This document shows, in pieces, positions 1 to 64,000 of a DNA stretch of 64,000 nucleotides. Position 1 is the first letter of the stretch, and every line of letters starts with the position of its first letter. The DNA is taken from positions 62,001 through 126,000 of the forward strand of contig NZ_BATQ01000041.1 in NCBI RefSeq assembly GCF_000739635.1, in the 5' to 3' direction. Under the pieces are notes generated by a model that did not search any database, was not told the origin of the DNA, and was given only the letters and a program-made list of their open reading frames with translations. Origin of the DNA: Verrucomicrobium sp. BvORR034. Lineage in GTDB: Bacteria; Verrucomicrobiota; Verrucomicrobiia; Verrucomicrobiales; Verrucomicrobiaceae. Both the position numbers and the translations under genes were made by a program.

Positions 1-1752
1 TTTGTCGGGTTCGTCCATCGAACCTGACACATCCACCAGGAAGACAAAGTTGGCCGGGGCGCGCTCTTGCTGGTTCACACGACCTTTGATGGCGATGCGG
101 GCCAGACGGTGCTCGGGTTTCCAGGGGGCCTCCGCCATGTCCACCTGCACGGCGAAGGGCTTGTCGTCTGCGGGAGGTTCGTAGGCATAGGGGAAATAAT
201 TGATGAGCTCCTCCAGGCGCACCGCGTCAGCAGGCGGGCGCTGGCCGCTGTTGAGGAAGCGGCGGACGTTGGCGTAGGAGGCCGTGTCCACATCGATGGA
301 GAAGGTGGACAGAGGCTCCTGGGCCACGGCCTGGAAGGGGTTCTCGTAGATCGGGGTGTAGGTTTCGCCCGCGGAGGCACTTTCTCTCCGGCGGAGGGCC
401 TCCGTGCCATCCTTATCCGGTGCCTCCAAGTACGAGCCTGCAAAGGCCCCGGCGGGTTTGCTCTTGTCAGTCTTCGTGAGATCTGTCCCCACGTAGAAGT
501 TTGATCCTGCTGTGATCGTCACCCCTGATTGCGGCTGTGCACCTGCAGCAGGTTGGGCTGGCTGACGGGCTCTCAAGGAAGCTCCATCTGCCGGCATATC
601 CAGTTGGGGGACGGCATCCAGCATGGCTGGCGCTGCTGCCAAAGGGTCCGGATTGGACGGTGCTGCGGGAGCGGCTGGTGCAGCTGCTGGTGCTGGTGAG
701 GCACCCGCCGCCGCAACGCCGCCGGTGGTGCGGGTGGAGGGGACCATCTTGGCAAGAGGCTTGGCCGGAGCCGGGGCGGGGGCCTTGCTTGCGGTGGTGA
801 GGGCTGGTGTGGCTGGCGTGGTTGGAGAGGATGAGGTTGGGGCGGCGGCGGCTGTCTGCTTGGCGCGCTCCATCGGATCCACGGGCATTTCGGAGAGCTG
901 CGCTTCTTTGGCTTTGAAGGTGCGTGCCGGGGCCTGGGAATCCAGCATGTAGCCCGCAACGCCAGATGGCGGGGGGCTTGGGGCCACGGAGCCAGCGGAT
1001 TCTGGCGCAGGCGCGGTATTGGCCTTCCACCCTCCTTTTTCAGACTGCTCCTTTTTACTTTCGACGGCCCCCAAGCCGCTGCCAGATCCAGCGCCTCTGC
1101 CACCCGTTGCGGGCTGAGGCGCGGAGATGGGAGCAGGAGGCGGGGTGGGGAGCGCCAAAGGCGCTGCCGGAACGTCGCCCAGGAGCGATTTCCTGCCCGC
1201 TCCCTCCGCATCGGTAGTACCCATGAACCGATCATCCTGGAGCTCGACCTTGTCAGCGACGCTGGATGAGCGCGCCTCCGCGGGGAGCGTGCGGTTCTTC
1301 TGCTTCACGGCTGACTCCAAGTCTTTGAGCGCCGGTTCCGCACGCGTCACCGTGATTTCCTCGGACGCATTGGACCGGGCGGCCGCTTCAGGCATGTCCT
1401 GCTTGCGCTCAATGAGCACACCACTGGGGACCAGCAGTGTCAGAGCCAGGCCCGCAGCGATGGCGGTGGAAATGAACTCGGCCCGCTTCCAGAAGGGAGG
1501 GCGCACGACTTTGCGAGGTGTGTTGAGGAACGCCTTGAGCACCTGATTGCGTTGATCGCCGGTCAGTTCCTCTTGCTCGGGTGCGGATTGACCGGTGTGT
1601 TCCCCCACCTGCTCCTTGAGGAGGCTGCAAAAGACCTTCATGGCTTCGGCTTCCTCACGCAGGGCGGGGTCCAGGGTCATCTGCTGCTCCAGAGCTGCCC
1701 GTTCGTCCGGAGGCAGTTCATTGAGCGCGTAGGCAGTGAGTTTTTCGTTCAT
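1..1752 (-). CDS. VWA-domain (YfbK-like) protein with anti-sigma-like N-terminus, partial
   Basis: The 3' end is cut by the window; 584 codons are visible from the ATG at 1752. The N-terminus (MNEKLTAYALNELPPDERA) resembles the short cytoplasmic segment of anti-sigma/FecR-type proteins, and one membrane helix follows at about residues 92-114. A long Ala/Pro/Ser-rich linker leads to the conserved YfbK-type segment (ENPFQAVAQEPLSTFSIDVDT, about residue 465 on) and the start of a von Willebrand factor A domain with MIDAS motif DVSGS at about 573. It lies 28 bp after an ECF sigma gene on the same strand. I infer that it may act as that sigma factor's membrane partner, with the VWA domain outside the cytoplasm. 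That role is not shown by the sequence. Confidence 0.85.
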   Translation of the reverse strand, partial: MNEKLTAYALNELPPDERAALEQQMTLDPALREEAEAMKVFCSLLKEQVGEHTGQSAPEQEELTGDQRNQVLKAFLNTPRKVVRPPFWKRAEFISTAIAAGLALTLLVPSGVLIERKQDMPEAAARSNASEEITVTRAEPALKDLESAVKQKNRTLPAEARSSSVADKVELQDDRFMGTTDAEGAGRKSLLGDVPAAPLALPTPPPAPISAPQPATGGRGAGSGSGLGAVESKKEQSEKGGWKANTAPAPESAGSVAPSPPPSGVAGYMLDSQAPARTFKAKEAQLSEMPVDPMERAKQTAAAAPTSSSPTTPATPALTTASKAPAPAPAKPLAKMVPSTRTTGGVAAAGASPAPAAAPAAPAAPSNPDPLAAAPAMLDAVPQLDMPADGASLRARQPAQPAAGAQPQSGVTITAGSNFYVGTDLTKTDKSKPAGAFAGSYLEAPDKDGTEALRRRESASAGETYTPIYENPFQAVAQEPLSTFSIDVDTASYANVRRFLNSGQRPPADAVRLEELINYFPYAYEPPADDKPFAVQVDMAEAPWKPEHRLARIAIKGRVNQQERAPANFVFLVDVSGSMDEPDK

Positions 1753-1780
1753 GGCTGGAAAAGGGTGGTGAAGGTTCGCC

Positions 1781-2296
1781 TCAGGCATTCAGGGCGAGCC
1801 AGCGTTCGCGGAGGTTGGCCACTCCGAGGTGGATGAGGGTTCCGACGTTTCCGACGCTGGTCTTGAGAGCCTCGCTGATCTCCTTGTAGCTGAGATCTGC
1901 TTCAAATTTGAGCCGGACGGCCTCCCGTTGCTTCTCGGGAAGCTGGTGGAGCCACTGGCGCAACTGCTGCGCCAGCTCCTTCTGCTCCAGCTCTGCAGAG
2001 GGCATTGGAGTGTTGGAGGATTCCTGGTCGAGAACTTCGAGGTCCATGGGAACAAGACGTTGATGTTTGCGCTGGTGGTCCAGAGCGCGGTTGCGGCAGA
2101 CCGTGAAGAGCCACGGGGCCAGGCGCTCGCGATCCAGCGTGGCCAGCGACTGGCTCAGCTTGATGAAGACATCCTGGGCGATGTCGCGAGCCTGGTTGAT
2201 CTCTCCCACGATGCCAAACGCATAGCGAATGACGGGGCGCTCGTAACGTTCGAGCGCGGCGAGGAGGAACGCATGATCAGGGTCACGTTGGCTCAT
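1781..2296 (-). CDS. ECF-type RNA polymerase sigma factor
   Basis: A sigma-70 family protein of 171 aa. Region 2 is visible around YAFGIVGEINQARDIAQDVF and WLFTVCRNRALDHQR. Region 4 follows near the C-terminus (LPEKQREAVRLKFEADLSYK, then the helix-turn-helix ISEALKTSVGNVGTLIHLGV). An in-frame ATG six codons upstream (2314) is an alternative start; neither has a clear Shine-Dalgarno sequence. The downstream gene on the same strand encodes a membrane VWA protein with an anti-sigma-like N-terminus, so the two probably form one regulatory unit. Family assignment is firm; the regulon is unknown. Confidence 0.85.
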   Translation of the reverse strand: MSQRDPDHAFLLAALERYERPVIRYAFGIVGEINQARDIAQDVFIKLSQSLATLDRERLAPWLFTVCRNRALDHQRKHQRLVPMDLEVLDQESSNTPMPSAELEQKELAQQLRQWLHQLPEKQREAVRLKFEADLSYKEISEALKTSVGNVGTLIHLGVANLRERWLALNA

Positions 2297-2410
2297 GAGA
2301 TGTTCAGGGGGCATGACGGCAGGGCGGACCGGATCTTGGAAAATAACGAAAACATTCTTTTCGCGGTCTCCGGAGGGGATCCGCGGGCGCAGAGTTCGTG
2401 GAGAGACGCG

Positions 2411-3445
2411 CTAGCCCTGGAGCTGGCGGACGAGCTGCTTGATGTCATGCGGACGACGCACGTCCTTGAAGCGCACCTCCGCACCAGGGCTGGCGGAAGA
2501 GTCGAAGTCCACATTGCCGATGCCAAGGAGGGCTGCGTAACTTTTTTGCCGCACATCGATGGCGCGAATGTCGGCGATGCGCACCTCCTTCGAATTCCTG
2601 CCCACCAGCCCAAACTCCATTTCCACGCGCCGGGTGGTCACGAAGTAGGTCGTGGTGGTGCGGTCCAGAGAGACGAAAACCAGGATGAGCGCGGCGATGG
2701 AGCCGAGGAGGACGATCCACTCCAGCCCGTACTGCTGGGTGAAGCAGAAGGCCGCACCGCCCAGGCAGGCAAAGGAAACCGCCAGAGATTTGGGATAGGC
2801 GAACCAGCTGGGGTGACCCAGGAAGAGAATCTCCTCGCCACCCCGGGAGGGCAGGGTGGGGCCCGCCGGGGCCGCAAACTCGTCCGTCTGCAGCGAAGGC
2901 GGGATCGGCAGGATCGGGACAGGGGGAGACAGACGGGGTTCTAGGAAAATGTCCTCCGGCTCGTCATCCAGATCGGCCGGGCGCTGAGACAGAGGCTGAG
3001 GTTGGGGCTGCCGGCTGACCGGGCGGGAGTAGGAAAAGAGATCGCGCTGATCAAGGTCCTCATCTTCATCCTCGCTGTCCTCGACGGGAGGCTCGTCATC
3101 GAAGCCATCGTCCCCTTCATCGTCGTCGTCCCGTTCATCCACGTCTTTGTGAATCCGTACGTTCTGGGGCGGCAGAGATCGGGTGAGGGGCGTGTCCGCG
3201 CGGAATTCCTGTTTGAGAGGGGGGCGCGGCCGGGAGCCAGTGGTGGTCTGCGTCGGTGTCCCGGTCACATCGGGATAGGGGGCTGCGAGCAAGTCACCCA
3301 GCAGATGTCCCAGACCCGTCTCATCATCCACCACGATCTCGCTGCGGCTGAGCTCCCCGCTCTGGAGCATGGCACGGAGATCCGCCTTGCTATAGACTTC
3401 CGTCAGAGCCGGGTGGTCTGGGAGGAAGTAGCGGGGCTGGCTCAT
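2411..3445 (-). CDS. PH-domain (bPH2/DUF304-like) membrane protein
   Basis: 344 aa. The first ~60 residues (MSQPRYFLPDHPALTEVYSK, then LRAMLQSGELSRSEIVVDDE) resemble a GYF/DUF4339-type module. A strongly acidic, low-complexity linker rich in Asp/Glu follows (about 90-150). Two closely spaced hydrophobic helices (about 215-260) precede a bacterial PH-like domain (TTTTYFVTTRRVEMEFGLVG onward) at the C-terminus, as in DUF304 proteins. It is probably an inner-membrane protein with a cytosolic PH fold. No enzymatic motif is visible and the function is unknown. Confidence 0.75.
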   Translation of the reverse strand: MSQPRYFLPDHPALTEVYSKADLRAMLQSGELSRSEIVVDDETGLGHLLGDLLAAPYPDVTGTPTQTTTGSRPRPPLKQEFRADTPLTRSLPPQNVRIHKDVDERDDDDEGDDGFDDEPPVEDSEDEDEDLDQRDLFSYSRPVSRQPQPQPLSQRPADLDDEPEDIFLEPRLSPPVPILPIPPSLQTDEFAAPAGPTLPSRGGEEILFLGHPSWFAYPKSLAVSFACLGGAAFCFTQQYGLEWIVLLGSIAALILVFVSLDRTTTTYFVTTRRVEMEFGLVGRNSKEVRIADIRAIDVRQKSYAALLGIGNVDFDSSASPGAEVRFKDVRRPHDIKQLVRQLQG

Positions 3446-3490
3446 GGCGGGTTGGGTGGAGCAACCATTACCCTTTTTTGAGCCCTAAAA

Positions 3491-4012
3491 TCAAGCCTGC
3501 AAAGGCTTCTCTTCATCCTCATCTTCTTCTGGCACCACGGGCAGCAGGTCCTCCCGACGGAGGAGCTGTTGCAGATCCAGCAGGGGAAGCATGGCCGCTG
3601 TGGATTTGCAGAGCTCCGCAAGGTACGGCGTCAGGCGGTCCATCTCGGCGATGGAGTTGTGCACCAGATTGATGATGATGCTCTCATCGTAGCGGTGCTT
3701 GGAGAACACCTGCCCCTGGCGGAAGACGACGGTGCCCTGATCCCAGTCGAGTTCGAAGTTGCCCAGATTCAGGTCGCGGTTCACGCGCATGAGCAGCTCT
3801 GCCGCCCGGCTCTTGTGCGTATGGGGCACGTTGATGGAGGCTGTGGCCACCACGCCCAGCACGTGCATTTCGCCATAGCTCTGCACGTGGACCGGCACTT
3901 TTGTGTGGTACGCCTCGAAGTTGGATTCCACCACCTCCATCTCTGAAACTTCCCGGTAGGCCCAGCCCTTGTTTTTGAAGGCAGTCAGGACAGTAGCGTG
4001 GAGTGCGGACAT
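3491..4012 (-). CDS. YbjN domain-containing protein
   Basis: 173 aa, soluble, no signal peptide. The fold pattern matches the YbjN/'putative sensory transduction regulator' family, which resembles type III secretion chaperones: an N-terminal helix (ALHATVLTAFKNKGWAYRE), alternating strands, and a helix with HKSRAAELLMRVNRDLNLGN followed by FELDWDQGTVVFRQGQVF. The C-terminus is acidic (VVPEEDEDEEKPLQA). It shares strand with the PH-domain gene 45 bp downstream and may be co-transcribed with it. Exact role unknown. Confidence 0.7.
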   Translation of the reverse strand: MSALHATVLTAFKNKGWAYREVSEMEVVESNFEAYHTKVPVHVQSYGEMHVLGVVATASINVPHTHKSRAAELLMRVNRDLNLGNFELDWDQGTVVFRQGQVFSKHRYDESIIINLVHNSIAEMDRLTPYLAELCKSTAAMLPLLDLQQLLRREDLLPVVPEEDEDEEKPLQA

Positions 4013-4081
4013 GGACTGGGCAGAGAATTGAGGAGGGGGCTCAACTCTGCCATGAATACGGCACCCAAGATCAAAAAGAAA

Positions 4082-4158
4082 TGGTCGGGGCGAGAGGATT
4101 CGAACCTCCGGCCTCGTGGTCCCAAACCACGCGCTCTACCAGGCTAAGCTACGCCCCG
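4082..4158 (-). tRNA. tRNA-Pro (UGG)
   Basis: A full cloverleaf can be folded on the minus strand: acceptor CGGGGCG (4158-4152) pairs with CGCCCCG (4092-4086), the anticodon stem-loop reads CGTGG TTTGGGA CCACG (anticodon TGG), and the T-loop is TTCGAAT. The discriminator A and an encoded CCA end the gene at 4082. Confidence 0.95.
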
Positions 4159-4245
4159 AAAAAGTTGAGGGCGGATTCTCGGTCAGGATTGAGGAACGTC
4201 AAGTATTAGACTGAAATCCTGCAAATAAAACCACCCTGGGGCATT

Positions 4246-5058
4246 TCAGCCCTGACCACGCCACTGGGGCAGGCTGTCGAGCACCGGGCGACCTGCCTTG
4301 GCGAGCCAGGCGTGCGTCTTGTCGATTTTCTTGGCCGCGACGGTCGAGGCAAGGGCCGCCCACAGGAGACAGGCCAGGAGCAAGGTCGCCCCGGAGATGG
4401 CAAGAACCCCGGTCATGCTGGGATCGGTGGCTCCGGCGGCGATGCCCGCGCACAGGAGCCCAAAGCCGATGACGGCCCCTGTCCAGGCGAGCGTCAGCTT
4501 GCGGTTTCGGGCGCGGTTGCAGTCCCGACAGAGGGGAATGCCCACCTTGGTCGTCTTGCGCACGCAGAGGGCGATCAACACGTACACCAGGAGACCTGGG
4601 AGGATGGCGATGTAAACCAACGGATGGTGCCAGGAGAGGGTTTTCTTCACCGTCTTGACCGGCGGGGCCGCGCATTTGAAGCACTTGTCTGGCAGCGGCG
4701 TGTCCTTCATGACGACCATCTGCTTCCCGTCCTGCCAGGGCCCGGCTCCCAGGGTGACGCCCTGGCGGAGCTTGTCGATCACGGTCGGCTTGCAGGCGGG
4801 GCACACCTCGACGTTGTCGATCCGCATCAGTTCAGACGCAGGATAGAACCGGTTGCACTCCGCGCACGAGGCTACGGGGCCATTGGACCGGGCGATCTGA
4901 TCATCGGGCCATACGTCGGCCGCTTGCTGCCAGTCCGTCCAGCCGGATTTCCAGACCCGGGTGGTGCTGGAGATCTCTCCGCTGGCTCTCATCGCGTGCA
5001 ATTGAGCTTCGCTCACGGGACCTGCCGAGCTGCCATCCTTTTCATAATGCCAATCCAT
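4246..5058 (-). CDS. GYF-like (DUF4339) membrane protein with zinc-ribbon cysteines
   Basis: 270 aa from the ATG at 5058; a start ten codons upstream is possible, but MDWHYEKDG is the usual beginning of the GYF_2/DUF4339 module. That module fills residues 1-50 (W..G..GPVSEAQLHAM...W). Cysteine pairs follow (CAEC/CPAC, later CFKC/CRDC) that look like zinc-ribbon knuckles, then about four hydrophobic helices in the C-terminal half. It is probably an inner-membrane protein with a cytosolic peptide-binding domain. It diverges from thrS, with about 150 bp between them. Confidence 0.7.
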   Translation of the reverse strand: MDWHYEKDGSSAGPVSEAQLHAMRASGEISSTTRVWKSGWTDWQQAADVWPDDQIARSNGPVASCAECNRFYPASELMRIDNVEVCPACKPTVIDKLRQGVTLGAGPWQDGKQMVVMKDTPLPDKCFKCAAPPVKTVKKTLSWHHPLVYIAILPGLLVYVLIALCVRKTTKVGIPLCRDCNRARNRKLTLAWTGAVIGFGLLCAGIAAGATDPSMTGVLAISGATLLLACLLWAALASTVAAKKIDKTHAWLAKAGRPVLDSLPQWRGQG

Positions 5059-5211
5059 GGGGTCCTTAAGCAAAAAAGACGCGGTCACGCAAACGAATCC
5101 GCGAGCCCGTGAGATTGCCGGCCACCTTCACCAGAGCGGTGGAGCACAAATCTGGCGCTCCAGCTTGATGATTCCCCGTGATGCGCGAAACTGGCCGACT
5201 TCCTCAATTTT

Positions 5212-7170
5212 ATGTCAGCCGAACGCAAGACCCTCGAAGAACGCGCCCAGATGTCCGACCTGGAGCGCCTGCGTCACTCCTGCGCTCACATCATGGCGAC
5301 AGCCATCCTGCGGATCTGGCCCGACGCGCAGTTTGCCTACGGTCCGCCGGTGGAGAGCGGGTTCTACTACGACTTCGCCCTCAAGCATCGCATCACTCCG
5401 GACGACTTCGAGAAGATCGAAGCGGAGATGAAGAAGATCGCGAAGGAGAACCAGAAGTTCGAGAAGCGCGTGCTCTCCCGTGAGGAAGCCATCGCCTTGG
5501 CTGAGAGCGGCCGTTTGGGCGGGCTCAGTGAGCGTCCCGGCAATGCGTCCCAGTTCAAGCTCGACCTCATTGCCAAAATTCCGGAAGGGGAGGAAATCTC
5601 CTGCTACCAGAACGGCGAGTTCCTGGATCTGTGTGCCGGGCCTCACGTGAACTACACTTCCAAGTGCAAGAACGTGAAGCTCATGTCCATCGCCAGCGCC
5701 TACTACATGGGCGATGAGACCAAGCCGCAGCTTCAGCGCCTCTATGGCACCGCTTTCCCCTCCAGCGAAGAGCTGGCCAAGCATCTGGAGCAGCTGGAAG
5801 AAGCGAAGAAGCGCGACCACCGCAAGCTGGGCCGCGAGCTCCAGCTCTTTGCCATCGACGAGAAAGTGGGCCAGGGCCTCATCTTGTGGCTGCCCAAGGG
5901 CGCGATCATCCGCCAGGAGTTGCAGAACTTCATCGGCGAGGAGCTGCGCAAGCAGGGCTACCAGCAGGTCTTCACCCCGCACATCGGCAAGCTGGAGCTG
6001 TACAAGACCAGCGGCCATTTCCCCTACTACAAGGAGAGCCAGTTCAGCCCCGTGGTGGAGAATGACGAGCTCGCCAAGGCGGCCGATTGCGGCTGCTCCT
6101 GCGCCGAGGTCATGGCCCGCCTGGAAGGTGTGTCCAAGAAGCTGCGCGAGGAAATCAACTCCCGCACCGGTCAGGACACCATCACTGCCGACCGCGTGGT
6201 GCCGGACGAAGATCTCATGGACGGTTTCCTCCTGAAACCCATGAACTGCCCGCATCACATCCGCATCTACGCGCAGAGCCCGAAGAGCTATCGCGATCTG
6301 CCGGTGCGTCTGGCAGAGTTCGGCACCGTGTATCGTTGGGAGCAGAGCGGCGAGCTGGGTGGCCTCACCCGGGTTCGTGGTTTCACCCAGGATGATGCGC
6401 ACCTCTTCTGCACGGAAGACCAGGTGGAGCAGGAGATCATGGGCTGCCTCAGCCTGGTGAAGACCGTGCTCACCACCCTGGGCATGTCAGACTACCGTGT
6501 GCGTGTGGGTCTGCGTGATCCGGACAGCAACAAGTACACCGGCACCTCAGAGAGCTGGGACAAGGCTGAAGCCTCCTGCCGCAAGGCTGCGAGCACCCTC
6601 GGCGTCCCCTTTACCGAGGAGCCCGGCGAAGCCGCCTTCTACGGCCCGAAGATCGACTTCGTGGTCAAGGATGTGATCGGCCGCGAGTGGCAGCTCGGCA
6701 CCGTGCAGGTGGACTATAACAACCCTGTGCGCTTTGACCTCACCTACATCGGTGCGGACAATGCCGCCCACCGCCCGGTGATGATCCACCGTGCGCCGTT
6801 CGGCAGCATGGAGCGCTTCACCGGCGTGCTCATCGAGCACTTCGCCGGTCACTTCCCCGTCTGGCTCGCTCCTGAGCAGGTGCGCGTGCTGACTGTGAGT
6901 GAGAAGAGCGATGCCTTCGCCAACGAGGTCCTCAACGAGCTCAAGGCCAAGGGTGTCCGCGTGGTGCTGGACCAGTCCTCCGACAAGATCGGTGCCAAGA
7001 TCCGCAACGCGCAGATCGACAAGATTCCCTACATGCTCGTGATCGGCGAGAAGGAGGCCAACAGCGGTGCCGTGGCCGTGCGTCATTCCAAGAAGGGTGA
7101 CCTCGGCGTGAAGGCGCTGGGCGAGTTCGTGACCGGCCTTCAGAAAGAGATCGCGGAGCGGAAGTTGTAG
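5212..7170 (+). CDS. thrS: Threonyl-tRNA synthetase lacking TGS domain
   Basis: 652 aa; ligates threonine to tRNA-Thr in the cytosol. The editing domain carries HSCAH (H22, H26) and C141/H145 of CAGPH. The class II core has KPMNCPHH (zinc Cys346), GFTQDDAHLFC and MIHRAPFGSMERF, and the anticodon-binding domain forms the C-terminus. It starts directly at the editing domain, so the N-terminal TGS domain of typical bacterial ThrRS (about 60 aa) is absent. Length is kept by an insertion at about residues 281-337, between the SGHFPYYKES segment and the zinc cysteine, that contains CGCSC. No strong ribosome-binding site precedes the ATG. A terminator follows. Unlike in enterobacteria, infC is not adjacent. 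Confidence 0.97.
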   Translation: MSAERKTLEERAQMSDLERLRHSCAHIMATAILRIWPDAQFAYGPPVESGFYYDFALKHRITPDDFEKIEAEMKKIAKENQKFEKRVLSREEAIALAESGRLGGLSERPGNASQFKLDLIAKIPEGEEISCYQNGEFLDLCAGPHVNYTSKCKNVKLMSIASAYYMGDETKPQLQRLYGTAFPSSEELAKHLEQLEEAKKRDHRKLGRELQLFAIDEKVGQGLILWLPKGAIIRQELQNFIGEELRKQGYQQVFTPHIGKLELYKTSGHFPYYKESQFSPVVENDELAKAADCGCSCAEVMARLEGVSKKLREEINSRTGQDTITADRVVPDEDLMDGFLLKPMNCPHHIRIYAQSPKSYRDLPVRLAEFGTVYRWEQSGELGGLTRVRGFTQDDAHLFCTEDQVEQEIMGCLSLVKTVLTTLGMSDYRVRVGLRDPDSNKYTGTSESWDKAEASCRKAASTLGVPFTEEPGEAAFYGPKIDFVVKDVIGREWQLGTVQVDYNNPVRFDLTYIGADNAAHRPVMIHRAPFGSMERFTGVLIEHFAGHFPVWLAPEQVRVLTVSEKSDAFANEVLNELKAKGVRVVLDQSSDKIGAKIRNAQIDKIPYMLVIGEKEANSGAVAVRHSKKGDLGVKALGEFVTGLQKEIAERKL

Positions 7171-7215
7171 GAAGTTTCCAACTTCAAGTTTTCAGTTTTC
7201 AGTTTTCAGGTTTAG

Positions 7216-7243
7216 GAAACCCCGGTTGGAAGACCGGGGTTTC
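7216..7243 (+). terminator. Terminator after thrS
   Basis: Perfect hairpin GAAACCCCGG / CCGGGGTTTC with an 8-nt loop, 45 bp after the thrS stop and followed by a T-rich tract. Three tandem copies of AGTTTTC (7187-7207) lie just before it. Confidence 0.85.
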
Positions 7244-7404
7244 TTGTTTGTGGGTGCGGCTTGATGAAAGTAGAAGAGCCGTCCCGGCTCTTGGGAGCGC
7301 TGGGTGATGTGGGAGCAAGAATCGCTGGGGTGCAGGAAGCTGGGGGGGCTGTTCGGAGTGGCTTTGGCCTGCCTGCGTCAACAGCAGCTTCAGCGCCGCT
7401 CCCT

Positions 7405-7985
7405 CTGCCATTGCACCTCCAAAGCCGGCGGTAGTTGTCGACGTGAGGAGAACCGACCAACCGCGCGCGTTTTGGGGTGGCTGCCAAGGAACCAGCTCTG
7501 GCAGGTCAATCTAATCCCCGAAGGGGATTTCTAGCACAGCCCAGCGGTTGGACGAGCCTTAAGCGAGTCAACCCTGGGTACCTCCGGAGACGTTGATCAG
7601 GTGGGAAGGCCGACAGCATCCGCTTTCTCCCCTCCGCCATCAACACCTCCACGTCAGGCGGATACGATGTCGTGCGTTGACTGACGTTCGCGGCAAGATG
7701 CCGCGAACAGCACGCAGGATGCGTGCGCTCCCCAAGCTGCCCGGGCACAGACCATTTGAGGACTGTCAGACCGTGCGTTCCTCAGGTTCCTTGGCAGGCA
7801 CAAAATTTCCCCGTCTATCACGCTGTGGCAGGAAAGAGGACCAAAGGGCCAAGGTCTGCGCTGGAGCGGGAGCGAGTCGCTGGGTATGCGGAAGACCGTT
7901 GCGTGAATCACGTCGCAGACGCTTCAGTTAGTGCCTCCTCACGTCGACAACTACGACCGTCGGAGGTCGCGCCTTGGCAGAGGGT
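7405..7985. repeat. Inverted-repeat region in the thrS-uvrC gap
   Basis: The gap of about 870 bp between thrS and uvrC has no convincing gene. A 20-nt sequence, GTAGTTGTCGACGTGAGGAG (7431-7450), recurs exactly inverted at 7935-7954. Outside each copy both arms continue into a related segment (GGAGGT...TGGCAGAGGG), so the homology covers about 45-50 bp per arm. Small palindromes lie between the arms, for example ATCCCCGAAGGGGAT near 7512-7526. I see no transposase remnant. It is probably a non-autonomous repeat family or its debris. Confidence 0.6.
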
Positions 7986-8051
7986 ATGACTCCACTGGCC
8001 ATTGCCGCCGTCGTCAGCCTGTGCGCTGTCGCGATGTTGGAATCGTCACAC

Positions 8052-9644
8052 TCAACCCCGTTCCCTCAAGAACCGCTCAATCTCCTCGGCGAGTCCCTTG
8101 CCGATTCCTTGAACCTTGGCGATCTCTTCCACGGTCGCCTTGCGCAGGCGCGTCACGGAGCCGAAGTGGCGTAGCAAGTTGGCCTTCCTCGTCTGGCTCA
8201 CGCCCGGGCAGTCATCGAGGATGCTTTCCTCGACCCGGCGGCCGAGCAGCAGCTGGTGATAACCGTTGGCCCAGCGGTGGGCTTCATCGCGGATGCGTTG
8301 CAGCAGCTTCAGGGCACCGCGATCGTGCGGGATCAGCAGCGGCTGTTCCACATCGGGGCGGTACACTTCCTCGTTCTCCTTGGCCAGTCCGATGATGGGC
8401 ACCTCATGAAGGCCCAGGCGTTGGAGCTCCTTCGTGGCAGAGGAAAGCTGGCCCTTGCCGCCGTCCACGATGATGAGGTTGGGCAGGGTGACAAATTTCG
8501 GACTCACGCCCTTGGGCTTTTCTTCCTCCAGCCGGCGCATGGCTTCCAGCGGGTTTTCCTGGGAGGCATCGGCGGCGTCTTCACCCAGTGCGGCCCGTCC
8601 TTCCAGCAGAATGCGGGAGTAGCGTCGGCGCACCACCTCGCTCATGGCAGCGAAGTCGTTCTGCCCGCTGACGATGCGGATGCGGTAGCGACGGTAGTTG
8701 GCGTTGTCCGGCGCTCCGTTTTTGAAGCGGACCATGCTGGCCACGCAGTGGGCGGTGCCGATGTTGGCGATGTCAAAGCACTCCATCACCAGCGGAGGTT
8801 CGTCCAAGCCCAGGTACTCCTGCAGCTCGGCCACATCGCTCATGGGATCGATGGTGCTGGAGATACGGGTGCGGGCACCGCGCTCGAAGGTGCGTGTGGG
8901 GCGCAGGGTCTTCTTGAAGTCCTCGATCATGTCGCGCAGCTCAGCAGCCTTCTCGAAGTCGAGCCGGGCTGCCGCCTTCTTCATCTCCTCCTCCAGGGCA
9001 GTGACGAGGTCCCGCGATTTGCCTTCGAGGAATTCACAGGCGCGATCAATGCGGGCGCGGTACTCCTCCTGCGTCACCCGGCCGATGCAGGGGGCGGAGC
9101 ACTTCTTGATGATGTCGTTGTTGCAGTGCTTGTAGTCGTCTTCGTCCGGATTCAGGGGGCGGCAGACGCGCAGACCGAACTCCCGGTTCATCCAGTTCAA
9201 GGTGGTGCGCAGTGCTCCCGAGTGGGCAAAGGGCCCGAAGTAGCGGGCGCCGTCGTCCTTCTTCAAGCGCGTGAGAGTGAAGCGGGGGAACGGCTCCGCC
9301 ATCTGCACCTTCACCAGGAGGAAGCGCTTGTCGTCGCGGAAGCTGATGTTGTACTTGGGGCGGAAGTCCTTGATGAGGCGGCCTTCAAGAAGGAGGGCCT
9401 CCGGCTCATTCCGCACAAGCTGGGTTTCAAAGTCCCAGATGCTGTCGATGAGCGCCCGCGTTTTGAGATCCGCCTTCCGCGCCCGGGAGGGCATGAAGTA
9501 GCTGCTCAGGCGCTTGCGCAGGTCGCGGGCCTTGCCCACGTAGATCACCCGGTTCAGGCGATCGCGCATGACGTAGATACCCGGCAGGTGGGGCACGTCA
9601 TGGAGCCTGGCATTGAGGTCGGGTTTCTCGCGGGAAAAAGACAT
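8052..9644 (-). CDS. uvrC: UvrABC excinuclease subunit C
   Basis: 530 aa; the nuclease that cuts on both sides of a UvrB-bound DNA lesion. Domains in order: GIY-YIG nuclease (PGIYVMRDRLNRVIYVGKAR, about 20-100), UVR motif for UvrB contact (LEEEMKKAAARLDFEKAAEL, about 217-236), the UvrC RNase H-like endonuclease (ECFDIANIGTAHCVASMVRF; LIIVDGGKGQLSSA), and a C-terminal helix-hairpin-helix pair (ILDDCPGVSQTRKANLLRHF; VQGIGKGLAEEIERFL). A cysteine cluster CNNDIIKKCSAPC sits near 165-180. It is somewhat shorter than the E. coli protein but complete. Confidence 0.97.
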   Translation of the reverse strand: MSFSREKPDLNARLHDVPHLPGIYVMRDRLNRVIYVGKARDLRKRLSSYFMPSRARKADLKTRALIDSIWDFETQLVRNEPEALLLEGRLIKDFRPKYNISFRDDKRFLLVKVQMAEPFPRFTLTRLKKDDGARYFGPFAHSGALRTTLNWMNREFGLRVCRPLNPDEDDYKHCNNDIIKKCSAPCIGRVTQEEYRARIDRACEFLEGKSRDLVTALEEEMKKAAARLDFEKAAELRDMIEDFKKTLRPTRTFERGARTRISSTIDPMSDVAELQEYLGLDEPPLVMECFDIANIGTAHCVASMVRFKNGAPDNANYRRYRIRIVSGQNDFAAMSEVVRRRYSRILLEGRAALGEDAADASQENPLEAMRRLEEEKPKGVSPKFVTLPNLIIVDGGKGQLSSATKELQRLGLHEVPIIGLAKENEEVYRPDVEQPLLIPHDRGALKLLQRIRDEAHRWANGYHQLLLGRRVEESILDDCPGVSQTRKANLLRHFGSVTRLRKATVEEIAKVQGIGKGLAEEIERFLRERG

Positions 9645-9771
9645 GGAAGAACCGATAATCTAGCGTGGGCAGCCACCCGGCGGCAAATTGAGATTGCACT
9701 CTGAAGCTGGGTGGAGGAAAATCCGCCCGCTTGATGGGCGGCTGGCTCCGCTCACCTCCAAGGTACGTTTC

Positions 9772-10179
9772 ATGGCCCCCCTTCGTCCCAGCATCCGGCA
9801 TCTTTATCTGCTCGCGCTGTTTCAGCTCGTGGGTGGGCCGCTGGTCATTCTGGCGGTGGTCTTCTTCAGCCGGATGGTGGTTCACCAGGCTGCGGAGCAT
9901 GGCTTGACGGTCGGAGTCGTGAAGGCCAGCCAGAGCGCGGAATGGCAGAAGGTGGCCTCTGCCCTGAGCGGAGCTGCCTACGGTCACCCTTCCTCCGGGC
10001 AGAAAGATCCGGTGCCTGTCGTCAAAGATCCCGGCGGCAAATTGATCGGCCTGGTGTGGGAGGGCGTCACCCTCCCAGAGGAGCAACCCGTTCCCTGCGA
10101 AGGTCCGCATCTCTGGGTGCGAACCCTGACCTCGGCCTGGCCTCATGCGCCGCCCCTGCCACCGCCACGATGCGTGTGA
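9772..10179 (+). CDS. Small single-pass membrane protein, unknown
   Basis: 135 aa from the ATG at 9772 (MAPLRPSIRHLYLLALFQLV); the frame is open further upstream, but that stretch is not protein-like. One hydrophobic helix (about residues 10-35) is followed by a hydrophilic domain and a Pro-rich tail (SAWPHAPPLPPPRCV). I recognise no family. It lies just upstream of a cobalamin-riboswitch-like leader and a TonB-dependent receptor on the same strand, but the riboswitch would separate its control from the receptor's. Function unknown. Confidence 0.5.
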   Translation: MAPLRPSIRHLYLLALFQLVGGPLVILAVVFFSRMVVHQAAEHGLTVGVVKASQSAEWQKVASALSGAAYGHPSSGQKDPVPVVKDPGGKLIGLVWEGVTLPEEQPVPCEGPHLWVRTLTSAWPHAPPLPPPRCV

Positions 10180-10184
10180 GCTCC

Positions 10185-10425
10185 TACCGGTGAACCCTCG
10201 GCAACCGGTGCCTTTTTGCTGAATGCCGCCTCCCGCTGTGGAGGAGGCTGAACGGTGCGTGACTGCGCCCTGCCCACGTGAACTGAACGGGCGGGCTCCA
10301 CGACCCCAGGCAGCGAAGCATCCTGCTGACCGACGGTGAATCGGATCCTCGTGCCCCGGTCAGCCCCGCCCCTGTGAAGGCGGAAGCTCCCATGACAGAA
10401 CGAATTCTACCTGTTTTTCCATGTC
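10185..10425 (+). promoter_or_regulatory. Cobalamin-riboswitch-like leader of the TonB receptor
   Basis: The 240-bp leader holds segments in the order of the cobalamin riboswitch core: a GGTGCC element (near 10205), GAACGGTGCG followed by CCTGCCCACGTGAACTG (10250-10300, compare family GGTGCG...CTGCCCCCGCAACTGT), a GTGAAGGCGG element (near 10377), and a B12-box-like CAGA...ACCTG (10395-10412) right at the receptor start codon. The match is imperfect: GCCACTG is not evident and the B12 box has extra bases. A leader ending at the start codon would fit translational control by B12. Confidence 0.45.
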
Positions 10426-12583
10426 ACTTTCAAAACGCTCCCGATTTGTTATCGCTTCATCCTTCGTGGCGGCTGTTGCCGCTCCTCTAGCAGCGCAGGA
10501 AACCGCCACCGAACTCGACGCCGTCACGGTAGTCGGGAAGGCGGATGACCTCTTGGGCACCGCACCGGCGGCTTCCGAAGGTCATGCCAGTTCAGAAGAT
10601 CTGTTGAGCCGCCCGATCCTGCGCCGGGGTGAGATCCTGGAAACCATCCCTGGTCTCATCATCACCCAGCATGCTGGTGGCGGGAAGGCCAACCAGTACT
10701 TCCTCCGCGGCTACAATCTCGACCACGGCACCGACTTCGCCACCAGTCTGGACGGGATGCCCCTGAACATGCGCACCCACGCTCACGGCCAGGGCTACAC
10801 TGACCTCAACGGCGTGATCCCGGAACTGGTGGAGCGTCTTGACTATGTGAAAGGCACCTACACCGCCGCCAATGGAGATCTCTCTACGGCAGGCAGTGCC
10901 AACTTCCTCCTCTTCAAACATCTGGAGCGCAACCAGGCCACCTTTGAGATCGGAGAGGACAACTACTACCGCGGCCTCATCGCCGGCTCCATCCGCCTGG
11001 ATTCACCCGTGGCCCCCGCCGATGGCGTGGTGGTGAGTGCCAAGAACGCAGGCAAAAACGTTCAGCCGGTGGCTCCTGCAGACCCCGGCGTGACGGAGAG
11101 CCTCACCTATGCGCTGGAATACAACACCTACGATGGCCCCTGGGTGCTCCCGGAGGACTTCGAGCGCTGGAATGGCCTGCTGCGTTATTTCAAAGGCGAT
11201 GAGGACAACTGGTTCACCGCCACGCTCATGGGCTACCATGGTGAGTGGAACTCCAGCGACCAGATTCCAGAGCGGGCCGTCAAGGACGGCCGGATTGACC
11301 GGTTTGGCACCGTGGATCCGACGACGGGTGGCCACTCCCAACGCTACAGCTTGAACCTTGCCTTCCAGACGACGGACGGCGATGTCGTCACCACGGGGAA
11401 TGTGTACGGCATCCACTATGATCTGGACCTGTACTCGAGCTTTACTTATTTCCTCGACTATCCGGATCACGGCGATCAGTTTCAGCAGAAGGAGAAGCGA
11501 TGGGTGATCGGCGGCAATCTGGCCCGCACGTGGAAGAACCAGGAGTTCTTCGGCACTCCGGCGGACTACACCCTCGGCTTTCAGACGCGGCATGATCTGA
11601 TCGACCCCATCGGCCTCTACCGCACGGAGGCGCGCCGGCGCTTTGCCACCGTGCGCGAGGATGAGGTGTATGAGAGCAGCTACAGCGTGTATGCTGACAG
11701 CACTGCCCGCTGGACGGACTGGTTTCGCACGAACATCGGCGTGCGCGGGGATGTGTTCTACTTCGACACCTCACAGAGCACCCTGGCCGCCAATGAAGGC
11801 TCTGAGTGGGACGGCATCGTGAGCCCGAAGTTCAGCGCCATCTTTGGCCCGTGGAAGGAGACGGAGCTCTATCTCAACTATGGGATGGGCTTCCACAGCA
11901 ACGACGCGCGTGGCGTGAACACCGTGGTTGATCCCAACAGCGGCGATCGCGTGGACAAGGTGGACCCGCTGGTCCGCACGATGGGGGCAGAGATCGGGGT
12001 GCGCACCCAGGTGGTGCCGCACCTCACCAGCACGCTGGCCCTTTTCTGGCTGGAGAGCGATAGTGAGCTCGTGTACATCGGCGATGCCGGTGCCAACGAG
12101 GCCGGTCCTGGCTCCCGGCGGTATGGCATTGAGTTCGCCAACTACTGGCGTCCGGTGCACTGGTTTAGTCTGGATGCGGAGTTCGCGATCACTCACGCGC
12201 GCTTCACAGACTCTGGCAATGAGGACCACATCCCGGGGAGCATCCCCTTCATGTTCAGCGGCGGGATGACGCTCGGTGCGCATGCGGAAGACGAAGGTTT
12301 CTTCGCCACCCTGCGGGCGCGCGCCTTTGACCGCCGTCCTCTCATTGAGGACAACAGCGTGAAGGGCAAGTCCAGCTTCCTGGTGAATGCCGGCGTGGGC
12401 TATCGCAAGGCCAACTGGGAGGCGGCGGTGGAGTGTCTCAACCTCTTCGACCGGGATGACAACGACATCGAGTACTACTACACCAGCCGTCTGCAGAACG
12501 AGAGGCCGGAAGGGTATGATGACGTGCATCTGCACCCCACGGAGCCCAGGACGTTCCGGTTGAGGGTGACGTATCGGTTCTAG
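10421..12583 (+). CDS. TonB-dependent outer-membrane receptor (possibly for cobalamin)
   Basis: 720 aa. A signal peptide (cleavage near AAPLAAQE) precedes a TonB box-like stretch (ELDAVTVVGKADD), the plug domain (RRGEILETIPGLIITQHAGG, then NQYFLRGYNLDHGTDF, VERLDYVKGTYTAANGDLST) and a long beta-barrel ending in an aromatic residue (RLRVTYRF). It imports a substrate across the outer membrane using TonB energy. Substrate is not encoded in the motifs; the B12-riboswitch-like leader suggests cobalamin or a related corrinoid. It stands alone, with a repeat-rich gap downstream. Confidence 0.9.
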   Translation: MSLSKRSRFVIASSFVAAVAAPLAAQETATELDAVTVVGKADDLLGTAPAASEGHASSEDLLSRPILRRGEILETIPGLIITQHAGGGKANQYFLRGYNLDHGTDFATSLDGMPLNMRTHAHGQGYTDLNGVIPELVERLDYVKGTYTAANGDLSTAGSANFLLFKHLERNQATFEIGEDNYYRGLIAGSIRLDSPVAPADGVVVSAKNAGKNVQPVAPADPGVTESLTYALEYNTYDGPWVLPEDFERWNGLLRYFKGDEDNWFTATLMGYHGEWNSSDQIPERAVKDGRIDRFGTVDPTTGGHSQRYSLNLAFQTTDGDVVTTGNVYGIHYDLDLYSSFTYFLDYPDHGDQFQQKEKRWVIGGNLARTWKNQEFFGTPADYTLGFQTRHDLIDPIGLYRTEARRRFATVREDEVYESSYSVYADSTARWTDWFRTNIGVRGDVFYFDTSQSTLAANEGSEWDGIVSPKFSAIFGPWKETELYLNYGMGFHSNDARGVNTVVDPNSGDRVDKVDPLVRTMGAEIGVRTQVVPHLTSTLALFWLESDSELVYIGDAGANEAGPGSRRYGIEFANYWRPVHWFSLDAEFAITHARFTDSGNEDHIPGSIPFMFSGGMTLGAHAEDEGFFATLRARAFDRRPLIEDNSVKGKSSFLVNAGVGYRKANWEAAVECLNLFDRDDNDIEYYYTSRLQNERPEGYDDVHLHPTEPRTFRLRVTYRF

Positions 12584-12670
12584 GAGTCAGTGAAGGGGAA
12601 ACTTCAAATGCCAAACTTCAAACTCCAAACTCCAATGATCGGTGTGGTTGGAGTTTGGCATTGGGGTGGC

Positions 12671-12880
12671 GGGGTCTCCGGCCCCGCGGTCTGTTGGGTG
12701 GGCGGAGCGGAAAGAGGATCGTGGGACGATTGGTGCGTGAGCCGGTTGGGACAACCGGACTACGCCCGTAGCGACCTCATATGGTCAGAACTCAAGTCTT
12801 GAGTCTTTTGTCTTCTAGTCTTGTGTCTCCCGCGCAGCGGGTAGGGGTCTCCGGCCCCGCGGTCTGTTGGGTGGGCGGAG
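12671..12880. repeat. 37-bp direct repeat pair
   Basis: The same 37 bp (beginning GGGGTCTCCGGCCCCGCGGT, ending GTGGGCGGAG) occurs at 12671-12707 and 12844-12880, 173 bp apart. Each copy can form a GGGG/CCCC hairpin. A separate hairpin with arms AAACTCCAA/TTGGAGTTT lies at about 12628-12658, where it could terminate the receptor transcript. No gene is visible in the stretch 12584-13286. Confidence 0.7.
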
Positions 12881-12939
12881 AGGGAAGGGGGCCAAGGGCC
12901 TAATGGGGCCAGGGATGGGGGTGATGAAGTGTTTGCCTT

Positions 12940-13203
12940 GAACCCGGAGGGTTCGCCAACCGTAGCCATGGGTCGGCCGAGTGTAGCGAGGCCTACCCAT
13001 GGAAACAGGCCGGGTTGCTCTACCGCGGAGCGGTAGGCCTGAGGGGCCAATCGACTGTAGCGGCTTCCATCGCAGCGCCTGTCACCGGTCTGGCAACGCT
13101 ATGGGCCTACCACTCCGTGGTAGCAGTACACACTTCCATTCCAGGGGCAGGCCTCGCCAGACTCGGCCGGCCCCTGGCTATTCGTGGTGAACCCTCAGGG
13201 TTC
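12940..13203. repeat. 264-bp composite inverted repeat made of covarying hairpins
   Basis: Six hairpins are arranged in mirror symmetry: GAACCC/GGGTTC (12940-12954), CCATGGGT/ACCCATGG (12966-13002), CTACCGC/GCGGTAG (13020-13036), then CTACCAC/GTGGTAG (13107-13123), CCAGGGGC/GCCCCTGG (13141-13177), GAACCCT/AGGGTTC (13189-13203). The spacings (11 and 17 bp) are identical on both sides. Where the two halves differ, both sides of a stem change together. It is probably a REP-like structured repeat; no coding gene is seen. Confidence 0.75.
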
Positions 13204-13286
13204 GATGCAAATACTGTGACACCAGGGGCGGCGTTTCAGGATTGGCATCTATCCAATATCCAAATCCAAATTCAAAAATCGCCATC

Positions 13287-14189
13287 TCACCCCCGCAGTC
13301 GCCCAAGCCGCTTGAGGATCTCCAATATCGGTACGGCCTGATTCAGCGTGTAGAGGTGGATGCCGGCTACTCCCTGGTGGATCAGCTCGGAGCACTGCTC
13401 GGTGGCGTGGTGCAGCCCCACCTCGAGCACCGCTGCAGGATCGTCCTGCACCTGGAGCAGGGCTCTTTGCAACCTGGCCGGGACCCGGGCGCCGCCCGCC
13501 AGCTCCGCCATGCGTCTCAATCCACTGAGGCTGGTGACGGGCAGGATGCCGGCTAGAATGGGGACCCGGATGCCTGCCAGTTCACACCGTTCGCGGAAGT
13601 CGTGGAAGTCGCGGTTGTCGAAAAAGAGCTGCGTGCAGATGTAGTCGGCCCCGGCGTCGATCTTGGCTTTGAGATGGTCCATCTCCAGCAGCCGGTTTGG
13701 AGTGCCGGGATGACCTTCTGGAAAGCCTGCGACGCCAATGCCGAACCCTCGTTTGTCGGGGTGAGTGCCGCTTTGGTTGAAGTTCTGAATGTGCCGCACC
13801 AGATCGACACATTGCACGCAGTAGTCCTGGCTGTGATCGTAGTTGGGGAGGTTGCGCGGGGCATCCCCTCGCAGCGCCAGGATGTTGCTGATGCCCTGTG
13901 CGGCATAGTGCCCCAGGAGGCTGTCTATTTCCTCGCGCTGATGATTCACGCAGGTGAAGTGCGGGATGGGGGGCAGCGTGGTGGTGCGCTTGACGTGCTC
14001 CACGAGTTGCATCGTGGCATGGCGCGTGGAGCCGCCTGCCCCGTAGGTGATGCTCAGGAAGTCAGGCTTGCAGGCGCTGAGTTGCGAGATGGTGTCGTTC
14101 AATCGATCACGCCCCTCCGTGGTGTTGGGGGGGAAGAACTCGAATGACAGCGACGGTCTGGAGGCCTGGAGGATGTCGCGGATATGCAT
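13287..14189 (-). CDS. metF: Methylenetetrahydrofolate reductase
   Basis: 300 aa from the ATG at 14189 (MHIRDILQASRPSLSFEFFP); the frame is open for 76 codons upstream but those residues are not protein-like. It reduces 5,10-methylene-THF to 5-methyl-THF with FAD, supplying the methyl group for MetE. Family signatures: SFEFFPPNT near the start (catalytic Glu), LSITYGAGGSTR, NILALRGDAPR, GVAGFPEGHP and QLFFDNRDF. It lies about 125 bp downstream of metE on the same strand, with a hairpin between, so it may be co-expressed with metE by read-through or have its own promoter. Confidence 0.95.
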   Translation of the reverse strand: MHIRDILQASRPSLSFEFFPPNTTEGRDRLNDTISQLSACKPDFLSITYGAGGSTRHATMQLVEHVKRTTTLPPIPHFTCVNHQREEIDSLLGHYAAQGISNILALRGDAPRNLPNYDHSQDYCVQCVDLVRHIQNFNQSGTHPDKRGFGIGVAGFPEGHPGTPNRLLEMDHLKAKIDAGADYICTQLFFDNRDFHDFRERCELAGIRVPILAGILPVTSLSGLRRMAELAGGARVPARLQRALLQVQDDPAAVLEVGLHHATEQCSELIHQGVAGIHLYTLNQAVPILEILKRLGRLRG

Positions 14190-14262
14190 GATAGGCAGGG
14201 AGGTGAGAGATTCAGTGGAGAACGGGCCGCCAGCAGGAGTGAGGAAGAGAGGGACACGATGA

Positions 14263-14296
14263 GACCGTGGAGGGGAGTTGCCTTTCCTCCACGGTC
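14263..14296 (-). terminator. Hairpin between metE and metF
   Basis: Eleven-bp perfect stem GACCGTGGAGG / CCTCCACGGTC with a 12-nt loop, starting about 20 bp after the metE stop on the minus strand. No clear T-run follows, so it may be a weak terminator or an mRNA-stabilising structure in a metE-metF transcript. Confidence 0.6.
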
Positions 14297-14314
14297 TGCG
14301 GGGTGGGGGCAGGC

Positions 14315-16675
14315 TTAGACGGTGGCAGGCTTGGCAGCGCGCAACGTCCGGGCGGCGGCCACCATGTGGATGAGGGAAGGCTTCACTTCCTCCCAGCCGC
14401 GGGTCTTCAATCCGCAATCCGGATTCACCCAGAGATTGCGACGGGGCAGCACGGCCTCGGCCTTGCTCATGAGGCGCACCATCTCCTCCTCGGTTGGTAC
14501 GCGCGGGGAGTGGATGTCATAGACGCCGGGCCCGATTTCGTTGGGATACTGGAAACCAACGAACGCGTCCAGCAGCTCCATGTTGGAGCGGGAGGTCTCG
14601 ATGGTGATGACATCGGCATCCATGTCAGCGATGGCCTTGATAATGTCATTGAACTCCGAGTAGCACATGTGCGTGTGGATCTGGGTGTCATCCTTCACGC
14701 CGCTGGCGCTGAGGCGGAAGCCTTTGACCGCCCAGTCGAGGTAGTGCTCCCAGTCATTGCGACGCAGGGGAAGCCCCTCGCGAATCGCGGGTTCGTCGAT
14801 CTGGATTGCGGCGATGCCGGATTTCTCCAGGTCCACCACTTCGTCCCGGATGGCGAGGCCGATCTGGTGAGTGGTCACCGAGCGCGGCTGGTCATCGCGC
14901 ACAAAGCTCCACTGCAGGATGGTCACCGGGCCGGTGAGCATGCCCTTCATGGGGCGCTTGGTGAGAGACTGTGCATACTCAGACCAGTAAGTGGTCATGG
15001 GCTTCGGACGGCTCACATCACCAAAGATGATCGGCGGCTTCACATAGCGGCTGCCGTAGCTCTGCACCCAGCCGTTGCTGGTGAAGGCGAATCCTTCGAG
15101 GTTCTCACCGAAGTATTCCACCATGTCATTGCGCTCGAACTCGCCATGCACCGGCATGTCGATGCCGATCTCATCCTGCCACGCCACGCACTTGGCCGTT
15201 TCTTCCTTGAGGAACTTGTCATAAGCCTCGTCGCTCAGCTCGCCCTTCTTCCACTGGGCGCGCGCCTTGCGCACCTCGGCAGTCTGGGGGAAGGAGCCAA
15301 TCGTTGTGGTGGGGAACTCGGGCAACTGCAGCTTGGCCGCCTGCTGCTGCTGACGTGCTGGGAAGGCGGAGGCACGCTCGTAGTCGGAGGCCTGCACCGC
15401 GGCCAGGCGGGACTTCACCGCGTCGTTGTGGATGCGCGTGCTGGACTTGCGGGAAGCGGCGGCGGCCTTGTTGGCAGCCAGTTTGTCGATCGCTCCGGTG
15501 CCGTCCAGGAGTTGGCGCAGGTCCACCACTTCGGCGAGTTTCTGGTCGGCGAATGCGAGCCAGTTCTTCAGTTCATCATCCAGCTTGGGTTCGTTCGTCA
15601 GCGTGACGGGGGAGTGCATGAGCGAGCAGGACGGTGCCACCCACAGGCGGTCTGCACCCACTGCAGCCCTGGCCTTTTCAAGCACCTCAAGCGAGGCGTC
15701 GTAGTTGTTCTTCCAGATGTTGCGGCCTTCCACGATGCCCACGGAGAGGATCTTGTCCTGCGGGAACTTGGCCAGCACGGCGTCGATGTCCTCCGCGCCG
15801 CGCACGAAGTCAAAGTGCAATGCATCCACCGGGAGGGCGAGGTAGGCGCCCAGATTGCCGCGCACCCCGCCGAAGTAGGTGGTGACGATCAATTTGGCGG
15901 CACCTTTGGCCTTGGAGAGGCGCTCGTAGCTGCTCTTCAGTGCGGCGAGTTGTTTTTCCGTGAGATCGAGGGAGAACACGGGCTCATCGAGCTGGATCCA
16001 CTGCGCGCCGGCTGCGGCCAGCTGGCTGATGACCTGCTCATAAACCCCAAGCAGATCGTCCAGCAGCGTGAACTGGTCGAAGTCGGGATGGTTGGCGTCT
16101 TGAACCTTGCCGAGGGAGAGGTAGGTCACCGGCCCCACCAGCACCGGCTTGGCATTGAGCCCGAGCGCTTTTGCTTCCGCGAACTCATCAAACACCTTGG
16201 TGCTGCTCAGGGTGAACTTCGTATCCGCCTGAAACTCAGGCACGATGTAGTGGTAGTTCGTGTCGAACCATTTGGTCATCTCACTGGCGTAGGTGGAGAC
16301 GCCCTTGCTGCCGCAGCCGCAATCACTGCCGTGCGCATGAGCCACGGGGGACGCGCCCCCCTGGGTACCTCGGGCCACGGTGAACACGGTGTTCGCATCC
16401 GTCTGACCGCCCTGCCACTGGAATCGCGGCGGCACATTGCCCACGAGGCAGCTCAGGTCGAGCGTCTGGTCGTAGAAGGAGAAATCGTTGACCGGAATCA
16501 GGTCGATCCCTGCCGCCTGTTGTTTCTTCCAGTTGGTCTCACGCAGCTTCTTGCCGGTGGCCAGCAGCTCGTCCAGAGCCAGCTTGCCCTTCCAGTAGGC
16601 CTCGGTGGCCTTCTTCAGTTCACGTTGCTCCCCGATGCGCGGGTAGCCGAGGGTATGTGTTTTGATCGCAGTCAT
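14315..16675 (-). CDS. metE: Cobalamin-independent methionine synthase
   Basis: 786 aa, full length; transfers the methyl group of 5-methyl-THF-polyglutamate to homocysteine. The N-terminal barrel begins THTLGYPRIGEQRELKKA. The C-terminal catalytic barrel has TTIGSFPQT, QIDEPAIREG and the zinc ligands in HTHMCYSE (His, Cys), ITIETSRS (Glu) and NPDCGLKTRGW (Cys). An insertion at about residues 105-124 (AHAHGSDCGCGSKG) has the look of an extra metal-binding loop. It diverges from metR with only 72 bp between, the usual arrangement for MetR activation. The downstream gene is metF. Confidence 0.97.
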   Translation of the reverse strand: MTAIKTHTLGYPRIGEQRELKKATEAYWKGKLALDELLATGKKLRETNWKKQQAAGIDLIPVNDFSFYDQTLDLSCLVGNVPPRFQWQGGQTDANTVFTVARGTQGGASPVAHAHGSDCGCGSKGVSTYASEMTKWFDTNYHYIVPEFQADTKFTLSSTKVFDEFAEAKALGLNAKPVLVGPVTYLSLGKVQDANHPDFDQFTLLDDLLGVYEQVISQLAAAGAQWIQLDEPVFSLDLTEKQLAALKSSYERLSKAKGAAKLIVTTYFGGVRGNLGAYLALPVDALHFDFVRGAEDIDAVLAKFPQDKILSVGIVEGRNIWKNNYDASLEVLEKARAAVGADRLWVAPSCSLMHSPVTLTNEPKLDDELKNWLAFADQKLAEVVDLRQLLDGTGAIDKLAANKAAAASRKSSTRIHNDAVKSRLAAVQASDYERASAFPARQQQQAAKLQLPEFPTTTIGSFPQTAEVRKARAQWKKGELSDEAYDKFLKEETAKCVAWQDEIGIDMPVHGEFERNDMVEYFGENLEGFAFTSNGWVQSYGSRYVKPPIIFGDVSRPKPMTTYWSEYAQSLTKRPMKGMLTGPVTILQWSFVRDDQPRSVTTHQIGLAIRDEVVDLEKSGIAAIQIDEPAIREGLPLRRNDWEHYLDWAVKGFRLSASGVKDDTQIHTHMCYSEFNDIIKAIADMDADVITIETSRSNMELLDAFVGFQYPNEIGPGVYDIHSPRVPTEEEMVRLMSKAEAVLPRRNLWVNPDCGLKTRGWEEVKPSLIHMVAAARTLRAAKPATV

Positions 16676-16747
16676 GAATCGGAAGCATTCATCTGTCTTG
16701 CGATTTCATCCAATTCATTGTATTGAGGTTTCACATTCATCTGATTT
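16676..16747. promoter_or_regulatory. metE-metR divergent control region
   Basis: This 72-bp region between the start codons is A/T-richer than its surroundings and contains CATTCATCTG twice exactly (16686-16695 and 16734-16743), with further TTCAT units between (TTTCATCCAATTCATTG). MetR sites in enterobacteria are TGAA-N5-TTCA palindromes; I find only half-sites here, so binding by MetR is inferred from the arrangement. Confidence 0.55.
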
Positions 16748-17683
16748 ATGATTTCCGGAACCTCGTCCACCCTGGAGTTTCGTCATCTCCGCACCATCTC
16801 GGCCATTGTGGACACGCACAGCCTGTCCAAGGCGGCGGAGCGTCTGCACCTCAGCCAGCCTGCCGTGTCGCACCAGGTCCGGGTGATGGAGGAGCTCTGC
16901 GGTCTGCCGCTCTTTGAGCGCAAGACCATGCCGGTGAAGCTCACGCCTGCCGGACAGCGGCTGCTGGAACTGGCCCGCTCTGTGGAGCAGCAGATGGCCG
17001 AGACTGAGCGCGATCTGGCCAGGATCGCCGGTGGCAGCACGGGCCAACTCCGGATCGCCGTGGAGTGCCATTCATGCTTCGACTGGCTGATGCCGTCCAT
17101 GGACGCCTTTCGTGAGCGCTGGCCGGAAGTGGAGCAGGATCTGGTTTCAGGGTTTCACGCTGATCCGATCGGCCTGCTTCATGAGGACCGGGCAGATTTG
17201 GTGATCGTCTCCCATGCCATCAAGCGGCCTCACACGGCCTATCATCCGCTGTTCCGGTATGAAGTTTCCGCTTTGCTGGCCAAGGAGCATCCGCTGACCA
17301 GGAAGCCGTTTCTCACGGCCAAGGACTTTGCGAAAGAGACGCTCGTGACCTATCCCATCCCGGATGATCGCATTGATGTGATGCGGGAGGTGCTGATCCC
17401 CGCACGGATCGATCCCGCCAAGCGTCGCGCCACCGAGTTAACGGTCGCTATTCTACAACTGGTGGCCAGTCGTCGAGGCATCGCTGCGATGCCCCGCTGG
17501 GCCATCCAGCCCTTCTTGGATCGCGAGTACGTCGTGGCCCGGCCCATTGGCAAGAACGGCCTGCAGAGCGCCCTGTACGCTGCCACGACGGACTCCCTGG
17601 CCAAGGTCGCGTGGATGTCAGACTTCCAGCAGATCATGCGGCGGGTGAGCTTTGCCTCGTTGCAGGGCATCAAGGCGTTCTGA
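16748..17683 (+). CDS. metR: LysR-type regulator MetR
   Basis: 311 aa. The N-terminal winged helix-turn-helix is clear (LEFRHLRTISAIVDTHSLSK, AAERLHLSQPAVSHQVRVME). The effector domain begins LRIAVECHSCFDWLMPSMDA, which is characteristic of MetR, whose co-inducer is homocysteine. It is placed head to head with metE, as in other bacteria where MetR activates metE and represses itself. Residue pattern and context agree, so the assignment is strong. Confidence 0.92.
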   Translation: MISGTSSTLEFRHLRTISAIVDTHSLSKAAERLHLSQPAVSHQVRVMEELCGLPLFERKTMPVKLTPAGQRLLELARSVEQQMAETERDLARIAGGSTGQLRIAVECHSCFDWLMPSMDAFRERWPEVEQDLVSGFHADPIGLLHEDRADLVIVSHAIKRPHTAYHPLFRYEVSALLAKEHPLTRKPFLTAKDFAKETLVTYPIPDDRIDVMREVLIPARIDPAKRRATELTVAILQLVASRRGIAAMPRWAIQPFLDREYVVARPIGKNGLQSALYAATTDSLAKVAWMSDFQQIMRRVSFASLQGIKAF

Positions 17684-17727
17684 GAGAAGAGGCCAGACTG
17701 CCAGACCTGAGGGGGAGGGGCGCTGGG

Positions 17728-18385
17728 TTGCGACACCATCGACACCCTTTTTGGAGTTTTTGCGAAAATCGTTCATTTCTTCGTATTGTGCATATAGTGT
17801 TGGTAGTGAGATACTTGTGATGCAAAAAGGAGGTGTTGTCAGTTGTTGTGAGTACGAGTAGGGTCAGGGTAGTTGAGTGGATGGTCTTCACTTGGCCAAG
17901 GTGCGGGTGATACCCTGAGAACCTGTTTGGATAAAAACATCTGGGTGTGGCAGGATAAATTAAGGGATTAAGATAAGAGAGGCTTCGCCGAGGCTGAGAT
18001 CTACCCCTCCGGGTTGCGGTCCTTTTGAGCCTGGACGGCGTTGCTCATCGGTTGTGAATCTCGATTCACGCCCTCTTCGCGCCTTGTCCAGACTCAAAAT
18101 GCCCCGCAACACACCCAGCGTTTTTATCCAAACAGGTTCTGAGACCCCGGTGCTCCCGCCTTGGGGGGAAATCCGCAGTGGTCGGGGCTGGGGAAGGAGG
18201 CTGTTTCCTCCACCCCTCCGAGGGGCTGGGTCATCCATCGGTGAGTGTGTAAGGGTACATGAAGTACACCTATTTTTAGGCATATATGGCTCAACATAAG
18301 CACTATATGTAAAATAGTCGTTAAATCGTCGTTTTTCGTAAAACCTCCAAAAAGGGTGTCGATGGTGTCGCAGAAGAGGGGGGCT
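17728..18385. repeat. Inverted repeat arms around the first MITE copy
   Basis: The stretch 17684-18572 has no credible gene. A segment starting GCGACACCATCGACACCCTT at about 17728 reappears inverted, ending near 18373. The arms stay recognisably similar for about 75 bp (TTTTTGGAG..TTTT.CGAAAA and ATATAGTG). The 221-bp MITE-like element lies between the arms, so one repeat appears nested in another. No transposase remnant is visible. Confidence 0.6.
17919..18139. mobile_element. MITE-like element, copy 1
   Basis: 221 bp with perfect 20-bp terminal inverted repeats (GAACCTGTTTGGATAAAAAC and its complement) flanked by a 3-bp target duplication TGA (17916-17918 and 18140-18142). The interior is itself an imperfect palindrome (GTTGCGG...TTTTGAG.CTGGAC...GTGAATC and its mirror) and encodes nothing. 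A second copy, differing at about two positions, lies at 20472. TNA-type 3-bp duplications are known from parts of the IS5 family, so an IS5-like transposase is a plausible mover. Confidence 0.85.
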
Positions 18386-18572
18386 CCTTGCGCCAGCTCC
18401 CGGCCGCCGCTCACGGCGGCAAATTGTCACGCCGCATCCTGCATGCGGTGACGCCATGCAAGCTATCAGGGTCCTGTTTTCCCTTGTAAAACAAGCCTCT
18501 ACGGTCTGCCCAGGAGTCATAGGAAACAATCTGCAGCATCTCCGCACCCCCAGATCTTCTGTTGACGGTGTC

Positions 18573-19004
18573 ATGTCGGCGGATCACCCTTCTCACGTTG
18601 TGAAGCGCCACCTGCAATCCCTGCTGTGTCTCCTCGCCGCCCTCCATCTGGTGGGCGGGCACTGGGGCGTCATGCAGATGGTGGCGTGGGCCCAGATGCT
18701 GCGGGACTATTCGCAGGATCGCAGCGTGGCTGAGGCGGTGATGGACACCTTTGACGGGGAACATCCCTGCCCGATGTGCCAGAAGATCAAGTCATGCCGT
18801 GCGGAAGAGGAAAAGCAGAAGCCTGCGTCCCTGCTCAAGATGGATCAGTCAGGATCCTGGTTGGTGACCTCTGTGGTGGCGCTGGATCTGCCTGAATCAC
18901 CGTGGACTCCTGAAAACAGTCTGGTGGGGTTTGTCATCCCGCAACCGCTCGCTGCCCAGTACCTGGCCGCACCGGCCACCCCACCGCCCCGAGTGGACGT
19001 GTGA
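18573..19004 (+). CDS. DUF2946-like small protein
   Basis: 143 aa from the ATG at 18573 (MSADHPSHVVKRHLQSLLCL). A hydrophobic segment (about 14-38) is followed by a cysteine motif HPCPMCQKIKSC and a Pro-rich C-terminus. The arrangement resembles DUF2946-type proteins often found next to copper and cytochrome genes, but similarity is judged by eye. The following genes encode a cytochrome c, an SCO protein and an HMA-like protein, so a role in copper or thiol/haem handling outside the cytoplasm is likely. Confidence 0.55.
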   Translation: MSADHPSHVVKRHLQSLLCLLAALHLVGGHWGVMQMVAWAQMLRDYSQDRSVAEAVMDTFDGEHPCPMCQKIKSCRAEEEKQKPASLLKMDQSGSWLVTSVVALDLPESPWTPENSLVGFVIPQPLAAQYLAAPATPPPRVDV

Positions 19005-19220
19005 TCCCCCGCGGCGATGTTGTCGGCTCCCTCGCAGGCTGAGCCGCGAGTGTCCGCACGCGATCCAGCACCAGTTCTCTGATCATCACTCCAGGCATCG
19101 TTGCCGTGCCTGAGGGATGAGGATGTTCTCCGGCGCTCGATGGAGCTCCGCGCATCTCCCTGCCCCTGAACCGCCATGCCCTGATGCAGGGCTGGTATCT
19201 CCAATCTTCTTTTCACTGAT

Positions 19221-19709
19221 ATGCCCCGTCCAAACTTCCTCAAGCTTTTCCCAGTCTTTCTCATAATTGTTATTACCTCATCCCGGTTGTGTGCCCAGGA
19301 TCCGACGCTGGAGGCCCGCAAACAGACGGGGCAGCAAGTGTACTCCACGATCTGTCTGGCCTGCCATCAGCCAACGGGTGCGGGCATTCCCGGCATGTTT
19401 CCGCCCCTGGCAGGATCGGACTGGGTGGCAGCGAAGAAGCCTGACCGGTTGATCCGTCTGGTGCTGCATGGAGTGGCGGGGCCCATCTCGGTGAACGGCA
19501 AGCCTTTCCCGACCCCGGCACCCATCATGCCGCCGCAGAGCACGCTGACCGATGCGCAGGTGGCAGACGTGCTCACCTACGTGCGTGCCGCCTTTGGCAA
19601 CGGGGCTGCAGCGGTGTCTGCCGCAGAAGTGGCGGCGGTGCGCCAGGCGGAGGCCGCGCGCCGTGCGCCCTGGACGGAGGCAGAACTCCTGAACATCCCC
19701 GCAGAGTAA
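19221..19709 (+). CDS. Mono-haem cytochrome c, exported
   Basis: 162 aa. A signal peptide (FLIIVITSSRLCAQ) precedes a class I cytochrome c domain with haem-binding CLACH at residues 45-49, a GIPGMFPPLAGSDWV segment typical of oxidase-associated cytochromes c, and a probable axial Met in PIMPPQ. The SCO gene starts 4 bp after its stop, so the two are almost certainly one transcript. Likely an electron carrier of the periplasm connected with a copper enzyme. Partner not in this window. Confidence 0.85.
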   Translation: MPRPNFLKLFPVFLIIVITSSRLCAQDPTLEARKQTGQQVYSTICLACHQPTGAGIPGMFPPLAGSDWVAAKKPDRLIRLVLHGVAGPISVNGKPFPTPAPIMPPQSTLTDAQVADVLTYVRAAFGNGAAAVSAAEVAAVRQAEAARRAPWTEAELLNIPAE

Positions 19710-19713
19710 GCTC

Positions 19714-20472
19714 ATGAACCCAACCCTTGATTTGAAGGAGGGGGAGGACGGTGCTCCGCCCTTGCCCACGCCGGTGGCGGCTCCGCGACACGAGGCAAGC
19801 CGCCCTCCCATCCATCTGGGCGTGTTCTGGACCCTGATCGTCGGTATTTGTGCGGTGGTGGCGGGATTCTCCTGGTTGATGCACACCCATTTGCAGAAGA
19901 GGGGAGCCCGGCCCGAACCTCTCCCGCACTACCATCGACTGGGTGAGGCGTTGCAGGCGGTGGAGCGTGATGGCAAGGCCGTGAGCACGGCCTCACTGGA
20001 AGGCAAGGTGCGGGTGTTCGCATGTCTCTACACGGTGTGTCCTCATGGCTGTGCGGCCGTCATGGGGCAGATGCGGAAGCTGCATCTGGAACATGGCGAT
20101 CGCAGTGATCTCCAACTGGTCTCCATGACGGTGCTGCCGGAGCGCGACACCCCGGAACTGCTCACCGCGTATGCAGAAAGCATGGGGGCGAGAGAGTCTG
20201 CTTCGTGGTGGTTCCTGAGCGGTCAGCAGGCCAGCCTCTGGGGCTTCATGACCCGGGGGCTGGGCATGAATGCTCCTGAGCCCATCCCTCCTGATGAGCG
20301 GTTGAATCCGCTGGATCTCTACCAGCACGACCTGCGGGTGGTGCTGGTGGACCGTGCCGGTTGGGTTCGCGGGTATTACGAAGTGTTTCACCCCCAGCCG
20401 GAGATGGCGGCCCTCTTCTGCGAGCGACTGGAAAATGATGTCCGCCGGTTGCTGGAGGATCGTGGGCTTTAG
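19714..20472 (+). CDS. SCO1/SenC family copper chaperone-like protein
   Basis: 252 aa. One membrane anchor (about 35-57) is followed by a thioredoxin-like domain with the copper-binding CxxxC (C109-PHG-C113 in YTVCPHGC) and a later His in LYQHDLRVVLVD, in the place of the conserved SCO histidine. Family members deliver copper to, or reduce, the CuA site of cytochrome oxidases. The TAG stop overlaps the left edge of the second MITE copy; the duplicated target TTA, followed by G, means TAG was the stop both before and after insertion. Confidence 0.85.
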   Translation: MNPTLDLKEGEDGAPPLPTPVAAPRHEASRPPIHLGVFWTLIVGICAVVAGFSWLMHTHLQKRGARPEPLPHYHRLGEALQAVERDGKAVSTASLEGKVRVFACLYTVCPHGCAAVMGQMRKLHLEHGDRSDLQLVSMTVLPERDTPELLTAYAESMGARESASWWFLSGQQASLWGFMTRGLGMNAPEPIPPDERLNPLDLYQHDLRVVLVDRAGWVRGYYEVFHPQPEMAALFCERLENDVRRLLEDRGL

Positions 20473-20692
20473 AACCTGTTTGGATAAAAACATCTGGGTG
20501 TGGCAGGTTCAATTAAGGGATTAAGATAAGAGAGGCTTCGCCGAGGCTGAGATCTACCCCTCCGGGTTGCGGTCCTTTTGAGCCTGGACGGCGTTGCTCA
20601 TCGGTTGTGAATCTCGATTCACGCCCTCTTCGCGCCTTGTCCAGACTCAAAATGCCCCGCAACACACCCAGCGTTTTTATCCAAACAGGTTC
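20472..20692. mobile_element. MITE-like element, copy 2
   Basis: 221 bp, same orientation as copy 1 and differing from it only near the motif after GTGGCAGG (about two substitutions). The terminal inverted repeats are identical. The target duplication here is TTA (20469-20471 and 20693-20695). It lies directly at the end of the SCO gene and separates it from the HMA-like gene. Two different target triplets show two independent insertions rather than a segmental duplication. Confidence 0.85.
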
Positions 20693-20731
20693 TTAGGCCG
20701 CTGCGTCCTCAACCTTTTAAACCACTCAACG

Positions 20732-21106
20732 ATGAAACTGAACAAGAAGACAGATATGAACCCGAATCCTACGACCCATCCATCACGTCGGTTTGCAATG
20801 TTTTGTGTTTCCCTGGCCTTTCTCCTGGTATCGGTCACAGGACTGCCGGCGGAGGACAAGGTGGTGTACACCTACGAAGGCCGGATCAGTGGCGTGTTCT
20901 GCAGTGCCTGCTCCGCCAAGGTCAAGGCGGCCATGGGCAAACTCGCGGGCGTGTCCACGGTCAAGATCAGTCCTGCCGAGGAACTCGGCGTGCAGGCCTT
21001 GAAGGTGCAGTCCACCTCTCCAGATCTCACCAAAGAAGCGGCCATTGCCGCACTCGGAGAAGCGGCGAAGGAGTTCACGATTCACCAGTTTGAGCGAAAG
21101 CCGTAG
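20732..21106 (+). CDS. Exported heavy-metal-associated (HMA-like) protein
   Basis: 124 aa from the ATG at 20732; the open frame upstream lies inside the MITE. A signal peptide (about 20-40, FCVSLAFLLVSVTGLPAE) precedes an HMA-like fold: YTYEGRISGVFCSACSAKVK, with CSAC in place of CxxC (C57, C60), then a beta-strand VSTVKISP and a final helix. Such proteins bind copper or a related soft metal. It was probably the next member of the cytochrome c/SCO operon before the MITE inserted between them. Confidence 0.75.
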   Translation: MKLNKKTDMNPNPTTHPSRRFAMFCVSLAFLLVSVTGLPAEDKVVYTYEGRISGVFCSACSAKVKAAMGKLAGVSTVKISPAEELGVQALKVQSTSPDLTKEAAIAALGEAAKEFTIHQFERKP

Positions 21107-21288
21107 GTGCGGATGCTCCTTGGGAACGATGGGGCTGGCGAAGCTGGAATGGCGACAAGACGCATGCCTGGCAGGCGAAAGCGGCGTCTAACCGCCAGCA
21201 CTCCAAGACACTGGCGTGTCGGTTGAACCTGCCAGGTGAAGCGGTGTCCCCCCACTTATCACCTTTCACTCTTAACTTTTTACTCCTT

Positions 21289-21666
21289 CTAAATCGGCCC
21301 AAAGACATTCTCCCGCACGGTCACAATGGCATCAAGCATCCGCTCTGCCTCGTGGCGGAGTTTGGGATCCAGGCTGCTGGCGGCCCGGTTGTAGCGACGG
21401 TAGAGCAGCGCCAGTCGCTGGCGGATCTCTTGCTTCGGCATTTTGGGGGCGATGCCGCAGATCTCCTCAGGGGTGGGACCGGCCAGGGTGGCTGGCTGAA
21501 CGATGTCGATGAGCCGGGAGATGCGCTGCGGCTTGAAAACGCCATCGCCTGCGGGAAGAGCATCATCAGCCGCGGCTGCCGTGGCTCTCTTTTCCGCACG
21601 ACGGATCGCGTCAGCCGTGAAGCTGTCCTTGATGGCTTTGAGGGATTTGAAGACGTTGTCAAACAT
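21289..21666 (-). CDS. Small hypothetical protein of the FHA/Hsp70 operon
   Basis: 125 aa, no signal peptide or membrane helix, predicted mostly helical (MFDNVFKSLKAIKDSFTADA; ISRLIDIVQPATLAGPTPEE; IRQRLALLYRRYNRAASSLD). I recognise no family. It follows the Hsp70 gene by 44 bp on the same strand and is probably its co-transcribed partner. It could be a co-chaperone or adaptor, but nothing in the sequence proves this. Confidence 0.6.
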   Translation of the reverse strand: MFDNVFKSLKAIKDSFTADAIRRAEKRATAAAADDALPAGDGVFKPQRISRLIDIVQPATLAGPTPEEICGIAPKMPKQEIRQRLALLYRRYNRAASSLDPKLRHEAERMLDAIVTVRENVFGPI

Positions 21667-21710
21667 GCAGGCAGATCGGAGGGAGGTGTGGGAGTCTTTG
21701 AAACTTCTAA

Positions 21711-23198
21711 CTACTCGATGCGGAGCTGGCGGAGGGCCCGGCCGCGTTTCAAGAGCTCCTCTTCGGACAGGATGCCGGCACCGCGATAGCTCACGGCCAC
21801 CTCCTGCGAACGTCCACTCTGCTTGTCCACCACCAGGGCCCGGACCCGCTGGTTTTCATCGTAGCTGTACGTCACTGCCACTTCGCAGCCGGCTGGGCGG
21901 TCGGGGGGCACTTCCAGGGTGATCTTGCCAATGACGTCAACAAACCGCGGATCGTCATCCTCCCCCTGGGTGATGTCCACCTCGATGAAGCGCTCATTGG
22001 CTTCTGAGGTCATGTAAACTTGCGTCTTGGAGCAAGGGATGGGGGTGTTCTTGGCGATGACGATGGAGTTGCGCACCGCTTCCTCACCGGTGGACGCATT
22101 CACCAGCATGGCCAGGGTGCCATAGCTCTGGTTGCACACCTCGCGAACATGAGAGGCCCTTTGGGCGAAGACGGCCGCTCCCAGGGCCACGGCTTCATCC
22201 ACATTGCTGCAGGACTTGGGCTGCTTGCCAAAGAACTTCTCCAGCGCGGTCTTGACCTTGGGAATCCGGGTGCTGCCCCCCACCAGGACCACGTGATTGA
22301 TGTCGGTGGGTTTCAATGACACGCCGTTCAACGCCTGCTCCACCAGCATGATGGAGCGCGTCAGCAGCTTGGAGACGGCTTTTTCAAAGGCCTCACGATG
22401 CAGCTCGATGCGCGCAATGCCGTTGATGTCGTTCCCGATGGTGTCCGTATAGCGCTGCAGCTTGCTGAGCATCTTTTTGGCATCTTCCGCCGCCTGCAGG
22501 GCACGACGACGCTGACGCTCGTCATTGAAGAGGTCGGCATTCACCTGCTGCCGGTACTGGTCGGCATAGAGCTCAAGCAGCATCTCATCGATGTTGGAGC
22601 CGCCCAGGTGCCGGGCACCTTCGGAGGTGAGGATCTGTATTTCCTCGTTCTGCACCTCCAGGATGGTCACATCCAGAGTGCCGCCGCCCAGGTCAAAGAC
22701 CAGAATGCGGCCATTCACGTCCTGGGTGTGGGCGTAGTACACCGCGGCAGCCGTGGGTTCATTGACGAGGCGGCTCACCTTGATCTCTGCCATCTCTGCG
22801 GCAGCGATGGTGCTTTTGCGCGCCAGTTCGTTGAAGTTGGCCGGCACGGTGATCACCGCCTCGGTGATGTCTCCGATGAGGCGGGAGCAATCCCGTTTGA
22901 GCTTGGACAGGATGAGCGCGGAGATCTCCGCCGGGGTCCAGCGGCGGCCGTCCACCTCGACGTAATGGTCCGGGTCATCCATGTGCCTTTTGATCTGGTA
23001 CACGGTGCGTTCCGGATCCCCACCGTCACGCGCGGCGCTGCCCACCAGGGTGATTTCCTCGTGCTGATCGAAGTACACGACCGAAGGCGTGAGGCGTTCA
23101 CCGTCCCCATTGGGGACGATTTCAGGCTGGCCGTCTGGCCGCAGGTAGGCCAAACCTGATAGGGTAGTGCCGAGGTCAATGCCGACGAAGTCTGCCAT
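21711..23198 (-). CDS. Hsp70-family protein without lid domain
   Basis: 495 aa from the ATG at 23198 (MADFVGIDLGTTLSGLAYLR). The ATPase domain has all three phosphate/adenosine motifs (IDLGTT; VFDLGGGTLDVTILEV; VVLVGGSTRIPKVKTALEKF) and VNEPTAAAVYY. A shortened substrate-binding beta domain follows (about 385-480), and the helical lid of DnaK is missing. It is not the housekeeping DnaK: no GrpE/DnaJ neighbours and a shorter length. It lies 66 bp downstream of the large FHA/coiled-coil gene, suggesting a dedicated chaperone in one complex or pathway. Confidence 0.9.
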   Translation of the reverse strand: MADFVGIDLGTTLSGLAYLRPDGQPEIVPNGDGERLTPSVVYFDQHEEITLVGSAARDGGDPERTVYQIKRHMDDPDHYVEVDGRRWTPAEISALILSKLKRDCSRLIGDITEAVITVPANFNELARKSTIAAAEMAEIKVSRLVNEPTAAAVYYAHTQDVNGRILVFDLGGGTLDVTILEVQNEEIQILTSEGARHLGGSNIDEMLLELYADQYRQQVNADLFNDERQRRRALQAAEDAKKMLSKLQRYTDTIGNDINGIARIELHREAFEKAVSKLLTRSIMLVEQALNGVSLKPTDINHVVLVGGSTRIPKVKTALEKFFGKQPKSCSNVDEAVALGAAVFAQRASHVREVCNQSYGTLAMLVNASTGEEAVRNSIVIAKNTPIPCSKTQVYMTSEANERFIEVDITQGEDDDPRFVDVIGKITLEVPPDRPAGCEVAVTYSYDENQRVRALVVDKQSGRSQEVAVSYRGAGILSEEELLKRGRALRQLRIE

Positions 23199-23264
23199 GG
23201 GGGCTGCGTGCGCGTGCGCTCTGAGGATGGGGAGAAGGGCGGTGGGAGTGCCGCCCGGCAATTG

Positions 23265-26200
23265 CTACTCGCTGGAGGTTTTCACCTCCACTTTGCGGAG
23301 AACGATCTCGCGTCCGTCTCCCGGAGCGTAGAGGTATCCGGGCCGGTAGCTTTCCGCCACGCGGGTCTTTCCGGTGCCGCCCAGGTTTTCCACCACGTTG
23401 ATGCGCTGGCGCAGGGCAATGTCCACTTCCGTGTCCGGGCGGACCTTGAACTCCGTGACACCGTGCTGGGCCAGTACATCCTCAAAGGAGGCCCGCAGGG
23501 TGCGCAGTTGCTGCGCGACACCGGCGGAGGCGGGTTCGCGCTCGTAACGTTGGATGAGATTGTCCAGGAGGTCGAGCCGCTTGATGACGTCACCCGCGAA
23601 GAAGATGACCGTCTGCTCTTCAGTATTGGAGGAGAGCTTGTTTTTGAGCTCTTCGTGTTTCTCCAGCAACTCCCGGTTGCGCTCCTTCATCCGTGACACG
23701 AGCTGGGACTCCTCGGCGCGAATCTCGTCGGAAAGCTTCTTCTTGATCTCTTCGGCATCGCGGCTGGCCTTGTCGAGATTCTTCTGCACCTCGGTCTCCA
23801 CCTCCTCACGCTCATTCCGCAGCTGGTCCAGGCGCTGGTTTTCCTTTTTCACCGTTTCCTGGAGGCTGTTCAGCCTGACCTGCAGGGAGAGTTCCAGTTC
23901 GGAGAACTGGCTCAGCCGGGCTTCGGCGTCACGACGGCGTGCTTCTGCCTGGGAGGTGGCCTCCTGGAGAGAAAGAATCCGGTCGCTGCTCTGGGTGAGG
24001 GACTGCACGCGGTTCTCCGTCTCCAGCAGGCGTGACTGCGCTTCCAGCACGTCAGACTCATGGCCGGAATGTTGTTTCCTGAGCGCCTCGATGCTGGTGG
24101 TGAGGCCAGATTCCTCCTCCCGAAGTTGTTTGAGGTAGAGATCGTGTTTCTCAGACGCGTCCACGAGCAGTTTCTCGTGCTCCTGGATGCTGGTCTGCAG
24201 CTCGTTGAGCTTCTGGCCGGCCGTTGCTCCGGCATCCAGCACTTTTTGAATGCTCTGCTCCTGGTTCTCGATCGCACGCTGCAGGTCTGCGAGTTCGCGT
24301 TCCCGTCGCCCTTTCTCGTCTTCCAGCGCACGGTTCTGTTGCTCCATTTCTCCCAGCTTTTTCTGGGTATTGGCGGCCTCTTTGGCGAGGTTGAGAGACA
24401 GGCTTTCCGCCTCGCTGCGCTGGCCCAGCAGGGTTTGCAGCGTGGACTGGGCGGCGGTCATTTCAGCATTGAGCTCGGGCATGCCGGCTCGAATGGCTTT
24501 CTCCTCGTCAATGGTGGCCTGGAGCTTCCGCTCCAGTTGCACGAGTTCTGCCTCCTGGGTGTTGATCTGCGTGGCAAGCGTGTCTGCCTTTTGCTGCACA
24601 TCCTGGAGCTGGGCCTCGCCCTTCTCCAGACGGCGGGTGTGATCCTCCATGCGTGACCGGCCCAGCTTCTCCTGCTCCGTCAGCGTGATGACCTCACGAC
24701 GGAGTGTTTCACGCTGCATTTCCAGGTCCACGAGCTTTTTCTCCTCCGCGTCACGCTGCTTTTCAGCGGCTTTCAGCGAGGCCAGAGCCTGATGCAGACG
24801 TTCCTCAATCTTCTCCAGTTCGGCAAGCCGCTCATTGGCAGCGGCGACGCGGCCATACAGACTCTCCAGCGTGCGCTCGGCACTGCCGATCTCGCTCTTC
24901 TTCACCGCGAGGGAGGTGGTGAGCATCTGGATCTCGCTGCGAACGTCCACCGTCTTCGCGTCGAGCTGGGCGCGTTCAGTTCGGGAGCGCTGCAGTTCCC
25001 GGGTGGCGGTCTCCAGACCGGAGCGGGTGGATTCGAACTGCAGGCGGTCGGCCTCCAGATCTGCCTTGAGCTGGGAAGTGGCGGACTCTGCAGACTCTTT
25101 GTCAGAGAGAAGCTGGGCCAGCAGGCTCTGCTGCTCGGAAGTGTTCTGGTTCAAGGAATCCAATGTCTCGCGCACTGTCGCGAGCTTCTGCTCAGTATCG
25201 GCCTGTTCGGCGAGCTGCGCCTCCAGGGCGGCGGCCTGCCGTTGCAGATCTGCCAGACGGGAGTCGAGCTCGGCCACCTCATTCTTGCGGGTGCCAAGCA
25301 CCAGCGTGGCGGACTCCGTCTCCAGATGGAGGCTTTCCAGGCGCTTCGTCTGGGTAATTTCCTCTTCGGTCATGCGGGCCAGGGCTTCCGCGAGGGTGCC
25401 GTGACGTCCGGTGACGTCTTCCAGTTCCTTGTTTCTGACGAGCGTCTGTTCACTCAGGGTTGCGTGCTCGAGGTGCTTCGTCGCGAGGTCCTCGTGCAGA
25501 GTGGTCGTTGCCTTCTCCGCCTCGTGTTTCTTCTGCTCTGCTTCTTCGAGTAGCTTCCTGGTCTCAGCCAGGCGGGTTTCCGCTTCTTTGTGCTCGGAGA
25601 GATGAATTTCCAGCTGGGCGGACTTTGCCAGGAGATCCTTCAGCACCGTGTCTGCGGAGATCCGTTTCTGCTCCAGCTCGTGGGAGAGTTTCTCGTGCTC
25701 GGCCTGCCGGTCGGTGAATCGTTGCTGCTGCTCCTTGGCGGAGGCATCCAGTTCCTCGTTCTTCTTGCGGGAGTCTTCTTGGGTGATTTGAAGGAGCTCG
25801 ATGTTCTCCTCCAGGCTGGCCTGCTGCCGGGTGAGGGTCTGGACCAGCGTGTGTTGGGCCGTGCCACGCTCCAGCAGGGCCTTGAGCACCGTTTCCTTCG
25901 CGTCGCGTTGACCATTCAGCTCCAGCAGCTGGGACTCTTCTTTGGACCGCTTTTCGGTGATTTCCTCGAGCGCCTTGGTCGCAGCTTCCAGCTTTGACTC
26001 GGTGGCAGCGAGTTCGGCGAGCCGTTGATCAGCGCTTTCTTCTTTGGAGCGAAGGGTGGCAAGTTTCTCCTCGATCCGCTTTTCTTCGGCCTCCAGGTTC
26101 CCGATGGATTTCTCCAGGTCTGTCTTCTGGGCGGTGAGTTTTTCGCTGGTTTCTTTGGCCCGGGCGTTCTCTTCATCCAGCCGCTTGCGCGTGGACTGGA

Positions 26201-28166
26201 GTTCCGAGTTGAGCACCTCCACCCCTTGGCGGAGGGATTTCTCCAGCGCACCAGCCTCCTTGAGTGCCTGCTGCTTCTGGGCGAGTTGGGCCTCCAGGGC
26301 GGCGTGCTCCTCCTTGGTGACTTTCATGGCCGATTCCAAGCTGTTCAGCTCGGGGGAAGACGATGAAGCAGGGGGAGGGGAAACCTCAGGGAGGTCGCTT
26401 TTCTGGGATGGGGGAGCGAGGCTTTCGGGCTGGCTCTGGGATTCTTGGGAGGGCAGCGGGGAGACCACCTTTACCACCATGGTGTCTGAGGAAATCATAC
26501 CATAGCGGGGCAGGCGTGCGCCCGCAGGGGCTGGAGGCGGTGCCGACGGACTCGTAGAGGCGGGCGGGGAAGATGGGACGGGAGCCGGAGCGGGGACAGG
26601 GGGCGCTGCCGGTGAGGAATTCTGCCCGGAGGCGGTGGCAGGTGCAGGTGGGACAATGGGCACAGGCGGTGAGAGGGGCTCCTCTACAGAGGCTGGCGGT
26701 GCCGGAGGGGCTGCGACGGCTGCTTCTGCCTCAATTTTGATAGGGGCAGGGGGTGCTGGAACCGGGGCGCTGGCGGGCTGAAGGGCCACGGGCTCGGTCC
26801 TGGTGGAAGGGGCGGCCTTTAGCACGGGTGGGGCCGGAGCCAGGGGGGTAACCGGAGCCGTAGCGGCGGTCACCACAGGCGCGGCCACCAGTACCGGTGC
26901 AGTCGCGGGGCTCACTTTGGCAACTGGCGCAGGAATGGTCACCTCCGCTTCAGGAGCGGGCTCTGGTGTGGGCTCGGGAACTGGCACGACAACCTGTGCA
27001 GGAGCAGGAGCAGGGCCAGCCGCTGGTGGAACGGGCCTACCTGGTACGGGGACTTGTGGGCCTTGGCCTTGAGAAGGGACCGGGGGGCGACCCGGTATGA
27101 TGGGGCCTCCGGGGCGAGGGGCCTGCGGTCCTTGGACTGGGCCCGGCGGCCTGGCTCCGCCCACAGTGGGGCCGGTGGGCCCGGTAGGACGGATGGGGGC
27201 ACCGGGGGGGCTCACCACTGGACGGGCTGCGGGGCCCACGGGAGCTGCAGGACCGGGGCGCTGGGCACCGGGTGGAGGGATGACGGGCTTGCCAGCTGGA
27301 GGCGGCGTGGGGCGTCCTGGCACCTGTGCCATCGGTTTTCCGGGCATCGGCGCGACCGGTTTCCCCGGGACGGGCATCCCAGGCTTTGCGGCAACGGGCG
27401 CTCCGCCGGGGGCAGGTGCGGCAGGCATGGCCGGGCGGCCAGGACCTGCGGCAGGCCCGGGTGGCAAGGGGCGGGGGCCGGCGTTCTGCCCCGGGATTGG
27501 TGCCCGGGGCATATTGGGAGCCGGGGGCAGATTGGGCCTCGGGGCTACTCCTCCGGCAGCTGCCAGATTCGGTGCAGGCGGTGTGGCGGCAGCAACAGCG
27601 GGAGGCGGAGTGAGGGTTGAGGGAGGGGGCGCAAGCGTAGGCGCGGGAACGGCGGCCGGAGCAGGCGTTGAGACGGCCGCAGGCTTGGCTTCAGTTTCCG
27701 TTGGGGCACTCTTTTCGGTCGCCCCATTCAGGACGGGCTGCCCGCCTGTGGGTGCGGACGCAGGGATAGGGATGAGTTGGGTGGAGCGATGGCCGCCTTC
27801 CAGGGTTTCGGCATCACGGCGCTTCTCCTCTGCTGAAGAGGTGCCTCCGCGGGCCTCTCGCTCACCACCTGGCAGCTTGGTGTCGCGGAACCGGGCTTCG
27901 AGATGGCCAAAGTTGACCTTGTCGCCAGGTTTGAGCTTGGCCCGCTCCACCCGTTCATCGTTGACGAACGTGCCATTGGACGAATTGAGGTCCACCACTT
28001 CGTAGAAACCGTCAGGCTGTCTGAGCAGTTCCGCATGGAAGCTGGAGATCCCCTCGTTTTCGATCAGGATTTCGTTTCGAGCGTTGCGCCCGAGGCTGAG
28101 CCGATCTTCGACCAGGTCGAAAATGAACTCGTTTCCGTTGTTGAGATTGAACGCCAGATAGGGCAT
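23265..28166 (-). CDS. Giant FHA-domain, proline-rich, coiled-coil protein
   Basis: 1633 aa. Residues 1-95 form an FHA phosphothreonine-binding domain (SLGRNARNEI; GISSFHAELL; VDLNSSNGTFVNDERV). Residues about 120-600 are extremely Pro/Ala/Gly-rich. About 605-1500 is one long coiled coil rich in Glu, Lys, Gln and Leu, and the last ~110 residues look like a small folded domain (VAENLGGTGK-like VVENLGGTGKTRVAESYRPG). No signal peptide or membrane helix is seen, so it is probably a cytoplasmic scaffold. It is the first gene of an operon with an Hsp70 and a small protein. FHA implies a link to Ser/Thr kinase signalling; the partner kinase is not here. Confidence 0.85.
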   Translation of the reverse strand: MPYLAFNLNNGNEFIFDLVEDRLSLGRNARNEILIENEGISSFHAELLRQPDGFYEVVDLNSSNGTFVNDERVERAKLKPGDKVNFGHLEARFRDTKLPGGEREARGGTSSAEEKRRDAETLEGGHRSTQLIPIPASAPTGGQPVLNGATEKSAPTETEAKPAAVSTPAPAAVPAPTLAPPPSTLTPPPAVAAATPPAPNLAAAGGVAPRPNLPPAPNMPRAPIPGQNAGPRPLPPGPAAGPGRPAMPAAPAPGGAPVAAKPGMPVPGKPVAPMPGKPMAQVPGRPTPPPAGKPVIPPPGAQRPGPAAPVGPAARPVVSPPGAPIRPTGPTGPTVGGARPPGPVQGPQAPRPGGPIIPGRPPVPSQGQGPQVPVPGRPVPPAAGPAPAPAQVVVPVPEPTPEPAPEAEVTIPAPVAKVSPATAPVLVAAPVVTAATAPVTPLAPAPPVLKAAPSTRTEPVALQPASAPVPAPPAPIKIEAEAAVAAPPAPPASVEEPLSPPVPIVPPAPATASGQNSSPAAPPVPAPAPVPSSPPASTSPSAPPPAPAGARLPRYGMISSDTMVVKVVSPLPSQESQSQPESLAPPSQKSDLPEVSPPPASSSSPELNSLESAMKVTKEEHAALEAQLAQKQQALKEAGALEKSLRQGVEVLNSELQSTRKRLDEENARAKETSEKLTAQKTDLEKSIGNLEAEEKRIEEKLATLRSKEESADQRLAELAATESKLEAATKALEEITEKRSKEESQLLELNGQRDAKETVLKALLERGTAQHTLVQTLTRQQASLEENIELLQITQEDSRKKNEELDASAKEQQQRFTDRQAEHEKLSHELEQKRISADTVLKDLLAKSAQLEIHLSEHKEAETRLAETRKLLEEAEQKKHEAEKATTTLHEDLATKHLEHATLSEQTLVRNKELEDVTGRHGTLAEALARMTEEEITQTKRLESLHLETESATLVLGTRKNEVAELDSRLADLQRQAAALEAQLAEQADTEQKLATVRETLDSLNQNTSEQQSLLAQLLSDKESAESATSQLKADLEADRLQFESTRSGLETATRELQRSRTERAQLDAKTVDVRSEIQMLTTSLAVKKSEIGSAERTLESLYGRVAAANERLAELEKIEERLHQALASLKAAEKQRDAEEKKLVDLEMQRETLRREVITLTEQEKLGRSRMEDHTRRLEKGEAQLQDVQQKADTLATQINTQEAELVQLERKLQATIDEEKAIRAGMPELNAEMTAAQSTLQTLLGQRSEAESLSLNLAKEAANTQKKLGEMEQQNRALEDEKGRRERELADLQRAIENQEQSIQKVLDAGATAGQKLNELQTSIQEHEKLLVDASEKHDLYLKQLREEESGLTTSIEALRKQHSGHESDVLEAQSRLLETENRVQSLTQSSDRILSLQEATSQAEARRRDAEARLSQFSELELSLQVRLNSLQETVKKENQRLDQLRNEREEVETEVQKNLDKASRDAEEIKKKLSDEIRAEESQLVSRMKERNRELLEKHEELKNKLSSNTEEQTVIFFAGDVIKRLDLLDNLIQRYEREPASAGVAQQLRTLRASFEDVLAQHGVTEFKVRPDTEVDIALRQRINVVENLGGTGKTRVAESYRPGYLYAPGDGREIVLRKVEVKTSSE

Positions 28167-28287
28167 GGGACACTGGGCTATGCGAAGAAGCCCATTTTTG
28201 GGCTGCGAGCTTGCTTAATGAAAGAAATCCAGCGGTGAGTCACTGGGTGACTCATTGAAAATGATCGTCACTCCGACTGCCAGAAAA

Positions 28288-29100
28288 ATGAAATTTGGCT
28301 TTAATAATATCTCCGTACCGGGGCGGGTATCGAGCCTGCTCGTCTTCCTCTTCACCACTGTTCTTGTCGTTTCGGCTCAGGCGCAGAACCTTTCGCAGCC
28401 GCAACTGGAGCGCATCGGGCGCAGGATCTGGCAGAACGAATGCGCCGGGACCGTGGAGGGCCTCACCAGCTGGAACAAGGGGGAGTACTTCGCCTCACTG
28501 GGGATCGGACACTTCATCTGGTATCCCGCCGGAGTGCAGGGCCCGTTTGAGGAGAGCTTCCCGCCGCTGGTTCGCTGGCTCCAGCAAACCGGGGCTCCGG
28601 TCCCTCCCTGGCTGCTGAAGACTCCTGATTGCCCGTGGACCTCCCGCGAGGCGTTTGAGCAAGACCGCAACTCACCGCGGCAGAAGGAACTGCGAAATCT
28701 CCTGGCCAGAACGGTGGCCCAGCAGACCCAGTTCATCATCCACCGGCTCGCGGCGGCCACGCCGAAGTTCAAAGCGGCGGCTGGCAAGGCAGCCCCTCAT
28801 GTGGAGCGGAACCTGGCGCTGCTCCAGCAGTCGGCGGCCGGCAATTTTGCGCTCATCGACTACGTCAATTTCAAAGGAGAGGGGCTCAACCCCAAGGAAC
28901 GGTACAATGGGCAGGGCTGGGGGCTGCTCCAGGTGTTGATCGAGATGCGGCCGACGGATGCCGATGGGGCACCCGCGGCGTTTTCAGAAGCGTCCAAACG
29001 GGTGCTTACCCGGCGGGTGCAGAATGCTCCAGCAGAGCGCAAAGAGCAGCGTTGGCTGGAGGGCTGGAAGAATCGTTGCGAGGGCTACAAGTCCGCCTGA
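28288..29100 (+). CDS. Exported protein, possibly lysozyme-like
   Basis: About 270 aa from the ATG at 28288 (ATG at 28261 is also possible). A signal peptide ends near VVSAQAQN. The mature part begins LSQPQLERIGRRIWQNECAG and contains a conserved-looking stretch GEYFASLGIGHFIWYPAGVQ, with a Glu (IWQNEC) about 20 residues earlier. This spacing recalls lysozyme-type catalytic Glu motifs, but I cannot place it in a family. It diverges from the FHA gene. No partner gene downstream on the same strand except ndk. Confidence 0.6.
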   Translation: MKFGFNNISVPGRVSSLLVFLFTTVLVVSAQAQNLSQPQLERIGRRIWQNECAGTVEGLTSWNKGEYFASLGIGHFIWYPAGVQGPFEESFPPLVRWLQQTGAPVPPWLLKTPDCPWTSREAFEQDRNSPRQKELRNLLARTVAQQTQFIIHRLAAATPKFKAAAGKAAPHVERNLALLQQSAAGNFALIDYVNFKGEGLNPKERYNGQGWGLLQVLIEMRPTDADGAPAAFSEASKRVLTRRVQNAPAERKEQRWLEGWKNRCEGYKSA

Positions 29101-29174
29101 GGCGAAATCGCCCCAGAATCCCCCACGGCATCTTGCTTGACTCCCCGGATGCCTTGACCTAAACACTCCGCCCC

Positions 29175-29615
29175 ATGGCCGAACAAACGACCCTCATCCT
29201 TCTCAAGCCCGACTGCGTCTCCAAAAATCTCTGTGGCGAAGTGCTCAAGCGCTTTGAAGGAGCCGGTTTCCAGATCCGTGGCCTGAAAATGCTTCAGCTT
29301 GATGACGCAGTCCTCGCTGATCACTACTCCCATATCGCTTCCAAGCCTTTCTTCCCGGATGTGGCTGACTTCATGAAGAAGACCCCGGTGGTCGCTCTGG
29401 CCCTCGCGGGTGAGAACGTCATCGAGCAGGTGCGTGCCCTCCTCGGGCCGACGGACTCCCGCAAGGCCGACAAAGGCACGATCCGTGGCGACTTCGGTGG
29501 CGACATGATGGTGAACGTGGCGCACGCCTCCGACTCCCCGGAAGCTGCCGCGGCAGAGCTCCAGCGCTTCTTCAAGGACGGCGAGATCTTCTCTTACACG
29601 AAGCTCACTGCCTGA
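29175..29615 (+). CDS. ndk: Nucleoside diphosphate kinase
   Basis: 146 aa; exchanges the gamma phosphate between NTPs and NDPs through a phosphohistidine. Signatures: TLILLKPDCVSKNL at the start, DSRKADKGTIRGDFG, and the active-site His in MMVNVAHASDSPEAA (usual form NxxHGSDSxExA, here A in place of G). Length is normal for the family. A bidirectional terminator lies 56 bp after the stop. Confidence 0.95.
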   Translation: MAEQTTLILLKPDCVSKNLCGEVLKRFEGAGFQIRGLKMLQLDDAVLADHYSHIASKPFFPDVADFMKKTPVVALALAGENVIEQVRALLGPTDSRKADKGTIRGDFGGDMMVNVAHASDSPEAAAAELQRFFKDGEIFSYTKLTA

Positions 29616-29670
29616 TTTCAGGCCGTCAGAGGCATGCATGCCCCTGGCCATCAATGATTTGAACGAAATA

Positions 29671-29698
29671 CGGGCGGATGGCGTGAGCCATCCGCCCG
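29671..29698. terminator. Bidirectional terminator between ndk and TM2 gene
   Basis: Perfect 12-bp stem CGGGCGGATGGC / GCCATCCGCCCG with a GTGA loop, between convergent genes; T-rich on the right side, A-rich on the left, so it can serve both. Confidence 0.85.
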
Positions 29699-29730
29699 TT
29701 GCGTTTCTTAGCTATCTAAAATGGGGTGAA

Positions 29731-30144
29731 TCAGGCGGCTCCGGAAAGGAGCAGGCGGTTCCGCTCATCCACCTGCTGGTTCAGGGTGCAATAGTCCCAG
29801 GCATAGCCGAAGCCGACGAGTCCGCCCGTCAGCGCCCAGAGGATGCCGGTGACCCACTTGCCCATGTAGAAGCGGTGAATGCCAAAAATGCCCAGAAAGG
29901 TCTGGAGCACCCAGGCCACCGAGTAGTCGATGGGGCCGGACGTGAACTTCAGATCGGCCTCCCGGTCCATCTTGGGGATCAGGAACAGGTCAACGATCCA
30001 GCCAATGAGGAAGAGGCCGAAGGTCAGCATCCAGATGATGCCGCTGACCCGCCGCCCATAATAGAAGCGGTGGGCGCCAAAGAAGCCAAAGATCCATAGC
30101 AGATAACCAACGGTTTTGCTGTGTGTACTGGAGGTGGTGTTCAT
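29731..30144 (-). CDS. Protein with two TM2 domains
   Basis: 137 aa. Two repeats of the TM2 module: GYLLWIFGFFGAHRFYYGRR..GIIWMLTFGLFLIGWIVDLF and VAWVLQTFLGIFGIHRFYMG..GILWALTGGLVGFGYAWDY. Each has the family hallmark G-x-H-R-F-Y between two hydrophobic helices. It is an inner-membrane protein of unknown biochemical role. Convergent with ndk and divergent from infC. Confidence 0.9.
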   Translation of the reverse strand: MNTTSSTHSKTVGYLLWIFGFFGAHRFYYGRRVSGIIWMLTFGLFLIGWIVDLFLIPKMDREADLKFTSGPIDYSVAWVLQTFLGIFGIHRFYMGKWVTGILWALTGGLVGFGYAWDYCTLNQQVDERNRLLLSGAA

Positions 30145-30502
30145 TGAGGGGTTTGCAGAGTTGTCTGCGGCATCAATTTAGTGCACCAACGCGATGAACC
30201 CAACCGAAACTGGTCAGGATCGAACACGACAGAAAATTCACCTTGCCTTCTTGAGGAATGAGCGTATCCCTACCTGTCTGGCACATAAGGGCGTATTTGA
30301 CTCGGCCCGCCAGGGATTTTTCTTCAGCATGTCGTCCAACATTTCGTTTCGCCGCAGCCTCATCCGTTTTGTACAGGGTGTGAAAGAGTTGTCGGCTCGC
30401 GTATGTTAAGTGTGTTCCGTATGGTACCCACTGCGTTCATGCCCGTATGCTTTGGCATCCATGTTGGATGTCTTTTTGCCCTAAACTCACCGGAGGTGCG
30501 TC
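30145..30502. promoter_or_regulatory. infC upstream region
   Basis: 358 bp without a credible gene. It must hold the promoters for the TM2 gene (leftward) and infC (rightward). A small hairpin CATCC/GGATG followed by TCTTTTT (30456-30477) lies 26 bp before the infC start, where it could act as an attenuator. No recognisable riboswitch or r-protein leader was seen. Confidence 0.4.
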
Positions 30503-31306
30503 ATCAACCCTAGCTTCAATAACAGACCACGACCAGGCTTCAACCGTGGAGGCCGGTTCCAGGACCAAACCCGCGTCAACGACCGTATTCGGTCTCCCAA
30601 AGTCCGTGTCATTGACGGTGCTACCAACCAGCAGCTCGGCGTGTTGCCGACTGGCCAGGCGGTTCGCATGGCCAAGGAACGCGGGATGGACCTCGTGGAG
30701 ATCTCCGCTTCTGCCGATCCACCGGTCTGCAAGATCGTGGACTACGGCAAGTACAAGTACGAGCAGGAGAAAAAGAAGAAGGAGTCTGCCAAGGCCCAAA
30801 AGGGTGGAAAGCTGAAGGAACTCAAGTTCCGCGTCGGCATTGATCCGCACGACTACCTCATCAAGATCGCCCACGGCGAGGAATTCCTGTCCGAGGGCAA
30901 CAAGGTCCGCGTCCAGCTCCAGTTCAAAGGTCGCCAGATGGCGCACCAGGAAATTGGATTCCAGCTCGCCAGACGCATCCGCGAAGATCTTCTGACGATG
31001 GGCCACGTGGACCAGGATCCGAAGATGGCTGGCCGTAACATCAACATGCAGATCTCCCCGTTGCCCGAAAAGCAGCGTCAGCGGAAGTTCGCCAACTTCA
31101 AGCATGGGAAGTTCCTTGACCCTGAGGAAGAGGACAACACCCATGAGGAGCATCATGAGGATGACCACGCCCATGATGAGGTGGAAGGCTCCAATGGCGA
31201 CGCTCCTACGGGCGAAGCCCCCGCTCCCGCGCCTGCGCCCAAGCAGAACGGCACCAAGGCGAAACCTCGTCTGGTGATCGATCCGTCCAACGTGGATTCG
31301 GCGTAG
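30503..31306 (+). CDS. infC: Translation initiation factor IF-3 with AUC start codon
   Basis: 267 aa if it starts at the ATC at 30503. The frame has a TAA at 30482 and no ATG, GTG or TTG before residue 47, yet the IF3 N-domain is already coded there (RVNDRIRSPKVRVIDGATNQ). A strong ribosome-binding site GGAGG (30492-30496) sits six bases before ATC. infC is known for AUU/AUC-type starts, by which IF3 represses its own translation. The C-domain is normal (KELKFRVGIDPHDYLIKI; INMQISPLPE). A tail of about 60 residues, acidic and His-rich (EEEDNTHEEHHEDDHAHDEV) then Pro/Ala-rich, extends beyond E. coli IF3. Confidence 0.93.
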   Translation: MNPSFNNRPRPGFNRGGRFQDQTRVNDRIRSPKVRVIDGATNQQLGVLPTGQAVRMAKERGMDLVEISASADPPVCKIVDYGKYKYEQEKKKKESAKAQKGGKLKELKFRVGIDPHDYLIKIAHGEEFLSEGNKVRVQLQFKGRQMAHQEIGFQLARRIREDLLTMGHVDQDPKMAGRNINMQISPLPEKQRQRKFANFKHGKFLDPEEEDNTHEEHHEDDHAHDEVEGSNGDAPTGEAPAPAPAPKQNGTKAKPRLVIDPSNVDSA

Positions 31307-31337
31307 TCTTGAACAGAACCCAGTGGAGCCAGCCAGC

Positions 31338-32042
31338 ATGAGCGGAAGCCCAGAGCATCGGCTGCTCCTTTTTGATATCGACGGCACCCTGCTCGACACT
31401 GGTGGGGCAGGTGCCGGAGCCCTGCTGGATGCCGCCGAGGAGGTCCTCGGCGTCCGGCGGGAGGATCTCCCGCCTCTGGATCTGGCGGGCGCGACCGATG
31501 GCGGCGTGATCCGCAAGCTCTTTGCGGATGCAGGTCAGCCCTTGCAGCCTGATCGCGCGGAGGCCTATTACGCCTCCTACCTCGGGCATCTGCAGCGCCG
31601 GGTGCGGCACGAGGAGTTTGCCGGGCGGTTGCTGGGTGGCGTGGTGGACCTGCTTGCCCAGGTGGGCCAGGAAGATCGCTTCTCCGTCGGATTGCTCACG
31701 GGCAACATTCGTCGGGGCGCAGTGATCAAGTTGGAGCGCTTCGGCATTCATGGTCACTTCCTGGATGGCGGCTTTGGGGATGATGGCGAAGACCGCAATC
31801 ATCTCGGTCCCGTGGCGGTGCGCCGTATGGCCCAGGCCGCGCAGCGGCATTTCACTCCGGAGCAGGTCATCGTGATTGGCGACACCCCTCGCGATGTGGC
31901 TTGTGCCCACGCTATGGGGGCACGTTGTCTGGCGGTTGCCACAGGCAAGTTTGACCACGCCTCGCTGCAGTCCCTCGGAGCCTGGCGGGTCGAGGAAAAT
32001 CTCCACGATGCCGCGAGGTTGATCGAGGCGTTTGCCGCCTGA
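31338..32042 (+). CDS. HAD-superfamily phosphatase
   Basis: 234 aa from the ATG at 31338 (a GTG at 31323 is in frame). HAD motifs: DIDGTLLDT (nucleophile and acid Asp), LLTGN (motif II Thr), a basic residue in the cap-proximal region and VIGDTPRDVACAHAMGA (motif IV). The helical cap resembles phosphoglycolate phosphatase-like enzymes. Substrate not determinable. It follows infC by 31 bp and may be co-transcribed; the terminator after it is shared. Confidence 0.85.
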   Translation: MSGSPEHRLLLFDIDGTLLDTGGAGAGALLDAAEEVLGVRREDLPPLDLAGATDGGVIRKLFADAGQPLQPDRAEAYYASYLGHLQRRVRHEEFAGRLLGGVVDLLAQVGQEDRFSVGLLTGNIRRGAVIKLERFGIHGHFLDGGFGDDGEDRNHLGPVAVRRMAQAAQRHFTPEQVIVIGDTPRDVACAHAMGARCLAVATGKFDHASLQSLGAWRVEENLHDAARLIEAFAA

Positions 32043-32070
32043 GGCGTCGGCATCAGGGCGCAAACACAAA

Positions 32071-32101
32071 AAATCCCGGACCCTTTGATGGCCCGGGATT
32101 T
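32071..32101. terminator. Terminator between HAD and DUF1080 genes
   Basis: Stem AAATCCCGG / CCGGGATTT with inner pairs CC/GG, between convergent genes, preceded by an A-run and so usable in both directions. Confidence 0.8.
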
Positions 32102-32134
32102 GAGGTCAGAGAAGATCAGCGCTGAATCTCCTGA

Positions 32135-32917
<783 letters not shown>

Positions 32918-33063
32918 GTGTCAGGGAGTGGTGGATCAATAGTGTCTTGAGTCTTCGGTGATCGGGCAACACGCGGAGATGATGCGGGACCAGAAAGATA
33001 ATCGTAAACTGTTGCATATTCCTCTTGCAACAAGCGGATTGTGAACGACTATGCACTTCCAAT

Positions 33064-33140
<77 letters not shown>

Positions 33141-33154
33141 ATTTCAAGTCCTTC

Positions 33155-33190
33155 AAAATCAGCGGTCTGCAAAGACCGCTGATTTTTTTT
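33155..33190 (+). terminator. Terminator after tRNA-fMet
   Basis: Stem AAAATCAGCGGTCT / AGACCGCTGATTTT (14 bp, perfect) with a GCAA tetraloop, continuing into a run of eight T. Confidence 0.92.
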
Positions 33191-33300
33191 GGCTACCGCC
33201 CCAAACGGGGCGTGTGCCTAGGAAATCACGCTGCGTGTGCCCTGAACCGGCACTTCATTTTCCGGAAGGAATTTGCCTGTGCCCTTTCCCGAGCACAGAC

Positions 33301-34560
33301 ATGGCATCCAAGTTCCTCCGCCGCCAGAAATGGTGGGTCAAATTTCGTCATCCTCGAACCGGGCATTTGTTCCGGGAGAGCCTGCAAACGCATGATGCGG
33401 TGCGGGCCGAACTGATGCGCGCCCGCATCGAAGTTCAGCTCCAGCTGCTGGAGCCGAAGTTCCTCAATGTGGAGCTGCCCCAATCCCTCGCGAGCCTACT
33501 CGACTGCCCGGCCGTCGCGGGTTCTGAGACCCCAATGCTGGAGGCTCCTCTCCCGCAGCCGACAAAGGCAGGCCCTGCGCAAGAATCTCCCACTGAGAAA
33601 CCTCGAACCACCGTGGATGAGGCTGTGGCCGCCTACCTGCGTTTTGTTCGTTCCGAGAATGCCTCGGCCCACGTCTCCAACAAGGTATCCATTTTCAGAC
33701 GCTTCTTGGGTGACAAGCGAATTGAGGCCATGGGCGGACCTGCACGGGTGAAAAACTGTGCCCGAAAAGCTTCCTCCACCGAGGGAGCCATCGTGAAGCC
33801 CTTTTTCACCGGGACGTATCTGGACGAGATCACACCTGCTCTGGTACAGGAGTTCATCGAAGGATTGGGTGTGGGGCGCGATACCATGCGCCACTATCGG
33901 CAGTGCTTCCATCACTGGTTTTCGTTCTGTCTGAAGTTTGATCTGTACCACCCGACGAACTGGCATCGGCCCAACCCGATGTCCGGGCTGTCCAGCTATG
34001 TGACGCGCAATCGCCAGATCGACTTCCTCACTCAGGACCAGATCCAGGCGCAACTCTCTGCGCTGCATGAGCACCCGACAATACGGATGGCCGTCGCGGT
34101 GATGATCTATGCCGGACTGCGACTCTCGGAAACGCTCTGGCTGACCAGAGACTCCATTGCCCCGGACTTCAGTTTCCTCTCAGTCCGCAACCGTGCTGAC
34201 AAGGATGCTGGCGTGGACAGTTCCCTGAAAACGGGTGAGCGTACCGTCACGATCCTGCCGACTTTGCGTCGTGAACTGGAACTCTATGTGAATCGTACTG
34301 AGGGCACTTGGCTGTTTCCCAAGTCCGGGGGAGGTCGCTGGCGTGCCGATACCTTCGGTGCCAAGCTTCGCACATTGAACGAGAAGCCTCAACTGCCCTG
34401 GACGTGCCTCGCATTTCGGCACACCTTTGCCACCCAGCGCGCTGCGGAAGGCTGGCCGCTCTTCCGCATCGCCAAGGAGATGGGCAACAGTGTGGCAGTT
34501 GTGGAGAAGTACTATGCGGGTTTCATTCGCCCGGTTCAGCTCCAAGACGGATCAAGGTGA
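33301..34560 (+). CDS. Tyrosine recombinase/integrase
   Basis: 419 aa from the ATG at 33301. An N-terminal arm/SAM-like region is followed by the catalytic domain: Arg in YAGLRLSETLWL (R274), Lys near SLKTGERTV (K310), Arg-His in AFRHTFATQ (R373, H374) and a Tyr in VVEKYYAGF (Y404 or Y405). The His that normally stands three residues before the second Arg (HxxR) is Leu (L370) here. It lies beside tRNA-fMet and reads into the element. Its 3' end overlaps the convergent 859-aa gene by 9 bp. Confidence 0.92.
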   Translation: MASKFLRRQKWWVKFRHPRTGHLFRESLQTHDAVRAELMRARIEVQLQLLEPKFLNVELPQSLASLLDCPAVAGSETPMLEAPLPQPTKAGPAQESPTEKPRTTVDEAVAAYLRFVRSENASAHVSNKVSIFRRFLGDKRIEAMGGPARVKNCARKASSTEGAIVKPFFTGTYLDEITPALVQEFIEGLGVGRDTMRHYRQCFHHWFSFCLKFDLYHPTNWHRPNPMSGLSSYVTRNRQIDFLTQDQIQAQLSALHEHPTIRMAVAVMIYAGLRLSETLWLTRDSIAPDFSFLSVRNRADKDAGVDSSLKTGERTVTILPTLRRELELYVNRTEGTWLFPKSGGGRWRADTFGAKLRTLNEKPQLPWTCLAFRHTFATQRAAEGWPLFRIAKEMGNSVAVVEKYYAGFIRPVQLQDGSR

Positions 34561-37131
34561 GCTTGATTTCAGCTTTTCGAACGCAAGTCTGATCTGACTG
34601 GTCTTCTCGACTATTAATCTGGAACTCTTGCCGATTCGCAGGGCTTCTCGCACTGTTGCTTGCAGGGCCTGTCCGAAAGAAGAATCGGCCAAGTTTTCGA
34701 TGATTTCGGCCCATTCAGCAGGGCTGAGGAGATTCGCCAGTTCGACGAACTCTGCGGCCGCCATGGTGTTTGCGGGATGCGTTGTCAGTGCTCCGATGAG
34801 ATCTTTGGCATCCTCTTCGTCGTGGGGTTCCAATACAGACTCAGCCGGAGTAGAATGTAGCGCGTCGTCGAAGCTCAAGTGCGTTTTGTGAGACAATAGC
34901 TTCCCAAGGATATGTCGACTAAGAAACGCCTTCCATCTTGTATGGAGACTCTTTTCAGATTCGGCAAAATAGGGGGCCAAATCCAGGCCTCCCTGAATTT
35001 GTCGCTGTACGTTCTCGATGGTGTATCTGCTGATCCTGTGTGCCCCCTCACCGAAAGACTTCAATGCATCGCTTACCGCAGCTTCGATCTCCGACCAGCG
35101 GTTAGTGGCTTCCTTTCTGAGGCTTTTGTCAATGGCTAGCAGAACCTGCTTTTTGCCATGTGGCGTTTTGGTGTTGTAATGGTTCGCTATGCTTTCGCAA
35201 ACAAGCTGGCTCCACTTCACTTCCAGCAAGTCGATCTCCGACCTTATTTCCTTTTCAATTCCAAGCAGGAGCAGATCGGCATCTAGATCCAACAATACGT
35301 TCCCGAAACTTTCATTGGACCTTGCATTGGGATTATGATTTCTATGCGGCTTGCCCCCGTTCTGCCCAAGAATCGGCAGTCGGTCGTGGAAAAAGCGACG
35401 TCCGAATTCCATCGTCTTGAACTCCTCTGGAGTGACTTTGCCGTCGTGGAAGGTCCAGTGGGAGGGACAAGGCTCGTATTTGATGAAACCAAGCGTTTCA
35501 TGGGCGAATCCCGTAGACAGCTGTGATCCAAGTTCCTCTACAAACTCCTGTTGCTTGAGGAAAATGTGTAGAAGATAATCGCCGTACCAATTCCGTTCGA
35601 CAGCTTCAAAGATTGCCGCGGGCAATATCGGCGCGCTAAACACGAAGTACGTGGTTTCGACTCCGTCTTCAAAAATCACTTTCCGGAAAACACCATTTTC
35701 GCGGTATAGCTCCTTGTCAGCGGCCCCGACATTAAGTTCCACCGATGGGGGACCAAGCTGGTGACGTGGAATAAGCACGAACGGAGTGCTGCAGTCGAGG
35801 GAGTTCGCCCTTGAACCTAGCAGCATCGGCCCGAGCATGCGTGACCCCAGTTGCAGCCCGACTTGTCTGTTCGAATACTTTAAGCGAAGGGATCGAACCG
35901 ATTCCCGAAGGTTCTTCCTGAGCTGACGGGCCATTTCGTCAGGATTCCGGCCTGCTTTAGCAGTCTCCAGCTTTATTCCTAGGTGCGGAAGTACATGAAG
36001 GGCCATTTGAATGCGATTCGAATCCGCTGGATCTTGAACTACTTCGACTCGAGGTCGCAGCGAAACTTCCTTCCAGTCAAATTCATCACGCCATGTGAGC
36101 TTTGCCCGCAGTTTTTCGTCCAGTTCAAACATCGCTCCATATGCGGCATGGTAGTAGCGGTGGAAGTCGAGTTGTCGGGCTAGTTTGAGCATCTGATCCA
36201 AGTCCAGATCCCACCAGAATCCGCCGTGAAAACGGTCTGACCGCCATATCTGGATTGTACGTTCAAGAAGACTTAGCCAGGGAAGAAATGCCGCTCCGTT
36301 CCAAAGAGGCCGCAGTTCTGTCAGCGTGTTCTCCAGTGTTCGAAGCAAATGATAAGGCCTTGCGAAAAAGATAAGATTCTCATTCATGTCCCACGTCACC
36401 GCAGTTCCACACCATGTTCGCAACGATTCGATTGCTGTTCTGCCTGAGCACAACGCAATTAGATTTACCTGAGTGGGGATGACGCCGGGCAAACTCGCAT
36501 TTTTTGAGATCTCCAAAACAGACGACTTCTCCTTGCACTTCCTGAATGCTTCATTGCAGGATTTAAACAATGCTGAAAAGCAATGGTCGGATGATGTCCA
36601 GGGCTTAGTCTGGGGTCTGGCTTCGTAAGCCTTGAGCAATTTCTTCTTGGTAAGGTGGAGGAGCTGGTTCGTGTCATCGGCGGTTTCCGCTCTTGAGCTG
36701 ACCACTGCAAGCACCACGACGATCTCGTCTTTTGAAATGCTGAGATGGGTGATGTCCAAAATGTCGGGCAAGTTGCGATTTGAGCTAAGCAACCATTCTA
36801 CAAGGGTGTTGAAGCCTCGTCTCCCGGGGGCACCTTGGGGCTGCTCTTGGAATGCCGTCATTCGTTGCTGCTTCCATCGTTCGATATACTTGCCGACACC
36901 TAGCTGGCGAAGTTCCGCTAGGATATTGCTGATGTTGGATTGACCAACATTGAACCGACTGGCTATGACGTTACGAGGTTCTCCCGACAAGAGGCTTGAG
37001 ACAATCGCGACCCTGCGCTGCTGAGTGGGAGACAGGAACTCGGCGGCGTGCGCTGCGATAGACTTCAGCTCCTCTCGCTCGTTGTCGTTCACCGAGATTG
37101 TGACGGTGGCACTAGCGGGTTCAGACTTCAT
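34552..37131 (-). CDS. Large HTH-containing protein of unknown function
   Basis: 859 aa, no signal peptide or membrane helices. Residues about 33-80 form a helix-turn-helix like those of sigma region 4, LuxR or resolvase tails (SPTQQRRVAIVSSLLSGEPR, NVIASRFNVGQSNISNILAE). The remaining ~770 residues show no motif I recognise; no Walker, nuclease or protease signature is evident. Bases are A/T-richer and codon choice less GC-biased than in neighbours, which suggests later acquisition. It stands alone between the integrase and a small HTH gene that diverges from it. It may be a regulator, a transposition or recombination factor, or a defence protein. Confidence 0.75.
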   Translation of the reverse strand: MKSEPASATVTISVNDNEREELKSIAAHAAEFLSPTQQRRVAIVSSLLSGEPRNVIASRFNVGQSNISNILAELRQLGVGKYIERWKQQRMTAFQEQPQGAPGRRGFNTLVEWLLSSNRNLPDILDITHLSISKDEIVVVLAVVSSRAETADDTNQLLHLTKKKLLKAYEARPQTKPWTSSDHCFSALFKSCNEAFRKCKEKSSVLEISKNASLPGVIPTQVNLIALCSGRTAIESLRTWCGTAVTWDMNENLIFFARPYHLLRTLENTLTELRPLWNGAAFLPWLSLLERTIQIWRSDRFHGGFWWDLDLDQMLKLARQLDFHRYYHAAYGAMFELDEKLRAKLTWRDEFDWKEVSLRPRVEVVQDPADSNRIQMALHVLPHLGIKLETAKAGRNPDEMARQLRKNLRESVRSLRLKYSNRQVGLQLGSRMLGPMLLGSRANSLDCSTPFVLIPRHQLGPPSVELNVGAADKELYRENGVFRKVIFEDGVETTYFVFSAPILPAAIFEAVERNWYGDYLLHIFLKQQEFVEELGSQLSTGFAHETLGFIKYEPCPSHWTFHDGKVTPEEFKTMEFGRRFFHDRLPILGQNGGKPHRNHNPNARSNESFGNVLLDLDADLLLLGIEKEIRSEIDLLEVKWSQLVCESIANHYNTKTPHGKKQVLLAIDKSLRKEATNRWSEIEAAVSDALKSFGEGAHRISRYTIENVQRQIQGGLDLAPYFAESEKSLHTRWKAFLSRHILGKLLSHKTHLSFDDALHSTPAESVLEPHDEEDAKDLIGALTTHPANTMAAAEFVELANLLSPAEWAEIIENLADSSFGQALQATVREALRIGKSSRLIVEKTSQIRLAFEKLKSSSP

Positions 37132-37168
37132 TTTTTAGGCTGAGTTTGCCGGAGATCTTTGTCAACGG

Positions 37169-37420
37169 ATGAAAAATACCAACTCCACGAGCTGGACCGC
37201 TGCTGAGATCGCCCTGCGCTGGGCGGTGCACCCCGCTTCAGTACTTCGGATCATGCGGCGGTTTGGAATTGCCGGCGCCAAGTTCGGCACCTCCCGGCAG
37301 TCTGCCCGACGCTTCTCGGCTGAAGAGCTCAAGTTGGCGGAATCCTATGCCCAGTTGAACAACACTACCCAAGCTAATCATGCAAAACACGACACCACCT
37401 CTGACTGCAAACAATCCTGA
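37169..37420 (+). CDS. Small HTH protein (excisionase-like)
   Basis: 83 aa. A helix-turn-helix of MerR/excisionase type is suggested by WTAAEIALRWAVHPASVLRI followed by MRRFGIAGAKFGTSRQSARRF and FSAEELKLAE. It diverges from the 859-aa gene and overlaps the next gene by 41 bp, so it probably begins the polymerase operon. Could act as excision factor or operon regulator. Confidence 0.6.
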   Translation: MKNTNSTSWTAAEIALRWAVHPASVLRIMRRFGIAGAKFGTSRQSARRFSAEELKLAESYAQLNNTTQANHAKHDTTSDCKQS

Positions 37421-38006
37421 CCTCGCGTCCGTCCTCTCGCAGATGCCCTCTGCCCCTCTGGATCCTCTCGATCTCACTGCCTTTCGTCTCGAAGCGACCA
37501 TCAGCGATGGTGTCGCAAAGAAGGTGCTCACAGTGCTACCGATTCGCAAGCCAGCGAAAGACTCGTTCGTCCGTACGCACCTTGACCCGCAGTGCTGGAT
37601 GGTTTTCGGACTCATCGAGCTTCAAGAAACCAGCCGGATCTATCTTGTCGATCCGAAGATTGTACCTGCACTCCAGGAAAGGGGGGAGGCCACCTTCTTC
37701 CGGGCACACCTTGTCCTGACTGTCGATCGGAAGGGAAACCCGTTCCTGTGGCCGCTAAAGTTTTCCGCACAGGACAACATTTGGCATATTTCGGCGCGGG
37801 GGGCGGCGGAAAAGGCCCGTGAAAAGTGGGTGCGGGTTACTTCCAACAGAGCTGCGGGGTGCTATGACGCGGCTGTTGCGGAGAACCAGGACGCAGAGCC
37901 TCTGTGGCCTGACATGGAGTACAAGGAACTCCTGCGTCTGGCTTTCGGAAATCGGACCATCAACTCTCTGGAGCATCCGGTGCTTCTCGAACTTCGCGGT
38001 GCTTGA
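37380..38006 (+). CDS. Hypothetical protein paired with DNA polymerase
   Basis: 208 aa, soluble; no family recognised. It has a beta-rich middle (FRAHLVLTVDRKGNPFLWPL, IWHISARGAAEKAREKWVRV). Its stop (38004-38006) is one base from the ATG of the polymerase, so the two are translationally coupled. Similar size and position suggest an accessory factor, for instance a DNA-binding or processivity protein, but this is inference only. Confidence 0.65.
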   Translation: MQNTTPPLTANNPDLASVLSQMPSAPLDPLDLTAFRLEATISDGVAKKVLTVLPIRKPAKDSFVRTHLDPQCWMVFGLIELQETSRIYLVDPKIVPALQERGEATFFRAHLVLTVDRKGNPFLWPLKFSAQDNIWHISARGAAEKAREKWVRVTSNRAAGCYDAAVAENQDAEPLWPDMEYKELLRLAFGNRTINSLEHPVLLELRGA

Positions 38007-38007
38007 T

Positions 38008-39717
38008 ATGAAGATTTTCCTTGTGGATTTCGAGTACAGCGCACCTGAAGGTTTCATGCCGAGGCCGATCTGCATGGTTGCTCGGGAGTATTTCTCTGGG
38101 GAGACTGTCAGGTACTGGCTCTGGGATTGTCCGCCCAAGGACTGTCCTATCCCCACTGGGCCTGACGTCCTCTATGTTGCTTATCTTGCGAGTGCGGAAC
38201 TGGGATGCCACCTGGCACTTGGCTGGCAAATGCCAGTCCACGTTCTGGATCTCTACGCTGAGTATCGGTGGATGATTTCCGGGCGCAGGCCCTTTGCAGG
38301 CTACTCTCTGTTGGGAGCCCTCCAGTCATTCGGACTGGGCGGCATGCCCGCCGTCGAGAAGTCCTCGATGCGGGAACTCGCCATCAGGGGTGGCCCATAC
38401 AGTTGTGAGGAGCAACAGCTTCTGCTGAAATACTGTGAATCTGATGTGATTGCTTTGACTCAGCTACTGCACTGCATGCTGCCCCATCTCAATCTCGCTC
38501 TTGCCGTCATTCGTGGCCGCTATATGTCGGCAGTCGCCAAGGTGGAAAGGACCGGGGTCCCGATCGACTACGCTTTGTTGAACGCGATCCAGGCGCGTTG
38601 GAGGGAGCTAATGCTTGGCCTTGTGGAGAAAATGGACCGGGACTACGGAGTGTATGAAGGCACGACCTTCAAGACGGAGCGATGGGCCAAGTGGTGCTCC
38701 GCCGCCGGCATCTGTTGGCCCAAGCTGCCAAGTGGAGAGTTGGATTTGAAGCGGGAAACGTTCCGGAAAATGGGAGTGTTACACCCCCAGGTCTTGCCTA
38801 TGTACGAACTGCGGACGACTCTGGCGGAACTTCGGATCAATAAACTGGCCGTCGGGCCAGACCAACGTAATCGCTACCTCGTGGGCGCTTTCGGAACGAA
38901 AACCGGTCGCAATGCGCCCTCGAGCACGAAGTCGATATTCGGACTGTCTCGGTGGATCAGGCACCTGATAAAGCCCCGTGAAGGCATGGCATTGGCCTAC
39001 ATTGACTGGTGTCAACAGGAACTGGGGATTGCCGCATTGCTTTCAGGAGACCGGGTGATGCAGGAGGTCTACAATTCTCATGACCCTTATCTGGCTTTCG
39101 CCTCATTGGCCGGAGCCGTACCGAAGACCGCCACCAAAGGGAGTCATCCTCGTGAACGTGGGATCTACAAAGTGGCTTCCCTTGCAGTACTAATGGGAAT
39201 GGGGACAGAGGCGCTGGGGGAGGCCACGGGGACTTCTGGCGCAATGGGGGCGAGATTGCTCAGTCAGCACAAGGAAAAATTTTCTAAATTCTGGGAGTGG
39301 TCCGACGGTCAGGTTGACCGGGCGACGATGGGAGAGACGTTGCAGAGCAACTATGGGTGGCAACTGCACCCAGAAATGGATGGACCTACCACCTTCCGGA
39401 ACTTTGGTCTACAGGCGAACGGGGCCGAAATGCTTCGGATCGCTGCGATGGCGATTACCGAGCGCGGAATAAGCCTTTGCGCCCTGGTGCACGACGCTCT
39501 GTTGATTGAGGCACCTTTGGACGAAATCGACGCTGTGGTTGCAGACGTGAAGGCTTGCATGGCCTCTGCCAGCCGCGCTGTGCTCGGGGGTTTTGAACTT
39601 GATACGGAGGCTTACGTCATTCGTTGGCCGAACCGATTCTGCGACGAGCGCGGCGCGAAAATGTGGGAGACAGTGATGGAACTCCTCGGTGCCAATGACT
39701 CACCTGCTCCAGTTTGA
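38008..39717 (+). CDS. Divergent family-A DNA polymerase with 3'-5' exonuclease
   Basis: 569 aa from the ATG at 38008. The N-terminus is a DEDD-type exonuclease: VDFEYS (D7, E9) and YCESD (Y142, D146). The polymerase part has TGRNAPSS (R301), motif A AYIDWCQQELG (D333), motif B RERGIYKVASLAVLMGMGTE (R384/K388), the QANGAEMLR helix and motif C LVHDALLIEA (D496). Compared with Pol I, motif C has Ala for the usual Glu after HD, and the 5' nuclease domain is absent. Both metal-binding Asp residues of the polymerase site remain, so it should be active. It is an element-borne replicase, coupled to the gene upstream. Confidence 0.9.
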   Translation: MKIFLVDFEYSAPEGFMPRPICMVAREYFSGETVRYWLWDCPPKDCPIPTGPDVLYVAYLASAELGCHLALGWQMPVHVLDLYAEYRWMISGRRPFAGYSLLGALQSFGLGGMPAVEKSSMRELAIRGGPYSCEEQQLLLKYCESDVIALTQLLHCMLPHLNLALAVIRGRYMSAVAKVERTGVPIDYALLNAIQARWRELMLGLVEKMDRDYGVYEGTTFKTERWAKWCSAAGICWPKLPSGELDLKRETFRKMGVLHPQVLPMYELRTTLAELRINKLAVGPDQRNRYLVGAFGTKTGRNAPSSTKSIFGLSRWIRHLIKPREGMALAYIDWCQQELGIAALLSGDRVMQEVYNSHDPYLAFASLAGAVPKTATKGSHPRERGIYKVASLAVLMGMGTEALGEATGTSGAMGARLLSQHKEKFSKFWEWSDGQVDRATMGETLQSNYGWQLHPEMDGPTTFRNFGLQANGAEMLRIAAMAITERGISLCALVHDALLIEAPLDEIDAVVADVKACMASASRAVLGGFELDTEAYVIRWPNRFCDERGAKMWETVMELLGANDSPAPV

Positions 39718-39769
39718 AACTTGACCTGCATCAATCTGATACACCCGATCTATATCTTCTCAGTCTTCT

Positions 39770-40213
39770 ATGAAATACTACCTGCAAGATGAAAGTGAAC
39801 CTATCGCTTATGTGATTAGTGGAAAAGGGCAAGGTGCCTCGATGAAGGCTGCTCGTGGAGCCAAGGGCTATAGCGGGAGGAAGTTTATTTGTGGCCCTAT
39901 TCCGCTTTTGTGGATGTGTAAGGCAGTGTCGCTGCCCAAGTGCGGCATCGTTGTGGCCCTTCTCATCTCTTACTGTCGCGGACTGGAAAGGAGTGATAGG
40001 TTCAAGCTCAGACCTGCCCGACTTCGTGAGTTTGGCATTGGCCGATCCAGTGGTAGCCGCGGAATCCTTGCTCTCGAAGAGGCAGGCTTGATTCGTGTAG
40101 TTGACCGACACCGCGGTCGTGCACCACTGATCGAGGTGTTGAACTGGGAGTCGTCCTTTACCGCTGAGCTCTCCGCCTCAAGTGGGCCCATTGAGAATAT
40201 TCAGGTCTACTAG
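39770..40213 (+). CDS. Winged-helix DNA-binding protein, putative
   Basis: 147 aa. The C-terminal half looks like a winged helix: LPKCGIVVALLISYCRGLER, FKLRPARLREFGIGRSSGSR, GILALEEAGLIRVVDRHRGR (recognition helix then wing) APLIEVL. The layout is like the helix-turn-helix of MarR-type or plasmid replication-initiator domains. It follows the polymerase by 52 bp and overlaps the convergent gene's end by four bases. Possibly a replication or copy-control regulator. Confidence 0.55.
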   Translation: MKYYLQDESEPIAYVISGKGQGASMKAARGAKGYSGRKFICGPIPLLWMCKAVSLPKCGIVVALLISYCRGLERSDRFKLRPARLREFGIGRSSGSRGILALEEAGLIRVVDRHRGRAPLIEVLNWESSFTAELSASSGPIENIQVY

Positions 40214-40482
40214 GCGGCAGAGATGGAATCATCTTCAAGCTCATCCTCTTCCTCTTCCTCTTCCTCTTCGTCGAGTCGGGCTAGGTGCTTCCAGGCTTCT
40301 TCCATGAGATGCTGAGACAATGCGAGTTGCTTCTCGTACGGGATGCCAGCCTTGTTCATGGCATCCATGGTGCGTTCCTGGTCGATTCGAATTTCACCGG
40401 AGGCACCGGCGACAAACTCGCCGGTGCCAAGCTCCAGATCCATTTTGAAGCGAATGACCAATTCATCAGAAGGGGTGATCAT
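40210..40482 (-). CDS. Small acidic hypothetical protein
   Basis: 90 aa from the ATG at 40482 (MITPSDELVIRFKMDLELGT). No family recognised. The C-terminus carries an uninterrupted run of eight Glu, coded by a CTTCCT-type microsatellite on the plus strand (about 40243-40276), which is likely to change length by slippage. It is the only leftward gene in this part of the element. Confidence 0.5.
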   Translation of the reverse strand: MITPSDELVIRFKMDLELGTGEFVAGASGEIRIDQERTMDAMNKAGIPYEKQLALSQHLMEEAWKHLARLDEEEEEEEEDELEDDSISAA

Positions 40483-40588
40483 AAGTGAAGCCTGTGATGA
40501 ATGGACGCTCGCGCAACACAAATGTGCGGTCTAACTTTAAATGAGCGCGTTATTGACCAGGCGGTGCAGGTATTGCATGAAATAACTC

Positions 40589-42205
40589 ATGTGCCATGGC
40601 TGGGACATCGCCCCACATGCGAACCGGAGAACCTGCCCGGCTGGACGATTGATTCTCAAGGCTGCCTCAGAGCTTGCTTTTCTCACACAACCCAATTGCC
40701 AGGTGAAGATCGACCAACACTACGCCTCCGATTACTGGACCGAAACTTTCGGCAACACCATCTGTGTGTACTCGCAGGTGCTGGGCTTGCCTCCCGTAGA
40801 GACGGCTCTGTTCATGGCCGGAGTGCTTTGCAATCTCAGCGGCCACACTGCTGCATTGGCGGACGGTGTATCTCATCACGGCATCCCAGGCTTCAGCCTG
40901 ACCGTTGTGGGCTCTGGGGATCATCGGTACCAACGGCTCCTCGACAAGCTGGTAGGGCCGGTGAAGTCGATTCAGGTTCACCTCAGGGAGGGCGCGCTTC
41001 GTTTGAACCGGTCCGTGGTCGATGGGCATACTTTTGGCCCTGTCAATGGATTGGCGGGTTTGCAGGGACAGCCGCGGAGTGAACTGTACGAGCAGTTCCT
41101 GAAAATGTGGGACGCGTCGGCGCAGGTAATGAAGCGCGGGGCAACGGTACCCCATGTTTGGGAGGAAAGGGATCCGATGATCTATTTTGGTAACTATGGC
41201 GAAGTCGAGATGGCATTGCAGTCCCGGCTCCCGGATACCCACCATCGTCCGACCATTCTTCATCTGACCAATGATCTCACCCGGCTCGAGGAGGTTCTGG
41301 GCGAGGTGTTTGATCAGAGGTTGTGGGTCGTGGATACAGCGGGAGGATTTTTTGGGAGCACCTTCAGCAAAGGGGCCGCAGCGGGAAACCGGTCCTTGCT
41401 ACAGTTGGCGTCCCTGCTTGCCGGCAAAGACATCGAGGTGAGCAGGCTCCATCCCGAGCAAGGCTACGGATCGCTTCAGCATGCCCAGGTCAGGGTGATG
41501 ACTTGCTCTTGCGAATCGCGCCTCGCCGACATGCTCTCCATTGAGATGGCTTCAGCCCGTCCCTCGCTTCTTCAGGAAATGTTGCTCGTAGCCCCGCAGT
41601 GGAAACCGATCATCGTGCTCGAAGACCCAAAGTGGTTTGCAGAGGCGCAGGCCGCCTACCGAGCAGCCTTGTTGGAGGTGATCAATCATCGCATCTGCCG
41701 GAACGGACCCGTTCACAAATTGGGTAGCGAGAACATGACCAACATTTGGAAGGTTGAGAGTGCTTTCGTCAATACGCTGGACAGCAGTGCTGTCGATTTG
41801 GGTAGTCACACCAGGGTGCTCTCTTGTTTGGTGCGGCAGTTGGTGTGGGCGTTTGGCCTCCTGAGGCGGGAAGGCGAACCCTTCTGGTGTCTCAGAGCCG
41901 CAGAGGTCGTAGCGCACCATGCCGCAGCGGCACATCTGGGACAGTTGCGAACCTGTCGGCAGCTTGCCAGTTCCTCCGAGGCTCAGCGCCTGGAAGAACG
42001 AATTGTCCGCAACCTGGAAAACAAGGGCCCCTCTACCCGGAGGGAAATCCAGCGGTCCTTGTTCGGTTGCAGGCAGCGTGAACTGGCTGGTGCACTGGAG
42101 GCCTTGATCTCGAAGGGAGCCCTGGCGTTTGACCGCCAGTCTGAACGCTTCGCCATTGATGTGCAGAGGGCGACGATTGCTGGGGAGGGGCACGGCGCAT
42201 CCTGA
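40589..42205 (+). CDS. DUF3987-like element protein 1
   Basis: About 538 aa; the start is uncertain, because the first ~25 residues (MCHGWDIAPHANRRTCPAGR) are not protein-like, and a better-looking stretch lies in another frame upstream (ITHVPWLGHRPTCEPENLPG). The body resembles the DUF3987 class of mobile-element helicase/primase-like proteins in layout (DYWTETFGNTICVYSQVLGL, ETALFMAGVLCNLSG), but no Walker A is present. The C-terminus is a winged-helix-like tail (NKGPSTRREIQRSLFGCRQR, then ALEALISKGALAFDRQSERF). Stop and next start are 2 bp apart. A recent frameshift near 40650 is possible. Confidence 0.55.
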   Translation: MCHGWDIAPHANRRTCPAGRLILKAASELAFLTQPNCQVKIDQHYASDYWTETFGNTICVYSQVLGLPPVETALFMAGVLCNLSGHTAALADGVSHHGIPGFSLTVVGSGDHRYQRLLDKLVGPVKSIQVHLREGALRLNRSVVDGHTFGPVNGLAGLQGQPRSELYEQFLKMWDASAQVMKRGATVPHVWEERDPMIYFGNYGEVEMALQSRLPDTHHRPTILHLTNDLTRLEEVLGEVFDQRLWVVDTAGGFFGSTFSKGAAAGNRSLLQLASLLAGKDIEVSRLHPEQGYGSLQHAQVRVMTCSCESRLADMLSIEMASARPSLLQEMLLVAPQWKPIIVLEDPKWFAEAQAAYRAALLEVINHRICRNGPVHKLGSENMTNIWKVESAFVNTLDSSAVDLGSHTRVLSCLVRQLVWAFGLLRREGEPFWCLRAAEVVAHHAAAAHLGQLRTCRQLASSSEAQRLEERIVRNLENKGPSTRREIQRSLFGCRQRELAGALEALISKGALAFDRQSERFAIDVQRATIAGEGHGAS

Positions 42206-42207
42206 CG

Positions 42208-43641
42208 ATGACCCGAAACATTCTTTCACTGGAGAGACCGATCACTGAGCATCGTGAGTGTGCCTTGCGCCAGGTGCCCTCGGTGGTCAGTGACTACGTG
42301 CAACTGGCAGCCTCCAGGTGGGGGCTTGGTGTGGCTCCCCTTCTTGCCGCCGCGCTGCATCACTTGTGTTCGGTCCAGGCGCACCGGCATCGTTTGCGTG
42401 AGACGCACATTGGCCACTCCTGCCCGTTCAATCTCATCGTTTGCACGCAGCGGCCTTCGCAGGACAGATGGTTCGAGTATATGGGAGAGGCGTGGATGGG
42501 AGTGGTGCGTCACAATATGCGCCAGCATCAAGCCAAGGGGCGTGAACGTCTTGAGGCTGAATACCGCAAGCTTGAGCAAATGAGATTGCTCCCTGTCGGG
42601 ATGGTGGGCAGCCCGGTTCCTGATCAACTGGACAGGCAACTGTTTGAGGTCGCCAATCAGTACAAGCCCTGCCTTGTAGAACGACGGTCGGGAGCCGCGG
42701 CGGCACTGAAGGCCTTGGAGAACTGCAACGACCTTTGCGTACTCCTAACCAATGGTGGGATGGATCCCGTGGAAGAGTTGCTCAATTCGGGACGCAAGGT
42801 CTGTCTGGACCTTGCCTCTCTGCTTAACTTGAGCTGGTCGGACATCGGGCTGCCTGGAAAGTCTCCCGTACCGACCCGTGGCATTGTGCACCTGTACTGG
42901 TGCACGTATGCAAGTGCCCTGCGCCGCCTGCTACTGGGTCTTCGCAGCCCATGGGCTTGCAACCAGCCACCGATTCTGCTGGTGCGGCAGCATGACCCCG
43001 CCTGCCTGAACGAGCTGCCCGTGGAAGACAAAACCAAGGCCTGGGATGAACTCTTGCTGAAGGGGCTGATACAACGACTGGCATTGTCCGAAGTGAGGGC
43101 GTGGTCCTTGTCCCCAGAAGCTTCCCAGATGATGGTGGATTTCAGAAAGCAATCTCTCCAAGACTGGAATGGGGCAGTGGATCCTCTGGCCTTGCCGGAC
43201 TTCTTTCCTTCCCTGGCATTGCGCATGGCCATGTTGCTTTCCGCCCTGGAGTTGAACACGGAGTCTCTGAATGATGCGAGCCTCGTTTCAGTCTCAGTGA
43301 TGGAACGTGCCTGTTGCCTCGCGCAATGGATGGCCAGTGAACATCGGGATTGTCTTCGATGGTTGAAGAATCCCCATGCCGGTGATGTCGATGACCTGCT
43401 TCATGACCGGGGCATCGACACCATTGACTTGGAAACCTTGAAGCGGGCGATTCCCGAAAAACTCCAGGTGAACGGACCACTGTCACCGCGAGATCTGAGC
43501 CGGAGCTTCCATCGTCTTCCCAGAAAGGCTCGAGACCTGGCTCTGGCGCGATTGTTGAAGGATGGTGTGATCGAAGAATTACCCGATGGCAGACTGCGAA
43601 TTGCCCCGACTGCTGCCAATGTCAGCGTCAGCGGCGGTTAG
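42208..43641 (+). CDS. DUF3987-like element protein 2
   Basis: 477 aa. The N-terminal part (VSDYVQLAASRWGLGVAPLL, AAALHHLCSVQAHRHR, GHSCPFNLIVCTQRPSQDRW) follows the DUF3987 pattern up to the point where Walker A would be, but the GxxGxGKS loop is absent. The C-terminus has a winged-helix-like tail (GPLSPRDLSRSFHRLPRKAR, ALARLLKDGVIEELPDGRLR) built like that of the preceding gene, so the two are probably diverged paralogues. Translationally coupled to that gene. A DNA-binding scaffold or inactive helicase-like role fits. Confidence 0.55.
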   Translation: MTRNILSLERPITEHRECALRQVPSVVSDYVQLAASRWGLGVAPLLAAALHHLCSVQAHRHRLRETHIGHSCPFNLIVCTQRPSQDRWFEYMGEAWMGVVRHNMRQHQAKGRERLEAEYRKLEQMRLLPVGMVGSPVPDQLDRQLFEVANQYKPCLVERRSGAAAALKALENCNDLCVLLTNGGMDPVEELLNSGRKVCLDLASLLNLSWSDIGLPGKSPVPTRGIVHLYWCTYASALRRLLLGLRSPWACNQPPILLVRQHDPACLNELPVEDKTKAWDELLLKGLIQRLALSEVRAWSLSPEASQMMVDFRKQSLQDWNGAVDPLALPDFFPSLALRMAMLLSALELNTESLNDASLVSVSVMERACCLAQWMASEHRDCLRWLKNPHAGDVDDLLHDRGIDTIDLETLKRAIPEKLQVNGPLSPRDLSRSFHRLPRKARDLALARLLKDGVIEELPDGRLRIAPTAANVSVSGG

Positions 43642-43751
43642 GGTGGGGGTGTTGCAGCGAGGCGTGAAAGCCTATATCGACAGCTAGGCTGGCGTGCTGC
43701 GTCTTGCCAGATCGACAGAGCCTGCAACAGAGCCTGCTCCTGTGTCATATA

Positions 43752-43770
43752 AACCTGAGAGACTCAGGTT
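43752..43770. promoter_or_regulatory. Perfect palindrome, putative operator
   Basis: AACCTGAG AGA CTCAGGTT, 8-bp arms around a 3-bp centre, 25 bp before the small gene at 43795. A T/A-rich stretch lies just left of it. Likely a repressor site for the block that follows; the binding protein is unknown. Confidence 0.45.
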
Positions 43771-43794
43771 AGCTGATCTCACTATTGCAATCTC

Positions 43795-44010
43795 ATGTCC
43801 CGTCCCCGTCACTATGTACCCTGCATTTCGCGGAACGTGGTGTGCGCTCTATTTCACGAAGCCAAACACCGGCGCAAGCCGATGACCCGGCTCGTGGATG
43901 AACTGCTCACGGCTGCCCTCACCGGCACTCCTGGATGGCAGATCGCGCACACTCCTTCCTCTGTGATTCAGGAATCACCACCCACAGTCTATAGCCCCCC
44001 CAGGCCGTAG
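43795..44010 (+). CDS. Small hypothetical protein
   Basis: 71 aa (MSRPRHYVPCISRNVVCALF, HEAKHRRKPMTRLVDELLTA, ALTGTPGW). The basic, Met-Thr-Arg-Leu-Val-Asp-Glu-Leu-Leu segment resembles the first helix of ribbon-helix-helix proteins. No Shine-Dalgarno sequence is evident. It is the only plausible gene between 43642 and 44127; the rest of that stretch holds the palindrome at 43752 and the hairpin at 44044. Confidence 0.4.
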   Translation: MSRPRHYVPCISRNVVCALFHEAKHRRKPMTRLVDELLTAALTGTPGWQIAHTPSSVIQESPPTVYSPPRP

Positions 44011-44043
44011 CCTTCGATCACTCCTCCTTCCCTTGTTCGACTG

Positions 44044-44068
44044 ACCCGGCCTTGCGCCGGGTTTTGTT
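44044..44068 (+). terminator. Hairpin before 44128 gene
   Basis: ACCCGGC / GCCGGGT stem followed by TTTGTTGTTT. It begins 34 bp after the stop of the small gene and is the first of six hairpins that precede the genes of this block. Confidence 0.75.
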
Positions 44069-44127
44069 GTTTCAGGGGCCGGCGGTTCAACTTCAAAACC
44101 AAACTCCAATTTGAAAGGAACACTTTT

Positions 44128-44685
44128 ATGGCCATCACCTTGTCAGCCAACTACAGCAAAAAGCTCGGCCTACCAGCCTTCAGCAGCCACAGCTTCAGCG
44201 CCTCTGTTCAGGTCGAGCTCACGGACCTTTCTCAGGCCGAAGCCGAATGCCGGAGGCTTTATCAACTACTGCAGCAATCCGTGGATCGTGAGATCCAGCA
44301 AGTCGGCTTTGTGCCCGATCCCTGCACCTACGGCATCGTGGATGGACGGGCCAGCTTCGGCAACGGCCCAGCTCCCTACAAGAAAGGAAGGCGAACGGTG
44401 CCTCTCACCGACGGACAGGCCCGTTCACCCCATGGGACGGACGCTCCGTGGCTCTGCACCGAAGGCCAGCGGGGATTCATTCTGCGCCTGGTCAGCGACT
44501 ATCAACTCGACAAGCAACGCATTGATGACCTCGCCCTCCAGCTCTTCGGAGTCGGGGTGAGACTGCTCAACAAGATGCAGGCTTCCCAGCTCATTGATGA
44601 GTTGCTCACTCAGGTTGGCAAACCCCGCCAGACGCGCCTGCGGCATCCAACTCTCAACGGTCATGCTCATGACCGCGCTGCCTGA
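44128..44685 (+). CDS. Hypothetical element protein
   Basis: 185 aa, soluble. It starts MAITLSANYSKKLGLPAFSS and contains VQVELTDLSQAEAECRRLYQ; the C-terminal half is helical (DDLALQLFGVGVRLLNKMQA). No family recognised. A GAAAGGA ribosome-binding site precedes the ATG at 44128, after a G-poor leader. The wording of its start (SFSVSVQVEL-like) recalls small single-strand-binding accessory proteins, but this is too weak to name it. Confidence 0.6.
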   Translation: MAITLSANYSKKLGLPAFSSHSFSASVQVELTDLSQAEAECRRLYQLLQQSVDREIQQVGFVPDPCTYGIVDGRASFGNGPAPYKKGRRTVPLTDGQARSPHGTDAPWLCTEGQRGFILRLVSDYQLDKQRIDDLALQLFGVGVRLLNKMQASQLIDELLTQVGKPRQTRLRHPTLNGHAHDRAA

Positions 44686-44731
44686 GGGCCCGGTACCTGC
44701 CGCCCCACAAAGGACATCCCAAACTCCACAA

Positions 44732-44765
44732 CAGCGGAGGCGTGGTGATCGACCCGCCATCGCTG
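44732..44765 (+). terminator. Hairpin before 44798 gene
   Basis: CAGCG-GA-GGCG pairs with CGCC-AT-CGCTG (two stems with one internal loop), followed by CTTTC and a G-poor leader to the ATG at 44798. Weaker than the others of the series. Confidence 0.45.
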
Positions 44766-44797
44766 CTTTCAACCCTCAGTTCATCATCACTACCATC

Positions 44798-46414
44798 ATG
44801 TCATTCCCATTCTTCAAAGGTGTGGTCCTTTCCATGGGCCACGCCTTCCTTCTACAGGGGCTGTTGCTCCTGTGTCCCTTCAGTCTGGTGGCGGGTGCCC
44901 AGCCCTCCACCAGCATCGTTCCAGATGAGAAGTACTTCCTCCTCCGGTTGCTGGAAGAAATGCCCGGGTTCCATGCCCCGGCAGATGTTTCATCACAGGC
45001 CCTGGAGCGTTCCCTTAGTTCCTGGCGCAGTGCGCTGGTCCGACACGCCGCCGACCTCAAACGTCAGCCTAGCTATGCGGAGCTCGAACCGCTCTTCCTC
45101 AAGCAGATCGAGCTGGTGGACTTTCAGGCCAGCCAGCTTGTCAGTCTGGGGAAACTCGAACAACAGGTGCTCAATCAGCAGATCCAGAGCGGCTTTGACT
45201 CCGGATACGCTGGAGGCATGGCGGGATCTCAAGCTGCTGCCTTGGCCTCAGAGAACGGCTTCTCCAACGGAGAATCCCTCCTGGCTGGAGCCGCCGTTGG
45301 TCTGTTCACCTACTTCGCAGAAAACCAGCAGCGTTCCGACGCGCTGGCCAACGCGCAGCAGGATCAGTTCCTCCAAGCTGATCGCGCCTGGCGGACTCGG
45401 TGGTCTGAATACCAGGCCCAGGTTGCTGCCACCGCCCTGGCGCTCTCAGAACAACATCAATGGCCTCGGGGTTCGGTAGGCTGGGACGAAACTCCCCAAG
45501 AAGATGTCCGGCTGGCAGGCTTGATCAACGCCAGTGACGTGAAGGCGCTTCAGGCAGAGTTTGAAGCCCAACGGCGCCGGCGTCCTCAGGATCCGTTTGC
45601 TGTTTCTCGTGTGGCCATGCTCGCTCCCTTTGTGGAGTCAGATCCCGCCCGACTTGCTACAGTGGCCGAGGACTGCGCCAACGCTGCGGCGTGGGTGCCT
45701 GCACGACGCATCTATGACCCCTACCGGTATCTGCTCGCCTATCGGGCGGCCGATACCCACGTCAAGGCAGTGGGGCACGCTCTCAAAGGCAAGGCACGTG
45801 TCAATGCCCGGGATCCCCTGGCGTTGCGCGCGATCCAGTACTGGGACGCCTGTCTGGCTCTCGATCCTGGTGATGCCACCGGCGAACTGCGGGAACGCAA
45901 AGCCTGGATGCTCATGACCAGTGGTCTGGTGGACAATGCTTACACGTTGGCTACCGCGGTCGCTCCGCTGCGTGGGCGCACCTTCCGCTACCACTACAAC
46001 ATGGCGGTCCTCAACACCTATCGTGGCGGCGACAACGCGGCCCTGGAACACTTGGACGCCACCGTCCGGATTCCCGGGTGCAACATCAAGCCCTTGTGGA
46101 CCGATCTGGATCTCGCGCCTTTGCGAAATCGTCAGAAGCAAAGGTTCGAGAACATCCTCAAGGTCAACTGGAAGTCTGAAGTCGTCTTCGGCGTCCTGCT
46201 TGATGATGTGGTGCTGCACAACAAGTCACCCTTCACGCTGACCAACGTGGTCTACCAGACCAACATCCGTTCGGGCAGCCAATGGTTCCGCAAGGAACTG
46301 ACGGTAGCCTCCATCGGACCCGGCCAAAGCCATCGCTGGATCAACGTCCTCTCCATTCCGGGAGGCAAGATCGACTACTCATCGCCTTCGTTGCGATGTG
46401 ACCAGTCGCGTTAA
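44798..46414 (+). CDS. Exported protein of unknown function, helical repeats
   Basis: 538 aa from the ATG at 44798 (MSFPFFKGVVLSMGHAFLLQ). A signal peptide ends near LVAGAQPS. A long helical region with a glycine-zipper-like stretch (GFDSGYAGGMAGSQAAALAS) is followed by TPR-like helices (YWDACLALDPGDATGELRER, AWMLMTSGLVDNAYTLATAV) and a beta-rich C-terminus (SPFTLTNVVYQTNIRSGSQW). No enzyme motif. Possibly a cell-envelope protein of the element; together with the next two genes (lipoprotein, membrane protein) it may form one envelope module. Confidence 0.65.
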   Translation: MSFPFFKGVVLSMGHAFLLQGLLLLCPFSLVAGAQPSTSIVPDEKYFLLRLLEEMPGFHAPADVSSQALERSLSSWRSALVRHAADLKRQPSYAELEPLFLKQIELVDFQASQLVSLGKLEQQVLNQQIQSGFDSGYAGGMAGSQAAALASENGFSNGESLLAGAAVGLFTYFAENQQRSDALANAQQDQFLQADRAWRTRWSEYQAQVAATALALSEQHQWPRGSVGWDETPQEDVRLAGLINASDVKALQAEFEAQRRRRPQDPFAVSRVAMLAPFVESDPARLATVAEDCANAAAWVPARRIYDPYRYLLAYRAADTHVKAVGHALKGKARVNARDPLALRAIQYWDACLALDPGDATGELRERKAWMLMTSGLVDNAYTLATAVAPLRGRTFRYHYNMAVLNTYRGGDNAALEHLDATVRIPGCNIKPLWTDLDLAPLRNRQKQRFENILKVNWKSEVVFGVLLDDVVLHNKSPFTLTNVVYQTNIRSGSQWFRKELTVASIGPGQSHRWINVLSIPGGKIDYSSPSLRCDQSR

Positions 46415-46453
46415 TCCTCCGGCAAGGCACAGTGCTTTGCTCGCCCCTCCATC

Positions 46454-46488
46454 GCCCCGTGCCGACACCCGTTGGCACGGGGCTTTTT
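46454..46488 (+). terminator. Hairpin before lipoprotein gene
   Basis: Perfect 10-bp stem GCCCCGTGCC / GGCACGGGGC followed by TTTTTC, 40 bp after the preceding stop. Confidence 0.85.
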
Positions 46489-46540
46489 CATTTCAATCCC
46501 CACTCAATCCAAACCCAAACTCAAACCTTCAGACCCAACC

Positions 46541-46807
46541 ATGAAATCATCCCTGCTATTGCTGTTGAGCGTCCTGCTGCTGGCGTCCTGCGCCAAGCAA
46601 CCCCCCAGGACGGTCATCCAGCCTGATGAACAGGCCCGACGTCGCGTCGTGGAACTGGAGCAGCAACTCCAGCTTCAGCGTAAGAACACCGACCGCTGGG
46701 AATTCTACACCGGATGCCTGGGTGTCGCCTGCCTGGTCTGCCTTGTTATCGGAACCTCCCTTGGAGCCAAGACCCGCCATGACTCCCTCCTTCAATCCCG
46801 CCTCTGA
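46541..46807 (+). CDS. Small lipoprotein
   Basis: 88 aa from the ATG at 46541. Signal peptide with lipobox LLASC (MKSSLLLLLSVLLLASCAKQ), a coiled-coil stretch (QARRRVVELEQQLQLQRKNT) and one C-terminal membrane helix (FYTGCLGVACLVCLVIGTSL). This two-anchor build resembles phage Rz/Rz1-like or entry-exclusion lipoproteins. It overlaps the next gene by 29 bp. Confidence 0.65.
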   Translation: MKSSLLLLLSVLLLASCAKQPPRTVIQPDEQARRRVVELEQQLQLQRKNTDRWEFYTGCLGVACLVCLVIGTSLGAKTRHDSLLQSRL

Positions 46808-47306
46808 CGAGGACGACGATCCCTGGCAGGCTTCCGATCAATTGTCTGCCCGGGCTCCAGATCCATCCGAGAAGCCCACTTGGGTGCGTCGCACGCGAGG
46901 GTTGATCACCACCACGTGGTCTCCGCAACCGCTGCCTACGCCCCGGGTGGATCCTGAGCTCTCGCAGTTCTCCGGCGTGGAGCGTTCCGCCGAGGTCTTT
47001 CGCTACAACTTCCGTTTGGCGGAATACTGGCTGTCCCCGGGAGGATTCATGCGGGAGTGGATCCGGTTGAATGTCCGCATCGCCCTGGCGCTGCTGGTCC
47101 CTTCAGTCCTGGTCGTTCCGCTGGTCACCTACACGCTGCAACAGTTCAGCGTGTGGACAGAGCTCCTAGCCACCACCACTTCCAAGATGGTGCTCTTCCC
47201 GCTGTCAGCCTTGCTGGTGGTGGGACTCGTCTGGGGTCTGGTCCATCTGGCCAAGTCCTTCCAAGGACGACCGCGGCACCGTCATCCCCATCAGTACTAC
47301 GAGTGA
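46779..47306 (+). CDS. Membrane protein of the element
   Basis: 175 aa from the ATG at 46779 (MTPSFNPASDEDDDPWQASD). A hydrophilic N-terminal half is followed by two membrane helices (IALALLVPSVLVVPLVTYTL and MVLFPLSALLVVGLVWGLVH). No family recognised. Overlap with the lipoprotein gene indicates coupled translation and a probable shared role in the envelope. Confidence 0.6.
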   Translation: MTPSFNPASDEDDDPWQASDQLSARAPDPSEKPTWVRRTRGLITTTWSPQPLPTPRVDPELSQFSGVERSAEVFRYNFRLAEYWLSPGGFMREWIRLNVRIALALLVPSVLVVPLVTYTLQQFSVWTELLATTTSKMVLFPLSALLVVGLVWGLVHLAKSFQGRPRHRHPHQYYE

Positions 47307-47353
47307 GCCCTCACGGCTTGCGCGGATTCACCCACAAACCCAGCCCACGCATC

Positions 47354-47386
47354 AGAGCCGTCCGCCGCACCCCGGTGGACGGCTCT
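47354..47386 (+). terminator. Hairpin before ligase gene
   Basis: Perfect 10-bp stem AGAGCCGTCC / GGACGGCTCT followed by TGTGCTTTC, about 48 bp after the preceding stop and about 43 bp before the ligase ATG. Confidence 0.8.
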
Positions 47387-47428
47387 TGTGCTTTCAACCC
47401 ACCCCAACCTCAAACCTCAGAACCGTTC

Positions 47429-48502
47429 ATGGAAACCACCACCCTCTACTGTCAGCAAGGTCCTTCGGACAAAGTGTACAGTGTCAGCCTCAAACCCGAA
47501 GGTGACGGCCATGTCGTCCTCTTCGCCTACGGCCGTCGCAATGCCACGCTCAACACGGGGCGCAAGACGCCTCACCCCGTGCCCTACGATCAAGCCAAGG
47601 CCTGCTACGACGGACTCGTCCGTGAAAAGCTCGCCAAAGGCTATCAGCACGGCGAACCTGGGACGGACTACCAGCCTTCACGGCCCGGCAAGCCGTTCAC
47701 CGGCATCCTGCCCCAGTTGCTCAATCCGGTCGATGCTGACGATCTGTCCGGTCTGCTGGATCATCCGGCATTCTGGATGCAGGAGAAGCACGACGGGCGG
47801 CGGCTTCTGCTACGGCGGCGGTCCGATCTGGTCACGGGCATCAACCGTCTGGGCCTGGAAACCTCCGTGCCCATGCCCATGGTGGAAGCGGCCCGGCGCA
47901 GTGTTCACGACTTCGTCGTGGATGGCGAAGCGGTGGGCAATTGTCTGTGCACCTTTGACCTGCTGGAGCTCGATGGTGAGGACTTGAGGGGGCTGCCTTA
48001 CGGGCAGCGTTACCTCAAGCTCATCCAGGTGCTCGCCCCCTTGAAAACCGCCAACCTTCACTTCGTGCAGACCGCGTTCCTGCCGCATGAAAAACACCGG
48101 ATGCTTGAGGAGCTCAGGCAGCAGGGGAGGGAAGGGGTGGTGTTCAAGTCCTGCGATGCGCCGCACTCTGCAGGTCGTCTCTCCTCGGGTGGACCGCAGC
48201 TCAAGCACAAGTTCTATGAAACGGCCTCCTTCATCGTGGGCCGCATCAATGAACAGCGCAGTGTGGGCCTGTTGCTCTTTGAGGGCGACCGGATCCGTCC
48301 TGCAGGCAATGTCACCATCCCTCCCAACCACGATCTGCCCCTCTCGGGCCAGGTGGTGGAGTGCCGCTACCTCTATGCGTTTCGCGAAAGCGGAGCCATC
48401 TATCAGCCGGTCTTCCTGGGCATTCGGGAAGATGTGCTCTCAGCAGAGTGCCTCACCGGCCAGCTCAAATACAAAAGTGAACCCCTCGGTCAGGCCGCCT
48501 GA
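47429..48502 (+). CDS. WGR-domain ATP-dependent DNA ligase
   Basis: 357 aa from the ATG at 47429 (METTTLYCQQGPSDKVYSVS). Residues 5-80 form a WGR domain (VVLFAYGRRNATL). The ligase core has motif I EKHDGRR (K120, site of adenylation), motif III FVVDGEAV (E167), motif IV REGVVFKS (K240) and motif V QLKHKF (K259/K261), and ends with an OB-fold-like region. It is an ATP-dependent enzyme, distinct from the NAD-dependent LigA that bacteria use for replication. Its place beside an element polymerase and clamp suggests it seals element DNA or repairs ends. Confidence 0.88.
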   Translation: METTTLYCQQGPSDKVYSVSLKPEGDGHVVLFAYGRRNATLNTGRKTPHPVPYDQAKACYDGLVREKLAKGYQHGEPGTDYQPSRPGKPFTGILPQLLNPVDADDLSGLLDHPAFWMQEKHDGRRLLLRRRSDLVTGINRLGLETSVPMPMVEAARRSVHDFVVDGEAVGNCLCTFDLLELDGEDLRGLPYGQRYLKLIQVLAPLKTANLHFVQTAFLPHEKHRMLEELRQQGREGVVFKSCDAPHSAGRLSSGGPQLKHKFYETASFIVGRINEQRSVGLLLFEGDRIRPAGNVTIPPNHDLPLSGQVVECRYLYAFRESGAIYQPVFLGIREDVLSAECLTGQLKYKSEPLGQAA

Positions 48503-48533
48503 CCACCGGTAGAACCCAACCCGCCCTCATCCC

Positions 48534-48584
48534 ACGCCACGAGCCCCTCGCTTCCTTCCGGAGGCAGGGGCTCGTGGCGTTTTG
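48534..48584 (+). terminator. Hairpin before clamp gene
   Basis: Long stem ACGCCACGAGCCCCT / AGGGGCTCGTGGCGT (15 bp, perfect) followed by TTTTG. Confidence 0.88.
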
Positions 48585-48627
48585 GGAGGACTCATTCAGC
48601 CCCAACCCATTTTGAAAGGATTTCATC

Positions 48628-50100
48628 ATGACCCCCATCTCGCTGCCCATGGCAGAACTCAAACCGGCTCTCACCGGGCTGGGCAAGATCATCCACCGTC
48701 AGTCTACTCTGCCGGTGCTTCAGTGCCTGCGGATTGAACGCACCGTCGACGGCTGGGTGTGCCTGACGGCCACCAATCTGGAGCGTTACGCGACCGTCCG
48801 GCTGGAACAGCCTGCCGAGGGCGACCCTTGTACCCTGCTCGTTCACTTTGACGATCTGGTGCGCGTTGCCAAAGCCTGCGTCCGACAAGAGAGCATCGGC
48901 ATTGAGCAAACCTCGCCCAAGTGCGTGAGCGCAAGCTTTGCCCTCGCAGGCAAGATCGGCATGAACAAGCTCCGGTCCCTTCCTGTGGCCGAGTATCCCG
49001 ACCTGCCCAGAATCGCTGGCGAACCTGTTCCTTTACCCGGACCGTTCCGCACGGCGCTGAAGGAGGCGATGGATTGCACCAGCAAGGACCACACCCGGCC
49101 AGTGCTGGAGGGCGTCTGCATCGATGTCAGCGTGCCTGATGCCCACTATGTGGTGGGCACCGACGGGAAGCACCTGTACAGCGGCAACTCACTCCAGCTG
49201 GCGTTGCCCCATTCTCTGGTCTTGCCCCGGCACAAGTTTCTGGCGTGGCGGGACTTTCAATCAGATGGCGAGTGGTGGCTCACCAAGGGCGCTCACAACG
49301 GTCTGGACCATGTGCAGATCAGTTCCCGCCGCTGGCGGTTCATCACCCGGGTCATCGATCATCCTTACCCCTCCTGGCGGCAGGTGGTACCCGGCGACAA
49401 ACGGTTCATGACGGCCATCCGATTCGATCCCCTGAAGCTTGATGGCGTCCTCCAAATGCTGGAGCAGATGGAAGAGCAGGAGGATGAATTCCGCACCGTT
49501 GGCATCGAATGGCGAGGCGGCAAGGTCCAGTTCCTTCACCACCCTGCCAATGCTGGCAAAGCCTGGGATGAGGTGGCCGTGCCGGGTGCATCGGGGCAGG
49601 GGGTGGAAGTCACAGTCTTCTGCAACCGGCTCCTGCTGCTCAAGGCCCTCAAGTTCGGGCTGCTCGAGCTCGACCTTATTGATGAACTCAGCCCCCTGCG
49701 GTTCCGCGAGGGCGGGCGTCGCCTCATCGTCATGCCCGTCCGGGTCAGGACCACCTCCGATCCCGAACCCGGCCCTGTCCCCGTCAACGCCCCGGCGCCT
49801 CGTCATTTGCCCCCGATCAAAGCCCCCCATCCCCATTCAGCACCCGACATGAAACCACCCATCAATTCAAACCCTCTGGCAGATCCCCGACTCCAGCCAC
49901 CTGCAGAACCGGGTTCACCCCGGCTGGAGGACGTTCTGGAGTCGCTCGACCAGTTGAGGGATTCCTGCACCAAGAGTCTGTCACAGATCAAGGACCTCAC
50001 CGGCAAGCTCCGTCTAATCCAGCGGGATCAGCGTTCCTCCCAGCGAGGCCTGCAGACGGTGCGGCACACCTTGCGGTCCCTCCAGGGGATCCGGTTCTAG
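48628..50100 (+). CDS. DnaN-like sliding clamp with C-terminal extension
   Basis: 490 aa. Residues 1-370 follow the three-domain beta-clamp pattern: domain 1 LKPALTGLGKIIHRQSTLPV...CLTATNLERYATV, RSLPVAEYPDLPRI; domain 2 FRTALKEAMDCTSKDHTRPV, YVVGTDGKHLY; domain 3 with FREGGRRLIVMPVRV at the end (the family's terminal PMRL-like strand). Residues 370-490 are an extra Pro-rich linker and a coiled coil (LEDVLESLDQLRDSCTKSLS) not found in chromosomal DnaN. A GAAAGGA site precedes the ATG. It probably tethers the element polymerase and ligase to DNA. Confidence 0.87.
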   Translation: MTPISLPMAELKPALTGLGKIIHRQSTLPVLQCLRIERTVDGWVCLTATNLERYATVRLEQPAEGDPCTLLVHFDDLVRVAKACVRQESIGIEQTSPKCVSASFALAGKIGMNKLRSLPVAEYPDLPRIAGEPVPLPGPFRTALKEAMDCTSKDHTRPVLEGVCIDVSVPDAHYVVGTDGKHLYSGNSLQLALPHSLVLPRHKFLAWRDFQSDGEWWLTKGAHNGLDHVQISSRRWRFITRVIDHPYPSWRQVVPGDKRFMTAIRFDPLKLDGVLQMLEQMEEQEDEFRTVGIEWRGGKVQFLHHPANAGKAWDEVAVPGASGQGVEVTVFCNRLLLLKALKFGLLELDLIDELSPLRFREGGRRLIVMPVRVRTTSDPEPGPVPVNAPAPRHLPPIKAPHPHSAPDMKPPINSNPLADPRLQPPAEPGSPRLEDVLESLDQLRDSCTKSLSQIKDLTGKLRLIQRDQRSSQRGLQTVRHTLRSLQGIRF

Positions 50101-50133
50101 ACGTCATCTCCACCAGTTCGAATTCGCCCACGT

Positions 50134-50164
50134 GCCAGGCTCATCCTTCTCAGGGTGACCTGGC
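50134..50164 (+). terminator. Hairpin before DUF932 gene
   Basis: GCCAGG-TCA-CC pairs with GG-TGA-CCTGGC with small bulges, followed by CGCTTTGTTTTC. Confidence 0.7.
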
Positions 50165-50251
50165 CGCTTTGTTTTCGGACAGCTCACTCCCCCGACAATC
50201 CACCCATCAACACCCCCCTTAGAAATCCAAACCTTCAAACCAAGTATCACC

Positions 50252-51022
50252 ATGAACCAACTCATTGAACCACCGCGCGTGCGTCGCATGCCCAACCTCA
50301 TGCTCCATTGTGGAGCCCATACCGTCGACATGGCAGACGTCGCCGGCGTCAGCACTCCCCGTGCTACTTCCACCTGGACGCCCATTCCGCATGCCCAGCT
50401 CATCCAGACCGTGCAACGGGCTCTGGGTGCGGCAGGGCTGCGTATTGGCACCCAGGCTCACAGCCTCAGTCACGAAGGCCAGCGCTACTTTGGTCTCATG
50501 GAGATCAACGGTGGTCGGGCCAACGACGACTACTGCTGGGTCCTGGGCCTGCGCAACAGCCACGACAAGACGTTCCCCGCCGGCATCGTGGCCGGGGCCA
50601 GCGTTTTTGTTTGTGATAATTTGTCGTTTTCAGGCGAGGTGAAGTTCGCCCGTAAACACACCCGCTACATTGTGCGGGATCTGCCTCTGCTCACGGGGAG
50701 GTCCATCGGTCAGTTGATGTCCAAGTGGACGCACCAGGACCGGCGGATTGCGGCCTACAAGGAAGCCAGTCTAGACGACGTCACGGCCCATGATCTCATC
50801 ATCCGAGCAACGGATGTCGGCGTGTGCAGCAACCGGCTCATCCCATCTGTCTTGGGTGAATGGCGGGAACCGCGGCACCAGGTGTTCCAACCGCGCAATG
50901 CCTGGAGCTTGTTCAATGCCTTTACGGAATCCCTCAAGGAGGGAAGCTTGGCGGAATTGCCCAAGCGGACGGAGGCGTTGCACGGGTTGATGGACAGTCA
51001 TGTTGGGCTTGGGCTCAACTAG
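50252..51022 (+). CDS. DUF932 (phage/plasmid-like) protein
   Basis: 256 aa. The DUF932 core is clear: NGGRANDDYCWVLGLRNSHD, FPAGIVAGASVFVCDNLSFS, EVKFARKHTRYIVRDLPLLT. The family is found mainly in plasmids, phages and integrative elements; its function is not settled, although some members lie in recombination or anti-restriction loci. It is the last rightward gene of the hairpin-separated block. Confidence 0.88.
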   Translation: MNQLIEPPRVRRMPNLMLHCGAHTVDMADVAGVSTPRATSTWTPIPHAQLIQTVQRALGAAGLRIGTQAHSLSHEGQRYFGLMEINGGRANDDYCWVLGLRNSHDKTFPAGIVAGASVFVCDNLSFSGEVKFARKHTRYIVRDLPLLTGRSIGQLMSKWTHQDRRIAAYKEASLDDVTAHDLIIRATDVGVCSNRLIPSVLGEWREPRHQVFQPRNAWSLFNAFTESLKEGSLAELPKRTEALHGLMDSHVGLGLN

Positions 51023-51133
51023 GCTGTTCAGGAGGAAGGGTTCTGCTGAAACAGCGGGCCTTTTCTTTAGCTGTTGGGTGCAGCCAAACCTGTGCTTTTT
51101 CCGTCCCCTCAAACACTCTGGCCTATCTGTCAT

Positions 51134-53554
51134 CTATGCCGTAGCCCGGACACGCTCTCTGACGCGGGCATAAAGCTGTTGGAAGACTCCGGATTCTTCT
51201 TCTATTCGGACGACCACAGATAACGGGACTGTTTTTTGATCGTCTTTCAACCATCTGGCCGCGCCCAAGACGGAAACTGCGAGGGTGTAGTCGTTCGCGC
51301 TGTACCCTGGTTGATGCTCTGCCCACTCAAAGACGTCATGTTGGAGCGCCCCATCGCTGCGCTGATTGATTCCCACATTGCCAATGAAATGGTCAATACT
51401 GTCCTCTGTTGCGACATTGGGCTCATCTTGATCTCGCTGATGTTGAGCCATAATATCCGCAGTCGGCTTATCACCGCGGTAAAGCCAAAACTTGAATCTA
51501 GCACCCAAATATTCTCCGAAACCCCACTTCTGGACGTGAGGTGAAGTGGCGACCGCAACGGTAATACTCTTCTTGCTTCGGCCAGTGCTCGCTAACTCGG
51601 AAGGCACGTGAATTCTAAAAATCGCGGTGGAATCAACCTCCAAGGAACCGTCCCAATACAGCAGCACGGAATGGCCTCGGCAATGCATTGCAGCGCTTCC
51701 ATCAGGTCTCCCGTAGCCAACCAGTGCCAATGCCTGATCTTTGGTGAAACTGGCCGGAATCAAAGGTTTTTTACAAGACACGGCCAGGAACGCACGAAGC
51801 AGCGTTGCGCTAGGGTTGAGACCGAGGATTTTGCAATCACGCAAGATTGTTGCCAGATGATTGGCTATGCGTGGTGCTGCGAAGCTGGTCCCAATACTCC
51901 GTTGCAATGCGGGCGTCAGCCTGTTGCTCGCCATCACAACATCAGTGCCCATATTTCGGACTATTCTGTTGGTTTCAACGTCGCGCACCAAACTGCCCCC
52001 GTATTCGACAACGTCCGGTTTAATGGCGCGCCCAAAACCAGGGCCGCTTCTACTAAAAGGGGAGGGCTCATCCAAATTGGCAATGAGCGAATGAGCGGCA
52101 CCCGCCAAATGCGTTGAGTGCGCAAGCGAGCCGCAGATGACGCTGAGTGCGGAAGGCCCAGGGTCAAGCAACTTTGCAAAAGGAGTTAATAGGTAATGTG
52201 GATATGGTGCTTGGGTTTCTTCTTCAAGCTCTTCTGCTTCTAGCGGCGCAACATTGCCAGTGATGCCCACAAACACTATGTCGTGCTCGCGACTAAGCTG
52301 ATCGAGCGTTCTGGCAATCCACGCATTTCGTGCAACTTGGCGTCGAGTCGCGTGACTCCAGATGTGCCCCTGCATTTCAAATGCCAGGACAAATATTCTC
52401 ACACCCTGTGGAACAAAATGCTCAACTATCTCGCGGAGGATTCGGGAAAGCAGCCAGGCCTGCTGTGCCCTGTCCTCAACCGCATCTTCTTGTCGAGGAG
52501 AATCCAATTCTCCCGCGTCAGTCATGATGCGGGCGCTCGCAATCCAGGCCGTGGCCTGATTCTGATCACCATCAGCAAAGCCGATCGAATGAAACGCCGC
52601 CAGCGAACCTACACCAGAACCATGTCCATGGGCATCTTCGGTTGGGGATGCACCATACACCCAAGAACGACTGTCAGCGGGTTTTGTGACGGGTCCCAAG
52701 AAAGGGTTGCCTGTCGCAATGCCGCTGTCAATTACACAGATCGTCTCAGCATCGGGAGGCGGCGGGGCAATCGTGATGTTATCTACATTGAAAGCGTTGA
52801 ATACTTCGCTCATCGTTTGAAACCTTGGGCGCAGTTCGAAACGTGAGATCTTTCGCCACCACTTTGGATTTTCAACCCACTCCGCGAGCTTGCTCCCCTT
52901 TGTTCCAACCATTAGGATAGCACCTTCGCCTTGGAAATCCGTGTCATAAACGTGACCATGGATACCTCGACCGAGAGAAGCTCGAATCTCGGCCACAATA
53001 TTTTCAACTTCCCGTCTCTTGGTGGAATCTCGACTTGCTTGAGTCGCGCTTACCTCAATTTCGTATACGACATGGTCTTCAGAAGTCAAAGTTTCGTAGA
53101 CCTCGTGAAACTCATCTGACAGGCGCTCTTTTGGATCGGCGATGTCTAGAGCTGTCAGCTTCGTTATGAGTCCGGGTTGTCGTATCAGACCCGGCCTGCT
53201 CCCCGCTTCAAACTCTAGCGCCCGGTTTGCAAGCTTGTCGAGATTAACCTCTTTAGAGTAGACCAAACTTTCATCATCCCCTGGCTCGCCGAGGAAATGC
53301 AAGCTTGTTCCACTCAGATCCTTCAAACCAAGTGGTCGATCATGCTTGAGTTTAAGAATCACCGCCCGTCTTTGTTCCGGAGTCAAGGAGGAAAACGCCC
53401 GCTCGACTTTGATTTTCTCAGCGATGACACGAGACGCCACATCTCGCCGCTGCTGCGGCGTGAAAGGAACTATGGTAGGTACAGGGTGACGCTGCCTTCT
53501 TCTTATGCGGACGTCAGGTGCCGCAAACGGCAACGGTGGCATTTCGGTGTTCAT
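51134..53554 (-). CDS. Subtilisin-like (S8) serine protease, cytoplasmic
   Basis: 806 aa from the ATG at 53554; further upstream the frame overlaps the ATPase. No signal peptide. An N-terminal domain of ~270 aa without recognised motif is followed by the S8 domain: Asp276 in CVIDSGIA, His311 in AHGHGSGVGS, oxyanion Asn434 in GITGN and Ser557 in GTSFAAP. A C-terminal beta-rich domain of ~200 aa ends it. Absence of a signal sequence implies action inside the cell. The start lies within the upstream AAA+ gene (41-bp overlap), so the two are coupled. Confidence 0.9.
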   Translation of the reverse strand: MNTEMPPLPFAAPDVRIRRRQRHPVPTIVPFTPQQRRDVASRVIAEKIKVERAFSSLTPEQRRAVILKLKHDRPLGLKDLSGTSLHFLGEPGDDESLVYSKEVNLDKLANRALEFEAGSRPGLIRQPGLITKLTALDIADPKERLSDEFHEVYETLTSEDHVVYEIEVSATQASRDSTKRREVENIVAEIRASLGRGIHGHVYDTDFQGEGAILMVGTKGSKLAEWVENPKWWRKISRFELRPRFQTMSEVFNAFNVDNITIAPPPPDAETICVIDSGIATGNPFLGPVTKPADSRSWVYGASPTEDAHGHGSGVGSLAAFHSIGFADGDQNQATAWIASARIMTDAGELDSPRQEDAVEDRAQQAWLLSRILREIVEHFVPQGVRIFVLAFEMQGHIWSHATRRQVARNAWIARTLDQLSREHDIVFVGITGNVAPLEAEELEEETQAPYPHYLLTPFAKLLDPGPSALSVICGSLAHSTHLAGAAHSLIANLDEPSPFSRSGPGFGRAIKPDVVEYGGSLVRDVETNRIVRNMGTDVVMASNRLTPALQRSIGTSFAAPRIANHLATILRDCKILGLNPSATLLRAFLAVSCKKPLIPASFTKDQALALVGYGRPDGSAAMHCRGHSVLLYWDGSLEVDSTAIFRIHVPSELASTGRSKKSITVAVATSPHVQKWGFGEYLGARFKFWLYRGDKPTADIMAQHQRDQDEPNVATEDSIDHFIGNVGINQRSDGALQHDVFEWAEHQPGYSANDYTLAVSVLGAARWLKDDQKTVPLSVVVRIEEESGVFQQLYARVRERVRATA

Positions 53555-54581
53555 TGGGAAGCGGTTTTCTTCTGCGCGTAGTCGCCGAGGAAATCTTCTT
53601 CTTGAACTGCTGCGCCGCTTTGAGAATGTCAGAGTTCCTCGCGGAAGCACGGTTCTCAATAACGGTCTCTTTTGCCACCTCAAAAACGGCCCTTTCCACT
53701 TCGGCAAACGAGCAACCCGCCATGCCTTTTGCTACGGGACTCAGGCTCCCCGCAATCTTAATTCCGCTAGTGAGATGTTTCAAAAGTGCCAACCGGTCCG
53801 CTTCGGAAGGAAGTGGAAACTCCACAACATCGTCAAAACGACGCCAAAGAGCACTGTCGAACAAATGAGTGTGATTCGACGCGAGGATCACGATGCTTTG
53901 GGACGACGTGAATGAATCCAGACCTTGCAGCAGAGCATTTACCACCCGCCTAAGCTCCCCTACATCATTATTATCATCGCGCGACTTTGCAATTGCATCT
54001 GCCTCATCAATGAGAAGCACCATGGGGGTCTGATTGGCAATCTGAAGTACCTTTTGAATATTTGCGCCAGTTTCGCCAACGTAACTGGTAATCAAGGCAG
54101 CCAAACGAACGACTCCAAATGTCAATCCCAACTTTTGAGCTAGCCATTGTGCCGTAGCGGTTTTGCCACACCCCGGTGGCCCCCAAAAGAGCAGCTTGCG
54201 ACGAGGCATCAAGCCAGCTTCCGCAAGTTTGGTTGCAGACCGATGTTCTCTCAAAACAATGTCAATGGAATTGAGAGTTTCCTTGGGAAGAACCAAATGG
54301 CGGGAATCTGAACTTTGACTGAATGAGATCAATCCTGGCATCTGTCGCGTAAGAACCGAGATTGAAAGATTTGCGGCCGAAGGAGGGGCAACAGATGACG
54401 TTCCATTTTTCAATTCTTTGGGGCGAAGAGCCTCTCGAAGTGCCCGAGCTTCGCTGGGTCGATTCTGGACCGTGAACGCTCGTATAATCGCCTCAGTACC
54501 ACGTCGAAAGGCATCCTCGTCGTGTTCACGATGGGACACGATCATCGTTCGGAGGCTTTCGACCAAATCTTGGAATGCCAT
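53514..54581 (-). CDS. AAA+ ATPase partner of the protease
   Basis: 355 aa. An N-terminal region with helices (1-80) precedes one AAA+ module: Walker A GPPGCGKT (134-141), pore-loop-like SYVGETG (166-172), Walker B LLIDEAD (189-195), sensor 1 Asn236 and arginine finger(s) in ALWRRFD (247-248). It resembles the FtsH/p97-type AAA clade. It overlaps the protease gene by 41 bp, suggesting a two-component, ATP-driven protease or an ATPase that gates the protease. Such AAA+/S8 pairs occur in accessory regions; a defence role is possible but unproved. Confidence 0.9.
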   Translation of the reverse strand: MAFQDLVESLRTMIVSHREHDEDAFRRGTEAIIRAFTVQNRPSEARALREALRPKELKNGTSSVAPPSAANLSISVLTRQMPGLISFSQSSDSRHLVLPKETLNSIDIVLREHRSATKLAEAGLMPRRKLLFWGPPGCGKTATAQWLAQKLGLTFGVVRLAALITSYVGETGANIQKVLQIANQTPMVLLIDEADAIAKSRDDNNDVGELRRVVNALLQGLDSFTSSQSIVILASNHTHLFDSALWRRFDDVVEFPLPSEADRLALLKHLTSGIKIAGSLSPVAKGMAGCSFAEVERAVFEVAKETVIENRASARNSDILKAAQQFKKKISSATTRRRKPLPNEHRNATVAVCGT

Positions 54582-54722
54582 GACTGATTATCAGTAACAC
54601 CTTCTCCCCCAAGGCGCAAGAAGCGAAGCGCGTCTCATTGAGTGTTGGTTTTCTCGAAGTATAGTGTCTACAATACAAGTTCCAGGGCTAGGTCTGTCCT
54701 GCAAAGCATTGTGATCAGAGCA

Positions 54723-54968
54723 TCATGAATTGCTCCGCGTTTCCACCTCAGAGATGAGATCGGAGAGAGGAACGCCAAGGCCGTCAGCCAGAAGTTTGCA
54801 AATTAAGATCGAGGGGACACGTGTTCCAGCTTCCAGCATGATGATTCCGGTCCTGCCCACCTTCGAGACCTCGGCCAGTTTCTTCTGAGAAAGCCCAGCG
54901 TTCTGGCGGGCCTCGCGAAACACTGCTGCCAGGGTTTGGGTGAACTCTGCTGTGGGATCTTGCGACAA
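54723..54968 (-). CDS. XRE-family HTH regulator
   Basis: 81 aa. Typical Cro/CI helix-turn-helix: LAAVFREARQNAGLSQKKLA, EVSKVGRTGIIMLEAGTRVP, LICKLLADGLGVPLSDLI. It stands 141 bp upstream of the ATPase gene on the same strand. A perfect 18-bp palindrome lies 35 bp upstream of its start, the expected position for autoregulation. It may control the ATPase/protease pair and the rightward genes. Confidence 0.88.
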   Translation of the reverse strand: MSQDPTAEFTQTLAAVFREARQNAGLSQKKLAEVSKVGRTGIIMLEAGTRVPSILICKLLADGLGVPLSDLISEVETRSNS

Positions 54969-55002
54969 TCCTACAGGTTAGAACTTGCAATCGCTATCGG
55001 GT

Positions 55003-55020
55003 ATGTCCTAATTAGGACAT
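55003..55020. promoter_or_regulatory. 18-bp perfect palindrome, putative XRE operator
   Basis: ATGTCCTAATTAGGACAT between the divergent XRE gene and the zinc-ribbon gene. Every base is symmetric, and the AT-rich centre fits an XRE dimer site. No second copy of the palindrome was noticed in the window. Confidence 0.65.
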
Positions 55021-55072
55021 GTCTACCCTGAGTATCGCCCTCGAATCAACCCCCCCCGAATTCTCTTCTGCT

Positions 55073-55276
55073 ATGAAACCCCTCCACATCCTCCTACTCC
55101 TTTCGTCCCTTGGTACTTGCTCCGGACTACTGATCGCGCGGGTGCCTGCCGAGCCGCCAGTGACCGCTCAGAACCCGGTCCCAGCTTGGGAATGCCGATT
55201 TTGCGGCTACTCCACCACGGCCTACTTCCAGCCGAAGTGCTCAAAGTGCGGCATCGGCATGTCCCGAAAGTTCTGA
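55073..55276 (+). CDS. Small exported zinc-ribbon protein
   Basis: 67 aa from the ATG at 55073 (MKPLHILLLLSSLGTCSGLL); the ATG at 55019 overlaps the palindrome and is less likely. A signal peptide is followed by a short linker and a rubredoxin/zinc-ribbon-like C-terminus: CRFCGYSTTAYFQPKCSKCG. The two CxxC knuckles could bind zinc or iron. Followed by another exported protein 57 bp downstream. Confidence 0.6.
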   Translation: MKPLHILLLLSSLGTCSGLLIARVPAEPPVTAQNPVPAWECRFCGYSTTAYFQPKCSKCGIGMSRKF

Positions 55277-55333
55277 TCAGTCCCTTCCCGTCTCCGCCCT
55301 TTCGCCCCCAGTTCCCTAACCGCCCTCACTTCG

Positions 55334-56182
55334 ATGAAATCTCTTCTGATCGCCCTCTGCGTCGCGGTTTCCCTTCTCGGAGCTGCTCCTGTCGCTGTTG
55401 CCGACGAAACCCTCCTGTTCTCCGGGACTTGCCGGAACGTCACCCACGGCATTGATGGACTGCTGAAGCTCTTCGTCCTAGAGAAGGCCGACGGCACCTT
55501 GCAGGGGTACATGTCCATCAGCGGATGGCTGGTCGGAAGCGGGCCCGTGGCTGGCAAGAAAGTGGGAAACCGGTACCAGTTCAGTACCCGGGATCCCCAC
55601 TGGGGTCTGTCCATCGACTGGGACGGAACCCAGCGAAGTGGGAAGCTCTCCGGCGAATACATCACCTCACCGAATGCCAAGCTTGGCACCGGCAAGCAGG
55701 TAGGCGAATGGGCTGTCACTATCCAGGACTCGACCGACGAGGCGGCAACTCTCACTGAACAGGCATTCAAGAATCGGTTCCTGCTTATGGTGGAAACCGA
55801 TCTCAACGCGGATGTTCAGCTCGCAGACGGTTCCACCCAAACGGGCGCACAAGCCCTCTTCTCCTCCGTTCACCCGATTGGGACAGGAGTGAGCGTTTCG
55901 GTAAATGATGTTGCCATCGAGTGGAAAGACGGGGCGTCAAAGACCTCTGCGGCGGACATTCACCGCTACACCGTGGACTACACGCTTTACTGGCACGGGA
56001 TCATCCAGGCCAACGGTCATACCAAACTCCGGTTGACCTACAACAACGCTTTGCAGACCGTGACGGCCCATGAGGTGATCGAAACGACCGGCACCACAAA
56101 GTCGGAGGTAGGGGAGATTGCCTTCGGCATCGGCGTCCTGCTGGGGAAGGCTGCCGTCGAGTCGATGTTGAACTCGAAGTGA
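55334..56182 (+). CDS. Exported protein of unknown function
   Basis: 282 aa. A signal peptide (MKSLLIALCVAVSLLGAAPV, cleavage near AVADE) precedes a beta-rich mature domain (LLKLFVLEKADGTLQGYMSI; YQFSTRDPHWGLSIDWDGTQ). No family recognised. Probably co-transcribed with the zinc-ribbon gene upstream. Confidence 0.65.
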   Translation: MKSLLIALCVAVSLLGAAPVAVADETLLFSGTCRNVTHGIDGLLKLFVLEKADGTLQGYMSISGWLVGSGPVAGKKVGNRYQFSTRDPHWGLSIDWDGTQRSGKLSGEYITSPNAKLGTGKQVGEWAVTIQDSTDEAATLTEQAFKNRFLLMVETDLNADVQLADGSTQTGAQALFSSVHPIGTGVSVSVNDVAIEWKDGASKTSAADIHRYTVDYTLYWHGIIQANGHTKLRLTYNNALQTVTAHEVIETTGTTKSEVGEIAFGIGVLLGKAAVESMLNSK

Positions 56183-56215
56183 GCCGACCTTACTGCCAAC
56201 TCCTATTTCTGAATC

Positions 56216-56680
56216 ATGTCGGGCAATACCTCCAACTCAAACGGCCAAGCTAGTCTAGGATGCCTCGCAACCGGGCTCGCTTTCGTGATGGTCTGGATTC
56301 CTGGGGCAATCCTGTTCTACGCCACCGTGAACTCCGAAACGGTCATGTGGTGGTTCATCGGCCGATTCCAACGGGTAGTTGCCCTCGCTGTGGGAGTGGC
56401 AGGGGTGCTTGTCTATTTCTGGGGACTCGTGGGGCTGTACAAGATGGTCAGAGTTGGATTGCGGGTGATTCAACCAGCAAGCAAAATTGACTGGCCATTT
56501 CCAACAGATTACCGTTTCACCATCACGAGCAGGCCGGCCACGATCAGGGCGCTGCCGGTCAAGGTCTTGCCGGTGGGTTTTTCATGGAGGATGAGGACGG
56601 CGAGTAGGACGGCGATGACGACGCTGCCTTTGTCGATCAAGGCCACGACGGAGACGTCGCCGTCTTTGATGGCCTTGTAG
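56216..56680 (+). pseudogene. Membrane protein frame running past the element boundary
   Basis: 154 codons. Residues 1-97 are plausible: two membrane helices (GLAFVMVWIPGAILFYATVN and VVALAVGVAGVLVYFWGLVG). From about 56505 the frame reads antisense through the EamA gene and gives Arg/Thr/Ser-rich residues. The change falls where the element is thought to end, so the gene was probably cut at the junction and its original 3' end lost. Confidence 0.55.
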
Positions 56681-56931
56681 TAGAAGATCCAGGAGACGGT
56701 GGTGGTGGCGGCGGAGATGCCGAGCCAGAGATAGTTGCTGCCGGTCAGGCTCTGGAGCTGCGCCGGGGGCACGGCCCAGGCGGAGAATGCCATCACGAAG
56801 GCGAACACGAAGCAGGTCCGTACCGCGATGCCCAGCTCGGCGGAGACGCCGGTCAGGCCAATCTTTGCCACCACGGAGGTCAGGCCTGCGAAGACCATGG
56901 AGATGAGTGCATAGACGAGCCAGCTTTTCAT
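56509..56931 (-). CDS. EamA/DMT-family transporter, single-repeat type
   Basis: 140 aa from the ATG at 56931 (MKSWLVYALISMVFAGLTSV). Five hydrophobic helices and the family signatures AGLTSVVAKIGL, TVSWIFYYKAIKDGDVSVVA and KTLTGSALIVAGLLVMVKR. One EamA repeat, the normal length for the short members that work as dimers. Substrate unknown. The gene is intact to its stop, which lies at the presumed element boundary. Confidence 0.9.
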   Translation of the reverse strand: MKSWLVYALISMVFAGLTSVVAKIGLTGVSAELGIAVRTCFVFAFVMAFSAWAVPPAQLQSLTGSNYLWLGISAATTTVSWIFYYKAIKDGDVSVVALIDKGSVVIAVLLAVLILHEKPTGKTLTGSALIVAGLLVMVKR

Positions 56932-57270
56932 GCCCCAGTTCGCCCACAACCGGGCGGTCCTGTCAAGAAAGGGGTGCGGCATGGGGCGGCGGTGAAGGGG
57001 CCGGATGCCGTGATGACAGGCCGCCCGATCGATCATTACAGTTCTGTTAGAATCTGGGGGTTGTGTGAAATAACCATAAGGCCCCTGTGGTGGCCTGCGC
57101 TGTTCCTGGCGGTCTGCCGGGCGGGTGTCTGGGGGATGACGGGGCCCTGATGCGGGGCTTCCTGTTTGCAAAGTCTGCCAGTCGTAGTTTGATGTTGCGG
57201 CGGTGCCTGGTGCGGGCTTTGCAGGCTTGGTCCGGGCGCAGGCTTTACGGACCCTTGTTGTTACCCCCCC
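56932..57270. promoter_or_regulatory. Divergent intergenic region
   Basis: 339 bp with no credible gene; it separates the leftward EamA gene from the rightward response regulator and must contain both promoters. I see no strong palindrome or terminator in it. Confidence 0.3.
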
Positions 57271-57951
57271 ATGCGCATCTTGCTAGTCGAAGACGAGAAG
57301 AAGGTTGCCAGCTTCATCAGCAAGGCGCTGGCAGAGGCGGGCTATGTCGTGGAAGAGGTGCACAACGGAAACGACGCACTCAGGCTGGCTCTGGCCAATG
57401 CCTATGACACGATCATCCTGGACATCATGATGCCGGGGCGCGACGGGCTGAGCGTGCTGAAGCTTCTGCGGGAGCGTCACGTGGCGACGCCGGTGCTTGT
57501 CCTCACGGCACGTGGTGAAGTGTCGGAGCGGGTGGAGGGGCTGGAACTCGGGGCGGATGACTACATGGGCAAGCCCTTTGCCATGAGGGAATTGCTGGCC
57601 CGGGTGGCGGCCTTGAACAGGCGGGCCACGCCGGAGCGGAACGTGATCCTGCAAGTGGCGGATCTGTCTGTGAACCTGCTCACAAGGGAGGTCGTGCGTG
57701 CAGGCAGGTCCATCAGACTGGCGGTGCGGGAGTACGCGCTGCTGGAGTACCTGATGAGGTCACCCGGGCGGGTGCACTCCCGCACCTCCCTGTGCGAGCA
57801 TGTCTGGGGCTATCACTTCGACACCGGTACCAATGTGGTGGACGTCTATGTGCAGCGCTTGAGGAAGAAAATTGAAGAGGAGGGGGAGGAGCGGATCCTT
57901 CATACCGTGCGGGGCGTCGGCTACTCACTCAAAGCGAATTCGAATCCGTGA
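57271..57951 (+). CDS. OmpR-family response regulator
   Basis: 226 aa. The receiver domain has the acidic pair (VEDE), phospho-acceptor Asp in ILDIMMPGRDG (about D51), Thr in VLTARG and Lys in MGKPFAMREL. The C-terminal winged helix (IRLAVREYALLEYLMRSPGR; TNVVDVYVQRLRKKIEEEGE) binds DNA. The sequence is nearest to the CusR/CopR (metal-responsive) kind by eye. Its TGA overlaps the GTG start of the kinase gene (GTGA). Confidence 0.93.
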   Translation: MRILLVEDEKKVASFISKALAEAGYVVEEVHNGNDALRLALANAYDTIILDIMMPGRDGLSVLKLLRERHVATPVLVLTARGEVSERVEGLELGADDYMGKPFAMRELLARVAALNRRATPERNVILQVADLSVNLLTREVVRAGRSIRLAVREYALLEYLMRSPGRVHSRTSLCEHVWGYHFDTGTNVVDVYVQRLRKKIEEEGEERILHTVRGVGYSLKANSNP

Positions 57952-59309
57952 GAAAGCTTTCGCTCCGGCTCAAGATTGCGCTGTGGTCGGCGCTGGTGGT
58001 GGCGGTGGCGCTGGTCCCCACCGGCATCTTCACGCTCATCCATGTGTACCATGAGCAGCTTGAGGCGACGCAGGAGCGGCTGCTGGGCACATCAAGGCAC
58101 TACATCGACATGGCGTCGAAGCATCGGGGGGAAAGCCAGTGGGGTGCAGAGCAGACGGCCATCAAGATCTTCCACCCCGGAGGGCAGCCCGAGCGTTTCG
58201 TGGAAATTGCCGACGAGCAGGGGGAGGTGGTCTGCCGGTCCGCCAATGTGGCGCCAGGCGTCATGGCAGGCCTGCCGCAGGGGTTCAGCTACGTTCACCT
58301 CAAGGGCAAGCCGGTAAGGGCACTGGTCACGGAGTCAAAGGGCGTGGTGGTGCGCTATGCCATGGATCTGGACGAGGTGTATGATGCGACGAAGGAGCTC
58401 GCCGTCGCCTACCTGATCGCGCTGCCGTTCCTGCTCACGGTCATTTATGTGGGAGGGGGCGTCATATCAGGCAAGGCCCTGGCGCCGGTGCGGCTCCTGG
58501 CGCAGACGGCGGAGCAGATCACGGCGGCGGATCTGGGCAAGCGACTACCCGCGGCCACCACTCAGGATGAAATCGGGCGCCTCACGAATGTCTTCAACGA
58601 AATGCTGGATCGGCTCCAGGTGAGCTTCAACCAGGCCACACGCTTCAGCGCCGATGCCTCGCATGAGCTCAAGACGCCGCTGACGCTGCTGCGCGCGGGG
58701 GTGGAGGACCTGCTGGAATCCTCCGAGGTGCCCAGCCACATGAAGCCCCCGCTCAACGCCCTGCTGGAGCAGACCACCCTGCTCGCATCCATCGTGGGGA
58801 ATCTGCTCCTGCTTTCCCGCATGGATGCCCGCCAGTTCAAGCTGGACTTTGCCATGCAGAATGCCTCGGAGATACTCGAGTCCTGCCTGGAGGATGCCAT
58901 CATCATGGCGGAGGACAGGGGTTTGAACTTTGAGGCCCAGATCCCCGCGGAGCTGATGGTGCCGGTGGACCAAAGCCGGTTCACCCAGATCATCCACAAC
59001 CTGCTGGACAACGCGATCAAGTACAACATCCCCCAGGGAACGATCAAGGTGACGGCGCGTGAGGAGGAAGCGTTTGCGGTGATCCGGATCGCCAACACCA
59101 GCGTGGCACGTCATGAGGTTGCTTCACAACAGTTGTTTGAGCGATTCTACCGGGAGGAGCATTCCGCCTCAGTCCCCGGGCGGGGGCTGGGCTTGAGCCT
59201 GGCTCGTGAACTGGCCCGTGCGCATGGGGGCGATGTCACGCTGGAGGGCTCTGACGGTCACTGGACGGAGTTCAAGATCCGTCTGCCGCTGCGGCATGCC
59301 GGGGAGTGA
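57948..59309 (+). CDS. Sensor histidine kinase
   Basis: 453 aa, GTG start overlapping the regulator's stop. Membrane helices at about 8-32 and 150-172 flank a periplasmic domain of ~115 aa. HAMP (LAPVRLLAQTAEQITAADLG), phospho-acceptor His in FSADASHELKTPLT, then N box (HNLLDNAIKYN) and G box (GRGLGLSLAREL) of the ATPase domain. Signal unknown; the neighbouring iron-uptake genes and CusS-like layout suggest a metal. Confidence 0.93.
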   Translation: MRKLSLRLKIALWSALVVAVALVPTGIFTLIHVYHEQLEATQERLLGTSRHYIDMASKHRGESQWGAEQTAIKIFHPGGQPERFVEIADEQGEVVCRSANVAPGVMAGLPQGFSYVHLKGKPVRALVTESKGVVVRYAMDLDEVYDATKELAVAYLIALPFLLTVIYVGGGVISGKALAPVRLLAQTAEQITAADLGKRLPAATTQDEIGRLTNVFNEMLDRLQVSFNQATRFSADASHELKTPLTLLRAGVEDLLESSEVPSHMKPPLNALLEQTTLLASIVGNLLLLSRMDARQFKLDFAMQNASEILESCLEDAIIMAEDRGLNFEAQIPAELMVPVDQSRFTQIIHNLLDNAIKYNIPQGTIKVTAREEEAFAVIRIANTSVARHEVASQQLFERFYREEHSASVPGRGLGLSLARELARAHGGDVTLEGSDGHWTEFKIRLPLRHAGE

Positions 59310-60380
59310 TCAGCGCTTCTTCCGGCCCCTGGAGCGCTGCCACCAGATCACGCTTCCGCTGATTGCGAGGATGGCGGGGGTCAGGCCGCCGAGGCACCAG
59401 AGGAGCTTGACGGGGAGCCCGCCAAAGCTGCCGAAATGGAGGGGGCCCATCATGTCCTCGAACTGTCTCCACAGGGTGCCCTGCCGGATGTCGGTGAGTT
59501 CGATGACCGCACCCGTCCGGGCGTCCAGCGTGACGGTGCTGCCCCAGGGGCTGCGGAGTGGATTCCATGAGGGTGCGCGGCCCAGCAGCATGAGCGGATC
59601 GCCAGGCTGCTGGGGGAAGTCGATGATCAGCTCCGAAAGGTCCAGACCTGGAAAGGCCTGCTAAGCTGTAACCATGGCTGTGTCCAGGGAGGTGAGTGGA
59701 CCTGTCTGGGGCACGGGCAGGGGGGCAGCGGGTGGTTCAGGTTTCCACAGGTACGGGACGGATTGCAGATTCCACCAGGCACCGGTCAATCCCAGGATGA
59801 GGTTGAATGCGAGGCTGGTGATGCCGATGGCCTTGTGCAGGTCCGAGCAGAAGAGTCGCATGCTGGCCTTCCAGCGCAGGCGCAGGAAATGTCTCCAAAA
59901 GTCCCGATAAAGATAGATGCCGGTCAGGCTGCTGGCGAGGAGCAGGGCGGCGCATGCGCCGACGACGACCACGCCCCAGGCACCGGCGTGAAAGCTGTAG
60001 TGCAGTTCGAGGAGCCAGCCGACCAGGCCCTGGCCCCAGTCACGTTTGCCCAGGACCTGGCCTGTGTAGGGGTTCACGAAGGTGGGGAGGTCTGCTGCGT
60101 GGTCACGTGCAGAGACTCGAACCGTGTCTGCAGCCTCCGGGTTAGAGGAAAGGTACCAGCGATTGATCTCCCAGCCGGGCAGTTGTTCCAGAACCCTTGC
60201 TTTGAGTGAGTCAAAGGACATCCGGCTTCCGGCCGGCTTCACGCGGACGAGCGCCGGATTCAACACGGCATCGATCTCGCTGGAGAAGACCAGGATGGAG
60301 CCCGTGAGGCCAATCACAAGCAAACCCAGCCCGGCCAGAAGGCCGAGCCAGGAATGAAGACGCCAGATCTGCTTGCGCAT
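59310..60380 (-). pseudogene. PepSY-associated membrane protein interrupted by one in-frame TAG
   Basis: 357 codons in one frame with an amber at codon 240 (59661-59663). Before it: RLHSWLGLLAGLGLLVIGLT, FSSEIDAVLNPALV, LHKAIGITSLAFNLILGLTG. After it, still in frame: QAFPGLDLSELIIDFPQQPG and the last helix LGGLTPAILAISGSVIWWQR. Homologues usually read AQQAFPG here, so TAG most simply replaces CAG by one C-to-T change. Family members of siderophore loci are thought to reduce ferric siderophores at the inner membrane. It starts 17 bp after the TonB receptor and belongs to its operon. Mutation, read-through or sequence error cannot be told apart. Confidence 0.8.
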
Positions 60381-60397
60381 GCCCGGAGGTGGCCCGG

Positions 60398-62854
60398 TCA
60401 GAACTTGTAGCTGATGCTGGCCCGGACGTTGAATCCTGCCTGGGGGTAGACATTGGCGGCGCGGCTCTCGTAGAGGTCCTCGTCCGTCAGGTTTTCAAAG
60501 TTCACCTGCACGCGCCACTGGTCATTGTGCCAGCCCACATTGGCATCGAAACGCACCTGACTGGGGAGCACGAGGGTGGAGTTCGCATAGGAGGCGCGGA
60601 GACGCTCGTCTGCATAAAAAGCACCCGCACCGAGGAAGAAGCCCTTCAGGTTCCCGGACTGGAACTCATAGCGGAGGAAGACGTTGGCCTGGTTCTCAGG
60701 CGCGTTGATCAAGGCGCTCCCCACGGGGTACTCGTTGGACTCGGTGATCTCCGCGTCGAGATAGGTGTAGCCTGCGGACACTTCCAGACCGGGCAGAAGG
60801 TCGCCCTTCAGCTCAAACTCAAAGCCCCGGGCGCGCTCTTCTCCATTGAGGATCTGAGTGCGGCCGGTGGGATCGTCGGGGTCAGCGTTCAGGATGTTCT
60901 CCTTCACGATCTGGAAGACGGACCCGGTCAGCTGCAGGCGGTCATCCATGAAGCGCTGGCGGAAGCCGGCCTCGTAGCCCTCGCCGATCTCTGGATCGAA
61001 GAAGTTGCCAGCGCCATCGCTGAAGAGGTTGGGCTTGAAGGTGCGTGAGTACGAGGCGTAGAGATCTGTCGAGGGCAGGGGGGACCAGACGAGGCCCGCC
61101 CGCGGGCTCCATGCGTGGCTGTCGCTGGCACCGTATTCGGCTCCGGTGTCCGCATTGTAGTAGAAGCCGTAAGACCAGTCATAGCGGCTGCCCAGAAGCA
61201 GGCGCCACTGGTCGTTGAACTTCACCTGGTGGTCGAAGTACACGCCATAGGAGTCATCGCCATAGCCCTCGGGTGCCCAGCTGGTGGTGTACGGGCCGCT
61301 GAAGTTGAAGGTGCCATACTTCGGGTTGTAGATGTCAATGGGTCCGATGGGCGTGGCGGGATCGAGGAAACCGTAGGAGAAGTCCCGGTAGGAGTACTCC
61401 GCGCCGAGGACGGTGGTGTGGGCCACGCTGCCGGTGTTGAACTGCCCGTGCAGCTCAAACTGCAGCGTCAGGAAGGTGTTCTCCCCCCAACTCTTGGAGG
61501 CGTAGCGGTTGAAGAGGGAGCTGGTGCCAGGCACGGGCGTGCCGCTGGTGCCGATCTCGTAGTTCTCCAGGTCCTGATAGAAGAAGGCGGTGTTCTGGCG
61601 GAAGGTCCAGTTGTCGCTGAGGCGGTGCTCAAACTGGAGCATCGCGTTGTAGGTCTCCGTGGTGGAGTGGGGCATGTCCGGCTCGCCCACGAAGAGGTTG
61701 CGTGCGGCCTTGAGAGAAGCGGGATCTGTCGGCAGGCCGCGGTCGGCGATAAACTCCTCACGGAAGTACTGAAACTCGACATTCAGCTTGGTGTCCTCGC
61801 TGATGATCCAGGTGACGGAAGGAGCGATGAGATAACGCTCCTCGTCAACAAAGTCGCGATAGCTCTCGTTGTTCTGGTAGGCGGCGTTCAGACGGTAGAG
61901 CAGCACGGGCTCGGCTGCGGCGGTGACTGGTTGCACCTCCTTGGCCCCCTTGGCCGTGAGAGGGCTGGCGGTCGGCGTGGTGCCGGGGCGGGACAACAGG
62001 ACGCCTGTGGAGTCCAGCGTGGCGCGGTAGAAGTCGAAGCTGCCGTAGGTGAAGCCCAGCTCATTGAAGGATTGGGCCTGGGGTTTCTTGGTCACGACAT
62101 TCAGCGTGCCGCCGGGGTCCCCCTGGCCAAAGAGCACGCCGGCGGGGCCCTTCAACACATCTGCGCGATCCACGGTGGCGATGTCGATGGGGTAGTCCAG
62201 CCCCTGAACGCGCAGGCCATTGATGTAGGTGAACTGGTTGCTGAAACCGCGTGAAACGTAGCCCAGGGAGGAGTCGCTGCCGGAGTACACACTGGGGGAG
62301 GGGCGCAGGCCCGGCACGCTCTCCAGTGCCTTGAGCACGGAGGTGGCACCGCGGTCCTCAATTTCCTTTGCAGTCACGGTGTTGACAGTCTGAACCTGGT
62401 CGCGAGGTGGAATGCCGAGCCGGCTGACGGATTGGGGGGCCTGGGGCAGGTAGGAGGGCGCGCCTGCGGTGACCACGACTTCGGGCATCGTTTCATCGCC
62501 CTGAGATCCGCGGCCTGATGCAGAGGGGGCCACGACGATGACGGCGTCGGGTGCTGTGAACTCATGGACGAGTCCGCTGCCGGCGAGAAGCCTGGCCAGA
62601 GCGGCCTGCGCCGAGTAGCTGCCGTTCAGTGCGGGGGCGGGCTTTCCTGCCACCAGCTTGCTGCTGACAATGACGTCAATGCCGGTCGTCAAGGAGAGGC
62701 GCTCCAGGGCGTCTCCCAACGAGGTGGGGGCCTGCTTAAAGTCGAAGGTCTGGGCATTCTGCGCCTGGGTGGTGGGCGAGGCCAGCGCGACGAGGGTGAT
62801 GGCAGTTGCCAGGATCTGTCGCCAGCGAGTGGGCTTGGGAGTCGGGATGAGCAT
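60398..62854 (-). CDS. TonB-dependent siderophore receptor with STN signalling domain
   Basis: 818 aa. Signal peptide (LVALASPTTQAQ), STN secretin/TonB N-terminal domain (about 35-110: FDFKQAPTSLGDALERLSLT, ALARLLAGSGLVHEFTAPDA), plug (VNTVTAKEIEDRGATSVLKA, VDRADVLKGPAGVLFGQGDP, GGTLNVVTKKPQ) and beta-barrel ending ISYKF. This is the FpvA/FecA type, which imports ferric siderophore and signals to an anti-sigma factor. The matching FecI-type sigma and FecR genes lie divergently at 63074. The next gene on its strand is the PepSY protein. Confidence 0.95.
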   Translation of the reverse strand: MLIPTPKPTRWRQILATAITLVALASPTTQAQNAQTFDFKQAPTSLGDALERLSLTTGIDVIVSSKLVAGKPAPALNGSYSAQAALARLLAGSGLVHEFTAPDAVIVVAPSASGRGSQGDETMPEVVVTAGAPSYLPQAPQSVSRLGIPPRDQVQTVNTVTAKEIEDRGATSVLKALESVPGLRPSPSVYSGSDSSLGYVSRGFSNQFTYINGLRVQGLDYPIDIATVDRADVLKGPAGVLFGQGDPGGTLNVVTKKPQAQSFNELGFTYGSFDFYRATLDSTGVLLSRPGTTPTASPLTAKGAKEVQPVTAAAEPVLLYRLNAAYQNNESYRDFVDEERYLIAPSVTWIISEDTKLNVEFQYFREEFIADRGLPTDPASLKAARNLFVGEPDMPHSTTETYNAMLQFEHRLSDNWTFRQNTAFFYQDLENYEIGTSGTPVPGTSSLFNRYASKSWGENTFLTLQFELHGQFNTGSVAHTTVLGAEYSYRDFSYGFLDPATPIGPIDIYNPKYGTFNFSGPYTTSWAPEGYGDDSYGVYFDHQVKFNDQWRLLLGSRYDWSYGFYYNADTGAEYGASDSHAWSPRAGLVWSPLPSTDLYASYSRTFKPNLFSDGAGNFFDPEIGEGYEAGFRQRFMDDRLQLTGSVFQIVKENILNADPDDPTGRTQILNGEERARGFEFELKGDLLPGLEVSAGYTYLDAEITESNEYPVGSALINAPENQANVFLRYEFQSGNLKGFFLGAGAFYADERLRASYANSTLVLPSQVRFDANVGWHNDQWRVQVNFENLTDEDLYESRAANVYPQAGFNVRASISYKF

Positions 62855-63073
62855 GATGCGGGGAGGATGCGGACCAGGTCCGGGGAGCTTGACGAGAGGT
62901 CGTCATCCAAAGAAGACGGGACGGTGGCGTGCTCGGGTCACGATTCTCAAAATTAGTTTCCGCGGTGCCGGTGGCGTCCGCCAGCTGAGGGGGGTGCCGT
63001 GCGAAGGGGCTCCGAATGACATTCCTGCGGTGAATAGTTCTTGCGATAGCGTCTCAGGTGCAATAATTGGGGC

Positions 63074-63592
63074 ATGGGCCACTCAGGCATCTCACCCTTT
63101 CTCGACGAAATCCTGCCGGATTATGATCGAGTGAAACAGTACTTCCTTGGGAAAGTAGGGTGCGAACATGAAGCCGCAGACCTCACTCAGGAGACCTTTG
63201 CGAGACTGTCAAAGTGGCAACCGACGAAGGAGGTGGAGCATCCTCAGCACGTGCTATTCAGGACGGCGCGCAATTTGCTAGTGGACCGTTTTCGTGCGCC
63301 CAGGATCCCTACGGAGGCGCTGGCGGATTCCCGGGCTGGGGAGATTGCCGACCAGTCGGCTGATCCGTCCCAGCTGGCGATGTACAGGGAGCAACTGCGT
63401 CGGGTCTCCCGGGCGGCGGCAAGCCTGCCTGATCTCTGCCGGGAGATCTTCGTGTTGCACCGGCTCTTGGGGCTGGACTACGAGCAAATCGGCAAAACCT
63501 TGGGGCTGTCCACCAGCACAGTGAAGCGACACATGGCCTTTGCGCTGCTGACCTGCAAAGGGGCTCTGAACGACGATCAGAGGTCGGTTTAG
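63074..63592 (+). CDS. FecI-type ECF sigma factor
   Basis: 172 aa. Region 2 (VKQYFLGKVGCEHEAADLTQ, ETFARLSKWQ, HPQHVLFRTARNLLVDRFRA) and region 4 (SLPDLCREIFVLHRLLGLDY, EQIGKTLGLSTSTVKRHMAF) are complete. Its position opposite an STN-type receptor and in front of fecR-like coding sequence marks it as the iron-starvation sigma that activates the receptor operon. The 219-bp divergent region probably holds its target promoter; no clear Fur box was seen. Confidence 0.92.
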   Translation: MGHSGISPFLDEILPDYDRVKQYFLGKVGCEHEAADLTQETFARLSKWQPTKEVEHPQHVLFRTARNLLVDRFRAPRIPTEALADSRAGEIADQSADPSQLAMYREQLRRVSRAAASLPDLCREIFVLHRLLGLDYEQIGKTLGLSTSTVKRHMAFALLTCKGALNDDQRSV

Positions 63593-63650
63593 GAAAATAA
63601 TCTGGCTGCAATACCGCCAAATGCGTCTTTGTATTAAAGACGAATCATTC

Positions 63651-64000
63651 ATGCAGGAAAGCGGCGAGACCAACCCAACGACCCCAGGCCATTCGCCAAT
63701 CGCCGTGCAGGCGGTGGAGTGGCTGATGCTCAGGCTCGATGGGGGCAGCTGGACTTCTGCGGAGGAGACCGCGTTCCAGGCCTGGTGCAAGGAATCCCCG
63801 GAACACGAGCGGGAGTACAGAGAAGCGGAGACAGCCTATAAGCTCATGTCCATGCCGGAGTCTCTTGCCGAGATGCAGGCAGAGGCCATCGTGAACCGCT
63901 CCGGAGGCCAAGTGCGCCGGGGGATGTCGAAGAGGCGGAGCTGGCTCGCTGCGACCGCCATGACCGCGGCACTGGTGGTGGCCGGTGGCTACTATCTGCA
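63651..64000 (+). CDS. FecR-type anti-sigma/sigma regulator, partial
   Basis: The 3' end is beyond the window; 116 codons are visible from the ATG at 63651 (ATG at 63621 also in frame). The cytoplasmic FecR N-domain is typical (VQAVEWLMLRLDGGSWTSAE, FQAWCKESPEHEREYREAET), and the membrane helix begins at about WLAATAMTAALVVAGGYYL. It should receive the signal from the STN domain of the receptor in the periplasm and control the FecI-type sigma. Confidence 0.9.
   Translation, partial: MQESGETNPTTPGHSPIAVQAVEWLMLRLDGGSWTSAEETAFQAWCKESPEHEREYREAETAYKLMSMPESLAEMQAEAIVNRSGGQVRRGMSKRRSWLAATAMTAALVVAGGYYL

Follow-up and report, generated by a model that had tools for sequence, protein, structure and literature searches.

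The systems that most closely resemble the locus described here are lambda Red, composed of Exo and Red-beta, and the SXT/R391 ICEs, in which s065/s066 represent bet/exo. The bet/exo pair of SXT/R391 promotes the formation of hybrid ICEs (PMC2786100), and the C-terminal domain (CTD) of Red-beta binds both the exonuclease and SSB (PMC8303780). Two further points of reference are the defence and genomic islands inserted at tRNA genes and the bacterial beta clamp, DnaN. Few non-viral elements are known to carry a clamp of their own.

The window, a stretch of 64,000 nucleotides from Verrucomicrobium sp. BvORR034, contains the left part of an integrative island of about 75 kb located in a tRNA-Met gene. 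Its left border comprises the following features:

33064..33140, + strand: tRNA-Met(CAT), integration target and left att site (ARAGORN, Rfam)
33214..34560, + strand: tyrosine recombinase (Phage_integrase 3e-9; phrog_1 5e-32), the sole PF00589 match on its contig

A 53-bp att core at the 3′ end of the tRNA (33096-33148) has an exact copy 74,803 bp downstream, at C160:169899 (window-equivalent 107899). In addition, genome G003 retains an empty site in which the left and right flanks are contiguous at the tRNA. It is from the exact repeat and the uninterrupted G003 site that the size of about 75 kb is deduced; the insertion measures 74,803 bp, with GC contents of 61.5/57.2/61.5%. The original prediction of an element integrated at a tRNA beside a linked integrase is thus supported by repeat, recombinase and empty site. 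The right-hand junction that it placed near 51 kb, giving an element of 14 kb, had to be discarded, as no tRNA-end repeat was found around 51 kb and the att copy lies far beyond it. Inspection of the ORFs across the 75-kb island, together with partial HMM scans, brought up no recognisable relaxase, coupling protein or mating-pair gene, in agreement with the earlier remark that no conjugation gene is visible.

Like other islands at tRNA genes, this one has tRNA att sites, a tyrosine recombinase and defence cargo. It differs from them in a constant recombination-type core shared across the phylum, with clamp and ligase in fixed order. The order of the complete cassette is p70, p185, PD-(D/E)XK nuclease, membrane proteins, ligase, clamp and DUF932, and the copy in the window spans 43.7-51.1 kb:

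43795..44010, + strand: p70, small ORF that opens the conserved cassette (family of 15 loci)
44128..44685, + strand: p185, with an N-terminal conserved domain, a low-complexity linker and a C-terminal Red-beta-CTD-like domain
44798..46414, + strand: p538, a secreted-looking ORF in the slot that the nuclease occupies in relatives
46535..46807, + strand: p90, small cassette ORF for a lipoprotein-like membrane protein, kept in f1 loci
46626..47306, + strand: MEM204, conserved cassette membrane protein, start uncertain (family of 15 loci)
47429..48502, + strand: ATP-dependent DNA ligase whose N-terminal region is WGR-like
48628..50100, + strand: dedicated sliding clamp of the beta type, extended by a Pro-rich linker and C-terminal helix
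50252..51022, + strand: DUF932 protein, encoded at the end of the cassette (4.4e-9)

Upstream of the clamp, p185 is present at 43/43 loci, the nuclease at 41 of these 43 and the ligase at 23/43. The core of the element consists of an integrase, p185, the PD-(D/E)XK nuclease, small membrane proteins and DUF932, to which the Verrucomicrobiales version adds a beta clamp of its own and, in many cases, an ATP ligase as well. The suggestion that this phylum has its own family of such elements has held, defined by clamp, ligase and a DUF932 protein that was correctly recognised from the start. That the cassette stems from a phage or plasmid was considered and rejected: phage records gave only distant dnaN-like and ligase matches and no p185, plasmid records gave one distant dnaN-like match, and clamp relatives were not found in IMG/VR. 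The open-licence literature returned nothing on DUF932 together with a sliding clamp, DUF3150 or Verrucomicrobiota, which does not prove novelty.

The clamp (NCBIfam dnaN 9.7e-14; phrog_947 processivity factor 4e-23) shares with DnaN a three-domain ring fold (model with pLDDT 84; match to E. coli beta with E 1e-25) and a VMPVR motif close to the usual clamp end. The host possesses a separate dnaN (C129:68243-69298), to which the island protein is about 26% identical; it is accordingly a second, dedicated clamp, as opposed to the only dnaN of its host or a housekeeping one. It differs from DnaN in its constant p185 neighbour and in a Pro-rich linker followed by a helix of 56 residues (433-488), so that the extra tail noticed earlier is a real C-terminal helix, conserved among homologues. 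Since the clamp is missing from the 3-kb minimal core formed by p185, nuclease and DUF932, its role may be separate from that of the recombination core. As for the ligase, its assignment as an ATP ligase stands (DNA_ligase_A_M 1.9e-11; nucleotidyl-transferase motifs I, III, IV and V intact), while the WGR domain also attributed to it falls below the Pfam cut-off (16.2 vs 22 bits).

Between the recombinase and the cassette lies a second group of genes:

34552..37131, - strand: 859-aa passenger protein with only a weak HTH match
37380..38006, + strand: hyp208, passenger unit, partner of PolA in G013 and G024
38008..39717, + strand: family-A DNA polymerase (PolA), assigned to a separate element type (Pfam DNA_pol_A 2e-17)
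39770..40213, + strand: p147, passenger unit, conserved behind PolA in G013
40589..42205, + strand: 538-aa ORF, earlier called DUF3987-like, without family match
42208..43641, + strand: 477-aa ORF, DUF3987 1.9e-4, sub-threshold (21.2 vs 27 bits)

PolA is, as first described, a polymerase of family A that lacks the 5′ nuclease domain, whereas the claim of two DUF3987-like proteins is weakened by the one score below cut-off and the one missing match. Both PolA and the DUF3987-like genes are regarded as passengers that stem from an element of another type. The polA gene, the DUF3987-like genes and the integrase of the window are found at 0/70 other clamp loci. PolA, in turn, occurs without the clamp in G013, and a 67% homologue resides in a separate tRNA-Arg element of about 21 kb with neither clamp nor ligase. 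Because each is found without the other, PolA was rejected as a gene of the clamp family, and it comes from a different element and arrived separately from the cassette. Against the refuting case named at the outset, that of homologues scattered with no linkage, the originally predicted association of clamp and ligase stood and that of both with the polymerase fell.

These observations bear directly on the initial proposal of a partially self-sufficient replication module, in which clamp, ligase and an island polymerase would copy the excised element. The clamp and ligase are indeed dedicated, and polymerases or primases do occur in some islands, namely PolA, a DinB-DnaE fusion (G023 and G033_C10), PolB (G255_1476) and PrimPol/VapE (G255_3221). 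In most cassettes, however, the polymerase is a different one or was not found, conservation around the clamp does not extend to a clamp loader, helicase or initiator, and the closest partners of the clamp are p185 and the nuclease, all of which makes replication an improbable function. Judged by these conserved partners, the clamp cassette points to recombination or repair rather than to a self-sufficient replisome.

The case for recombination starts from p185. Its C-terminal domain matches three entries for the Red-beta CTD, with Z scores of 7.4-8.0, and the next match of that part is at 4.2; the Foldseek E value of 0.8 is weak, and the assignment relies on the probability of 0.96, the Z scores and the concordance of the three entries, all of one protein. 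Residues 1-69 form a hairpin and a helix, with middling LptE-like (Z 6 and below) and CapZ-like matches only, and no SSAP (single-strand annealing) domain among the matches listed. The nuclease of relatives (PDDEXK_1 1.2e-30 and exonuclease PHROGs) retains its catalytic and Cys motifs, and its gene overlaps that of p185 by 4 nt in several loci. The nuclease is gone from the window copy, where p538 takes its slot, and the G002 copy also lacks an intact one; owing to this loss, the window copy may be partly dead or dependent on another exonuclease.

In relatives that have the nuclease, the cassette resembles lambda Red in pairing it with an adjacent Red-beta-CTD-like protein, but the 65-residue N-terminal domain of p185 has no clear match, a Red-beta annealing domain is only putative, and neither p185 nor the clamp leads to the cassette in phage records or IMG/VR. 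With the SXT/R391 ICEs the islands share an integrative lifestyle, variable cargo and an exonuclease, here a predicted one, with an annealing-type partner. Unlike them, they use tRNA targets and a PDDEXK_1/Cas4-like nuclease, have in p185 only the fold of the Red-beta C-terminal domain, add their own clamp, ligase and DUF932, and show no recognised conjugation genes.

Taken together, the cassette is probably the hallmark of a family of integrative elements that target tRNA genes throughout Verrucomicrobiota, and probably acts as a Red-like module that resects, anneals, fills and seals DNA, repairing and shuffling the islands. We infer every biochemical step of this model from what the loci display directly: anatomy, linkage, insertion borders, conservation and folds. 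The nuclease would resect DNA ends, and p185 would bind the nuclease and host SSB through its Red-beta-like C-terminal domain and aid strand annealing. The clamp would then recruit a polymerase, either that of the host or a variable island-borne one, to fill gaps, and the ligase would seal. The outcome could be an island repaired after excision or transfer, or the exchange of cargo between islands by homologous recombination, comparable to that of bet/exo in SXT/R391. A recombination role gives no account of the conserved membrane proteins of the cassette, which counts against it.

Comparison across genomes further supports an integrative-element nature of the cassette. An integrase lies within 25 kb of 11/21 cassettes, against 0.8 expected (P about 4e-11); integrases were detected by Pfam scan, as a strict tyrosine-recombinase regex misses real ones, that of the window included. 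Three further cassettes are framed by tRNA-end repeats 37-71 kb apart. In one genome, a cassette at tRNA-Tyr and another at tRNA-Leu are 91% alike although their surroundings differ. G255 contains five copies of the minimal core, 93-98% alike and each preceded by an integrase-like ORF; exact tRNA repeats of 53 and 62 bp frame two of these copies. It could be argued that the cassette is a chromosomal DNA-repair operon found near tRNA hot spots only because variable regions are, given that DNA repair typically uses parts such as a clamp, a ligase and a nuclease, and that a tRNA or att repeat was not detected at every cassette. The proximity of integrases, the G003 empty site and the near-identical cores in unlike surroundings speak against such an operon, and the att-framed copies largely contradict it, leaving it very improbable.

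The cargo of the islands is, so far, largely made up of defence and metal-efflux genes. Next to the cassette, the window carries an AAA ATPase and subtilisin-like protease pair that qualifies as IetAS:

51134..53707, - strand: IetS, subtilisin-like defence protease (cargo; PADLOC 1e-61)
53514..54581, - strand: IetA, AAA ATPase of the IetAS defence pair (cargo; PADLOC 5.5e-77)

The cargo further includes Wadjet, Druantia, CBASS and restriction systems. A constant core, present in five copies with different cargo in one genome, is a concrete candidate engine for island shuffling, and it bears on the question of how defence islands swap cargo in a poorly studied phylum. The trio of p185, nuclease and DUF932 provides a marker for finding such islands, and the unknown genes beside it are good candidates for new defence systems. 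More tentatively, the islands might represent an undescribed, phylum-wide tRNA-integrating family in which a Red-like backbone with its own clamp and ligase forms a portable complex for break repair and for the exchange of defence cargo between islands, the tail helix of the clamp tethering the nuclease-annealing complex to the ring.

An anti-phage role of the cassette itself, in which clamp and DUF932 would sense or mark foreign forks and steer the nuclease while the membrane proteins serve as a further effector arm, would suit its multiple copies, its nuclease and small membrane proteins, and its residence in islands where known defence systems abound. It appears unlikely, however, since the cassette is the constant part at the integrase/tRNA side and the defence systems the variable one, the clamp has no PADLOC match, one cassette-bearing island holds RND efflux genes, and nuclease-less Verrucomicrobium copies persist.

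The 3′ end of the tRNA-Met gene together with its flank is present as a 53-bp exact repeat at 33096 and at window-equivalent 107899 (positions beyond the window's end being counted on in its numbering along the same contig), and a shorter copy of the tRNA-Met end lies at about 108.28 kb (window-equivalent). A complete genome of the genus, G003, has a left flank (91% identity over 5.4 kb) that passes through the tRNA directly into the sequence found right of 107.9 kb in the window genome. This uninterrupted site indicates an insertion of 74,803 bp, with which the G+C contrast agrees (61.5% either side of the island versus 57.2% within). The tRNA-Met and the integrase of the window are both supported, and the contig contains no integrase match besides the one adjoining the tRNA. 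The right-hand junction originally predicted at 51 kb marks where a cassette stops (the conserved gene set around the extra clamp, 43.7-51.1 kb), not the border of the element, which extends to the far repeat. In several species, partial copies of tRNA-Met stand in tandem 3′ of the tRNA together with a terminator-like hairpin; they are probably relics of earlier integrations.

Features of the island and partial tRNA-Met copies (L numbers denote stretches of DNA examined)
34552-37131 (-), 859-aa protein (p859) between integrase and polA; sole match a weak HTH
38008-39717, PolA; family-model support
47429-48502, ligase; family-model support
48628-50100, clamp; family-model support
50252-51022, DUF932 protein; family-model support
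51134-54581 (-), IetAS defence pair; HTH gene upstream at 54723-54968
L007:1-7705 (window-equivalent 83001-90705), Wadjet-type JetA, JetC and JetD, inside the island
L008:5896-6470 (window-equivalent 107896-108470), partial tRNA-Met copies
L108:6323-7197, partial tRNA-Met copies

Further island ORFs, assigned by reading, comprise TonB receptors and an RND metal-efflux set. Secreted-protein paralogues occupy two places in the island (55334-56182 and L007:10560-11495; 84% DNA identity over 1.1 kb), and relatives also stand behind the cassette in Verrucomicrobium sp. BvORR106. While family models back the existence of four of the genes initially listed (PolA, ligase, clamp and DUF932), one of the two DUF3987-like ORFs scores below the model's cut-off and the other is without support.

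It had been proposed that polymerase, clamp and ligase form one module. As judged from the distribution of homologous sequences, the window holds two units rather than one, PolA being a passenger apart from the clamp cassette. PolA occurs in 3 of 143 genomes, the window's own included; full-length homologues of the tailed clamp are present in many genomes across the family, and a single genome can have as many as five clamp matches. None of the 70 clamp loci from named genomes contains PolA, the DUF3987-like genes, p859 or the window's integrase. G013 has a PolA 67% identical to that of the window, accompanied by homologues of the window ORFs hyp208 and p147; the element holding them measures about 21 kb, is flanked by two tRNA-Arg copies and lacks clamp and ligase. 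The comparison with BvORR106 agrees with two units, as 43.72-44.69 and 46.45-51.08 kb are shared at 87-93% identity while the DNA between and around them is replaced. PolA also matches the PADLOC RTasPolA model (DRT-associated polymerase; 9e-19).

The recurrent order around the clamp is p70, p185, a PD-(D/E)XK nuclease, p90, a membrane protein, ligase, clamp and DUF932. Among loci long enough to show each gene, p185 is present in 43/43, the nuclease in 41/43, the ligase in 23/43 and DUF932 in 30/55; in the window copy the unrelated ORF p538 occupies the nuclease slot, and in BvORR106 the nuclease is reduced to a remnant. Of the loci found in genome_contigs, all belong to Verrucomicrobiota except those in two metagenome bins, which carry the labels Desulfomonile and Proteobacteria. 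No relative was found in IMG/VR, and phage and plasmid records yielded nothing beyond distant dnaN-like matches. The clamp is distinct from the host's normal dnaN, located on contig C129 and about 26% identical. A third clamp-like gene of the same genome (L125:10494-11612, contig C74; 27% to the cassette clamp) has neither p185 nor DUF932 nearby, and an integrase lies about 11 kb away on that contig.

On sequence grounds, the cassette is a marker of integrative elements. Evidence comes from tRNA-end repeats framing it in G025_C7 (79 bp at 97%; 71 kb), G033_C3 (36 bp; 37 kb) and G033_C10 (75 bp exact; 45 kb), the integrase adjoining the repeat in the latter two. In five loci, a same-strand tRNA gene ends about 580-630 bp upstream of p185. 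A non-Xer integrase lies within 25 kb of 11 of the 21 cassettes in 12 genomes, versus 0.8 expected (P about 4e-11, an optimistic value because variable regions cluster, which the expectation leaves out of account). Two G025 cassettes, one at tRNA-Tyr and the other at tRNA-Leu, share 6.8 kb at 91% identity, with no likeness beyond this within the stretches compared. The G023_C2 island has, immediately beyond its integrase end, a MobA/MobL relaxase (L226:18508-19326 (+)) and, by reading, a coupling-protein-like ORF (L226:16514-17998 (-)).

Across the phylum, p185 was detected in 50 of 289 genomes searched. In G255, a block of 2-3 kb (p185, nuclease, two small membrane ORFs, DUF932) is present five times in differing surroundings, with 93-98% identity between the copies; an ORF precedes each block, three of the five matching integrase domains, mostly below cut-off. 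Exact repeats of a tRNA end, 62 and 53 bp long, enclose two of the blocks and delimit elements that measure about 21.6 and 16.8 kb. Clamp and ligase look like additions to a minimal core in Verrucomicrobiales.

In the clamp model, the ring is confident (pLDDT mostly above 90), and the linker is disordered and leads to a long helix. Three entries for the Red-beta C-terminal domain, the part of Red-beta that contacts lambda exonuclease and SSB (PMC8303780), are matched by the C-terminal domain of p185 at Z 7.4-8.0, against 4.2 for the next match to this part of p185; the Foldseek E-value of the Red-beta match is weak (0.8). Directly 3′ of p185 lies the nuclease, in which the D-DYK and Cys motifs are intact; in several loci the two genes overlap by 4 nt. 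The Red-beta-like domain and the adjoining nuclease support a putative Red-like pair, in which p185 would be the putative annealing protein and to which clamp and ligase may contribute filling and sealing steps. In SXT/R391 elements, a bet/exo pair promotes hybrid-element formation (PMC2786100); by analogy, the islands might form hybrids likewise, a role that their mosaic cargo would fit. The conserved machinery looks like one for recombination rather than autonomous replication. The original prediction is partly right: there is an integrated element, it has a clamp and a ligase of its own, and it defines a family within the phylum. The element is larger than predicted, and its polymerase is a passenger.

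The description of cargo covers a small number of islands and does not amount to a test for enrichment. G033_C10 carries Druantia DruE, type I restriction and a CARF-RtcR protein, G023_C2 a CBASS cyclase and effector, and G255 type III restriction along with Gabija-like genes; G033_C3 instead has RND efflux genes, assigned by reading ORFs. Several islands seem to own a polymerase or primase, the kind differing from island to island. At the far end of two cassette-family islands, a 1418-aa fusion of a DinB-type Y-family polymerase and a DNA polymerase III alpha subunit (L063:5573-9826 (-), L225:8978-13231 (-); domains IMS, IMS_C, PHP, DNA_pol3_alpha, finger, HHH and OB) adjoins a UmuD-like peptidase and a SRAP gene. 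Near the other end of G255 cassette-family elements lie a DNA_pol_B_2 polymerase (L233:1008-3518 (+)) and a PrimPol/VapE-like protein (L238:11136-13430 (-)).

Follow-up and report, generated by a model that had tools for sequence, protein, structure and literature searches.

Two overlapping genes, for an AAA+ ATPase and a subtilisin-like protease, lie beside an XRE-family regulator gene in the 64,000-nucleotide stretch of a Verrucomicrobia-type genome analysed here (hereafter the window, whose numbering is used throughout). The question raised by this locus was whether the pair is an undescribed defence module, as proposed in an initial annotation, or a known system, and what the two proteins would do together.

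Identity of the ATPase-protease pair

The protease gene, ietS, occupies 51134-53554 on the minus strand and encodes an S8 (subtilisin-like) serine protease of 806 aa when read from its ATG; the longest ORF begins at a TTG at 53707, and the alignment of the closest relative, which begins at residue 1, supports the ATG. The ATPase gene, ietA (53514-54581, minus strand), encodes an AAA+ ATPase of 355 aa and overlaps ietS by 41 bp (53514-53554, minus strand), exactly the overlap first annotated. A PADLOC scan, which the initial annotation had put forward as a check, named both genes: IetA was matched by the IetA models PDLC02196 (5.5e-77) and PDLC02195 (9.4e-67) and by Pfam AAA (3.7e-32), and IetS by the IetS model PDLC02198 (1e-61) and Pfam Peptidase_S8 (3.6e-18). 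The active sites had been described as intact, and they are: Walker A (GPPGCGK, 134-140) and Walker B (LIDEAD, 190-195) are in place in IetA, as is the D276/H311/S557 triad in IetS. IetS carries no signal-peptide-like or membrane-helix-like hydrophobic segment (mean hydropathy over 19 residues peaks at 1.37, close to the helix of the catalytic Ser), in agreement with the claim that the protease lacks a signal peptide.

With an IetA-type ATPase and an IetS-type protease bearing D/H/S, encoded by adjacent same-strand genes with the ATPase first, the pair is, as judged from its sequence, the already described IetAS, and an intact, ordinary member of that family. The initial annotation had been unable to name a described system with this pair, which is here struck off the list of undescribed defence systems. 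Assignment of IetA as the ATPase of CBASS was considered and rejected (TRIP13 match 6.4e-22 vs 5.5e-77 for the PADLOC IetA model). The CBASS TRIP13 ATPase works with HORMA and cyclase partners, and no cyclase or HORMA family was matched among the direct neighbours (XRE, IetS and DUF932).

Relation to published systems

The first descriptions of IetAS were of a toxin-antitoxin system, and phage defence was reported later. In the published system the subtilisin-like protease is the toxin and the AAA-ATPase the antitoxin; it is also catalogued as anti-phage, with its mechanism called unknown. Among the papers listed by literature searches, including those combined with phage or type I restriction, no study dealt specifically with how IetAS works in defence. 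The pair had been read initially as a defence or abortive-infection module with a dedicated AAA+ partner. The class was right, as PADLOC and the defence-rich neighbourhoods of relatives indicate; the system had already been described, and in homologues put to the test, the action shown for the AAA+ protein is to counter the protease rather than to drive it.

IetAS of the Agrobacterium plasmid pTiC58 (Yamamoto et al. 2009), which citing papers describe as a maintenance system, likewise combines, on a mobile replicon, an AAA-ATPase with a subtilisin-like serine protease, and the same-named PADLOC models match both genes here. The window pair differs in its setting, an island at a chromosomal tRNA-Met in a Verrucomicrobia-type genome, and in the XRE gene upstream of it; it was likened through the PADLOC models rather than through pTiC58 sequences. 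SgiAT of Salmonella genomic island 1 shares with the window pair a gene order that places the ATPase antitoxin ahead of the protease toxin, and the location on an integrative island; in E. coli, sgiT is toxic and sgiA gives protection, and sgiAT is proposed to stabilise SGI1 (PMC5006074). Host phylum and island differ, and activity was shown for SgiAT, whereas we infer it for the window copy. The phylogenetically distant Mycoplasma TA132/133 pair, which was likened to the window pair by both domains and their order, is reported in PMC8562856 and PMC6755753 as a functional toxin and antitoxin, deletion of the ATPase alone being lethal in JCVI-syn2.0 (PMC8562856). Both protein families and their adjacency are also those of the ietAS/Gao_Iet anti-phage system of PADLOC and DefenseFinder, from which the window copy differs in its divergent branch and in an anti-phage activity that is predicted only. 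Gao_Iet is said to originate from Gao et al. 2020.

Conservation and divergence of related loci

An IetS profile matched 21 other genomes at E 9.1e-14 or better, of which 20 were carried forward. A match near a contig end (G331, 6.2e-26), in a short locus without an IetA or IetS BLAST match, and a second match in G048, which contains an internal stop, were left out. The 21st related locus (L058) is another pair from the same genome as the window, and the window copy brings the set to 22. Order and strand of the two genes are the same in 21 of 21 related loci, with ietA-ietS gaps of -41 to +25 bp. D276, H311, N434 and S557 of IetS and K140, D192/E193 and R247/R248 of IetA are invariant across all 22; in the IetA pore loop, G169 is present in 22/22 and an aromatic residue at 167 in 21/22. 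Among eight weaker loci (L030-L037), both genes were found in one (L035), an S8 match alone in two and neither in five.

IetS shares 67% identity with its counterpart in one of the 21 other loci and 15-23% with those in the remaining 20; among named relatives, a Verrucomicrobiaceae MAG is the closest. On these identities the window copy is a divergent branch of IetAS, and the family is thereby extended to such a branch in a Verrucomicrobia-type genome. Homologues were also matched in 56 plasmid records, and in all five that were opened the S8 gene directly follows an AAA gene; identity of IetS to the plasmid homologues is 26-29% among the 15 of 56 matches listed, and because it is so low, the trigger and targets here may differ.

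A tRNA-Met-associated mobile island

A tRNA-Met at 33064-33140 (plus strand), the 3' half of which lies inside a 53-bp att repeat (33096-33148), is the integration site of the element and is followed by a tyrosine-recombinase integrase gene (33214-34560, plus strand; Pfam Phage_integrase 3e-9). No further copy of the tRNA-Met 3' end was found within the window, which at first suggested an absent att site; a whole-genome pattern search placed att copies beyond the window, with an exact second copy of the 53-bp repeat at 107,899 (window numbering), 44 kb past the window end. The island between the repeats therefore measures 74.8 kb with the pair about 18 kb inside it, and an element ending at the pair, as implied by its original placement at the far end of an integrative element, was rejected. 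The uninterrupted integration site was seen in a same-genus genome. The pair is A/T-richer, as annotated (GC 0.522 vs 0.615-0.630 in flanks outside the island). A shorter nested element may end near 55-56 kb. Two segments, 56.5-59.3 kb (at 84%) and 64.6-81.0 kb (at 94-96%), have their match at a different locus of a sibling genome, a possible sign that the island is composite. Wadjet-type JetC/JetD are also carried on the island; no complete Wadjet is claimed because JetA (PF11855) was not found in the genome and JetB (PF13835) was found on another contig only.

The pair is thus cargo on a mobile element, and it is patchy among relatives. In a single-protein search that overlooks diverged pairs and missed one present by profile in G066, an IetS protein match came from three near relatives out of 19 (the window's genome counted; one of the three partial) and from none of the three other genomes of the genus (one only 76% complete). 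Intact AAA+ and protease active sites would suit a housekeeping protein quality-control pair; this explanation was rejected as scarcely credible because of the patchy distribution and the mobile context (island; plasmids).

Defence-gene neighbourhood and type I restriction

Enrichment of defence genes around relatives, also named beforehand as a check, was clear: PADLOC families numbered 209 in 70 and 193 in 62 neighbour proteins vs 2 in 70 controls, counts that are non-independent in that a single restriction enzyme matches many models. The scan covered 132 of 193 listed neighbour proteins (L038-L052; L053-L058 were left out) and 70 of 100 listed controls. This enrichment bears on whether the pair is purely an addiction module that only stabilises the 74.8-kb island and has no direct anti-phage role. 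A purely stabilising role would accord with an integrative island bearing att repeats and with the description of sgiAT and pTiC58 ietAS as maintenance systems. It is judged unlikely, given the defence-rich neighbourhoods of relatives, the published report of ietAS as a phage-defence system and the presence of JetC/JetD on the same island.

In this phylum, five of the 21 related loci have type I restriction-modification (RM) genes beside or around the pair, vs 0 of 20 control stretches, a comparison biased by queries drawn from the test loci themselves; the PADLOC comparison is free of that bias. The order in L043 is hsdM-hsdS-DUF4268-ietA-ietS-hsdR, and no type I RM genes were found near the window copy. 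PrrC serves as a suicide switch kept in reserve for the case that restriction is blocked. Because type I RM clusters adjoin or enclose IetAS in those five loci, some IetAS pairs may by analogy be coupled to restriction as a switch of this kind, with the window copy as a stand-alone relative under an XRE switch instead; the proposal is rather doubtful, and it offers a testable idea of what IetAS watches.

Proposed mechanism

The preferred reading, to which a probability of about two in three was assigned, is an IetAS-type toxin-antitoxin and anti-phage operon, carried as cargo of the tRNA-Met island, in which IetA restrains IetS until infection or island loss. Free IetS would be a toxic cytosolic subtilisin-like protease, which IetA (p97/proteasome-ATPase type, first in the operon) would bind or remodel and so render harmless. 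For this copy, toxicity of IetS alone, neutralisation by IetA and an anti-phage role are predicted by analogy with published homologues, as are phage replication proteins as triggers; core phage replication proteins are listed as ietAS activators in PMC10732053. Infection would interfere with IetA, or the island would be lost and IetA would fade, and IetS would be freed. Freed IetS would, we infer, cleave cellular proteins and cause growth arrest or death, limiting phage spread and retaining the island in the population. Addiction is an uncertain step here because sgiAT expressed from its own promoter gave no post-segregational killing (PMC5006074).

The predicted structure of IetA resembles proteasome-activating nucleotidase and proteasome ATPases (3h4m_A, E 5.4e-18, TMt 0.84). 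Together with the pore-loop aromatic at 167, this would fit a degradation machine in which IetA unfolds selected phage or host proteins and threads them through its pore to IetS, in the manner of ClpXP or the proteasome. Subtilases such as KP-43 are open-cleft enzymes, not known to form closed chambers, and the S8 domain model of IetS resembles KP-43 (Z 27.8, 379 aligned, rmsd 2.9; families missing from the match list carry no evidential weight). This resemblance and the toxicity of the protease without the ATPase in tested homologues argue against a degradation machine, which is considered quite improbable. The N-terminal 260 residues of IetS have no recognisable relative in Pfam or, by N-terminal profile, among PDB sequences (nothing below E 0.14). 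Residues 162-238 form strand-helix-strand-strand-helix-strand in a low-confidence model, and on this secondary structure an inhibitory propeptide (I9)-like prodomain would be a candidate.

The XRE gene and its palindrome

The XRE-family regulator gene (54723-54968, minus strand; 81 aa, TTG start; Pfam HTH_3 2.4e-13) lies 141 bp upstream of ietA on the same strand. An 18-bp perfect palindrome (55003-55020), which precedes the XRE start by 34 bp, is a candidate operator of the XRE gene. Both had been annotated and are real; the window holds no other perfect palindrome of at least 16 bp, and no second copy within 2 mismatches was found in the genome. The pair had further been placed under an XRE regulator, an arrangement that is not general: a phmmer search against all ORFs of at least 60 aa in the 21 related loci, in which a single-sequence query can miss others, and a Pfam scan of upstream ORFs in 10 of them placed an XRE/HTH_3 gene directly upstream of ietA in L052 alone, where it touches ietA. 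XRE was therefore rejected as a core component.

A three-gene variant, with the XRE protein as a phage-responsive switch turning the pair on, could be argued from the nearby same-strand gene, the unique palindrome before it and the arrangement in L052. It is nonetheless improbable, as the other 20 loci gave no such gene directly upstream (Pfam covering the upstream ORFs of 10 loci) and the palindrome precedes the XRE gene, not ietA. The XRE gene is an accessory and possibly a local repressor; in the toxin-antitoxin and anti-phage operon preferred above, it and the single palindrome would probably set the level of the operon, or of XRE alone. In one further locus (L045), a Pfam-confirmed HTH_3 gene lies 4.5 kb away.

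Gene pair and assignment to IetAS

The two genes lie on the minus strand, ietA upstream (53514-54581; 355 aa), encoding an AAA+ ATPase (Pfam AAA, 3.7e-32), and ietS downstream (51134-53554; 806 aa from ATG, with an open frame extending to a TTG at 53707), encoding an S8 protease (Pfam S8 protease, 3.6e-18). PADLOC names the ATPase IetA (PDLC02196, 5.5e-77) and the protease IetS (PDLC02198, 1e-61), and we assign the pair to the IetAS system with a probability of about 0.97; the initial annotation, which could name no described system with this pair, is thereby corrected. The gene anatomy that it had described was recovered, with its named motifs at the same positions in both proteins, a 41-bp overlap of the genes, and a protease lacking a signal peptide: no segment resembling a signal peptide or membrane helix is present.

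The IetS profile was searched against 387 genomes of the phylum at a cut-off of 0.001 and gave matches in 70, many of them weak and to the protease domain only. The comparison set (n=21 loci) came from the 20 other genomes that matched IetS most strongly, genome G331 being left out, together with a further copy carried by the window's genome itself; IetA played no part in the choice. An IetA-like gene directly precedes the S8 gene on the same strand in all 21 (gaps of -41 to +25 bp). The pair is a divergent new member of the known IetAS family, its closest relative being that of a Verrucomicrobiaceae MAG (67.5% identity for IetS, 76% for IetA). The second AAA+/S8 pair of the window's genome (L058, G000:C119, 8316-11781) is likewise divergent and overlaps by 11 bp. 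IetS relatives were found in 56 of 72,556 plasmid records, and in the five of these that were opened an ATPase gene lay directly upstream (5/5); the ATPase of a Rhizobium plasmid is 35% identical to the window's IetA.

Conserved residues and structure models

Asp276, His311, Asn434 and Ser557 of IetS and Lys140, Asp192, Glu193, Arg247 and Arg248 of IetA are identical in 22/22 sequences (the window and 21 loci). Position 167 of IetA is aromatic in 21/22 and glycine 169 is present in 22/22, a pattern typical of the pore loop with which AAA+ proteins thread their substrates. The IetA model (mean pLDDT 84.3) most resembles proteasome ATPases and the proteasome-activating nucleotidase (3h4m_A, E 5.4e-18); its nearest match by sequence is p97. 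Residues 268-784 of the IetS model (mean pLDDT 70.1) align with subtilase KP-43 (Z 27.8, rmsd 2.9, 379 aligned), a match that takes in the catalytic domain and the greater part of the beta-rich C-terminal region. Model quality is poor in parts of the N-terminal 260 residues, and a search of solved structures gave no sequence relative for this segment.

Published homologues and proposed mechanism

The pTiC58 pair was reportedly first described as a toxin-antitoxin system by Yamamoto in 2009. Its homologue on SGI1, sgiAT, was tested in E. coli, where transformation fell 100- to 1000-fold with the protease, a drop that the ATPase averted (PMC5006074). Mycoplasmas have a functional AAA-ATPase/protease pair of this kind, with deletion of the ATPase alone lethal and deletion of the protease or of both genes not (PMC8562856, PMC6755753). 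Published lists place ietAS among phage-defence systems whose mechanism is unknown (PMC9958689, PMC11878078) and name core phage replication proteins as its activators (PMC10732053). In the mechanism that we propose, and that we consider probable, IetS would be a toxic, free-acting cytosolic protease kept in check by IetA, encoded first in the operon, until this restraint fails on infection or when the island is lost.

XRE gene and palindrome

An XRE-type gene (54723-54968; 81 aa; HTH_3, 2.4e-13) and a perfect 18-bp palindrome (55003-55020) are present upstream, as had been noted initially. The most plausible view of the XRE gene is that it was added locally to ietAS: an HTH_3 gene was found immediately upstream of the pair in 1/21 related loci, and the palindrome precedes the XRE gene and not ietA. 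The palindrome is the sole perfect one of at least 16 bp within the window, and a second genomic copy was not found at up to 2 mismatches.

The tRNA-Met island and its other genes

A 53-bp exact repeat at 33096-33148 spans the 3' half of tRNA-Met, next to an integrase gene (33214-34560), and recurs at 107,899 (window numbering, past the window end); another copy, 38 bp long, follows 367 bp later. In a genome of the same genus (G389), sequence matching the left of the tRNA (91%) joins directly to sequence matching the right of the second repeat (83%), and the site is therefore uninterrupted there; at this locus (L081) two more partial tRNA copies follow. The repeat positions and the uninterrupted site together give an insert of 74.8 kb bounded by 53-bp exact direct repeats, and place the pair roughly 18 kb inward of the integrase end, whereas the initial proposal had put it at the far end of the element. 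Three other genomes of the genus (one 76% complete) gave no IetS match in a single-protein search, a method that overlooks diverged pairs.

Also on the island are matches to JetC2 (E 0; L091:1146-5519, L091 being a stretch of the island beyond the window) and JetD2 (2.6e-111; L091:5516-6805), parts of a Wadjet-type system, together at 85,046-90,705 in window numbering. The genome gave no match to PF11855 for JetA; JetB was matched on another contig only. Two ORFs just upstream of the JetC2 match (82,341-84,077 and 84,082-85,296) could encode JetA/JetB. A replication-like gene set occupies 37819-51022, with a family A DNA polymerase (37819-39717), a DUF3987-like protein (42208-43641, below cut-off), a WGR domain with ATP-dependent DNA ligase (47057-48502), a weak beta-clamp match (48628-50100) and, last, DUF932 (50252-51022). 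The 859-aa protein adjoining the integrase (34552-37131) has no Pfam or PADLOC match.

Neighbourhood of related loci

Proteins around 15 of the related loci (L038-L052) were scanned with PADLOC at a cut-off of 1e-10, with stretches from the same genome group as controls; the families matched numbered 209 (70 neighbour proteins) and 193 (62 proteins), versus 2 (70 control proteins). With this richness in defence families beside relatives and the PADLOC names, the broad class suggested initially, defence, stands.

In 5/21 loci (L043, L046, L049, L051 and L057) IetAS adjoins type I restriction genes, being next to or within type I restriction-modification clusters, and in 2/21 (L038 and L045) it adjoins SNF2-type helicases; neither family was found in the 20 control stretches (0/20), a comparison biased by queries drawn from the test loci themselves. 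The window gave no match in this search; nesting among type I restriction genes applies to part of the phylum and not to the window copy. The order in L043 is hsdM-hsdS-DUF4268-ietA-ietS-hsdR, the hsdM and hsdS labels being inferred from cross-matches. At the locus of the closest relative (L038), the gene immediately upstream of ietA encodes a serine recombinase, and the last 14 bp of ietS are shared with a gene for a SNF2 helicase that also has a PLD-nuclease domain (L038:12730-16212); this branch may thus have a third partner.
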